35,201 nucleotides of DNA, from contig JAFZWQ010000034.1 of assembly GCA_017617235.1 (NCBI GenBank), forward strand, positions 1-35,201. The letters are read 5' to 3'. The DNA comes from Bacteroidaceae bacterium. Its GTDB lineage: Bacteria; Bacteroidota; Bacteroidia; Bacteroidales; Bacteroidaceae. The notes under the pieces were generated by a model that had not been told where the DNA came from, made no database searches, and worked only from the letters and a program-made list of their open reading frames with translations. This document shows positions 1 through 35,201 of this stretch, piece by piece. A program made the position numbers and the translations under genes. The first letter of the stretch is position 1. Every line of letters starts with the position of its first letter.

Positions 1-38
1 AGTTCACAGAACTGACTATCAAGGAAGTAGTTGCTTAA
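1..38 (+). CDS. rplU: 50S ribosomal protein L21, C-terminal end (partial)
   Basis: The frame beginning at base 3 reads [11 protein letters not shown] and stops with TAA at 36-38. This fits the C-terminus of bacterial L21, and rplU directly precedes rpmA in almost all bacteria. Only 11 codons are in the window, so the call rests mainly on position (26 bases before rpmA) and partly on the sequence. L21 binds 23S rRNA in the large ribosomal subunit. Confidence 0.75.
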
Positions 39-64
39 CAATTAATTGAAAAGGAGAACAAATT

Positions 65-328
65 ATGGCACATAAAAAAGGTGTTGGTAGTTCTAAGAAC
101 GGCCGCGAGAGTGCAGCCCAGAGATTAGGCGTTAAGATTTTTGGTGGTGAGAAGTGCATTGCTGGCAACATCATCGTTCGTCAGCGCGGTACTCGTCACT
201 ATGCAGGTGAGAACGTAGCTATGGGTAAGGACAATACCCTGTACGCCCTGAAGGACGGAATCGTAACCTTCAAGCGTGGTCGTCGCGACCGCTCCACCGT
301 AAGCGTTATGCCCGAAGCAGAAGCATAA
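65..328 (+). CDS. rpmA: 50S ribosomal protein L27
   Basis: L27 is a large-subunit ribosomal protein whose N-terminal tail reaches the peptidyl-transferase centre. The 87-residue product has the family N-terminus [16 protein letters not shown] and the conserved core around [18 protein letters not shown], and its length is normal. It starts directly with the mature form (MAHKKG) and lacks the cleavable N-terminal extension of Firmicutes L27. An AAGGAG sequence at 51-56 lies 8 bases before the ATG, a real Shine-Dalgarno-like site in a lineage that rarely uses one. It is cotranscribed with rplU and ends at a strong terminator. From memory, serS follows rpmA in many Bacteroidales; it does not here. 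Confidence 0.97.
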
Positions 329-347
329 AGAAACACACACTCGTAAC

Positions 348-385
348 AAAAGGCGCTATCCACCCCGGACAGCGCCTTTTCTTTT
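348..385 (+). terminator. Rho-independent terminator of rplU-rpmA
   Basis: The arms 348-361 and 367-380 pair over 14 positions with one A-C mismatch, around the loop ACCCC. The right arm ends in TTTT and is followed by CTTTT. It lies 20 bases after the rpmA stop. Confidence 0.9.
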
Positions 386-549
386 GCCGTTAGCCTTTAG
401 CCCATCCCTACCTGCGGAGCGACGCATCGTTAGGCGTCTAGCGTTGTAACGCTCGGGCTGTAGCGTTGGGACGTCGATGGTTATGCGCTGGAAGTCGCCA
501 ACGAAATCCGACAGGCATTAAAAGGATTAATAGAGAGTGAATAATCATA
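386..549. other. Intergenic stretch with short inverted repeats and a possible gene remnant
   Basis: No intact gene is seen. Two TTAGCC(C/T) heptamers stand at 390-403. GACGC...GCGTC at 421-438 and AGCGTT-GT-AACGCT at 440-453 are inverted repeats. The 17 bases at 420-436 recur at 8238-8254. Codons 470-544 read DVDGYALEVANEIRQALKGL plus four more residues and a TAA stop, with a stop codon three codons upstream and no start codon. That looks like the tail of a lost gene but may be chance. Confidence 0.4.
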
Positions 550-598
550 ATTGACAATTAACAATTGACAATGGAAAATCTCAGAATCTCAAATCTCA
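550..598. repeat. Tandem heptamer array
   Basis: Seven consecutive 7-base units: ATTGACA, ATTAACA, ATTGACA, ATGGAAA, ATCTCAG, AATCTCA, AATCTCA. The units drift in sequence but the period of 7 is kept. The same period recurs in other gaps of this window. Confidence 0.7.
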
Positions 599-745
599 GT
601 TAAAAAAAAGGTATCCCTCATCATCGATTTTCCTTCTTTATTTATATTTAACTTATTAATAATTAATTAGTTATATATATAATAATATAGATGTTGCGAA
701 GTTGGGGGGTATCTTAAAATACTACTGAGATACTGAGATTGAGAT
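578..745. other. AT-rich non-coding block between imperfect inverted repeats
   Basis: The left edge (578-599, rich in ATCTCA) is an imperfect inverted copy of the right edge (724-745, ACTGAGAT twice, then TGAGAT). Inside the edges lie GGTATCCCTC (610-619) and GGGGGGTATC (704-713), and between those a very AT-rich run at 636-690. No coding potential is seen. It could be a small non-autonomous element or a regulatory region; nothing identifies it. Confidence 0.35.
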
Positions 746-786
746 AGCAAAGAGTATTAACAAACAATCTAATTATTTAAATAACA

Positions 787-1020
787 ATGAATTACAATAT
801 TTCGAAACAGCCTGTACCTATGATGTCGAACCTCGGAAAAGGAAAAATACATCAAGATTATGCCCTAAAAAGCCTCAAAAATGCGCACAAAAACCTTCGA
901 TTTTATGCTTTTCCCTATTCTTGGAGCGCATGTGGTTGGTTCATAATTTTTGTATCTGGACCTAATTTAGAAGGAGTTTTGTGGCATAAAGGCCAATCCT
1001 GTGTCAGAAATTGGGTGTAA
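787..1020 (+). CDS. Doubtful small hypothetical protein (77 aa)
   Basis: An ATG-to-TAA frame of 77 codons encodes a basic protein with no motif I recognise. It stands alone, about 450 bases after the rpmA terminator and facing ridA. It is clearly more AT-rich than the neighbouring genes and has no convincing TAnnTTTG box upstream. It may be a small orphan gene, part of a repeat element, or simply an open frame in non-coding DNA. Confidence 0.22.
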   Translation: MNYNISKQPVPMMSNLGKGKIHQDYALKSLKNAHKNLRFYAFPYSWSACGWFIIFVSGPNLEGVLWHKGQSCVRNWV

Positions 1021-1113
1021 TAAAGGGCGATTGTCAGACTTTTGAGAGGCTATTTGTCACGACTTGACGTATAAAACCACCGCCCAACACATGTGAACTG
1101 CCCCCACTTATTA

Positions 1114-1491
1114 TTAATTGGTAGAGGCGATGACTTCGATTTCGACGAGAGCGCCTTTGGGAAGGGTCTTGACAGCGACGGCTGAACGGGCAGGGTAGGG
1201 TGCTGTGAAGAACTCGGCATAGACGGCATTCAGGTCGGCAAAATCGTTCATATCGGCAAGAAAGACGGTGGTCTTTACCACATCGGACATACTGAGTCCG
1301 GCCTCTTCCAAAATGGCTTTTACATTGGTGAGGGACTGACGGGCTTGTTCCTTGATGCCCCCTTCGACGAAGGCGCCTGTGGCTGGGTCGATGGGTATCT
1401 GACCAGAGGTGTACACGAGATTTCCCACACGGATGGCCTGACTGTACGGGCCGATGGCAGCGGGTGCCTGTTTTGTGTTGATGGCTTGCAT
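1114..1491 (-). CDS. ridA: RidA family enamine/imine deaminase
   Basis: RidA hydrolyses reactive 2-aminoacrylate-type enamines and imines released by PLP enzymes, protecting them from damage. The 125-residue product has the family's usual length, the N-terminal [13 protein letters not shown] segment and the C-terminal signature [21 protein letters not shown]102 and E117 are spaced as the E. coli catalytic pair R105/E120. I start at the ATG at 1489-1491. A longer in-frame start at 1599 would add 36 unconserved residues and run into the ABC ATPase gene. It begins 10 bases after the ATPase stop, so it is probably the last gene of the leftward cluster. No clear terminator follows. Confidence 0.93.
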
Positions 1492-1501
1492 ATTGATAGG
1501 T

Positions 1502-2245
1502 TTAGTCAATGACGTCGAAATAGTTCTCAAGTTCGGCCTGGGCCTCACCATTGTGGTTGGCAATGTCGCGGATGATGTGTCCATGCTCCAGCAGAGCAAT
1601 GCGCGGACAGATGTCGACGGTATGATTCAGGTTGTGGCTGGAAATGAGGATGGTGGCACCCGTTTCCTGATTGTAGGCCTTGAGTAGGTGTTTGATGACA
1701 GACTGACTGGAGGGATCAAGGAAGTTAAAGGGCTCGTCGAGGATGAGTACCTGAGGCTTGAGCAACATGGCGGCCACGATGCCCACTTTTTGCTTGTTAC
1801 CAGCCGACAGGTTGCGGATAAGTTTGGTCTGACCCGATACCTCGCCAGCCATGAAGTGTTCGAAACGCTTCATCTCCTCATCGAGCTGCTCGTCGCTCAT
1901 GCCTGTGATGCGAGCAATGAAGTGGAAGTATTCGTCGGGCGTGAGGTAGTCGATGAGGAAGGATTCGTCGACATAGGCTCCTGTCCAGTCTTTCCAATCC
2001 TCGGTCTGCGACACATCAATGTCGCGGGCCTGACCGTTGGCCGTTCCCATCATGCGAACTGTGCCCGTGTCTGCCTTGATGAGGTCGAGAATGAGGCGGA
2101 ACAAGGTGCTCTTGCCAGCTCCGTTGTTACCAACGAGACCCAGTATCTCTCCGCTGTGGATTTCGTAACTATCTATATCTACGGCGACTTTAATATTATC
2201 TTTTTCGCCAAAGGTTTTCTTCAGGTTGTTGATTAGAATATTCAT
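1502..2245 (-). CDS. ABC transporter ATP-binding protein
   Basis: This is the nucleotide-binding subunit of an ABC-2 type transporter, working at the inner face of the cytoplasmic membrane. Of its 247 residues, Walker A is GNNGAGKST (39-47), the signature LSAGNKQK starts at 146, Walker B is VLILDEP (166-172), the D-loop LDPSS follows, and the switch histidine is H204. The next gene upstream encodes a multi-spanning DUF5687-like permease, so the two should form one exporter. The substrate is unknown. The start codon lies inside the first unit of a 9-base repeat array. Confidence 0.93.
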
Positions 2246-2294
2246 AGGGCTAATATGGCTTATGAGGCTTATAGGTTAGGGGTTAGGGGTTAGG
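2243..2294. repeat. Nonamer array followed by three GGTTAGG heptamers
   Basis: Four 9-base units (CATAGGGCT, AATATGGCT, TATGAGGCT, TATAGGTTA) occupy 2243-2278. Overlapping their end, GGTTAGG is repeated three times at 2274-2294. The array fills the whole gap between the permease and ATPase genes. It overlaps the start codon of the ATPase and the stop codon of the permease. Confidence 0.8.
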
Positions 2295-3786
2295 AGTTGC
2301 GGGAGGAACGGAAGGCTTCCATGTTTTCGTAGCGACGAAGCATGAAACGCTGGTAGATGTTGCGGAGCCACAATTGGTGTGTTGCAATACCGACAATGCC
2401 CAGCGCGATGAGTGGTATATATCCCCATGTGGAACCAAGGAGCAAAACGCTGACGCGCTCAATGGCTATGGGCAGGAATATGGCAATGATGGAAATGATA
2501 CTCTGCATCATGGTGCCCGAGTTACCCTTCATCAACTTTACGTTCAGCGGCAATGTGTTCTTGTTGTAAACTGCCAACTGGAAGATGCAAGGGTATAGGA
2601 CTCCCACAGTAAAGAACAGGTAGCCCAGATTCATCCAGAAGCCGATTTTCCCGATAATCATCAAAGGAAGAATAAACACGAAAGGAATGATAAGGAGTGC
2701 CGAGTTGAAATAGAACTTGGCTCGTAACAGGTCGTAGATGCTGTTGCGACGACTCATGAGTCCGTCGATGTAGTTTCCTTCGAAGCACATGATGGTGATA
2801 AGCGTCATCATACCCAGTACCACATAGTCATATAGGCAGATAAAGGATTTCATGAAGCCAGTATCGTAGATATCGGTAAAGTACAGTATGGCGGCAAAGA
2901 ACGTGATGAAACCCAATCCCACGAAAAACTGCGTGCGAACCTGTTTGTTGCGCATTCGAAGCTTTAGTTCCAATTTGATGTATTCACCCATTATGCCATA
3001 ACGGTTCAGGAGTTTGAATTGCGAAACGTTTTTCAAGGCAACTTCTTCCTTCTTGCCTATCTCGTTGTACACCATCCCCATCTGCAGCTTGTAGTTTGCC
3101 CAGAAGGCAAAGGCAACCAGCAAACCCACGACCAGGAAGGGTAGCAGGCGCCACCACACGAAGCCGTCCATGAAGGTGATGAAGGGTATGCGGAAGACGT
3201 TGTGGTCAGGTATTACGCAAGCACAGACAAAGCCAACGTGCAGGGCCAGCGGAACCAGGAACCACAGCATGTGCTTCATGCAAAGGGCACGAACATAGAG
3301 ATACGAAAGCCCGTTGAACACAAAGAGCAACCAGTAACCCAGTATCCAACCCAGGAAACCCATCCAACCCATGATAGGCACGATGGAGATGATGCCAAAG
3401 GGAATGAGGAAGAATCCCCAAAACATATTGCCCCACGAGAGCATGGAGCGAATGAGGTATCCCTTCATGAGAAACGAACGACGGATGGGCAACAGAGCAT
3501 AAGACTGTGCCTTCTGAGCCGGTGTCTCCTGCAGAATGAAGCGTGTCCAGAAGTCAATGATGAGCAGGTAAAAGAACCCACTGTCGAGCCGATGATAGGC
3601 TGCAGAGTAATCGCCCTTTAATCCAAAACCCAGCACAACACCCAAAAAGAGCAGGATGGCTGCATAGTAGGCAAACATGAACCAGGCCAGGAACTTCATG
3701 AAGCGGTTACGCTCGAACATGGGATGCCGTTTGTCCTTTAACGATTCCGTATTTTCTATCAGGCGGTATAGTTGATATTTAGTCAT
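2290..3786 (-). CDS. DUF5687-like ABC-2 type membrane permease
   Basis: A 498-residue integral membrane protein with many hydrophobic spans, including one near residues 30-55, several around 110-240 and a group in the C-terminal third. Size, layout and the paired ATPase gene fit the DUF5687 permeases of Bacteroidetes, taken to be ABC-2 exporter subunits of unknown substrate. I choose the ATG at 3784-3786 (MTKYQLYRLIEN). An in-frame ATG at 3810 would add MAYMPYKP, encoded wholly by a 9-base tandem repeat (three codons per unit), so that extension is most likely intergenic repeat DNA. Confidence 0.8.
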   Translation of the reverse strand: MTKYQLYRLIENTESLKDKRHPMFERNRFMKFLAWFMFAYYAAILLFLGVVLGFGLKGDYSAAYHRLDSGFFYLLIIDFWTRFILQETPAQKAQSYALLPIRRSFLMKGYLIRSMLSWGNMFWGFFLIPFGIISIVPIMGWMGFLGWILGYWLLFVFNGLSYLYVRALCMKHMLWFLVPLALHVGFVCACVIPDHNVFRIPFITFMDGFVWWRLLPFLVVGLLVAFAFWANYKLQMGMVYNEIGKKEEVALKNVSQFKLLNRYGIMGEYIKLELKLRMRNKQVRTQFFVGLGFITFFAAILYFTDIYDTGFMKSFICLYDYVVLGMMTLITIMCFEGNYIDGLMSRRNSIYDLLRAKFYFNSALLIIPFVFILPLMIIGKIGFWMNLGYLFFTVGVLYPCIFQLAVYNKNTLPLNVKLMKGNSGTMMQSIISIIAIFLPIAIERVSVLLLGSTWGYIPLIALGIVGIATHQLWLRNIYQRFMLRRYENMEAFRSSRNS

Positions 3787-3837
3787 AGGTTTATAGGGCA
3801 TATATGCCATATAGGGCTTATACAGCTTATGGTTAGG
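3784..3837. repeat. Tandem nonamer array between trxB and the permease gene
   Basis: Six 9-base units: CATAGGTTT, ATAGGGCAT, ATATGCCAT, ATAGGGCTT, ATACAGCTT, ATGGTTAGG. The array fills the gap exactly, up to the trxB stop codon. It is the same family as the arrays at 2243, 11527 and 28898. Confidence 0.85.
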
Positions 3838-4839
3838 TTACAGGGTGGCGAGATAGCGTTCTGCCTCGATGGCAGCCTTGGCGCCACTACCTGCGGCAAT
3901 TACGGCCTGACGATAGTGCGGGTCGGCAACATCGCCAGCAGCAAACACACCAGGAACACCCGTGCGAGGACTGTCGCCTTCGACGAGGATATATCCCGTT
4001 TCGTCGGTCTTTACCCAAGGACGGAAGATGTCGCTGTTGGGCTTGTGTCCGATGGCCAGGAAGAATCCGTCGATTTGGATGTCGTAGCGACGTTCGTCGG
4101 ATTCGCCCCTACGATAAACCACATGTGCACCTTCCAACTTATCTGCGCCAAAGAGGCCCTCTGTGTTGTGTTCGAACAGAACCTCGATTTTGGGATTATT
4201 CAATACACGGTCCTGCATGATTTGTGTGGCACGCAGATAGGGTTTGCGAACGATGAGATAGACCTTCGAGGCCAGTTGAGCCAGATAGGAGGCTTCCTCG
4301 CAGGCTGTGTCACCACCACCCACAACGGCAACCGTCTTCTTGCGATAGAAGAAACCATCACAGGTGGCACATGCAGAGACACCTTTGCCATTGTATTCCT
4401 CTTCATCCTTCAAGCCCAGGTACTTAGCTTTGGCACCTGTGGCAATGATGATGGCATCGGCAGTAACCTCCGTTTCATCGTCGAACCAAACATGATAGGG
4501 ACGCTGGGAGAGGTCGGTCTTGACGGCAACGCCCTGACGCATCTCGCATCCGAAACGCTCAGCCTGACGACGGATGTCCTCCATCATATCGAATCCCTGC
4601 ACACCTTCAGGGTATCCGGGGAAGTTCTCAACTTCTGTGGTCTGCGTCAACTGTCCACCTGGCTGAATGCCTTCGTACAACACGGGCGAGAGGTTAGCAC
4701 GTCCTGCATAGATGGCTGCAGTATAGCCCGCTGGGCCTGCGCCGATGATTAAGCAACGAATATGACTGGCCCCACCTCCTTGCCCCTCCCGTGGGAGGGG
4801 AGTGGTAGCATTTGTTGTTTGTTCGTTCATGTTATTCAT
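3838..4839 (-). CDS. trxB: Thioredoxin reductase with a repeat-derived N-terminal extension
   Basis: TrxB is a cytoplasmic FAD enzyme that passes electrons from NADPH to thioredoxin. The 333 residues show the FAD-binding GAGPAG (33-38), the redox-active CATC (157-160), the NADPH-binding GGGDTA (174-179) and the C-terminal GVFAAGDV segment. About 22 residues precede the conserved HIRCLIIG start. They include TTPLPREGQGGG, encoded by a GC-rich palindrome at 4768-4803. No start codon lies between this tract and the FAD domain, so the tract must be translated. Translation may begin at M1 (4839) or M4 (4830). Confidence 0.95.
   Translation of the reverse strand: MNNMNEQTTNATTPLPREGQGGGASHIRCLIIGAGPAGYTAAIYAGRANLSPVLYEGIQPGGQLTQTTEVENFPGYPEGVQGFDMMEDIRRQAERFGCEMRQGVAVKTDLSQRPYHVWFDDETEVTADAIIIATGAKAKYLGLKDEEEYNGKGVSACATCDGFFYRKKTVAVVGGGDTACEEASYLAQLASKVYLIVRKPYLRATQIMQDRVLNNPKIEVLFEHNTEGLFGADKLEGAHVVYRRGESDERRYDIQIDGFFLAIGHKPNSDIFRPWVKTDETGYILVEGDSPRTGVPGVFAAGDVADPHYRQAVIAAGSGAKAAIEAERYLATL
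4768..4803. repeat. GC-rich palindromic repeat, copy inside trxB
   Basis: CCCCTCCC-GT-GGGAGGGG (4783-4800) is a perfect 8-bp inverted repeat, with a C-rich flank on the left. Read on the minus strand it continues as GGGGCAAGGAGGTGGGG, similar to the copy at 4889-4921 in the opposite orientation. Confidence 0.7.
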
Positions 4840-4888
4840 ATTTATTTTTTATCTAATATTCAGTCATCAATATTTCTTGGTTTATACT

Positions 4889-4921
4889 CCATCCCCTCGG
4901 GGAGGGTTTGGGGTAGGGGTC
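4889..4921. repeat. GC-rich palindromic repeat, intergenic copy with a G-quadruplex motif
   Basis: CCCCTCGGGGAGGG is followed by TTTGGGGTAGGGG. The plus strand therefore carries four G-runs of at least three (4899-4919) with loops of 1, 3 and 2 bases, a canonical quadruplex pattern. It lies in the 83-base gap between the lolA-like gene and trxB, and mirrors the copy inside the trxB 5' end. Confidence 0.6.
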
Positions 4922-4922
4922 G

Positions 4923-5573
4923 CTATCTTAAATCGATGATTTCAGCTTTGGGATATTTGCTTTTGGGGAAGGTGAAATGGTCGGCAGAGAAGGACTGTCC
5001 GCCAGAAAAGCGGTTGACCACCAGCCTGACCCATTGTTTCTTGCCCTGACGGATAGAGATGCGAACGGGGTTGTATTGCTTATCGACCTCCAGAAACATC
5101 TCGCGAATGTCTTGCTTGGCATTGTCGGCATTCAGGATAATCTTGTAACCCTGCTTGCCATTCGACAACGTTCCCTGTTTCATCTTGTAGTTGAACCCCT
5201 GCTTATAGATGTTGACGAAGGCATAGGGGTTAATCATCTGAAGTTCGGTTCCTGTAGGTTCCGTCATATCTACCTCGTTATCGCCGATTTCCATGGTCCA
5301 TTGTGTCTTGCCGTCGAACCAGGTCAGCATGTCCTCAGTCTTCATGAAGAACTTGCGTCCGCTGATGTCCATCGTGCCGCTGGTGCTGCCCTGACTGACG
5401 TTTCCCAAGAGCGATGTGGCTGTGAACTGGATGCTCAGGGCACCTGCCTTGCGAATGCGTTCGGCTGTGGCGTCAAGCACTTTACGTGTCTCGCGATCCT
5501 TGCCAGCAGCTGATGTGTTGAGAACGAGAAATTGAGAAAATGAGAGAATGAGAAATAAAACTATGCGTTTCAT
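4923..5573 (-). CDS. LolA-like outer-membrane lipoprotein carrier protein
   Basis: A secreted protein of 216 residues with a hydrophobic signal peptide (about 1-22) and a mature domain matching the LolA-like (LolA_2) carriers of Bacteroidetes. Marks are the KVLDATAERIRKAGALSIQF start, the FFMKTEDMLTWFDGKTQW strand pair and the C-terminal HFTFPKSKYPKAEIIDLR. These periplasmic carriers are expected to move lipoproteins to the outer membrane. It follows ftsK by 13 bases in the same direction, a common Bacteroidetes order. The signal peptide is encoded by an 8-base tandem repeat (5520-5559). Confidence 0.87.
   Translation of the reverse strand: MKRIVLFLILSFSQFLVLNTSAAGKDRETRKVLDATAERIRKAGALSIQFTATSLLGNVSQGSTSGTMDISGRKFFMKTEDMLTWFDGKTQWTMEIGDNEVDMTEPTGTELQMINPYAFVNIYKQGFNYKMKQGTLSNGKQGYKIILNADNAKQDIREMFLEVDKQYNPVRISIRQGKKQWVRLVVNRFSGGQSFSADHFTFPKSKYPKAEIIDLR
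5520..5559. repeat. Octamer array encoding the LolA-like signal peptide
   Basis: Five 8-base units on the plus strand: GAGAACGA, GAAATTGA, GAAAATGA, GAGAATGA, GAAATAAA. On the coding strand they give the hydrophobic run FLILSFSQFLVL. Confidence 0.65.
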
Positions 5574-5586
5574 AACATTTGGTCTT

Positions 5587-8046
5587 TTAGTGAAGGTTGT
5601 TCAGTATTTCCAGCAACTGCACGTCGCCCATGACGAGGACTTCGCGTGGCTTGCTGCCCTGCGAGGGACCTACGATACCAGCCTTTTCCAACTGGTCCAT
5701 CAGACGGCCCGCACGATTGAAGCCGATGGCGAACTTGCGCTGAATCATGCTGGTGCTGCCTTGCTGGGTTTGTACCACCAGTTTGGCAACTTCCTCGAAC
5801 ATGGGGTCGAGGTGATTCAGGTCCACATCGGCTGCTCCGCTGCTGTCTTCGCCCTCCAAGGGTACAGGCGGCAGGGGGAACGGATGGTTGTAGCTTTGCT
5901 GACAAGCGATGAAGTTGGCAATTGCCTCCACTTCTGGCGTATCGACAAATGCACATTGTACACGAACGGGTTCCGTTCCTGCCAGGAACAGCATATCGCC
6001 CTTGCCCACCAATTGGTTGGCACCTGGACGGTCGAGAATGGTTCGCGAGTCAATCATGGCACTTACCTTGAACGCCATGCGGGCAGGGAAGTTGGCCTTG
6101 ATGGTACCTGTGATGATGTTCGTGGTGGGTCGCTGGGTAGCGATAATCATGTGGATGCCGACGGCACGAGCCAACTGGGCGATACGAGCGATGGGCAGTT
6201 CTATCTCCTTGCCGGCAGTCATGATGAGGTCGCCAAACTCGTCGATGATGACCACGATATAAGGCATGAACTTGTGCCCGTTGTTGGGATTCAGCTTGCG
6301 TTCCTTGAATTTCTCGTTGTATTCCTTAATGTTACGTGCGCGAGCTTTCTTCAGCAAGTCGTAACGGGTGTCCATCTCCACGCAAAGGCTCTTCAGCGTC
6401 TGGATGACCTTGTTTACGTCCGTGATGATGGGTTCCTCTGTGTCCTCGTTACCCTCGACCTGTGCCAGGAAGTGGTTCACGATGGGGTTGTAGACGGAGA
6501 ACTCGACTTTCTTGGGATCGACCATTACCAGTTTCAGTTCTGCTGGGTGCTTCTTATATAATAAGGAAGTGATGATGGCATTCAGACCAACAGATTTACC
6601 CTGACCCGTAGCACCAGCCACCAGGAGGTGGGGCATCTTGGCCAGGTCCACCATGAATATTTCGTTCGTGATGGTCTTTCCCAATGCCATCGGCAGTTCA
6701 AACTCTGTCGTCTGGAACTTGCGGCTGTTGATGATGCTCTCCATCGACACCATCTGGGGACGGGCGTTGGGCACCTCGATACCTACTGTGCCTTTGCCAG
6801 GTATGGGGGCGATGATACGTATGCCCAGAGCCGACAGCGAGAGGGCGATATCGTCTTCCAGGTTTCGAATCCTGGAGATGCGAACGCCTGGGGCAGGAGT
6901 GATTTCGTAGAGCGTGATGGTTGGGCCCACAGTTGCCTTGATGCTGCTGATTTCGACACCAAAGTTCTGCAGGGCCTGAAGAATCTGATTCTTATTCTTC
7001 TGCTGTTCCTCCATATCGATGCCCACTTTGTCGACATCGTACTTCCTCAGCAAATCCAGGGTGGGATACTTATAGTGGCTGAGGTCGAGTTTGGGGTCGT
7101 AGGGTTCCAAAGCGCCACTCTGATCGAGGTCGGCCTCTTCTTCGCCTTCGCCAATGTGAACCGTCATTCCATCCTTCTCGACATCGCCCGTAACGTTCTG
7201 TCCTGCGCCTTCTACCTCGAAGGGAATGTCGTCTTTCGTTTCCGCTGGCTCAGGCTTTTCAGCAGGCAGCTCGGCAAAGGTGATGGTGGTGGCTGTGTCT
7301 GCAGGTTCCTTATCGGCAGGCTCTGCATCCTCGCCAACAGACTCGTGTTCGTATTCGTCCTGACTGTAATCACCCTCCAGCTTGCTGGGGTCAGCATTTT
7401 CTTCCTCGTTCTTGCGCTCAGCACGACGACGGGCAGCCGCTATCGCACGACGGATAATGTGGATGGTTTCGCCACTCAGGTACAGCACATAGGCCACAGC
7501 TGTGATGACCAACGTAAGGAAGGTGCCTGCGCTGCCTATCTTGTGTGTCAGGAACTCCAATGCAACCTTTCCATGCATTCCACCCAGGATGATGTAGCTG
7601 TTCTCGAAGAAATAGGTCTGGAGGAATGCTCCGGCAACAGAGAACCAGATGGTGAGCAGAATGATATTTATGGACCACTTCCACAGGCGGATATGTCCGA
7701 TGTCCAGGATTCTGAGGGACAGGGCAAACATATAGATGGGCAGGAAGAAGGTGGCCTGTCCGAAGGTCGCATTCATCACGTTCTCCACCATCCATACGCC
7801 AAATCCTCCCAGCCAGTTCTGCGGTTTATCGCCTGGCACCAGATGTTGGTCGTGGGCTCCTGTGAAGAAATTCGAGACGAAGGCTATCAGCATCAGAATG
7901 GCACAAAGTGCCAACAATCCGCCCGTAACCCAACGCAGCAATTCCAGTTTGCTAATGGGCTCCTCGAGGTCGCCTTCCGTCGTTCTCACCATCTTGCGGG
8001 CTTTCGTGCCCTTCTTCATCGATTTGTTCTTTATGTCGTTTGCCAT
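5587..8046 (-). CDS. ftsK: DNA translocase FtsK
   Basis: FtsK is the septal, ATP-driven DNA pump that clears chromosomes from the division site and activates dimer resolution. Of its 819 residues, about 40-195 form the membrane domain with four likely spans. Residues 205-320 are an acidic, low-complexity linker. The alpha/beta motor follows, with Walker A GATGQGKSV (478-486) and Walker B IVVIIDEF (597-604). Residues 745-800 form the winged-helix gamma domain that reads polar DNA sequences (SMIQRKFAIGFNRAGRLMDQ). Length and order are normal. A TATCTTTG box 37-44 bases upstream probably starts the whole leftward cluster. Confidence 0.97.
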   Translation of the reverse strand: MANDIKNKSMKKGTKARKMVRTTEGDLEEPISKLELLRWVTGGLLALCAILMLIAFVSNFFTGAHDQHLVPGDKPQNWLGGFGVWMVENVMNATFGQATFFLPIYMFALSLRILDIGHIRLWKWSINIILLTIWFSVAGAFLQTYFFENSYIILGGMHGKVALEFLTHKIGSAGTFLTLVITAVAYVLYLSGETIHIIRRAIAAARRRAERKNEEENADPSKLEGDYSQDEYEHESVGEDAEPADKEPADTATTITFAELPAEKPEPAETKDDIPFEVEGAGQNVTGDVEKDGMTVHIGEGEEEADLDQSGALEPYDPKLDLSHYKYPTLDLLRKYDVDKVGIDMEEQQKNKNQILQALQNFGVEISSIKATVGPTITLYEITPAPGVRISRIRNLEDDIALSLSALGIRIIAPIPGKGTVGIEVPNARPQMVSMESIINSRKFQTTEFELPMALGKTITNEIFMVDLAKMPHLLVAGATGQGKSVGLNAIITSLLYKKHPAELKLVMVDPKKVEFSVYNPIVNHFLAQVEGNEDTEEPIITDVNKVIQTLKSLCVEMDTRYDLLKKARARNIKEYNEKFKERKLNPNNGHKFMPYIVVIIDEFGDLIMTAGKEIELPIARIAQLARAVGIHMIIATQRPTTNIITGTIKANFPARMAFKVSAMIDSRTILDRPGANQLVGKGDMLFLAGTEPVRVQCAFVDTPEVEAIANFIACQQSYNHPFPLPPVPLEGEDSSGAADVDLNHLDPMFEEVAKLVVQTQQGSTSMIQRKFAIGFNRAGRLMDQLEKAGIVGPSQGSKPREVLVMGDVQLLEILNNLH

Positions 8047-8082
8047 TGTGGTTTATATATTTAAATTAAGGTATAGTGACTG

Positions 8083-8090
8083 CAAAGATA
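8083..8090 (-). promoter_or_regulatory. Promoter -7 box for ftsK and the leftward cluster
   Basis: Read on the minus strand, the sequence is TATCTTTG, a perfect Bacteroidetes TAnnTTTG box, 36 bases before the ftsK ATG. I see no good TTTG at the usual -33 distance. A perfect palindrome, TTTCGTT-T-AACGAAA (8133-8147), lies upstream and could be an operator. Confidence 0.65.
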
Positions 8091-8208
8091 ATGAAAAAAC
8101 GCGAAAAATGCGCCCTTTGAACGCAGATTTTATTTCGTTTAACGAAACTTCACGTATCGCGGAGTGGGGAAGAACTCGATGTTTGGCAACAGACGACACA
8201 TTCCTCTT

Positions 8209-8299
8209 CTTGACACACAGCTGTGTGACAAGCGAAACGACGCATCGTTAGGCGCCTAAGAATAGTAATCCTTCCCTTGTCACACAATTGTGTGTCAAG
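8209..8299. repeat. Large nested inverted repeat between ftsK and the exonuclease gene
   Basis: Two 24-base arms (8209-8232 and 8276-8299) are inverted copies of each other with two differences. Each arm is itself palindromic at its centre: CACACAGCTGTGTG and CACACAATTGTGTG. The 43-base spacer contains the palindrome TTAGGCGCCTAA (8249-8260) and the 17 bases shared with 420-436. Such a structure could form a cruciform or strong hairpins, or bind a dimeric protein at each arm. No coding function is seen. Confidence 0.8.
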
Positions 8300-8375
8300 A
8301 CAAGCCTTGAGACGCTCCTTCATCTGCGACGTTACAATTGTGCTGAAAAGATGTGTGGGTTTGCCTTTTTTTTTG

Positions 8376-8383
8376 TATTTTTG
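8376..8383 (+). promoter_or_regulatory. Promoter -7 box for the exonuclease cluster
   Basis: TATTTTTG inside TTGTATTTTTGCA matches TAnnTTTG and lies 60 bases before the ATG at 8444. The -33 region is poor; a TTTG at 8360-8363 is too close. Confidence 0.6.
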
Positions 8384-8443
8384 CAACGATAACCGCGAAA
8401 CGTCCCCAACAAAGGTACGCAAAACAGGCAAAAGAGCAAACGC

Positions 8444-9085
8444 ATGGACACAGCACAACGCAGGATTCTGGTGAACCGCTTCGACAAGCATCTGCTTGCC
8501 AACCTGCCGCGTGCCGATTTTCAGGGGCGCATCATCGTTATCGACACGATAGGCGATGCAAACAAGGCTGTCCGCTATCTGCAACGACAACCGCTGTTGG
8601 GTTTCGACACAGAGACGCGCCCCACCTTCCGCCCAGGTCCCATGAACCAAGTGGCTCTGTTACAAGTGTCCACCCCAGACACCTGCTTCCTGTTCCGCCT
8701 TTGTCGCATAGGCCTGCCGAATTGCCTGGTGCGGCTGATGGGGAACAGACACATCAGGAAAGTGGCGCTATCGTGGGTGGACGATACAAACCAGCTGAAG
8801 CGGCTGAGGGACTTCAAAATGGGCGAGTTCATCGAGTTGCAAACCTATGTCCGACAGTTCGGCATAGAGGATGCCAGCCTGCAGAAGCTATACGCCAACG
8901 TGTTAGGACAAAAGATATCGAAGGCCCAACAGCTGTCGAACTGGGAGGCAGATGTGTTGAAGGAACCACAGAAACAATATGCCGCCACCGATGCTTGGGC
9001 CTGCATCCGGCTGTACAGCGAATTGGAACAACTGAAAGAAAACGGAAACTGGGAACTAAAGAACAATGACGAATCTGTATCTTAA
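8444..9085 (+). CDS. DEDD-family 3'-5' exonuclease (RNase D-like fold)
   Basis: A stand-alone 3'-5' exonuclease domain of 213 residues. The first metal site is GFDTET (D55, E57), a second acidic site lies at D113/D114, and the third motif is Y179-AAT-D183, typical of the DEDDy subclass (RNase D, WRN exonuclease). It lacks HRDC and helicase domains, so its substrate, DNA or RNA, cannot be told. It opens a rightward cluster and overlaps the next gene, an RNA methyltransferase, by 20 bases. The ATG at 8444 fits the promoter box at 8376. Confidence 0.88.
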   Translation: MDTAQRRILVNRFDKHLLANLPRADFQGRIIVIDTIGDANKAVRYLQRQPLLGFDTETRPTFRPGPMNQVALLQVSTPDTCFLFRLCRIGLPNCLVRLMGNRHIRKVALSWVDDTNQLKRLRDFKMGEFIELQTYVRQFGIEDASLQKLYANVLGQKISKAQQLSNWEADVLKEPQKQYAATDAWACIRLYSELEQLKENGNWELKNNDESVS

Positions 9086-10244
9086 TAAAGGTAAGGACGA
9101 GAGCCTTCGCCGCTTCCACCCCTGGGTGTTCTCTGGGGCGGTGCATCACATCGACGGTAATCCAAAGGAGGGAGATTTGGTGCAAGTTCACGCTTCGGAC
9201 GGCTCATTCATAGCCATCGGGCATTGGCAGATAGGCAGTATCGCCGTACGTGTCCTCACGTTCGAAAACGAGCCGATTAATCGCGAATTCTGGGTCAGGA
9301 AACTTCGTGCCGCCTATGATGTCCGTAAAACCATTGGTGTAGCTGACAACGAACACAACAGCACCTATCGACTGGTGCATGGCGAAGGTGACAGCCTGCC
9401 CGGATTGGTAATAGATATGTACGGACAGACCGCAGTTATGCAGGCCCACAGCGTGGGAATGCACGTCTGCCGCATGGAGATTGCCGAAGCCCTGAAGGAC
9501 GTGATGGGCGACCAGTTGCAAAACATCTATTACAAAAGCGAAACGACTCTTCCCTACAAGGCCGACCTGGGGCAGGAGAACGGCTTTATACTTGGTCAGA
9601 CACCAGAGGACATAGCGACAGAGAACGGACTACGTTTCCATATCGACTGGTTGAAGGGTCAGAAGACCGGATTCTTTGTAGATCAGCGAGATAACCGTAG
9701 TTTGGTAGAGCAATACTCGAAGGGCAGAAATGTCCTGAACATGTTCTGTTATACGGGTGGATTCAGCGTCTATGCCATGCGAGGAGGAGCCCGTCTGGTG
9801 CACTCCGTTGATAGCAGTCAGAAGGCGGTCGACCTTGTTAACGCCAACGTCGAACTGAACTTCCCAGGCGACAAACGGCATGCTGCCTTTGCAGAGGACG
9901 CCTTCAAGTTCCTGGACCAAATGACGGAATCCTACGACCTCGTCATCCTCGACCCACCAGCCTTTGCCAAACATCGCGATGCCGTTAGACACGCCATCAA
10001 GGGATATACCAAACTGAACGCACGGGCAATGGAAAAGATACCTGCTGGCAGTCTGTTGTTCACGTTCTCGTGTTCCCAAGCCATCTCGAAGGAACAGTTC
10101 CGCATGGCTGTCTTCACAGCGGCCACATTGGCTCATCGACAGGTGCGCATCCTGCACCAGTTGCACCAACCAGCCGACCACCCCGTAAACATCTATCACC
10201 CAGAAGGCGAATACCTGAAGGGTCTTGTCCTATACGTCGAATAA
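9066..10244 (+). CDS. rlmI: RlmI-like 23S rRNA (cytosine-C5) methyltransferase
   Basis: Predicted to use S-adenosylmethionine to methylate a cytosine of 23S rRNA (C1962 in E. coli). Of its 392 residues, the first 75 or so form a PUA-like RNA-binding domain (FHPWVFSGAV). A central EEHD-like region follows, then a Rossmann methyltransferase fold with NMFCYTGGFSVYA, VILDPPAFAK (DPPAF 296-300) and the catalytic-cysteine loop FSCSQ (C336). Its length matches the family. Some members have other RNA targets, so the exact base is an inference. It starts inside the end of the exonuclease gene. Confidence 0.87.
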   Translation: MTNLYLNKGKDESLRRFHPWVFSGAVHHIDGNPKEGDLVQVHASDGSFIAIGHWQIGSIAVRVLTFENEPINREFWVRKLRAAYDVRKTIGVADNEHNSTYRLVHGEGDSLPGLVIDMYGQTAVMQAHSVGMHVCRMEIAEALKDVMGDQLQNIYYKSETTLPYKADLGQENGFILGQTPEDIATENGLRFHIDWLKGQKTGFFVDQRDNRSLVEQYSKGRNVLNMFCYTGGFSVYAMRGGARLVHSVDSSQKAVDLVNANVELNFPGDKRHAAFAEDAFKFLDQMTESYDLVILDPPAFAKHRDAVRHAIKGYTKLNARAMEKIPAGSLLFTFSCSQAISKEQFRMAVFTAATLAHRQVRILHQLHQPADHPVNIYHPEGEYLKGLVLYVE

Positions 10245-10259
10245 CCAAAACACAATACT

Positions 10260-11525
10260 ATGAATATCAAAATTCGTCTATCACTCTTTTTCTTCCTGGA
10301 GTTTGCCGTTTGGGGAGCCTACCTCATTTCGATGGGACTGTATCTCGGCAAGGAAGGGCTGGGTTCCAACATCGGTTGGTTCTACAGCGTTCAGGGTTTC
10401 GTGAGTCTGTGCATGCCTGCATTGATGGGCATCGTTGCTGACAAATGGATACAAGCCCAGCGTTTGCTGGCCCTGTGTCATGGGTTGGCAGGTATCTTCA
10501 TGATTGCCGCATGCATGTATGGACTGTCGGCAGCAGGACATGTAGAGTTTGGGCTGTTGTTCACCCTTTACACCCTCAGCGTCGCATTCTTCATGCCCAC
10601 CATTGCACTTACCAACTCGGTGGCCTACAATGCGTTAGAGAAGGAAGGACTGGATACGGTGAAGGCATTCCCACCCATCCGCGTTTGGGGAACCGTTGGC
10701 TTCATCGCCTCGATGTGGGCCGTTAACCTGTTGGGATTCAAATCAACCCCTTACCAGTTTGCACTATCTGGCGGATTGAGTCTGCTGATGGCATTCTACT
10801 CCCTGACGATGCCTACCTGTCCGATAAACAAGAGTGGCGAGAAGAAATCGCTTGTCGAGGCATTGGGACTGCGCGCCTTTACCTTGTTCAAGAACTATCG
10901 CATGGCTGTATTCTTCATATTCTCTATGCTGTTGGGAGCCTGTCTGCAAATCACAAACGGCTATGCTACCAGCTATCTGGAAGCGTGGGGAAAACTGCCT
11001 GAATACGCCAATTCGGTGATGGTGGAATATAGTGTCATCGTTACCTCCATTTCGCAAATGAGCGAGACGCTCTGCATTCTGCTTATCCCGTTCTGCCTCA
11101 GTCGTTTCGGCATCAAGAAAGTAATGCTCATGGCTATGATGGCTTGGGTGTTCCGCTATTTCTTCTTTGCCATAGGTAACCCAGGCAGCGGCTTCGTGTT
11201 TATCATCCTTTCCATGATTGTTTATGGTGTTGCCTTCGACTTCTTCAACATCTCTGGCTCGCTGTTTGTGGACAAAGAGACAGACCTGAGCATCCGCAAC
11301 TCGGCACAGGGTCTGTTCATGATGATGACGAATGGATTTGGTGCCACCGTAGGAATGCTTTCTGCACAGATGGTTGTCAACAATCATGTCTTTAATCTGC
11401 CTGAGGGCAGCAACGTATTGCCTGGTTGGCAGGCCTGCTGGTTTATCTTCGCCGGCTATGCGCTGGTAGTTGCCATCCTGTTCGCCATCCTGTTCCGTTA
11501 CAAACACGAACCAGAGAAGAAATAA
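10260..11525 (+). CDS. nupG: NupG-type nucleoside:H+ symporter
   Basis: An inner-membrane transporter of 421 residues with about 12 spans that should import nucleosides with protons. It follows E. coli NupG closely along its length. Examples are FPPIRVWGTVGFI, ALFKNYRMAVFFIFSMLLG-like text, SQMSETLCIL, the near-identical IVYGVAFDFFNISGSLFV, and the C-terminal WLIFAGY-like motif. It lies 15 bases after the methyltransferase gene. A 9-base repeat array follows it before rsmE. Confidence 0.92.
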   Translation: MNIKIRLSLFFFLEFAVWGAYLISMGLYLGKEGLGSNIGWFYSVQGFVSLCMPALMGIVADKWIQAQRLLALCHGLAGIFMIAACMYGLSAAGHVEFGLLFTLYTLSVAFFMPTIALTNSVAYNALEKEGLDTVKAFPPIRVWGTVGFIASMWAVNLLGFKSTPYQFALSGGLSLLMAFYSLTMPTCPINKSGEKKSLVEALGLRAFTLFKNYRMAVFFIFSMLLGACLQITNGYATSYLEAWGKLPEYANSVMVEYSVIVTSISQMSETLCILLIPFCLSRFGIKKVMLMAMMAWVFRYFFFAIGNPGSGFVFIILSMIVYGVAFDFFNISGSLFVDKETDLSIRNSAQGLFMMMTNGFGATVGMLSAQMVVNNHVFNLPEGSNVLPGWQACWFIFAGYALVVAILFAILFRYKHEPEKK

Positions 11526-11526
11526 G

Positions 11527-11571
11527 ACCTATAGGCCCCATAAGCCATATAGGCCATATAAGCCCTATAAG
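11527..11571. repeat. Tandem nonamer array between nupG and rsmE
   Basis: Five exact 9-base units: ACCTATAGG, CCCCATAAG, CCATATAGG, CCATATAAG, CCCTATAAG. The consensus is close to CCCTATA(A/G)G, and each unit is nearly palindromic. The array fills the 51-base gap almost completely. Confidence 0.9.
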
Positions 11572-11576
11572 AGATT

Positions 11577-12296
11577 ATGAAGGAGGAACGTTTCTTTTAC
11601 CAACCAAACATCGAAACTGGCGAACTCACAAAGGAGGACACCCAGCATGCTGTTCGTGTGCTTCGCATGAATGCAGGGGACACCATTTGGCTGATGGACG
11701 GCAAGGGAACGTTCTTCGAGGCAGAGATAACCGTTGCCAGCAACCATAGGTGTGCTTATCGCATCGTGAAGGAAATGCCACAAGAGCCTGCTTGGAAGGG
11801 ACATTTGCACTTGGCTGTTGCACCCACCAAACTGAATGATCGCATAGAATGGTTGGCAGAAAAGGCTACGGAAATAGGATTCGACGAGCTGTCGTTCCTG
11901 GATTGTAAGTTTTCGGAACGCCATGTGATAAAGACGGAAAGAATCGATAAAATCGTTGTTTCTGCCATAAAGCAGAGTCGCAAGGCGTGGAAGACGATAG
12001 TGAACGAGATGCAGGGATTCGACGAATTCGTGCGTCAGGAACGTAGCGGTCAGCGATTCATCTGTCATTGTTATGAAGGGGAAAAGCCCTATCTGCTGGA
12101 TGTATTGAAACCTGGCGAGGATGCAACGGTATTGATAGGACCAGAGGGCGATTTCTCCGTCGACGAGGTTCGATTGGCAGAATCCCTGGGATATCAACCT
12201 GTATCGTTGGGCAAAAGCCGACTGCGTACGGAAACTGCAGCCCTGGTGGCTGTTCACATGATGCAAATCGTAGCATCTAAAACGATTAAAGAATAA
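11577..12296 (+). CDS. rsmE: 16S rRNA (uracil-N3)-methyltransferase RsmE
   Basis: RsmE methylates N3 of U1498 in 16S rRNA, at the decoding site, using S-adenosylmethionine. The 239-residue protein has the N-terminal PUA-like domain (DTQHAVRVLRMNAGD) and the C-terminal trefoil-knot SPOUT domain with IGPEGDF (187-193) and LGKSRLRTETA (211-221). Length and motifs are typical. It sits between nupG and a DUF4836-like gene in one direction. Confidence 0.95.
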   Translation: MKEERFFYQPNIETGELTKEDTQHAVRVLRMNAGDTIWLMDGKGTFFEAEITVASNHRCAYRIVKEMPQEPAWKGHLHLAVAPTKLNDRIEWLAEKATEIGFDELSFLDCKFSERHVIKTERIDKIVVSAIKQSRKAWKTIVNEMQGFDEFVRQERSGQRFICHCYEGEKPYLLDVLKPGEDATVLIGPEGDFSVDEVRLAESLGYQPVSLGKSRLRTETAALVAVHMMQIVASKTIKE

Positions 12297-12301
12297 GAAC
12301 A

Positions 12302-13693
12302 ATGAAGAAATACGGAATAATCGCTGCAATTGTGGTTGTATTGGCAGCCGTCGTATTGTGTGTTAAATGTTTGGGAGGAAACAAGGATGTTGCTTCGTCG
12401 CTTCCACAAGATTTGACGATGGTGGGCCGTATGGACCTTAAGTCGATGGCACTTCAATATGGGTTGGACATCAAGGATGCAAGTAAAATTATAGGAAGAA
12501 TGCTTCATTCGTCGTCTGATGATGAAACGGGTGTCGATTTCATGCATCCCTCCTATGTGTTTGCCTCGCAGGGATGTTTCGGAGCCATTGTTCCTCTGGA
12601 CGATGCGACAGAGTTCGAGGAATACCTGACCAAGAATGGCAACTGCCAGTTCGAAAGCCAAAGAGGCCTGCGTTGGGCCTTGCTTGGGGAGAAGAATGTG
12701 TTATTAGGTGTGGCGAAAGACCGTGCAATGCTGATGGGACCAGCTGTAGGTTCTCAGCTTGACGCACTTCGCGGAACCATTGCCGAATGCCTAAAACAGG
12801 AAGAGTCGAATAGTGGAAAGCAAAGTCCCTTGTATGCTATGCTCGACAAACGCAAAGAGCCATTGGTTCTGGCAACATCTTTCGAAGCTTTGCCTCAGCA
12901 GTTCCAACCCGAAAAGTTGCGCAAGGAATTCGATATGTCGAAACTTCGTGCATTAGCAGGCCTCTCGATTACCAAGAGCAAGGTTGGGCTCTCGCTTTCG
13001 CTGGAATCGGATGACAAGAAGACAAACAACCTGTTCGACTCGCTGGACGAAGCATTTCAGCCCATCAATGGCAGTCTGTTGAAGACTGCCCCCAACAAAT
13101 CCATGGCTCATGTGCTAATGGGTGTCAAAGGCGAGAAACTGCTGGATTTACTACGTAGCATCCCAGACATCCGCACGAAACTATTGTTTGCAAATACCAT
13201 CTTCGATGCAGACCTCATCCTTAAGAGCATAGAAGGAGATGTGGCGCTATCTTATTCAAAAGATTTCATTATGTCACAAGAGAAGTACCTCTTGCAGACA
13301 CAATTGAAGAACGAACGTTTCTTGAATAATGTTGATAGTTGGAATGATGAACTTAGCGAAGCTGCAGGATTGAAGTTCATTACTTCAGACAATAAGAGTG
13401 GAATCATACAGCATAAAGACAAATCACCTAAGTACTATGCCGTAAAGGACCATGTGCTGCGTCTGTCGGAAAACAAGGATTTGGCTAATGCGGAAGCCCA
13501 TAACGATGTAGCCTTTGCTTGGGAAAAGGAGTTGAAAGACAATCGACTGTATGCCACAATCGATGCCAGCAAAATCCTCTTGCTGAAGATTTATCTGGGA
13601 AATTTGAAGTACATCACCCTATCTATGCCCGAAGCACGGCAGTGGAACCTGGAGTTGAAAGCAGAGGATGGCAAAGAACTTATCAAGTTCTAG
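12302..13693 (+). CDS. DUF4836-like envelope protein
   Basis: A 463-residue protein of unknown function. Residues 5-24 form one hydrophobic segment acting as signal anchor, and the rest is soluble and probably periplasmic. The opening after the anchor (SLPQDLTMVGRMDLKSMALQ) and the repeated mixed alpha/beta pattern resemble the Bacteroidetes DUF4836 family (SVP..A..V..DLKSL). There is no clean lipobox, although C20 and C23 lie at the end of the hydrophobic run. It starts 5 bases after rsmE. Assignment to DUF4836 is from sequence feel only. Confidence 0.6.
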   Translation: MKKYGIIAAIVVVLAAVVLCVKCLGGNKDVASSLPQDLTMVGRMDLKSMALQYGLDIKDASKIIGRMLHSSSDDETGVDFMHPSYVFASQGCFGAIVPLDDATEFEEYLTKNGNCQFESQRGLRWALLGEKNVLLGVAKDRAMLMGPAVGSQLDALRGTIAECLKQEESNSGKQSPLYAMLDKRKEPLVLATSFEALPQQFQPEKLRKEFDMSKLRALAGLSITKSKVGLSLSLESDDKKTNNLFDSLDEAFQPINGSLLKTAPNKSMAHVLMGVKGEKLLDLLRSIPDIRTKLLFANTIFDADLILKSIEGDVALSYSKDFIMSQEKYLLQTQLKNERFLNNVDSWNDELSEAAGLKFITSDNKSGIIQHKDKSPKYYAVKDHVLRLSENKDLANAEAHNDVAFAWEKELKDNRLYATIDASKILLLKIYLGNLKYITLSMPEARQWNLELKAEDGKELIKF

Positions 13694-13705
13694 TGTCATT
13701 TTTTT
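13675..13705 (+). terminator. Possible weak terminator after the DUF4836-like gene
   Basis: AGAACTT-ATC-AAGTTCT (13675-13691) forms a 7-bp hairpin overlapping the stop codon. A run of seven T (13699-13705) follows, but seven bases separate stem and T run, which is unusual. A new promoter lies directly after it. Confidence 0.35.
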
Positions 13706-13715
13706 CTCGCTATTA

Positions 13716-13746
13716 TTGGGCATCTCAATTTTTTGCCGTATCTTTG
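13716..13746 (+). promoter_or_regulatory. Promoter of the 5-alpha-reductase to SLC13 operon
   Basis: TTG at 13716-13718, a 20-base spacer, then TATCTTTG at 13739-13746, matching the Bacteroidetes consensus. The predicted start of transcription, near 13752, supports the ATG at 13773. It excludes the longer frame beginning at 13668, which would start inside the previous gene. Confidence 0.8.
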
Positions 13747-13772
13747 TGCGACTTTTTGAAATAAGAGCGCCT

Positions 13773-14543
13773 ATGACTTTGGAAATCTTATTTGATTATT
13801 TAGTTTGGGGCATGACAGCAATGGCCGTGGTGGTCTTCGTCAGCCTCTTTTTTGTAAATGCAGGTTACGGTCAATTTCGCACAAAACAATGGGGGTGGAG
13901 CATCAATAATAAGATTGCCTGGACGCTGATGGAAACACCCGTATTTCTTGTGATGCTTTACATCTGGTCCCAGTCGCCCCTGAAATGGCAACTTCCCCAA
14001 CTGATATTGTTTGGTTTGTTCCAATTGCACTATTTCCAACGGAGCTTTGTCTTCCCTTGGCTGATGACGGGGAAAAGCCGTATGCCCATTGCCATCATGC
14101 TGATGGGAATCACCTTCAACCTCATCAACGGATTTATGCAGGGTGGGGGACTATACTGGTTGCCAAACCCCGATTTCCAAGAAGGCGCATCCTATCTTTT
14201 GCGCTGGAATGCTATACTTGGCATCATCATTTTCCTTGTAGGCCTTTGCATCAACTGGCACAGCGACTACGTAATTCGCCATCTGCGTAAGCCTGGCGAT
14301 ACAAACCACTATCTGCCCCAGCGAGGTATGTATAAATATGTCACTTCGGCAAACTATCTGGGCGAATTGATGGAGTGGGTTGGCTTTGCCCTTGCTGCAG
14401 CAACTCCCGTGGCGTGGGTATTCCCCATCTGGACAGCTGCGAATCTGGTGCCACGTGCCCATGCTATCCACAAACGCTATCGTCAGGAATTTGGCGACGA
14501 AGCCGTGGGAAATCGCAAACGAGTGATTCCTTTCGTATACTAA
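13773..14543 (+). CDS. Steroid 5-alpha-reductase homologue (3-oxo-5-alpha-steroid 4-dehydrogenase family)
   Basis: Predicted to reduce the C4-C5 double bond of a 3-oxo-delta-4 steroid with NADPH in the membrane. The 256-residue multi-spanning protein is as long as human SRD5A1/2 and aligns end to end by eye. It has GYG (31-33), LMETPVF with E54 (catalytic E57 of SRD5A2), LHYFQRSFVF with Y87 (catalytic Y91), N161-WHSD (cofactor site), IRHLRKPGD, GMYKYVTSANYLGEL and the C-terminal VIPFVY. The first gene of an operon, it lies 9 bases before an OYE-like reductase and close to an SDR. The family also includes polyprenol reductases, so the substrate is unproven. Confidence 0.88.
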   Translation: MTLEILFDYLVWGMTAMAVVVFVSLFFVNAGYGQFRTKQWGWSINNKIAWTLMETPVFLVMLYIWSQSPLKWQLPQLILFGLFQLHYFQRSFVFPWLMTGKSRMPIAIMLMGITFNLINGFMQGGGLYWLPNPDFQEGASYLLRWNAILGIIIFLVGLCINWHSDYVIRHLRKPGDTNHYLPQRGMYKYVTSANYLGELMEWVGFALAAATPVAWVFPIWTAANLVPRAHAIHKRYRQEFGDEAVGNRKRVIPFVY

Positions 14544-14552
14544 ATAGAAAAT

Positions 14553-15800
14553 ATGGAAAACAAGATATTTGAAGAAGCCCATATAGGGCCCCTCACCCTG
14601 AGAAACCGCACCATTCGTAGTGCTGCCTTCGAAAGCATGTGTCCTGGACATGAGCCCAGTCAGATGCTTTACGACTATCACACCAGTGTGGCACGTGGTG
14701 GCATCGGAATGACCACTGTGGCATATGCCGCCGTTACGGAAAGTGGCTTGAGTTTCGACCGTCAGCTGGTAATGAAAAAGGAAATCATTCCTGGTTTGCG
14801 TCACCTGACAGACGGCATTCACAAGGAAGGAGCAGCTGCAGGTATCCAGTTGGGACATTGTGGTAATATGAGTCACAAGGCCATTTGCGGATGCATTCCC
14901 GTGGGGGCAAGCAACGGTTTCAATCTCTACAGCCCAACCATAGTACGAGGTCTTCGCAAGGAGGAATTGGCACCGATGGCTAAGAAATTCGGCGATGCTG
15001 TGAATCTGGCACGCGAAGCAGGTTTCGATGAAGTCGAGATTCATTGCGGACACGGCTATCTGATAGACCAGTTCCTGAACCCATATTTTAATCACCGTAA
15101 CGATGAGTTCGGTGGTTCACTCGAGAATCGTATGCGTTTCATGACGATGTGCCTCGAGGAAGTGATGAAGGCTGCCAAGGACGATATGGCTGTCGTTTGC
15201 AAGATGAACATGCGCGATGGACTGAAGAATGGCGTTTCCCTCGAGGAGCACAGCATTCCCGTTGCCAAGCGTCTGCAGGAACTGGGTGTTCATGCACTCG
15301 TGTTAAGTGGAGGTCTGGTAAGCGCGACACCTATGTATGTGATGCGTGGCGAACTGCCATTACAGACAATGACACACTACATGGACAAGTGGTGGCTAAA
15401 ATACGGAATCCGATGCAGTAAGCCTTTCGTGAAGAATGTGCTCACAAAACCTTTCCCATACGAGGAGGCATTCTTCCTCGAGGATGCCCTGAAGTTCCGC
15501 GAGGCTATGCCCGACATGAAGTTCATCTACGTGGGCGGACTCGTAGCAGGTGACAAGATAAACGAAGTGCTGGGACACGGATTCGAAGCTGTACAAATGG
15601 CTCGCAGCCTGTTGAATGAACCCGACTTTGTAAACCGTCTGAAGGAAGACCCGCATCATCGTTGCGGCTGCCGTCACAGCAACTATTGCATTGGTCGCAT
15701 GTACACGGTGGAAATGGCTTGCCATCAGCACCTCGAGGAGGCATTGCCCAAGGATTTGGAAAAAGAAATATCAAGAATAGAAAAAGAACAGAATAAATGA
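14553..15800 (+). CDS. NADH:flavin oxidoreductase, Old Yellow Enzyme-like
   Basis: A 415-residue FMN-binding TIM-barrel reductase. It begins IGPLTLRNRTIRSAAFES and carries the active-site segment EIHCGHGYLIDQFLNP (H164, H167, Y169), then NDEFGGSLENRMRF and the phosphate-binding FEAVQMARSLL. It lacks the C-terminal FAD/NAD domain of 2,4-dienoyl-CoA reductase and BaiCD. It keeps four cysteines near the end (C371, C373, C379, C390), spaced unlike the usual iron-sulfur motif of that class. Between a 5-alpha-reductase and an SDR it could be a 5-beta or delta-1/delta-6 steroid reductase, or supply another enone reduction. The substrate is inferred from context only. Confidence 0.87.
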   Translation: MENKIFEEAHIGPLTLRNRTIRSAAFESMCPGHEPSQMLYDYHTSVARGGIGMTTVAYAAVTESGLSFDRQLVMKKEIIPGLRHLTDGIHKEGAAAGIQLGHCGNMSHKAICGCIPVGASNGFNLYSPTIVRGLRKEELAPMAKKFGDAVNLAREAGFDEVEIHCGHGYLIDQFLNPYFNHRNDEFGGSLENRMRFMTMCLEEVMKAAKDDMAVVCKMNMRDGLKNGVSLEEHSIPVAKRLQELGVHALVLSGGLVSATPMYVMRGELPLQTMTHYMDKWWLKYGIRCSKPFVKNVLTKPFPYEEAFFLEDALKFREAMPDMKFIYVGGLVAGDKINEVLGHGFEAVQMARSLLNEPDFVNRLKEDPHHRCGCRHSNYCIGRMYTVEMACHQHLEEALPKDLEKEISRIEKEQNK

Positions 15801-16639
15801 AAGTAGCAATTATTACAGGTGCTGATGGCGGCATGGGTTACGAGGAAGCAAAAGCCGTAGCCCTGCAGGGATACTATACCATCATGGCCTGCTATTGTCC
15901 GAAGCTCGCCCAGAAAAGATACGAGCAATTGAAAGAGGAAACCGGATGTAAGGATATAGAACTAATCGGTATAAACCTGGCAGACCTTGCCTCGGTACGA
16001 CGTTTTGCAGACGAAATAAAGTCGCGTTTCAAGTATATCGACCTGTTGATGAACAATGCCGGCACTATGGAAACCGGATACCACATCACCGTTGATGGAT
16101 TGGAGCGTACCGTCAGCGTAAACTACGTTGGTCCCTATCTGCTTACCCGTCTGCTGTTGCCCCTGATGGGCGAGGGTAGCCGCATCGTGAACATGGCTTC
16201 CTGCGTGTACTGCCTGGGTAAGCTGAACTTCCCTCAGTTCTTCGAAAAGGGACGTAAGGGTTGTTTCATGCGTATTCCCATCTACAGCAACACAAAACTC
16301 GCCATCACACTCTTTACTTTGGAACTGGCAGAGCGACTCAAGGACAAAGGCATTACGGTAAATGCTGCAGACCCGGGTGTCGTATCCACAGGCATCATTC
16401 GTATGCAAATGTTCTTCGACCCAATAACAGACCTCATCTTCCGTCCTTGCATCCGTACTCCCAGACAAGGAGCCGATACCGCTATCCGCTTGTTGCTCGA
16501 CGAGGACAAGGCTGGACAGACAGGAACCTTCAATCGTTCGAATCGCATCATCAAGCTGGGTGATAAGTATGTTCACCACAAGCAGATGAAAGAGCTGTGG
16601 GACAAAACAGAAGAAATTGTAAAAGAATTCCTTTACTAA
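15797..16639 (+). CDS. Short-chain dehydrogenase/reductase, candidate hydroxysteroid dehydrogenase
   Basis: A classical SDR of 280 residues that interconverts an alcohol and a ketone with NAD(P). The cofactor loop is TGADGGMG (7-14), followed by NNAG (86-89), N109, catalytic S135, and Y163-SNT-K167. Its overall look is that of the retinol-dehydrogenase/WWOX group, which handles lipophilic substrates. The start overlaps the flavin oxidoreductase stop (ATGA), suggesting coupled translation. In this setting it is a good candidate for the 3-keto/3-hydroxy step on a steroid; neither stereochemistry nor substrate can be read from the sequence. Confidence 0.87.
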   Translation: MKVAIITGADGGMGYEEAKAVALQGYYTIMACYCPKLAQKRYEQLKEETGCKDIELIGINLADLASVRRFADEIKSRFKYIDLLMNNAGTMETGYHITVDGLERTVSVNYVGPYLLTRLLLPLMGEGSRIVNMASCVYCLGKLNFPQFFEKGRKGCFMRIPIYSNTKLAITLFTLELAERLKDKGITVNAADPGVVSTGIIRMQMFFDPITDLIFRPCIRTPRQGADTAIRLLLDEDKAGQTGTFNRSNRIIKLGDKYVHHKQMKELWDKTEEIVKEFLY

Positions 16640-16654
16640 AAGTACGAAACAAAG

Positions 16655-18547
16655 ATGGAGCAGTTGAAGCACGAATGTGGTGTGGCGATGATTCGCCTGA
16701 AGAAACCACTCGAGTACTATCAGCATAAATATGGCACATGGATGTATGGCCTCAACAAGCTCTATTTGTTGATGGAAAAACAGCATAACCGTGGGCAGGA
16801 AGGTGCCGGTTTGGCCTGTGTGAAGATGCAGGCAGAGCCAGGTACCGAATATATGTTCCGCGAACGTGCTATGGGAAGCGGGGCCATTACCGAGATATTC
16901 TCTGCCGTGCACGCTCAATTCCACGATGTCTCGCCCAAGCAAATGGCGGATGCGAACTACGCAGCAAAGAGTCTTCCCTTCGCAGGCGAAATATACATGG
17001 GGCACCTACGGTATTCGACAACCGGAAAGCGTGCCCTTTCTTTTGTCCATCCGTTTATGCGCCGCAACAACTGGCGTGCCAAGAATCTGTGTGTCTGTGG
17101 AAACTTCAACCTGACGAATGTTGACGAGATATTCGACAGCATTGCAGCCGTTGGTCAGCATCCGCGTGTATATAGCGATACATTTATTCTGTTGGAACAG
17201 TTGGGACACCGTCTGGATCGCGAAAGCGAACGTTTGTATAACATTGCTTTCGAGAAAGGACTGCAGGGCATGGAAATCACCAAGTTCATCGAAGAGAACA
17301 TCGATGTACGCAATGTGCTCAGCACAGCAGCACCTCTGTGGGACGGTGGTTTCATTATCTGCGGAATGACGGGTAGTGGCGAGATGTTCGCCATGCGCGA
17401 CCCCTGGGGCATACGTCCTGCTTTCTGGTACGAGGACGACGAAGTGCTGGTGTTGGCCAGCGAACGTCCCGTATTACAAACGGCCTTTGAACTGGAAGCC
17501 GAACAGGTAAAAGAATTGGAACCCGGTCAAGCCATCGTCATGAATGCTTCTGGTCAGATGAATCTGTCGCAGATTTTGCCAGCACAGGAGAAACGCGCAT
17601 GTTCTTTCGAACGCATCTACTTCAGTCGTGGTTCCGACCTCGACATCTACGAGGAACGAAAGAACCTGGGTGAACAGCTGACGGAACGCATCACGGAAGC
17701 CATTAATGGCGATGTGGCACACACGGTATTCTCCTTTATCCCCAACACAGCCGAAGTGGCATACTATGGAATGGTTCGCGGTTTCATTAAGCAGCTGAAC
17801 AAACAGAAGATTCAGGACTTGATGGATCTGACACGCGACCACCAGCCGACGGAACAGGAAATAAAGAACATCTTCAGCATGTACATCCGCTCCGAGAAGG
17901 TGGCATGGAAAGATATCAAGTTACGTACCTTCATTACGGAAGGCGATACCCGTAACGATCTTGCGGCACACGTCTATGATATAACCTATGGTTCTATTGT
18001 TCCCTACGAAGACAATCTGGTTATCATCGACGACAGCATTGTCCGTGGTACCACGCTAAAGGAAAGCATCATCCGCATTCTGGACCGTTTGCATCCCAAG
18101 AAGATTGTCCTCGTAAGCTCGTCGCCCCAAGTGCGCTATCCCGACTACTACGGCATCGACATGGCCAGTATGGAGGAATTTATTGCCTTCCGTGCTGCTA
18201 TCGAACTGCTGATAGAACGTGGCGAATGGGCGCTGATAGACAGCGTTTACCGTCGTTGCAAGCTGCAGACGACAAAACCCAAGGAGGAAATGGAAAACTA
18301 TGTGAAGGAAATCTATGCTCCGTTCAGCGACGAGGACATCAGCCACAAGATGGCGGAAATGCTTCGTCCCGATGGCATAACGACACCCATAGAAATTGTA
18401 TATCAGAGCCTCGAAGGACTGCACAAGGCGTGTCCCAATCACAAAGGCGACTGGTACTTCAGTGGCGACTATCCCACACCCGGTGGCCTTCGCCTATTGA
18501 ACCGTGCATTCATCAACTATTACGAAAACATATATAATAAGATATGA
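16655..18547 (+). CDS. Long PurF-like amidophosphoribosyltransferase
   Basis: Predicted glutamine-PRPP amidotransferase, the first step of purine synthesis. The N-terminal Ntn-hydrolase domain would expose Cys8 after removal of seven residues (MEQLKHE-C-GVAMIRL). HNRGQEGAG, MGHLRYSTTG and CGNFNLTN then follow the PurF pattern. The phosphoribosyltransferase domain has the PRPP loop VIIDDSIVRGTT. At 630 residues it is over 100 longer than E. coli PurF, partly by a C-terminal extension. From memory Bacteroidetes carry this long form next to carA/carB. It overlaps the carAB start by four bases (ATGA). It may act in pyrimidine-linked ammonia supply instead of, or besides, purine synthesis. Confidence 0.85.
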   Translation: MEQLKHECGVAMIRLKKPLEYYQHKYGTWMYGLNKLYLLMEKQHNRGQEGAGLACVKMQAEPGTEYMFRERAMGSGAITEIFSAVHAQFHDVSPKQMADANYAAKSLPFAGEIYMGHLRYSTTGKRALSFVHPFMRRNNWRAKNLCVCGNFNLTNVDEIFDSIAAVGQHPRVYSDTFILLEQLGHRLDRESERLYNIAFEKGLQGMEITKFIEENIDVRNVLSTAAPLWDGGFIICGMTGSGEMFAMRDPWGIRPAFWYEDDEVLVLASERPVLQTAFELEAEQVKELEPGQAIVMNASGQMNLSQILPAQEKRACSFERIYFSRGSDLDIYEERKNLGEQLTERITEAINGDVAHTVFSFIPNTAEVAYYGMVRGFIKQLNKQKIQDLMDLTRDHQPTEQEIKNIFSMYIRSEKVAWKDIKLRTFITEGDTRNDLAAHVYDITYGSIVPYEDNLVIIDDSIVRGTTLKESIIRILDRLHPKKIVLVSSSPQVRYPDYYGIDMASMEEFIAFRAAIELLIERGEWALIDSVYRRCKLQTTKPKEEMENYVKEIYAPFSDEDISHKMAEMLRPDGITTPIEIVYQSLEGLHKACPNHKGDWYFSGDYPTPGGLRLLNRAFINYYENIYNKI

Positions 18548-21500
18548 ACAAAAGAGTTACACTCCAGTTAGAAGACGGAACACAGTTCCACGGAACATCG
18601 TTTGGATACGAAGGACCTGTGGCTGGTGAGGTGGTGTTCAATACTGCCATGATGGGTTATCCCGAGAGCCTGACAGACCCCTCGTATGCGGGTCAGCTTA
18701 TGGTGCTCACCTATCCGCTTGTTGGCAACTATGGTGTACCCGAATTCCGCTTCGAAGAGAATGGCCTTTCCACATTCATGGAGAGCGACCGCATACATGC
18801 ACGTGCTATCATCGTTAGCGACTACAGCGAGGAATACAATCACTGGAATGCCCACGAGAGCCTGGCCGAATGGTTGAAACGCGAAAAGGTGCCTGGCATT
18901 ACGGGTATCGACACACGCGAACTGACGAAGGTGCTGCGCGAACATGGTGTAATGATGGGCAAGATAATCTTCGACGATATGCCCGACATTGAACCCCAGA
19001 CAGAAGACTACGGTTCTGTGAACTGGGTAGAAAAGGTATCGTGTAAAGACATTATTACTTATAAACCATCATTAGGAACAGATTCTGAGCACTCTGTGGC
19101 ACCAAAGGTGGTCTTGGTGGATTGTGGTGTGAAGGAAAACATTATCCGCTGCCTGTTGCATCGTGGTGTAGAGGTTATTCGCGTGCCTTGGGACTACGAT
19201 TTTAACCAGCTGGAGTTCGATGGTCTGTTCCTTGCAAATGGTCCCGGAGACCCCGATACCTGCGAAGCCACCGTTGCCAACATCCGCAAGTTCCTGCAAA
19301 ATCCCGTCGTTCGTCCCTGCATGGGCATCTGCATGGGTAACCAGTTGTTGGGAAAAGCCGCTGGAGCACGCATCTATAAGTTGAAGTACGGACATCGAAG
19401 CCACAACCAACCCGTGCGCCTCATTGGCACGAACCGCTGCTTTATCACCAGTCAGAACCACGGATATGCCGTTGATGACAAGACATTGGGAGCCGATTGG
19501 GAACCCCTGTTCGTGAACATGAACGATGGCTCGAACGAGGGTATCCGCCACAAACGTAACCCTTGGTTCTCGGCTCAGTTCCATCCCGAGGCATCCTCTG
19601 GTCCAGTAGATACTGAGTTCCTGTTCAATGAGTTTAAACGTTGTCTTGATGAATACGCAGTTCAAAATTCAACATTTAAAGTTCTAAGTAACGATGCAAC
19701 GTCAAACTCAGAACAAGCTTTGACAAAGCCCAAGAAAGTTCTCTTGCTGGGTTCGGGTGCGCTGAAGATTGGTGAAGCAGGCGAATTCGACTATTCTGGT
19801 TCGCAAGCCCTGAAAGCCCTACGTGAAGAGGGTATAGAAACCGTACTCATCAACCCCAACATCGCTACGGTGCAAACCAGCGAGGGTGTTGCCGACCATA
19901 TCTACTTCCTGCCTGTAACGCCCGAATTTGTGGAGCGTGTCATCGAGAAGGAACGCCCACAGGGGATTTTGCTGGCCTTTGGCGGTCAGACGGCCCTGAA
20001 CTGTGGTGTTGCCCTTTACAAGAGTGGCGTGCTGGAGAAATACGGAGTCAAAGTTTTGGGAACACCTGTACAGGCCATCATCGACACGGAAGACCGTGAG
20101 CTCTTTGTTGAAAAGTTGGACGAAATCGGCGTGAAAACCATCAAGAGTCAGGCCTGCGAAACAATCGAGGCAGCACGTCAGGCAGCCAACGAACTGGGTT
20201 ATCCCGTAATCCTGCGTGCAGCATACGCTTTGGGTGGTTTGGGCTCTGGTTTCTGCGACAACGAGGAAGAACTTAACCGATTGGCAGAGAAGGCTTTCTC
20301 GTTCTCACCTCAAGTATTGGTTGAAAAGAGTTTGAAGGGTTGGAAGGAAATAGAGTACGAGGTTGTGCGCGACCGATTCGACAACTGCATCACCGTTTGC
20401 AACATGGAGAATTTCGACCCGCTGGGCATCCATACCGGCGAGAGTATCGTCATTGCTCCATCGCAGACCCTTACCAACAGCGAATACCATAAACTGCGTG
20501 CATTAGCCATACGGATTATCCGCCACATTGGCATTGTGGGCGAATGTAACGTGCAATATGCCTTCGACCCCGAGAGCGAGGACTATCGCGTCATCGAGGT
20601 AAATGCCCGCCTCAGTCGTTCATCGGCTTTGGCCAGCAAGGCTACGGGCTATCCCTTGGCCTTTGTTGCTGCCAAGTTAGGACTGGGATATGGGCTGTTC
20701 GACCTGAAGAACTCGGTAACAAAGGAAACCACAGCCTTCTTTGAACCCGCACTCGACTATGTGGTTTGTAAGATTCCGCGTTGGGATCTTGGTAAGTTCC
20801 ATGGTGTGGACCGCGAGCTGGGCAGCAGCATGAAGTCCGTGGGCGAGGTTATGGCCATCGGACGCACCTTCGAGGAAGCCATCCAGAAGGGCATCCGCAT
20901 GATAGGACAGGGCGTGCATGGTTTTGTGGAAAACAAGGAACTGGAAATCAAAGACATCGATACCGCTCTGCACGAACCAACCGACAAGCGCATCCTTATC
21001 ATCTCAAAGGCTATGCGTCAGGGATACACCATCGACCACATCCACGAACAAACGAAGATTGACAGGTGGTTCCTGCAGAAGTTGCGTCACATCAGCGATA
21101 TTGCCGACGAACTGCATCGATGCCAGGGCATAGAAAACCTGCCTGCCGACCTGTTGCGTACAGCCAAGGTATATGGTTTCACCGACTTCCAGATAGCCCG
21201 TGCCATTGGTCTGGAACAAAAAATGGACATCGAGGATGCCGTGAACGTGGTGCGTAACTATCGCAAACAGTTGGGCCTGCATCCTTTTGTCAAACAAATC
21301 GATACGCTGGCAGCAGAATATCCTGCACAGACCAACTACCTGTACCTCACCTACAATGCTGTGGCACACGACATCAACTACGAACAGGACCATCGTAGCA
21401 TCGTTGTCCTGGGCAGTGGTGCCTATCGCATCGGTTCCAGTGTGGAATTCGACTGGTGTGGTGTGCAGGCGCTGAATACCATCCGCAAGGAAGGTTACCG

Positions 21501-22941
21501 CAGCATTATGATAAACTACAACCCCGAAACCGTATCCACCGACTACGACATGTGTGACCGTCTGTACTTCGACGAGCTCACATACGAGCGTGTGATGGAT
21601 ATTGTGGAATTGGAGACACCCAAGGGCGTAGTGGTTTCCACAGGCGGACAGATACCCAACAACCTAGCTATGAAGCTCGATGCTCAGCAGGTGCCCATTC
21701 TGGGAACACAGGCACAGTACATCGACAATGCCGAGGACCGCGAGAAATTCTCGGCTATGTTGAACCGCATAGGAGTGGATCAGCCCGAATGGAGTGCCCT
21801 GACCACGATGGACGATGTGAACGCATTTATCCAAAAGGTGGGCTTCCCCGTGCTGGTGCGTCCGTCATATGTACTTTCGGGTGCTGCCATGAATGTCTGC
21901 TCGAACCAGGAGGAGTTGGAACGCTTCCTCATGTTGGCCGCCAATGTGTCGAAGAAACATCCTGTGGTCATCTCGAAGTTCATGCAGAACACCAAGGAGG
22001 TGGAGATGGATGCTGTGGCCCGCAACGGTGAAATCATTGCCTACGCCATCAGCGAACACATCGAGTTTGCTGGCGTACATTCGGGCGATGCCACGATACA
22101 GTTCCCGGCACAGAAGCTGTACGTTGAGACGGTGCGCCGCATCAAGAAGATTTCTGCACGCATTGCCCAAGAACTGAACATTTCAGGTCCCTTCAACATC
22201 CAGTATCTGGCCAGAGACAACGAGATAAAGGTCATCGAATGCAACCTGCGTGCCTCGCGCTCGTTCCCCTTTGTATCTAAGGTGCTGAAGGTAAACCTCA
22301 TAGAAATCGCCACACGTGTCATGCTGGGTTTGCCAGTCGAGAAGTTGCACAAGAGTTTCTTTGATTTCGACTACGTGGGTATAAAGGCCAGCCAGTTCTC
22401 GTTCAACCGCTTGCAGAAGGCTGACCCTGTGCTGGGTGTGGATATGAGCTCGACGGGCGAGGTGGGTTGCCTGGGCGACGATACGAACTGTGCACTGATG
22501 AAGGCGATGCTCTCTGTTGGTCACCGCATTCCCAAGAAGAGTGTGCTGTTGTCCACGGGTGGCGCCAAGGAGAAGGCTGCCATGCTGGATGCGGCTCGCA
22601 TGCTACACGAACATGGCTATGAACTATATGCCACGGGCGGTACTAGCCGATACCTGACGGAACAGGGCATCCCCAACACGTTGGTGCACTGGCCAAGTGA
22701 TGCCGACCAAAAGCCACAGGCCATCGAACTGCTGCACGAGCACAAGATAGACATGGTGGTGAACATTCCGAAGGATCTGACGGCAGGCGAGCTGACCAAC
22801 GGCTACAAGATTCGTCGTACGGCAGTGGACCTGAACATCCCACTGCTCACCAACAGTCGTCTGGCTGCGGCATTCATACAGGCGTTCTGTACCATCACGC
22901 CTGCCGACCTTGCCATTAAGTCGTGGGAAGAATACAAGTAA
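18544..22941 (+). CDS. carAB: Carbamoyl phosphate synthase, fused CarA-CarB
   Basis: One 1465-residue protein makes carbamoyl phosphate from glutamine, bicarbonate and two ATP. Residues 1-370 are the glutaminase subunit, with GICMGNQ (nucleophile C263) and FHPEA (H347, E349). Residues 371-396 are a linker. Residues 397-1465 are the synthetase: two ATP-grasp halves beginning KKVLLLGSGALKIGEAGEFD and VVLGSGAYRIGSSVEFD, an oligomerisation region between them, and a C-terminal MGS-like regulatory domain (LLSTGGAKEKAAML onward). Several motifs (GGQIPNNLA, CNLRASRSFPFVSK) resemble animal CPS1 more than E. coli CarB. The two subunits are separate genes in most bacteria. No frameshift is seen. Confidence 0.96.
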   Translation: MNKRVTLQLEDGTQFHGTSFGYEGPVAGEVVFNTAMMGYPESLTDPSYAGQLMVLTYPLVGNYGVPEFRFEENGLSTFMESDRIHARAIIVSDYSEEYNHWNAHESLAEWLKREKVPGITGIDTRELTKVLREHGVMMGKIIFDDMPDIEPQTEDYGSVNWVEKVSCKDIITYKPSLGTDSEHSVAPKVVLVDCGVKENIIRCLLHRGVEVIRVPWDYDFNQLEFDGLFLANGPGDPDTCEATVANIRKFLQNPVVRPCMGICMGNQLLGKAAGARIYKLKYGHRSHNQPVRLIGTNRCFITSQNHGYAVDDKTLGADWEPLFVNMNDGSNEGIRHKRNPWFSAQFHPEASSGPVDTEFLFNEFKRCLDEYAVQNSTFKVLSNDATSNSEQALTKPKKVLLLGSGALKIGEAGEFDYSGSQALKALREEGIETVLINPNIATVQTSEGVADHIYFLPVTPEFVERVIEKERPQGILLAFGGQTALNCGVALYKSGVLEKYGVKVLGTPVQAIIDTEDRELFVEKLDEIGVKTIKSQACETIEAARQAANELGYPVILRAAYALGGLGSGFCDNEEELNRLAEKAFSFSPQVLVEKSLKGWKEIEYEVVRDRFDNCITVCNMENFDPLGIHTGESIVIAPSQTLTNSEYHKLRALAIRIIRHIGIVGECNVQYAFDPESEDYRVIEVNARLSRSSALASKATGYPLAFVAAKLGLGYGLFDLKNSVTKETTAFFEPALDYVVCKIPRWDLGKFHGVDRELGSSMKSVGEVMAIGRTFEEAIQKGIRMIGQGVHGFVENKELEIKDIDTALHEPTDKRILIISKAMRQGYTIDHIHEQTKIDRWFLQKLRHISDIADELHRCQGIENLPADLLRTAKVYGFTDFQIARAIGLEQKMDIEDAVNVVRNYRKQLGLHPFVKQIDTLAAEYPAQTNYLYLTYNAVAHDINYEQDHRSIVVLGSGAYRIGSSVEFDWCGVQALNTIRKEGYRSIMINYNPETVSTDYDMCDRLYFDELTYERVMDIVELETPKGVVVSTGGQIPNNLAMKLDAQQVPILGTQAQYIDNAEDREKFSAMLNRIGVDQPEWSALTTMDDVNAFIQKVGFPVLVRPSYVLSGAAMNVCSNQEELERFLMLAANVSKKHPVVISKFMQNTKEVEMDAVARNGEIIAYAISEHIEFAGVHSGDATIQFPAQKLYVETVRRIKKISARIAQELNISGPFNIQYLARDNEIKVIECNLRASRSFPFVSKVLKVNLIEIATRVMLGLPVEKLHKSFFDFDYVGIKASQFSFNRLQKADPVLGVDMSSTGEVGCLGDDTNCALMKAMLSVGHRIPKKSVLLSTGGAKEKAAMLDAARMLHEHGYELYATGGTSRYLTEQGIPNTLVHWPSDADQKPQAIELLHEHKIDMVVNIPKDLTAGELTNGYKIRRTAVDLNIPLLTNSRLAAAFIQAFCTITPADLAIKSWEEYK
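19660..19687. repeat. Heptamer array inside the CarA-CarB linker
   Basis: Four 7-base units, GTTCAAA, ATTCAAC, ATTTAAA, GTTCTAA, encode linker residues VQNSTFKVL at 373-381. The period and sequence are those of the intergenic heptamers elsewhere in the window. Confidence 0.55.
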
Positions 22942-22950
22942 AGTAAAAAA

Positions 22951-24576
22951 ATGGGAATACAGGCGATAATAGTAGCGTTGGTGCTGGTGCTCATGCTGGT
23001 GGCACTCATGCGGGAAGCATTGCGCCCCGGTTTGGTACTGTTCTCTGCTGTGGTGGCACTTCTCTGTGCAGGCATCATCACCCCCGAGGATGCCATCAAA
23101 GGTTTCTCGAACAAGGGTATGATTACCGTTGCCCTGCTGTATCTGGTGAGCGAGGGTGTTCGCAAGAGCGGCATTCTGGAACGCATTGTCTATCGCGTGC
23201 TGCCCAAGGAGAATGTCTCAGTCACCCGTGCCGGCCTGCGTTTCTATCCCATTGTTTCCGTCATCTCCGCCTTCTTTAACAACACCCCCGTGGTGGTCAT
23301 CTTTGCCCCTATGATAAAGAACTGGGCACGCAAGGTACACCTGCCGCCCACTAAGTTCCTAATCCCCTTAAGTTATGCCACCGTCATCGGAGGTATCTGC
23401 ACCCTTATTGGAACAACCACCAACCTGGTGCTGCACGGTATGTTGCTGCAGGAATACAAGTACGAGGCCGAGAATGTGGCCGAAGGGGCAGAGGAGGGCA
23501 TACTGATGCGTTTTGGCATTGACGGCATGCACATGTTCGAATTATCGCGTGTGGGCATCGTCATTGCCATTGTGGGACTCATCTACCTTATCTTCTTCTC
23601 GCGCTATCTGTTACCCAACAATCGTCGCAGCGAGGAGGAATCCGAGGAAATGAGCCTGGCACCTGGCATGGTGCGCCATGAGGTGATGCTGGGCAACCGC
23701 TTCCCTGGACTGGGGAAGACGCTGCGCGAATTTGACTTCTATCGTCGCTATGGAGCACATGTGCGAGCCATCAGCCGCGGTGGAAACATTCTGGAAGGTG
23801 ATTACACCAACGTGCGTATGACACACGACGACACCCTGATTGTCGATGCACCCGAGGACTTCAAGAAGAACTGGAGCGAGAGTAAAGTCTTTTGGATGAT
23901 AAACCGCGTGGGCGATTACGAGCCACCCATGGGCAGCCGCAAACGCTTCTTCGCACTGGCCCTGTTGCTCATGATGATTATCGGAGCCACCGTGGGTGAA
24001 CTGCCCATTGTCACCGACCACTTCCATTTCATCAAGCTTGATATGTTCTTCTTCGCCTGTCTCACTACCATCATTATGGCCTGGACACACATGTTCTCCG
24101 TGAAGAAGTACACCAAATACCTGTCGTGGGACGTACTCATCACTATCGCCTGCGCCTTTGCCATATCCGCAGCCATGACCAAATCCGGTTTTGCCGACTT
24201 GGTGGGCGGATACATCATCTCCTTAACTGACAGCGTACAGGGCAGCCGCTGGGCCATCTACATCATCCTGGCAGCACTGTTCGTTATCACGAACCTCTTC
24301 ACCGAGCTTATCACCAACAACGCTGCCGCAGCACTGGCCTTCCCGTTGGCTCTCAGCGTGGCCGAGAACCTTGGAGTCAACCCCATGCCCTTCGTTGTTT
24401 GCGTCTGCTTTGCCGCCTCATCCGCATTCAGCACACCCATCGGATACCAAACCAACCTCATTGTGCAGGGTGTCGGTGGCTACCGTTTCACAGACTTCGT
24501 CAAGGTTGGCCTACCCATGAATCTCATCGTCTTCATTCTCTCCGTCTTCCTTATACCCCTCGTCTACGGCCTCTAA
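22951..24576 (+). CDS. SLC13-family permease with an internal RCK_C domain, candidate sulfate transporter
   Basis: A 541-residue inner-membrane anion transporter of the SLC13/DASS type. The two half-repeats carry FFNNTPVVV (NNTP 110-113) with GTTTN (154-158), and LITNNAAAALAFP in the second half. A soluble TrkA-C-like (RCK_C) domain lies at about 240-305 between membrane halves, as in SAC1-type transporters. It lies 9 bases after carAB and just before the promoter of cysC-cysD-cysN-sulfotransferase, so sulfate is the likely substrate. Dicarboxylates or other anions cannot be excluded. Confidence 0.83.
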   Translation: MGIQAIIVALVLVLMLVALMREALRPGLVLFSAVVALLCAGIITPEDAIKGFSNKGMITVALLYLVSEGVRKSGILERIVYRVLPKENVSVTRAGLRFYPIVSVISAFFNNTPVVVIFAPMIKNWARKVHLPPTKFLIPLSYATVIGGICTLIGTTTNLVLHGMLLQEYKYEAENVAEGAEEGILMRFGIDGMHMFELSRVGIVIAIVGLIYLIFFSRYLLPNNRRSEEESEEMSLAPGMVRHEVMLGNRFPGLGKTLREFDFYRRYGAHVRAISRGGNILEGDYTNVRMTHDDTLIVDAPEDFKKNWSESKVFWMINRVGDYEPPMGSRKRFFALALLLMMIIGATVGELPIVTDHFHFIKLDMFFFACLTTIIMAWTHMFSVKKYTKYLSWDVLITIACAFAISAAMTKSGFADLVGGYIISLTDSVQGSRWAIYIILAALFVITNLFTELITNNAAAALAFPLALSVAENLGVNPMPFVVCVCFAASSAFSTPIGYQTNLIVQGVGGYRFTDFVKVGLPMNLIVFILSVFLIPLVYGL

Positions 24577-24614
24577 GCAAAGTGTAACATATTTGTGCAT
24601 TTATACGTATTTTC

Positions 24615-24631
24615 ATGCCTGAGGGCATTTT
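24615..24631 (+). terminator. Possible weak terminator after the SLC13 gene
   Basis: ATGCC-TGAG-GGCAT followed by TTTT. The stem has only 5 bp, so this is a weak candidate. Confidence 0.3.
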
Positions 24632-24644
24632 GTCTCTCTATATA

Positions 24645-24676
24645 TTTGGTATTGCGCTCGGTTTTTTGTACCTTTG
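24645..24676 (+). promoter_or_regulatory. Promoter of cysC-cysD-cysN-sulfotransferase
   Basis: TTTG at 24645-24648, a 20-base spacer and TACCTTTG at 24669-24676: an exact match to the Bacteroidetes sigma consensus. It lies 20 bases before the cysC ATG, so the leader is about 14 bases. Confidence 0.88.
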
Positions 24677-24696
24677 TGCGAATTTAAGACATAGGT

Positions 24697-25293
24697 ATGG
24701 CAGATAACATTTATCCAATATACGACCGCATGTTGAGCCGCGAGGAGCGCGAACGGCAGTTAGGACAGCGGGGTATGATGGTTTGGTTCACAGGACTGAG
24801 CGGCAGCGGTAAGAGCACCGTGGCGCTGGGTGTGGAACGCGAACTGGCCAAACGTGGCATCCTGTGCCGCATACTGGACGGTGACAACATCCGTGCTGGC
24901 ATCAACTCGAACCTGGGATTCAGCCAGGAAGACCGCCGCGAGAATATCCGCCGCATTGCCGAGGTGGGCAAGCTGTTCGTGGATACGGGCATCGTGACGC
25001 TGGCTTGTTTCGTGAGCCCAACAGAAGACATCCGCCAATTGGCACGCAACATCATCGGCGAGAAAGACTTCAAGGAGGTCTATGTATCCACACCCATCGA
25101 GGAGTGCGAACGCAGAGATGTAAAGGGCCTCTACGCCCGTGCCAGAAGAGGAGAAGTGAAGGACTTTACGGGCATCAGCGCCCCCTTCGAAGCACCCCAG
25201 AACCCCACACTTTCCATCGATACAAGTGTCCTCCCGCTGGAAGACAGCGTAAACACAGTGGTGGAAATGGTAATGAGGGAAATTGAAGATTGA
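24697..25293 (+). CDS. cysC: Adenylylsulfate kinase
   Basis: CysC phosphorylates APS to PAPS, the sulfate donor of sulfotransferases. The 198-residue cytoplasmic kinase has the P-loop GLSGSGKST (33-41), DGDN (61-64), the SQEDRRENIRRIAEVGKLF helix and the FVSPTE loop. It opens the operon cysC-cysD-cysN-sulfotransferase. The last codons (EIED and stop) run into a heptamer array. No PAPS reductase gene is present in the window, so here PAPS is probably made for sulfonation. Confidence 0.96.
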   Translation: MADNIYPIYDRMLSREERERQLGQRGMMVWFTGLSGSGKSTVALGVERELAKRGILCRILDGDNIRAGINSNLGFSQEDRRENIRRIAEVGKLFVDTGIVTLACFVSPTEDIRQLARNIIGEKDFKEVYVSTPIEECERRDVKGLYARARRGEVKDFTGISAPFEAPQNPTLSIDTSVLPLEDSVNTVVEMVMREIED

Positions 25294-25309
25294 AAATTGA
25301 AAATTGAAA
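25282..25309. repeat. Heptamer array between cysC and cysD
   Basis: Four 7-base units, ATTGAAG, ATTGAAA, ATTGAAA, ATTGAAA. They span the cysC stop codon and most of the 21-base gap to cysD. Confidence 0.85.
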
Positions 25310-25314
25310 TAGAT

Positions 25315-26220
25315 ATGGAATATAATTTATCGCATTTGCAGGAACTGGAGACCGAGAGCATCCACATCATCCGCGAGGTGGCTGCTGAGTTCGAGAATCC
25401 TGTAATGTTGTACAGCATCGGTAAGGACTCGAGCGTGATGGTGCGCCTGGCTGAGAAGGCCTTTGCACCCGGCAAGGTACCCTTCCCCTTGATGCACATT
25501 GACAGCAAGTGGAAGTTCCGCGAGATGATAGAGTTTCGCGACAACTATGCCAAGAAGTACGGGTGGAACCTGATTGTGGAGTCGAATATGGAGGCATTCA
25601 ATGCCGGTGTGGGCCCCTTCACGCACGGTTCAAAGGTGCATACCGACCTGATGAAAACACGTGCCCTGTTGGATGCCCTGAACAAGTATAAGTTCGACGC
25701 AGCCTTTGGTGGTGCACGTCGCGACGAGGAGAAGAGCCGTGCCAAGGAGCGCATCTTCAGCTTCCGCGACAAGTTCAACCAGTGGGACCCTAAGAACCAG
25801 CGTCCAGAGTTGTGGGACATCTATAACAGCCGCGTACACAAGGGTGAGTCCATCCGTGTGTTCCCCCTGTCAAACTGGACCGAGTTAGACATCTGGCAGT
25901 ACATCCGTCTGGAGAACATTCCCATCGTGCCTTTGTACTACGCCAAGGAACGTCCCTGCGTGGAGATTGACGGTAACCTGATTATGGCCGACGACGACCG
26001 TCTGCCCAAGGAATATGTACCCCTCATCCACAACCGCATGGTACGCTTCCGCACACTGGGCTGCTGGCCGCTGACAGGTGCTGTAGAGTCGAACGCAACC
26101 ACCATCGAGGAGATTGTTGAGGAGATGATGACCACCACGAAGAGCGAGCGCACAACACGTGTCATCGACTTCGACCAGGAGGCCAGCATGGAGCAGAAGA
26201 AACGCGAGGGATACTTCTAA
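25315..26220 (+). CDS. cysD: Sulfate adenylyltransferase subunit 2
   Basis: CysD adenylates sulfate to APS, driven by GTP hydrolysis in CysN. The 301-residue product follows E. coli CysD (302 residues) throughout: [20 protein letters not shown], the PP-loop [36 protein letters not shown] and the C-terminal [18 protein letters not shown] choose the ATG at 25315. An in-frame TTG at 25297 would add six residues that come from the heptamer array. Confidence 0.97.
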
Positions 26221-26232
26221 TGTTAAACGACG

Positions 26233-26281
26233 AAAGGCAAAGGGCAAAAGTCAAAAGTCTTTAGCCGTTAGCCATTAGCCA
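26233..26281. repeat. Heptamer array between cysD and cysN
   Basis: Seven 7-base units in register: AAAGGCA, AAGGGCA, AAAGTCA, AAAGTCT, TTAGCCG, TTAGCCA, TTAGCCA. The array changes motif midway but keeps its period. It fills most of the 70-base gap. Confidence 0.85.
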
Positions 26282-26290
26282 AATATAATT

Positions 26291-27724
26291 ATGGAAGACA
26301 AGAAGATAGATATAAAGGCATTCCTGGATGCCGACGAGAAAAAAGACCTGCTCCGACTGCTGACTGCCGGCAGCGTAGACGACGGAAAGAGCACCCTGAT
26401 TGGCCGACTGCTGTTCGACTCAAAGAAACTCTACGAGGACCAGCTGCAGGCGTTGGAGCGCGACTCCGTGCGTGTAGGAAATGCCGGAGCAGGGGAGATT
26501 GACTATGCCCTGTTGCTGGACGGACTGAAGGCAGAGCGCGAGGAAGGTATCACCATCGACGTGGCCTACCGCTACTTCTCGACCAACCAGCGTAAGTTCA
26601 TCATTGCTGACACACCGGGACACGAGCAGTACACCCGTAACATGATTACCGGTGGTTCTACGGCAAACCTGGCTATCATATTGGTTGACGCGCGTGCGGG
26701 AGTCATCACGCAAACACGCCGCCATACGTTCCTGGTATCCCTGCTGGGCATCAAGCACATCGTGCTGGCCGTGAACAAGATGGACCTCGTGGACTTCTCG
26801 CAGGAGGTGTTTGAAAGCATCAAGAAGGAATATCTGGCACTGACCACACAGCTGGGCATCGAGGACGTTACCTGCTTCCCCATCTCCGCCAAGAAGGGCG
26901 ACAATGTGGTGGAAAAGAGCGCAAACACACCCTGGTACGACGGACCGGCACTGCTGAACTTCCTGGAGACCGTGCCCATACACCGCGACCGCAACATGAC
27001 CAGCTTCCGCTATCCCGTGCAGTATGTGCTGCGTCCCAATCTGGACTTCCGTGGATTCTGCGGCAAGATAGCCAGCGGTGTCATCCGCAAGGGCGACGAA
27101 ATCGTGGCACTGCCCTCCATGAAGCGCAGCCATGTCAAGAGCATCGTTACCTATGAAGGTGAACTCGAGGAGGCATTCTGCCCACAGAGCGTAACCATCT
27201 GTCTGGAGGACGAGATTGACATCAGCCGAGGCGAGATGATTGTAAAGCCAGAGGACGTGCCCAACATAGGTCGCTCGTTCGAGACCATGCTGGTGTGGAT
27301 GGACGAGGAGAAGATGGATCGCTCGAAGCAGTTCTTCCTGAAGCACAACACCAACACCACACGTGCCAACATCGACAGCGTGCAGTACCGCGTGGATGTG
27401 AATACAATGGAACGCCTGGAAGGTCGCGACTTCAAACTGAATGAGATAGGTTGCGTGCGTATCACCACTGCCAAGACACTCTTCTTCGACAGTTACAAGG
27501 ACAACCGCGCCACGGGAGCCTTCATCCTCATCGACCCCATCACCAACAACACCTCGGCAGTGGGCATGATTATCCGTCCGCTGGAGGAGAACGAGACCAA
27601 CGAGACGGCTGTTCCCACACTGGACCTGCCCAAGCTGGGCATCGCTCCCGAGCACTACGAGGCTGTGGAGAAGGCTGTTGCCGAACTCTCGCGTCAGGGT
27701 CTGGAAGTGAAAATCATAAAGTAA
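26291..27724 (+). CDS. cysN: Sulfate adenylyltransferase subunit 1 (GTPase)
   Basis: CysN is the regulatory GTPase partner of CysD in ATP sulfurylase. The 477 residues carry G1 GSVDDGKST (27-35), switch GIT (86-88), DTPGHEQY (107-114) and NKMD (162-165), followed by two EF-Tu-like beta-barrels. Length matches E. coli CysN, so there is no fused APS kinase, in line with the separate cysC. An octamer array follows it before the sulfotransferase gene. Confidence 0.96.
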
Positions 27725-27756
27725 ATAACGTAATAACTAAATAACGTTATAACGCC
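27725..27756. repeat. Octamer array between cysN and the sulfotransferase gene
   Basis: Four exact 8-base units: ATAACGTA, ATAACTAA, ATAACGTT, ATAACGCC. Confidence 0.85.
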
Positions 27757-27770
27757 AAAATAGAAATAAA

Positions 27771-28892
27771 ATGGGATTAATAGAATTTAGCAAGCTGCCC
27801 GTAAACACACTGGTTGGTGCCGACTGGAAAACCTTCAAGGCCGTAACCAAAGGACAGCACATAGCACCCGAAAAGCGTACAAAGTTCAGACTTACGAAAT
27901 GGATTTGCCGACTGCTCAGCGTAACGACTCCCATACAGGAACGCCGCTACAAGCGCACGTTGGCCAAGATACCCCTTGAGCACGACCCTGTATTCATCCT
28001 CGGTCACTGGCGTAGCGGTACCACCTTCGTACACAACATTCTGGCACAAGACCCCCGATTCGGATACACCACAACCTACCAGACGGTGTTCCCACACTAC
28101 ATGATGGCCCTGCAGGGACTATTCAAACCCGTCATGGGATGGCTGATGCCCAGTCACCGACCCACCGACAACATGGAGCTGGCACCCGATCTGCCACAGG
28201 AAGAGGAGTTTGCCCTGCAAAACACATGCCCCACATCGTACTACCTGTTCTGGTTCTTCCCCGAAAGGATGCAGGAGTATTGCGACCGTTTCCTCACAAT
28301 GAAGGATGCCACACCCGAAGAGATTGCCGACTTCAAGGAGAAGTTTGAGAAGCTGGTGAAGATTTCGATGTGGAACTCGCGCCGCTATGTGAAGGACGCC
28401 CAGTACCTGTCGAAGAACCCGCCACACACAGGTAAGGTGAAGACATTGGTTGAGATGTACCCCAATGCCAAGTTCATCTACCTGATGCGCAATCCATACA
28501 CCGTGTTTGAGTCGAGCCGCAGTTTCTTCACGAACACCATTGCGCCCCTGGAACTGCACTCGATACCCCTCGACCAGATGGAACGCAACATCCTGCGCAA
28601 CTACATGGAATTGTACAAAGCCTACCAGGAGCAGAAGAAATACATCCCCAAGGGCAACCTCATAGAAATCCGTTTCGAGGATGTGGAGAAAGATGCCATG
28701 GGACTGGCCGAACGCCTGTACAGCGAACTCTCCCTGCCCGGATGGGAAGAGGCAAAGCCCTACATCCAGAAGTACATCGACGGAAAGAAGGGTTACAAGA
28801 AGAACCAGTACCAGTACGACCCGCGCACCGTTCAGTTGGTTAACGAGGCATGGGGTAGTGTGCTGGATGAGTGGGGTTACGAGCGCCTATAA
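27771..28892 (+). CDS. PAPS-dependent sulfotransferase, BtSULT-like candidate
   Basis: A cytoplasmic sulfotransferase of 373 residues. The 5'-phosphosulfate loop is GHWRSGTTF (78-86). LSKNPPH (K214) follows, and the 3'-phosphate site is YLMRNPYTVFESSRSFF (R240, S248). It ends the cysC-cysD-cysN operon, so its PAPS is made by its own neighbours. From memory, B. thetaiotaomicron has a comparable cluster whose sulfotransferase (BT_0416, BtSULT) sulfonates cholesterol and other flat steroids. The acceptor here is not readable from the sequence; a lipid or glycan acceptor is also possible. Confidence 0.87.
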   Translation: MGLIEFSKLPVNTLVGADWKTFKAVTKGQHIAPEKRTKFRLTKWICRLLSVTTPIQERRYKRTLAKIPLEHDPVFILGHWRSGTTFVHNILAQDPRFGYTTTYQTVFPHYMMALQGLFKPVMGWLMPSHRPTDNMELAPDLPQEEEFALQNTCPTSYYLFWFFPERMQEYCDRFLTMKDATPEEIADFKEKFEKLVKISMWNSRRYVKDAQYLSKNPPHTGKVKTLVEMYPNAKFIYLMRNPYTVFESSRSFFTNTIAPLELHSIPLDQMERNILRNYMELYKAYQEQKKYIPKGNLIEIRFEDVEKDAMGLAERLYSELSLPGWEEAKPYIQKYIDGKKGYKKNQYQYDPRTVQLVNEAWGSVLDEWGYERL

Positions 28893-28897
28893 AGTTG

Positions 28898-28933
28898 TCC
28901 CCTAAGCCCCATAGGGCATATAAGGCATAACGG
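28898..28933. repeat. Nonamer array after the sulfotransferase gene
   Basis: Four 9-base units: TCCCCTAAG, CCCCATAGG, GCATATAAG, GCATAACGG. Same family as the array at 11527-11571. It lies between two convergent genes. Confidence 0.8.
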
Positions 28934-28937
28934 CCCA

Positions 28938-29279
28938 TTAATTAAAGAGCAGAAGCTGACGAGAATCATCTTTACGGATGGTTTTCGTCGGCTTTTCTTC
29001 TTCCTTGGGCATATCAATGAAAATATCCAGCTGTACGGCAATATCCTGCTTCAGACCATAACGTCCCCAACGCAGATGGATGAAAGGGGAGTGGCGCTGC
29101 CGTGACTGGTACCACAGATAGCGGCGAACCTGGTTGTACAACTGGGGATAAACCACATCGTGGGCAAAGATACCATTGTGCAGATTATAGAGCTGACGAG
29201 CAAGCTGGCGAAGGCCCATTCCCTCGCGTCCACTGCGCAGCAGCATGTCCATAATATCCGTATGGTAGATGTTTTTCAT
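28938..29279 (-). CDS. Small winged-helix-like protein (possible HARE-HTH type)
   Basis: A basic protein of 113 residues. Residues 1-75 have the pattern of a winged-helix fold close to HARE-HTH: LLRSGREGMGLRQLARQLYN, then a long helix VYPQLYNQVRRYLWY, then FIHLRWGRYGLK resembling the closing F-x-x-x-x-GxxxL strand. The C-terminal tail is charged. The start at 29277-29279 is fixed by the promoter at 29304-29335; an in-frame ATG at 29381 would lie upstream of that promoter. It is divergent from the pectin operon and might regulate it, which is a guess from position. Confidence 0.6.
   Translation of the reverse strand: MKNIYHTDIMDMLLRSGREGMGLRQLARQLYNLHNGIFAHDVVYPQLYNQVRRYLWYQSRQRHSPFIHLRWGRYGLKQDIAVQLDIFIDMPKEEEKPTKTIRKDDSRQLLLFN
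28953..29002 (+). terminator. Terminator of the sulfotransferase operon, inside the opposite gene
   Basis: Positions 28953-28971 pair with 28976-28994 as RNA over 19 bp around the loop UUAC, using five G-U wobbles and no mismatch. UUCUUCUU follows. On the minus strand the wobble positions become A-C mismatches, so the structure works only for rightward transcription. The whole hairpin lies in the last codons of the convergent gene 28938-29279. Confidence 0.85.
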
Positions 29280-29303
29280 ACTCGTTTTATCCCAAAGGTT
29301 TAG

Positions 29304-29335
29304 CAAAGATACATCAAAATAGGTTAAATCGCAAA
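29304..29335 (-). promoter_or_regulatory. Promoter of the small winged-helix gene
   Basis: On the minus strand TTTG (29332-29335), a 20-base spacer and TATCTTTG (29304-29311) match the consensus exactly. Transcription should start near 29298, about 20 bases before the ATG. Confidence 0.85.
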
Positions 29336-29365
29336 TATATAGATGGCAAATCGACAGATTATTTG

Positions 29366-29373
29366 TATATTTG
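29366..29373 (+). promoter_or_regulatory. Promoter -7 box of the pectin operon
   Basis: TATATTTG fits TAnnTTTG and lies 26 bases before the lipoprotein ATG at 29400. No good -33 TTTG is seen, so it may need an activator. It lies 31 bases from the divergent promoter. Confidence 0.6.
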
Positions 29374-29399
29374 TACTGCAAATGTAAATATTTTGAGCT

Positions 29400-30110
29400 A
29401 TGAAGAAAATACTTTTACCCCTGATGGCACTTGCCATACTGTTGACGGGGGCATGTAACAAGGAGAGTTATTACCACACAATGTCCATCGTGAAACCCGT
29501 GCAGGCAAGCATTGTCTTTGCCGACCAGGAAATCGACACGCTGCAGTTCTACACCACAGACAACTTCACACTGACTTCCAATGCCGACTGGGCTGTTGTT
29601 CCCGACACCATGAAGTCCGGAAAGATTAAGAACTATTACCATCAGGTATGGGTGGTGACGTCTCCCATTGTGTTCGATGCCAACACCACAGGCAGTCCTC
29701 GCACGGCACAAATCAGCATTAAATGCTTTGGCGACGACGATTGGGACAATACAGGAACAGCCACTTTCCACCAGATATCGTGGCTCGACATCACACGTCC
29801 CTTGCCTAAATATTCCTATAAGGAGAGGGTAGTGACAGGAGCAACATTCGAAGCCGAGGATTCTGCCACGCAGGTTACGGACACCCTGGTTTTCTATGTC
29901 TTCAGCAATTGGACACTGACCGATGGTGATTTTGTTCATCCTGAGACTCTTTCCGGAAACCCGGGCGAGAACAAGGTGCCCCTGAGGGTGGAACAGAATG
30001 CCAGCACGGTATCCCGCGAAACCAGCATCATGCTGACCAGTCGTGGTGTGAAGACCTCCATCAAATATACCCAGAAGGGCAAGAAAGAAGAAAAAGACGA
30101 TAAGGAATGA
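29400..30110 (+). CDS. Surface lipoprotein with BACON-like domains
   Basis: A 236-residue lipoprotein. The signal peptide ends in the lipobox LTGAC (C19). Two beta-sandwich stretches follow, with phrases typical of BACON domains: FTLTSNADWAVV and, later, VFSNWTLTDG, then RETSIMLTSRG. BACON domains are found in Bacteroidetes glycan-handling proteins, often as spacers or mucin/carbohydrate-associated modules. It opens the operon with GH51, MltG and an acetylesterase and overlaps the GH51 gene by four bases. It has no visible catalytic motif. Confidence 0.7.
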   Translation: MKKILLPLMALAILLTGACNKESYYHTMSIVKPVQASIVFADQEIDTLQFYTTDNFTLTSNADWAVVPDTMKSGKIKNYYHQVWVVTSPIVFDANTTGSPRTAQISIKCFGDDDWDNTGTATFHQISWLDITRPLPKYSYKERVVTGATFEAEDSATQVTDTLVFYVFSNWTLTDGDFVHPETLSGNPGENKVPLRVEQNASTVSRETSIMLTSRGVKTSIKYTQKGKKEEKDDKE

Positions 30111-32581
30111 ATAAGTTACTGACCCTCATACTGCTGGCCTGCACCACGCAGCTTTCGGCAGGCGTGCCCGATAGTGTACTCGTCCGCCCTCTGGCTCAGG
30201 CCAACGGCAGCGGATTATTCTTGGAATGGAGTAGCGACGGAACGCTGTGGAAACGGGTAACAGAGGGACGTATCCTGGCCAGCGACTATGGCACATGGGG
30301 ACGCGAGAAGATGCTCTTTGCACCCAGCATTGTCCGGGGTGCCGACGGGCTGTATGTCCTTGTATTCCAGGTGAATGACAAAGCCAACCAGTTTGCCGTA
30401 TCAACGACACGCGACTTCATACACTGGCGCCCGCAGGACTATCTTTATATGAAGGGCGCGGGACAATGCCTTGAGCCTGTAGTGCAGTACGCCAACGGGA
30501 AATACACGGTAACCTTCCATAATAAGGAGGGTCAGTACTATACGACAGAAACCAGTGACCTGGCACATTTTACAGAACCCCGACCATCGGAGAAGGTGCA
30601 GTGTGACGGCATTTTCAAGATGTCGTACAACAACATGAAGGCCATTGGCGACAACCAGGTAGCCTCTCATCAGAAAAGCATCCGCGAGAACGAGTTGGCA
30701 CGCGACAACGAAGCACGTTTCAAGGATGTCCGTGACCTGCAAGCCGAGGTGGTCTTCGATGCCACACAAACCAAGGCCATTAGCGACATGCTGATGGGAA
30801 TCTTCTTCGAGGATATCAACTATAGTGCCGATGGCGGATTGAATGCCCAGCTCATTCAAAACGGTGACTTTGAATACGACCCGCACGACCGTGGAGGGGA
30901 TAGAAACTGGAACCAGATGACAGCCTGGCAATTGGTGGGCGATGCTACATTAAATACCGATAAGGAAGGTGTCAGTCAGAACAACTGTCACGCCGTAGCC
31001 ATAGATGTGAAATCGGTAGGTGCATCGCTGCAGAATCAGGGCTGGGACGGCATCGTGGTCAAGAAGGATGCAAAATACGACCTTTCGCTTTACCTGGAAG
31101 GGGGGAAGGTGCTGGTGTCGTTAAAGGATGGAGACAAAACCCTGGCTTCGACCATACTGACAGGCGGAAAGAAGGGCTGGAAGATGCTGAAGGCCGTGAT
31201 GCGCCCCAAGGCGTCTGCCACGAATGCCATACTCGATATCCAACCCTTGACTGTCGGGGTTACCGCTGTGGACATGGTTTCACTCGTTCCACAAGACACC
31301 TACAAGGGACACGGCCTGCGCAAGGATTTGGCAGAGACGCTGGAGGCACTGAAGCCCCGTTTCATGCGCTTCCCCGGTGGCTGTGTGACACACGGCGACG
31401 GCATCGGTAACATCTATCGCTGGAAGGAAACCATCGGTCCGCTGAAAGACCGCAAGCCGCTGCGCAATATCTGGGGTTATCACCAGAGCCGTCAGTTGGG
31501 TTTCTACGAGTTCTTCCAGATGTGCGAGGACATGCAGATGGAACCGCTGCCCGTGTTGGCCGGTGGTGTTCCCTGTCAGAACTCGAGCGACGGTGGAGCA
31601 GGGCAGCAGGGCGGTATTCCCATGGAGGAGATGCCTGCCTACGTCCAGGACATCCTCGACCTGGTGGAATGGGCCAATGGCGACGAAACCACGACTTGGG
31701 GTCGCAAACGTATTGAGCAAGGACACAAGAAACCCTTCAACCTGAAGTACTTGGGCATTGGCAACGAGGACCTCATCAGCCCGACCTTTGCAGAACGCTA
31801 CCTGATGATTTGCAAGGCAGTGAAGGCGAAGTATCCTGAGATTCAGATTTGCGGTACGGCAGGTCCTTTCTATTCCGGTAGCGACTACGACGAAGGCTGG
31901 AGAATTGCCACGGAGAACAAGGATGTGTTCAGCCTGATAGACGAGCATTACTATCTGCCGCCCTCGTGGTACATCTACAACCAGGACTTCTATGACCAGT
32001 ACGACCGTACGGCTCCTAAGGTCTATCTGGGCGAGTGGGCAGCGCATGTCCCTGGACGGGCAAGCACCATAGAGACGGCCTTGTGCGAGGCGCTCCATTT
32101 CTGCTCGCTGGAGCGGAATGGCGATGTGGTGGTCATGAGCAGCTATGCGCCCCTGCTGGCCAAGGACAGACATACGCAGTGGAATCCCGACATGATTTAC
32201 TTCAGCAACACCGAGGTCAGGCCGACAGTGGGGTACTATGCACAGAAGATGTGCGGCAACAGTCAGGGCAACGAGTACATCCAGTCCACCATCAGCGTCA
32301 ACAGTCGCCAGGCAGGCGTCAGAGAGCGTATGGCCGTAAGTGCTGTACGCGATACGAAGAGTGGAAGGACCTATCTGAAACTGGTGAATGTGCTGAACCA
32401 CGAGGTGAAGGTGCACATGCAGCTCAAGGGGCTCATCGATGGCGAGAAGACCTGCCGGAGAACGATGCTCACGGGCAACTACGACAGCACATCGGCAAGA
32501 CCGCAGGAAGACAACATCCAGGTGAAGCCCGACGGGCAATACACCATGCCGGCATACTCTTTTACGTTGATTGAACTATAA
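30107..32581 (+). CDS. GH51 alpha-L-arabinofuranosidase with an extra N-terminal module
   Basis: Predicted to release terminal arabinose from arabinan or arabinoxylan side chains, probably in the periplasm or at the cell surface. Of its 824 residues, 1-19 are a signal peptide. Residues 20-165 look like part of a five-bladed GH43/GH32-type propeller (APSIVRGADGLYVLVFQ, STTRDFIHWRPQDY). Residues 212-395 include a carbohydrate-binding-like beta domain. The GH51 barrel follows with RFPGGC, acid/base GNE (E554) and nucleophile LGEW (E643), then a C-terminal beta domain. The N-terminal propeller piece is too short to be a full enzyme. Confidence 0.9.
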   Translation: MNKLLTLILLACTTQLSAGVPDSVLVRPLAQANGSGLFLEWSSDGTLWKRVTEGRILASDYGTWGREKMLFAPSIVRGADGLYVLVFQVNDKANQFAVSTTRDFIHWRPQDYLYMKGAGQCLEPVVQYANGKYTVTFHNKEGQYYTTETSDLAHFTEPRPSEKVQCDGIFKMSYNNMKAIGDNQVASHQKSIRENELARDNEARFKDVRDLQAEVVFDATQTKAISDMLMGIFFEDINYSADGGLNAQLIQNGDFEYDPHDRGGDRNWNQMTAWQLVGDATLNTDKEGVSQNNCHAVAIDVKSVGASLQNQGWDGIVVKKDAKYDLSLYLEGGKVLVSLKDGDKTLASTILTGGKKGWKMLKAVMRPKASATNAILDIQPLTVGVTAVDMVSLVPQDTYKGHGLRKDLAETLEALKPRFMRFPGGCVTHGDGIGNIYRWKETIGPLKDRKPLRNIWGYHQSRQLGFYEFFQMCEDMQMEPLPVLAGGVPCQNSSDGGAGQQGGIPMEEMPAYVQDILDLVEWANGDETTTWGRKRIEQGHKKPFNLKYLGIGNEDLISPTFAERYLMICKAVKAKYPEIQICGTAGPFYSGSDYDEGWRIATENKDVFSLIDEHYYLPPSWYIYNQDFYDQYDRTAPKVYLGEWAAHVPGRASTIETALCEALHFCSLERNGDVVVMSSYAPLLAKDRHTQWNPDMIYFSNTEVRPTVGYYAQKMCGNSQGNEYIQSTISVNSRQAGVRERMAVSAVRDTKSGRTYLKLVNVLNHEVKVHMQLKGLIDGEKTCRRTMLTGNYDSTSARPQEDNIQVKPDGQYTMPAYSFTLIEL

Positions 32582-33579
32582 TGAACAAGAAGAAAATATT
32601 GACATTGTCGCTGCTGGGCATCCTCTTTGCCTGCCTCTACACGGTGGGGATATTCATGGGGGAATGCGCCAGGGAAAAGACACTCATATACATACTGGCG
32701 GACGACACGCCTGCGTCTGTCAAGACGGCGCTGAAGGAGAAGGGTGTGCGCACACAGGGCTTTTCCATGCTCTGCCGCTTCCTCAACTACAAGGTTCGTC
32801 CGGGTCAGTATCTTATCAACAAAGGCGACAACATACTGATGGTGTTTCGTCGTCTGAGAAACGGTCAGCAGGAACCTGTGAACCTGACCATCCCTTCCGT
32901 GAGGACGATGGACCGGCTAGCCGCTTTCCTGGGCGAGAAACTGATGATGGATTCCACTGAGGTGACAGACGCTTTCCGTGATTCCGAATTCTGTGAGAGC
33001 TACGGTTACAGCATCGAGACACTGCCTGCGCTGTTCATTCCCAACACCTATCAGGTGTACTGGACCACATCGCTGGACGAATTCATGAAACGCATGCAAC
33101 GCGAGAACAAGGCTTTCTGGAACGACAGTCGCGACCAAAAGGCCAAGGCGATGGGCATGTCGCACGAGCAGGTGGTGACACTGGCCAGCATCGTCGACGA
33201 GGAAACGGCGAACAACGGCGAAAAGCCCATGATTGCAGGCATGTACATCAAGCGTCTGCAGATAGGAATGCCCCTGCAGGCCGACCCCACGGTGAAGTTC
33301 GCTCTGGGCGATTTCTCGCTGCGCAGGATATGGGGCAAGCACCTGAACGTGGACAGCCCATACAACACGTACAAGAACACCGGACTGCCTCCTGGTCCCA
33401 TCCGCATCCCGTCTGTGGCAGGCATCGATGCCGTGCTGAATTACGTCCGGCACGACTACATCTATATGTGTGCCAAAGAGGATTTCTCGGGTACGCACAA
33501 CTTTGCCCGCACCTATGCCGAGCACCTGCAGAACGCCCGTCGTTACACCCAGGCCCTGAACGAACGCAACATCAAGTAG
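32581..33579 (+). CDS. mltG: Endolytic murein transglycosylase MltG
   Basis: MltG cuts nascent glycan strands of peptidoglycan at the inner membrane. Of its 332 residues, one membrane span lies at 5-25, a LysM-like region follows, and the YceG domain carries ASIVDEET (202-209), GMPLQADPTVKFALG, YNTYKNTGLPPGPI and the closing GTHNFARTYAEH. The first acidic residue of the usual VEKET is Asp here (VDEET), with E207 and E208 kept. It overlaps the GH51 stop by one base (TAATG), placing a cell-wall gene in a pectin operon. Confidence 0.94.
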   Translation: MNKKKILTLSLLGILFACLYTVGIFMGECAREKTLIYILADDTPASVKTALKEKGVRTQGFSMLCRFLNYKVRPGQYLINKGDNILMVFRRLRNGQQEPVNLTIPSVRTMDRLAAFLGEKLMMDSTEVTDAFRDSEFCESYGYSIETLPALFIPNTYQVYWTTSLDEFMKRMQRENKAFWNDSRDQKAKAMGMSHEQVVTLASIVDEETANNGEKPMIAGMYIKRLQIGMPLQADPTVKFALGDFSLRRIWGKHLNVDSPYNTYKNTGLPPGPIRIPSVAGIDAVLNYVRHDYIYMCAKEDFSGTHNFARTYAEHLQNARRYTQALNERNIK

Positions 33580-33591
33580 ATTTAAGGATTT

Positions 33592-34773
33592 ATGAAGCGG
33601 CTTTCACTTTTAATTTTTAATTTTTCATTTTTAATTTCTGCGTATGCGCAGAGCATTACCCTTGATTTGCGGGACAGCCTCTCGCGCCACGACTACTACA
33701 CCTCTGTGCAAGTGCCTGACGGCAACTATCGCGTGACGGTGACCTTGGGATGCAAGAAATGGGCTGCCAACACCACCGTCAGGGCGGAAAGCCGCCGGTT
33801 GTTCATCGAGAATGAGCCAACGAAGAAAGGGGAGACCAAGACCATCAGCTTCCTCGTGAACAAGCGCACTCCACGCATCAATGACCGCGAGAGTGTGCGC
33901 ATCAAGGAACGCGAACGTACCAAACTGAATTGGGACGACCTGCTCACCTTCGAGATAACAGGCGACCGTCAGGGCGTGCAGCAAATCCAGGTGGAACGCG
34001 ACACTCTGGCACCTACCGTATTCCTGTGCGGCAACTCGACGGTCGTGGACCAGGACGATGAGCCCTGGGCCTCGTGGGGACAGATGATAACCCGCTGGTT
34101 CACGGACAGCGTCTGCTTCTGCAACCTGGCAGAGAGCGGCGAGACGGCCAGCACCTTCATCTCCGTCGGACGCCTGAAGAAAGGGCTCTCCATGATGAAG
34201 CCCGGCGACTACCTCATCATGGAATTCGGCCACAACGACCAGAAGCAGAAGACACCCGGCTCGGGCGCCTACTACAACTTTGCCACAGCCCTGAAAACCT
34301 TTGTCGACGAGGCCCGCAAGCGTGGGGCAACACCCATCTTCATCACTCCCACACAGCGACGCATGTTCGACGAACAGGGCAAGATACGCGAGACACATGC
34401 CGACTATCCCGAGGCCATGGCGTGGGTGGCACAGCGCGAACATTGCACCCTGATAGACCTGCACCAGATGACACGCACCCTGTTCGAGACCATGGGGGTG
34501 GAGGAGAGCAAACGCGCCTTTGTACACTATCCTGCAGGCAGTTATCCGGGACAGACCACAGCCTTTGCCGACAACACCCACTTCAACCCCTACGGCGCCT
34601 ACCAGATTGCCAAGTGTGTCATCGAAGGTCTCATTGAGCAGCAAGTACCCTTCACGCGCTTCCTGCGTCCCGAATACGCACGCGGCTACAGCCCTGCACA
34701 CCCCGACGACATCGCCACCTTCCACTGGGTCGACAGCCACCACGTCGACCTCCTCAAGCCCGACGGCAACTGA
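33592..34773 (+). CDS. GDSL/SGNH rhamnogalacturonan acetylesterase (CE12-like)
   Basis: Predicted to remove acetyl groups from rhamnogalacturonan. Of its 393 residues, 1-19 are a signal peptide cut after AYA. Residues 20-135 form a beta-sandwich module. The SGNH hydrolase follows with LCGNST (nucleophile S149), NLAESGETAS (block II), EFGHNDQ (N215) and DNTHFNPYGA (D327, H330). It lies 12 bases after mltG. With the GH51 enzyme it points to acetylated, arabinan-bearing pectin. The signal peptide's core is encoded by a heptamer array. Confidence 0.92.
   Translation: MKRLSLLIFNFSFLISAYAQSITLDLRDSLSRHDYYTSVQVPDGNYRVTVTLGCKKWAANTTVRAESRRLFIENEPTKKGETKTISFLVNKRTPRINDRESVRIKERERTKLNWDDLLTFEITGDRQGVQQIQVERDTLAPTVFLCGNSTVVDQDDEPWASWGQMITRWFTDSVCFCNLAESGETASTFISVGRLKKGLSMMKPGDYLIMEFGHNDQKQKTPGSGAYYNFATALKTFVDEARKRGATPIFITPTQRRMFDEQGKIRETHADYPEAMAWVAQREHCTLIDLHQMTRTLFETMGVEESKRAFVHYPAGSYPGQTTAFADNTHFNPYGAYQIAKCVIEGLIEQQVPFTRFLRPEYARGYSPAHPDDIATFHWVDSHHVDLLKPDGN
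33607..33641. repeat. Heptamer array encoding the acetylesterase signal peptide
   Basis: Five 7-base units, CTTTTAA, TTTTTAA, TTTTTCA, TTTTTAA, TTTCTGC, encode LLIFNFSFLIS. They are the reverse-strand counterpart of ATTGAAA-type intergenic heptamers. Confidence 0.75.
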
Positions 34774-34782
34774 ATTAATTTT

Positions 34783-34808
34783 TTATTAGTAATAAGTGTT
34801 CTTTTTTC
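34783..34808 (+). terminator. Possible weak terminator of the pectin operon
   Basis: TTATTA-G-TAATAA (34783-34795) is a perfect palindrome with almost no loop. It is followed after a few bases by a run of six T (34802-34807). The loop geometry is poor. Confidence 0.25.
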
Positions 34809-34830
34809 TCGTGTGTCAGGCGGTGGGTTT

Positions 34831-34971
34831 TTACGTCGTGTCGCGACCAACGACGTGCCAACTTCCGCGCGGTGTGCTTTTAATCACAATAGCAAATATC
34901 GTGAAAGCCGAGAGCAATCGAGCTCGTTTGAATTGCCGAGGCGCATCCGATATTCGCAATGAATTATTCAT
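34831..34971 (-). other. Palindrome-rich element with a 46-codon frame; small RNA or small protein
   Basis: The minus strand has ATG at 34971 and TAA at 34831-34833, giving a basic 46-residue peptide with a hydrophobic middle (LLSAFTIFAIVIKS). The start sits inside the perfect palindrome GCAATGAAT-T-ATTCATTGC (34956-34974). The left end holds ACGTCGT...ACGACGT (34833-34856) around GTCGCGAC. The promoter box to its right would begin transcription about at the ATG, so the product would be a leaderless mRNA or a structured RNA. I have an unverified impression that similar sequence recurs in Prevotella genomes. Confidence 0.35.
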
Positions 34972-34973
34972 TG

Positions 34974-35005
34974 CAAAGATACTAAATAACGGAAGCGAAA
35001 TCAAG
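34974..35005 (-). promoter_or_regulatory. Possible leftward promoter
   Basis: On the minus strand CTTG (35002-35005), a 20-base spacer and TATCTTTG (34974-34981). The spacer length equals that of the three best promoters in the window. There is no known gene behind it, only the element at 34831-34971. Confidence 0.5.
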
Positions 35006-35109
35006 TGTTTTTGTAAATATGCTTCGCATTAAGGCAACGTGTTCCATGCGCTCATGCAGAACGCGTTGTAAATCAATTATTTAGTGGCAAGTAAAGTTGT
35101 TTCTGTAAT

Positions 35110-35175
35110 CCAAACGCCGTTGCGCCGTACCGCCGTACCGCCGTTGCATGATGTGTGCGGCGTTTGGTGTGTTTT
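35110..35175 (+). terminator. Hairpin with a repeat-filled loop, terminator-like
   Basis: CCAAACGCCG (35110-35119) pairs perfectly with CGGCGTTTGG (35158-35167). The 38-base loop contains CGCCGTAC twice and CGCCGT once in tandem (35123-35144). TGTGTTTTT follows, so it could stop rightward transcription. No gene ends nearby, the last one being 340 bases away. Confidence 0.4.
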
Positions 35176-35201
35176 TATAAGTGTATGTGTCCTTTACTTA
35201 T

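Follow-up and report, generated by a model that had tools for sequence, protein, structure and literature searches.

Putative joining of steroid reduction and sulfonation genes in a genus of Bacteroidaceae

Gene content of the window

The window, a stretch of 35,201 nucleotides from a Bacteroidaceae bacterium, carries a row of genes on one strand in the order 5AR, OYE, SDR, purF, carAB, DASS, cysC, cysD, cysN and SULT. All named genes were confirmed on the + strand at or close to the coordinates given in a preliminary description of this DNA:

13773..14543, + strand: 5AR, steroid 5-alpha-reductase homologue, 256 aa (PF02544, 125 bits against a cut-off of 22.6)
14553..15800, + strand: OYE, OYE-family flavoenzyme, 5-beta-reductase-like, 415 aa (PF00724, 172 bits)
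15797..16639, + strand: SDR, short-chain dehydrogenase, candidate 3-hydroxysteroid dehydrogenase, 280 aa (PF00106)
16655..18547, + strand: purF-like amidophosphoribosyltransferase, housekeeping, between the modules (glutamine amidotransferase domains)
18544..22941, + strand: carAB, fused carbamoyl-phosphate synthase carA-carB, 1465 aa, housekeeping (open reading frame)
22951..24576, + strand: DASS/CitMHS-type anion transporter, candidate sulfate importer (PF03600, PF00939)
24697..25293, + strand: cysC, APS kinase (PF01583; TIGR00455 above cut-off)
25297..26220, + strand: cysD, sulfate adenylyltransferase small subunit (TIGR02039 above cut-off)
26291..27724, + strand: cysN, sulfate adenylyltransferase large subunit (TIGR02034 above cut-off)
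27771..28892, + strand: SULT, sulfotransferase, presumed PAPS-dependent, 373 aa (PF13469, 137.5 bits against a cut-off of 27)
28951..28996, + strand: terminator-like hairpin of 20 pairs after SULT (pattern scan of the sequence)

We note that two of these names are our own readings: purF, taken from its glutamine amidotransferase domains, and carA-carB, a fused gene that aligns with separate carA-like and carB-like open reading frames of relatives. The preliminary description had claimed a tight group of 5AR, OYE and SDR, which is present at 13773-16639 on one strand with Pfam family matches, and nearby genes for PAPS synthesis and sulfotransfer, which we also found (cysC, cysD, cysN and SULT). 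Its "sulfate permease" stands as a transporter gene, but one of the CitMHS/DASS type, with sulfate as a putative substrate.

A single transcript running from 5AR to SULT is possible. The largest intergenic gap in the row is about 120 bp (DASS to cysC), and the hairpin behind SULT is the sole long + strand terminator-like hairpin in a scan of positions 11500-30200, in which terminator-like sites on both strands numbered 19 compared with 17.4 expected. The start of cysD contains a promoter-like site, at 25297-25326, that matches at 11 of 12 positions.

The two modules and their relatives

Judged by sequence, the trio of 5AR, OYE and SDR is a known Bacteroidales kind of module. A Phocaeicola-like trio (L385) has the same order, with identities of 59%, 70% and 58% for 5AR, OYE and SDR, respectively, and an Odoribacter sp. 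(L307) carries an orthologous trio, again in this order, plus one more SDR. Membership of OYE in the BaiCD family (NF041087) was considered and rejected, at 175.7 bits against a cut-off of 825 and a match to residues 3-259 only.

The window genome has one PF02544 match. The 5AR start at 13773, that of the preliminary description, agrees better with homologues, most of which have about 255 aa, than does the open reading frame start at 13668, from which the longer frame overlaps the preceding gene. In a sequence search of the PDB (E up to 0.001), 5AR matched PbSRD5A (7c83, E 1e-50), human SRD5A2 (7bw1, E 2e-39) and, far more weakly, an enoyl-CoA reductase (E 7e-6). As far as these PDB matches can tell, it does not side with polyprenol or lipid reductases, a placement that the preliminary description regarded as damaging to its proposal. 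Structural papers on SRD5A supply a QEY motif and a list of NADPH-binding residues (PMC7815742, PMC7591894). In an alignment of 87 rows, the window 5AR and all 86 rows that have a residue at these positions keep the equivalents of SRD5A2 E57 and Y91. The window 5AR and 86 of 86 rows, those of Odoribacter and Coprobacter among them, have M in place of Q56 of the QEY motif, and Q56 and H231 are replaced by M and by I or L in every Bacteroidales row with letters at these positions. Q56 may not be applicable as a family feature to Bacteroidales 5ARs. Seven of the eight NADPH residues (N160, D164, R171, N193, E197, R227, H231 and Y235) are kept in the window 5AR, and H231 is I.

The sulfonation part is likewise, by gene families and layout, a known Bacteroidales kind of module. 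Its order of transporter, cysC, cysD, cysN and SULT equals the layout of BT_0412-0416 within BT_0411-BT_0416, the steroid sulfonation cluster described in Bacteroides thetaiotaomicron (PMC9417993), with the DASS transporter in the position of BT_0412. In that work, BT_0416 makes cholesterol sulfate and B. thetaiotaomicron also sulfonates coprostanol (PMC9417993). The window SULT is 61-62% identical to SULTs of B. xylanisolvens and B. congonensis, and in our tree it groups with Bacteroides, Phocaeicola and Parabacteroides SULTs from BT_0411-0416-like clusters; a branch with SH-aLRT 100 separates 98 of the 103 rows from five relatives of 35-42%. Grouping with glycan sulfotransferases, the other placement of which the preliminary description had warned, was not seen in this tree, which covered SULTs and the five relatives, and the only glycan-type match of SULT in NCBIfam was NodProtNoeE (E 6e-4), which scored 18.7 bits where the cut-off is 500. 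The window cluster has no cysQ at its head. A homologue of CysQ, the PAP phosphatase that would clear the by-product of sulfonation, is present elsewhere in the genome (G000:C47, 59% identity).

Homology cannot fix the substrate of either module, and a non-steroid compound with an enone and a hydroxyl, such as a plant triterpenoid, a polyprenol or another self-made lipid, could be reduced and then sulfonated. Rumen bacteria encounter many plant isoprenoids, and both the loss of Q56 and the weak 3-beta-HSD likeness of the extended SDR described below would suit such a compound. We consider it improbable, given that the two residues holding the 3-ketone of the steroid, E57 and Y91, are conserved in all 86 rows, that SULT groups with Bacteroides SULTs and shares the layout of the cholesterol sulfotransferase cluster, and that related Bacteroidales are credited with 5-alpha-reductase activity in a review (PMC12789469).

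Linkage of 5AR and SULT within and beyond the genus

The window arrangement was found in 5 of the 121 genomes in our main genus sample. Because of this low count, and because the housekeeping genes purF and carAB (about 6.3 kb) separate the reduction module from the sulfonation module, the linkage in the window is loose. In six other genus genomes (seven including one cut by a contig end), 5AR lies inside the cys-SULT operon. Across the 121 genomes, 47 had both 5AR and SULT, 39 had SULT without 5AR and 11 had 5AR without SULT, a mildly raised co-occurrence (Fisher p 0.027). The two genes were at most 16 kb apart in 12 of the 47 genomes with both, compared with about 1% expected per 2.8 Mb genome (binomial 2e-13, a figure overstated by the relatedness of the genomes). 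Among all 139 genus genomes, including 18 beyond the 121, no further same-contig pair was found.

At 86 SULT loci in 85 genus genomes, the gene directly upstream of SULT was cysN (78 loci), 5AR (5) or an extended SDR (3), and no other gene was seen in this position. Where cysN was directly upstream, the widest gap was 225 bp. 5AR stood ahead of SULT in seven loci, either immediately or with the extended SDR between, and in one example operon cysN, 5AR and SULT are spaced by 3 and 33 bp. Apart from 5AR and the extended SDR, no gene was seen between cysN and SULT, which makes it probable that 5AR and SULT work on the same molecule.

The in-operon 5ARs form a single clade (100/93) and are 68-88% identical to each other, the upper value involving a 112-residue fragment, which we interpret as a sign that the arrangement is old. 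An OYE-SDR pair without 5AR lies elsewhere in L325, L326, L328 and L329, and OYE alone in L327; these leftover genes suggest that 5AR moved into the SULT operon. A single simple insertion was rejected, since the 5AR tree favours one origin and the SULT tree rejects one clade: SULTs of 5AR-bearing operons are not a clade (AU p 1e-5), and the presence of 5AR at the junction needs at least five changes on the SULT tree. Loss, transfer or re-insertion of 5AR must be invoked for this conflict, and by these trees the cysN-SULT junction is not stably occupied.

The closeness in the window could also be an accident of gene order, with the trio having landed beside purF and the two modules being independent. 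Two genomes (G027 and G020) have a purF-carAB-cys-SULT row with no 5AR or OYE match, from which the window arrangement could arise by such a landing, and carAB adjoins cys-SULT in further genus genomes. The trio, intact in 46 of 59 5AR loci (58 genus genomes), has varied and unrelated neighbours across the genus; G102 carries trio-purF-carAB with no SULT match, and in G025 and G057 a distance of 33-40 kb separates the trio from SULT. However, an accident would leave unexplained both the restriction of the cysN-SULT junction to 5AR and the extended SDR and the OYE-SDR pair that adjoins SULT in G086, and it would predict far fewer close pairs than the 12 observed, a contrast that kinship of the genomes inflates. 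We regard it as unlikely, and favour as reasonably probable that two known steroid-handling modules, reduction and then sulfonation, have been joined in this genus around a sterol or steroid substrate.

The extended SDR of the sister species weakly resembles 3-beta-hydroxysteroid dehydrogenase/isomerases. Its best Pfam match is the generic Epimerase family and its second is 3Beta_HSD (PF01073, E 8e-9), and its PDB matches were sugar-nucleotide dehydratases and unnamed SDRs, with no hydroxysteroid dehydrogenase among them. It has a cysteine-containing C-terminal part, and its structure prediction was poor (mean pLDDT 48.7). The gene is not present in the window genome, and at three of its seven strong loci there is no 5AR or SULT nearby. 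Among genomes with 5AR, it occurred in 3 of the 4 that lack OYE and in 2 of the 54 that also have OYE (Fisher p 0.0013, kinship of the genomes ignored).

Conserved linkage, as envisaged in the preliminary description, holds in part: it is repeated inside the genus in both the window-type and the in-operon form, but is not general beyond it. 5AR lay within the flank (at most 10 kb) of 3 of 80 named SULT loci, two of these three being genus members, and four sampled family genomes of other genera holding both genes had no same-contig pair. In a sample of 295 genomes of the order, same-contig pairs besides the window were seen only in G226 (6 kb apart), G292 (4 kb, on opposite strands and between distant homologues), G405 (50 kb) and G320 (150 kb). 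On these samples, we reject a general Bacteroidales linkage. We found no literature report of 5AR-SULT linkage, and none in the available parts of PMC12589954, PMC12238238, PMC12789469, PMC8777643, PMC12697870, PMC7815742, PMC7591894, PMC13008668, PMC11271093, PMC6366745, PMC13079761 and PMC9417993; Yao 2022, Sato 2021 and Li 2021 were outside this comparison and may be prior reports. A search of the rumen sterol literature found nothing on bacterial sterol sulfonation in the rumen.

Putative pathway, substrate and known systems

In the favoured reading, the trio would fix both the geometry of the A/B rings and the 3-position of the substrate. 5AR would reduce a 3-oxo-delta-4 steroid or sterol with NADPH, giving a flat 5-alpha-3-ketone, and SDR would convert the 3-ketone to a 3-hydroxyl. 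OYE could form a 5-beta product or, in reverse, turn 5-beta-3-ketones into the delta-4 ketone for 5AR. The DASS transporter would import sulfate, CysDN and CysC would make PAPS, and SULT would sulfonate the 3-hydroxyl. In the sister species, with 5AR, alone or with the extended SDR, coded between cysN and SULT, reduction and sulfonation would share one operon. We infer the substrates, the reaction order, co-transcription and the action of SULT on the product of 5AR, and propose a steroid from homology and the published activity of relatives.

Habitat bears on which steroid this may be. Four genus members match named metagenome-assembled genomes; two of these have rumen or omasum in their titles, the names of the others begin with RUG and RUI, which we take to mean ruminant, and the window bacterium is probably from a ruminant forestomach. 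Bile enters the gut below the rumen and omasum. With these four members looking ruminant, sterols from feed are a better fit than bile acids, and the most likely substrate in this lineage is a sterol or steroid from the diet or the host. The bile-acid parallel drawn in the preliminary description, in which 3-oxo-lithocholic acid would become isoallo-lithocholic acid and then be sulfonated, is weakened by this apparent forestomach habitat, and we hold it to be very improbable. The trio does have the enzyme kinds reported in isoalloLCA-making Bacteroidetes (PMC12697870, PMC11271093), and BtSULT is said to sulfonate isoalloLCA (PMC13008668; review PMC11271093), but the bile acids assayed in another study were not sulfonated (PMC9417993).

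A narrower version is doubtful, though we put it forward tentatively: one transcriptional unit in a ruminant lineage could convert 3-oxo-delta-4 dietary sterols or steroids, isomerised or supplied, to 5-alpha-stanols and sulfonate them in one organism. Bacterial steroid reduction and sulfonation are each known, from different gene sets, and the repeated linkage suggests that in some bacteria a single molecule may undergo both. If true, the products would be flat sulfated steroids or stanols, possibly with different host uptake or excretion. The linkage offers ready gene pairs for joint expression and points to bacteria seemingly of the ruminant forestomach.

Among known systems, a Bacteroidetes cluster of 5AR, 5BR and 3-beta-HSDH genes for isoalloLCA, reportedly described by Sato 2021 and Li 2021, has the same three enzyme kinds, tightly grouped, as the window trio, a likeness drawn via the Phocaeicola-like trio. 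The window differs in its nearby sulfonation operon, the sister species in having 5AR inside that operon, and the host site here is probably the ruminant forestomach. The window 5AR shares catalytic E57 and Y91 and seven of the eight listed NADPH residues with PbSRD5A and human SRD5A2, but is 39% and 36% identical to them, respectively, and has M for Q56 and I for H231. The BT_0411-BT_0416 cluster has the same order of transporter, PAPS synthesis genes and SULT, with BT_0416 likened by cluster layout; the window cluster differs in having no cysQ, and steroid reductase genes are linked to it (window) or embedded in it (sister species). SpiR, AcmA and 3-beta-HSDH-isomerases are SDR enzymes that make 3-oxo-delta-4 sterols (PMC13079761), and the sister-species insert, which matches PF01073, is likened to them by family and differs in its slightly better Epimerase match and its cysteine-containing C-terminal part. 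Finally, a hand-over from reduction to sulfonation has been proposed as cross-talk between gut microbes for coprostanol, a 5-beta stanol (PMC9417993); there the steps fall to different microbes, whereas here, if our reading is true, both would take place in one cell and from one operon.

Gene order in the window and across the genus

The window links two known modules, which are fused into one operon in sister species of the same genus. Ten genes follow one another on the + strand: the steroid 5-alpha-reductase homologue (5AR), the flavoenzyme (OYE) and the short-chain dehydrogenase (SDR) that form the trio, purF and a fused carAB (both names our own), a DASS/CitMHS transporter, cysC, cysD, cysN, and the sulfotransferase gene (SULT). 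The preliminary description had placed the trio, the PAPS-synthesis genes, and the SULT near each other, and ORF coordinates bear this out, with gaps between neighbours of about 120 bp or less.

13773-28892, + strand: ten-gene run, 5AR start to SULT stop (ORFs and family matches)
18544-22941, + strand: carA-carB fusion, one 1465-aa ORF
25297: promoter-like site at the start of cysD, 11 of 12 positions (pattern scan)
28951-28996, + strand: terminator-like hairpin of 20 pairs, 3' of SULT (pattern scan)

One long transcript running from 5AR to SULT is possible. The remaining + strand terminator-like sites within this run had 5 or 6 pairs each, and on both strands together the scan found 19 such sites versus 17.4 expected. 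The carA/carB fusion is common to G107 and G020; the two are separate ORFs (~360-373 and 1075 aa) in G016, G096, G068, and G025, and the second car ORF runs off the end of the locus in G037 and G057.

Conservation of the linkage in related genomes had been named as a test, and it held in part. Among 121 genomes of the genus, 5AR passed the family cut-off in 58, SULT was present in 86 (excluding one weak match), both occurred in 47, and 24 had neither (co-occurrence p = 0.027, uncorrected for relatedness). The trio, carAB, and cys-SULT were successive on one strand in five (G000, the window's own genome, with G016, G096, G068, and G107). Outside the genus, no 5AR-SULT pair was seen on one contig in the family sample (101 genomes). 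No intact purF was present in G016, G096, or G068, where it was either absent or reduced to a remnant, with remnants between SDR and carA at L069:13514-13813 (G096) and L070:13367-13456 (G068).

The trio was adjoined by purF and/or carAB at ten loci, including the five with cys-SULT following; in the others, SULT was 33-40 kb off (G025, G057), on another contig (G037, G091), or without a match in the genome (G102). The order purF-carAB-cys-SULT occurred in G027 and G020, both lacking a 5AR or OYE match, and a Paraprevotella locus (L322) had carAB-DASS-cys-SULT over the stretch covered, which stops upstream at carAB. Because the separate pieces occur without each other (G027, G020, G102, and the distant pairs), the window arrangement, taken alone, could be an accident of gene order.

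The reductase within the sulfonation operon

At seven loci in sister species, 5AR immediately precedes SULT, either directly or with a separate, larger SDR (the extended SDR) between them (G065, G062, G066, G001, G028, G040, and G018:C33, a contig that ends within 5AR, with cysN beyond view). In G065, cysN and 5AR are separated by 3 bp and 5AR and SULT by 33 bp, and in G018:C115 the extended SDR alone fills the cysN-SULT gap. When the search was limited to 400 bp and to SULT's own strand, and the closest labelled gene was taken (the largest cysN-SULT gap being 225 bp), the gene upstream of SULT at 86 loci of 85 genus genomes was cysN in 78, 5AR in five, the extended SDR in three, and any other in none. 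As 5AR and one SDR are the sole genes seen in this gap, gene order offers good evidence that reduction and sulfonation would serve one product, which by homology is likely a steroid. The literature search found no earlier report of 5AR-SULT linkage, although three key papers were outside its reach and may mention it; each module was known already.

Elsewhere in G065, G062, G066, and G028 there is an OYE-SDR pair without 5AR, and in G001 OYE alone. In G018 (L063, L080, L151), the extended SDR occurs at two SULT loci, and there is another, solitary 5AR. At L349 (G086:C127), SULT is followed directly, on the opposite strand, by an OYE-SDR pair with 53% and 34% identity to that of the window. Across 139 genomes of the genus, no further 5AR-SULT pair was seen on one contig.

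The operon 5ARs, one of them a 112-residue fragment, form one clade (100/93) nested within the genus's 5ARs and adjoining solitary 5ARs of G110, G042, and G115. For the SULTs of 5AR-bearing operons, a single clade was rejected (p-AU = 1e-5), and 5AR presence at the cysN-SULT junction needs at least five changes on a 24-row SULT tree. This history would be consistent with 5AR having entered the operon once and then been lost several times, or with its transfer from strain to strain.

Over all compared 60-base words (to two decimals), G065, G018, G073, and G002 match records titled RUG13359, Rumen_Coassembly_mag_972, RUI569, and Goat_Omasum. We read the prefixes RUG and RUI as denoting ruminant, and from its genus we infer a ruminant origin for the window organism.

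Predicted steroid enzymes

The window 5AR scored 125 bits against PF02544, and its PDB matches include PbSRD5A at E = 1e-50 and human SRD5A2 at E = 2e-39. PMC7815742 and PMC7591894 describe E57 and Y91 as holding the steroid 3-ketone, with Q56 as helper. In an alignment of 87 5AR rows, equivalents of E57 and Y91 were kept in all 86 rows with letters there, and the Q56 position was M in all 86 such rows. Odoribacter and Coprobacter rows have M too, so this residue is characteristic of a broader set of Bacteroidales than the genus. The H231 position was I or L in 87/87, and N was kept at N160 in 78/87 and at N193 in 85/87.

The trio was intact at 46 of 59 5AR loci (58 genus genomes); G103 would be the 47th and fails solely through a broken 5AR alignment. 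The OYE in the Bacteroidetes isoalloLCA-type route can work in reverse. Four genus genomes have 5AR without OYE (G018, G040, G101, G110), and the extended SDR occurred in the first three, versus 2/54 genomes with both 5AR and OYE (p = 0.0013, uncorrected for relatedness). Of seven strong extended SDR loci, three precede SULT, one adjoins 5AR alone (G101), and three are near neither (G016, G102, G013).

The extended SDR (512 aa) matched Epimerase (E = 1e-11) and 3Beta_HSD (E = 8e-9) in the family search, keeps the YxxxK pair in alignment, and has a cysteine-containing C-terminal part. PMC13079761 groups SpiR and AcmA, which convert sterols to delta-4-ketones, beside eukaryotic 3-beta-HSD/isomerases. 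Since PDB matches were weak (best E = 3e-6, to sugar-nucleotide dehydratases and unnamed SDRs) and the predicted structure was too poor for comparison, a putative hydroxysteroid dehydrogenase role is a lead only.

The sulfonation module and known clusters

The window's cysC, cysD, and cysN score above NCBIfam cut-offs, and SULT is a PF13469 protein. Among the best 80 of 571 named SULT loci, cysQ-DASS-cysC-cysD-cysN-SULT was found in most Bacteroides, Phocaeicola, and Parabacteroides loci with enough flank; L258, L289, L304, L308, and L309 (Prevotella-like) had SULT without the cys cluster. 5AR lay within the flank (≤10 kb) of SULT in three of the 80: two genus members and Odoribacter sp. L307. 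In Odoribacter sp. (L307/L187), the trio, in L307 with one additional SDR, lies ~6 kb from cys-SULT, with peroxiredoxin-like, recA-like, and peptidase-like genes between (names read from sequence). In another family, at L188 (G292:C16), distant homologues of SULT (36% identity) and 5AR (38%) are encoded on opposite strands with ~4 kb between them.

Between cysD and cysN, at least 18 of 86 SULT loci, some too short to show an insert, carry a ~1300-aa DUF4011/AAA/REase_MTES_1575 protein (e.g., L073:3918-7799), which appears defence-like by its domains. This gap holds a 122-aa DUF559 protein in G096 and a 122-aa ORF from the same cluster in G068.

In a quick, midpoint-rooted tree of 103 rows, the window SULT fell with Bacteroides SULTs in a 98-row group (SH-aLRT 100), with five relatives at 35-42% identity outside. 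A genome whose SULT adjoins that of P. vulgatus in the tree has the same trio (59/70/58% identity). The loci did not include the B. thetaiotaomicron enzyme itself, BT_0416; the case for orthology is made by the shared layout and by close relatives of BT_0416.

In PMC9417993, BT_0412 is a putative sulfate importer, BT_0413-0415 serve PAPS synthesis, and BT_0416 produces cholesterol sulfate; sulfonation there extended to coprostanol but to none of the primary or secondary bile acids assayed. Clusters of the BT_0411-0416 type mostly carry cysQ, whereas the window cluster is without it and a cysQ homologue lies elsewhere in the window genome.
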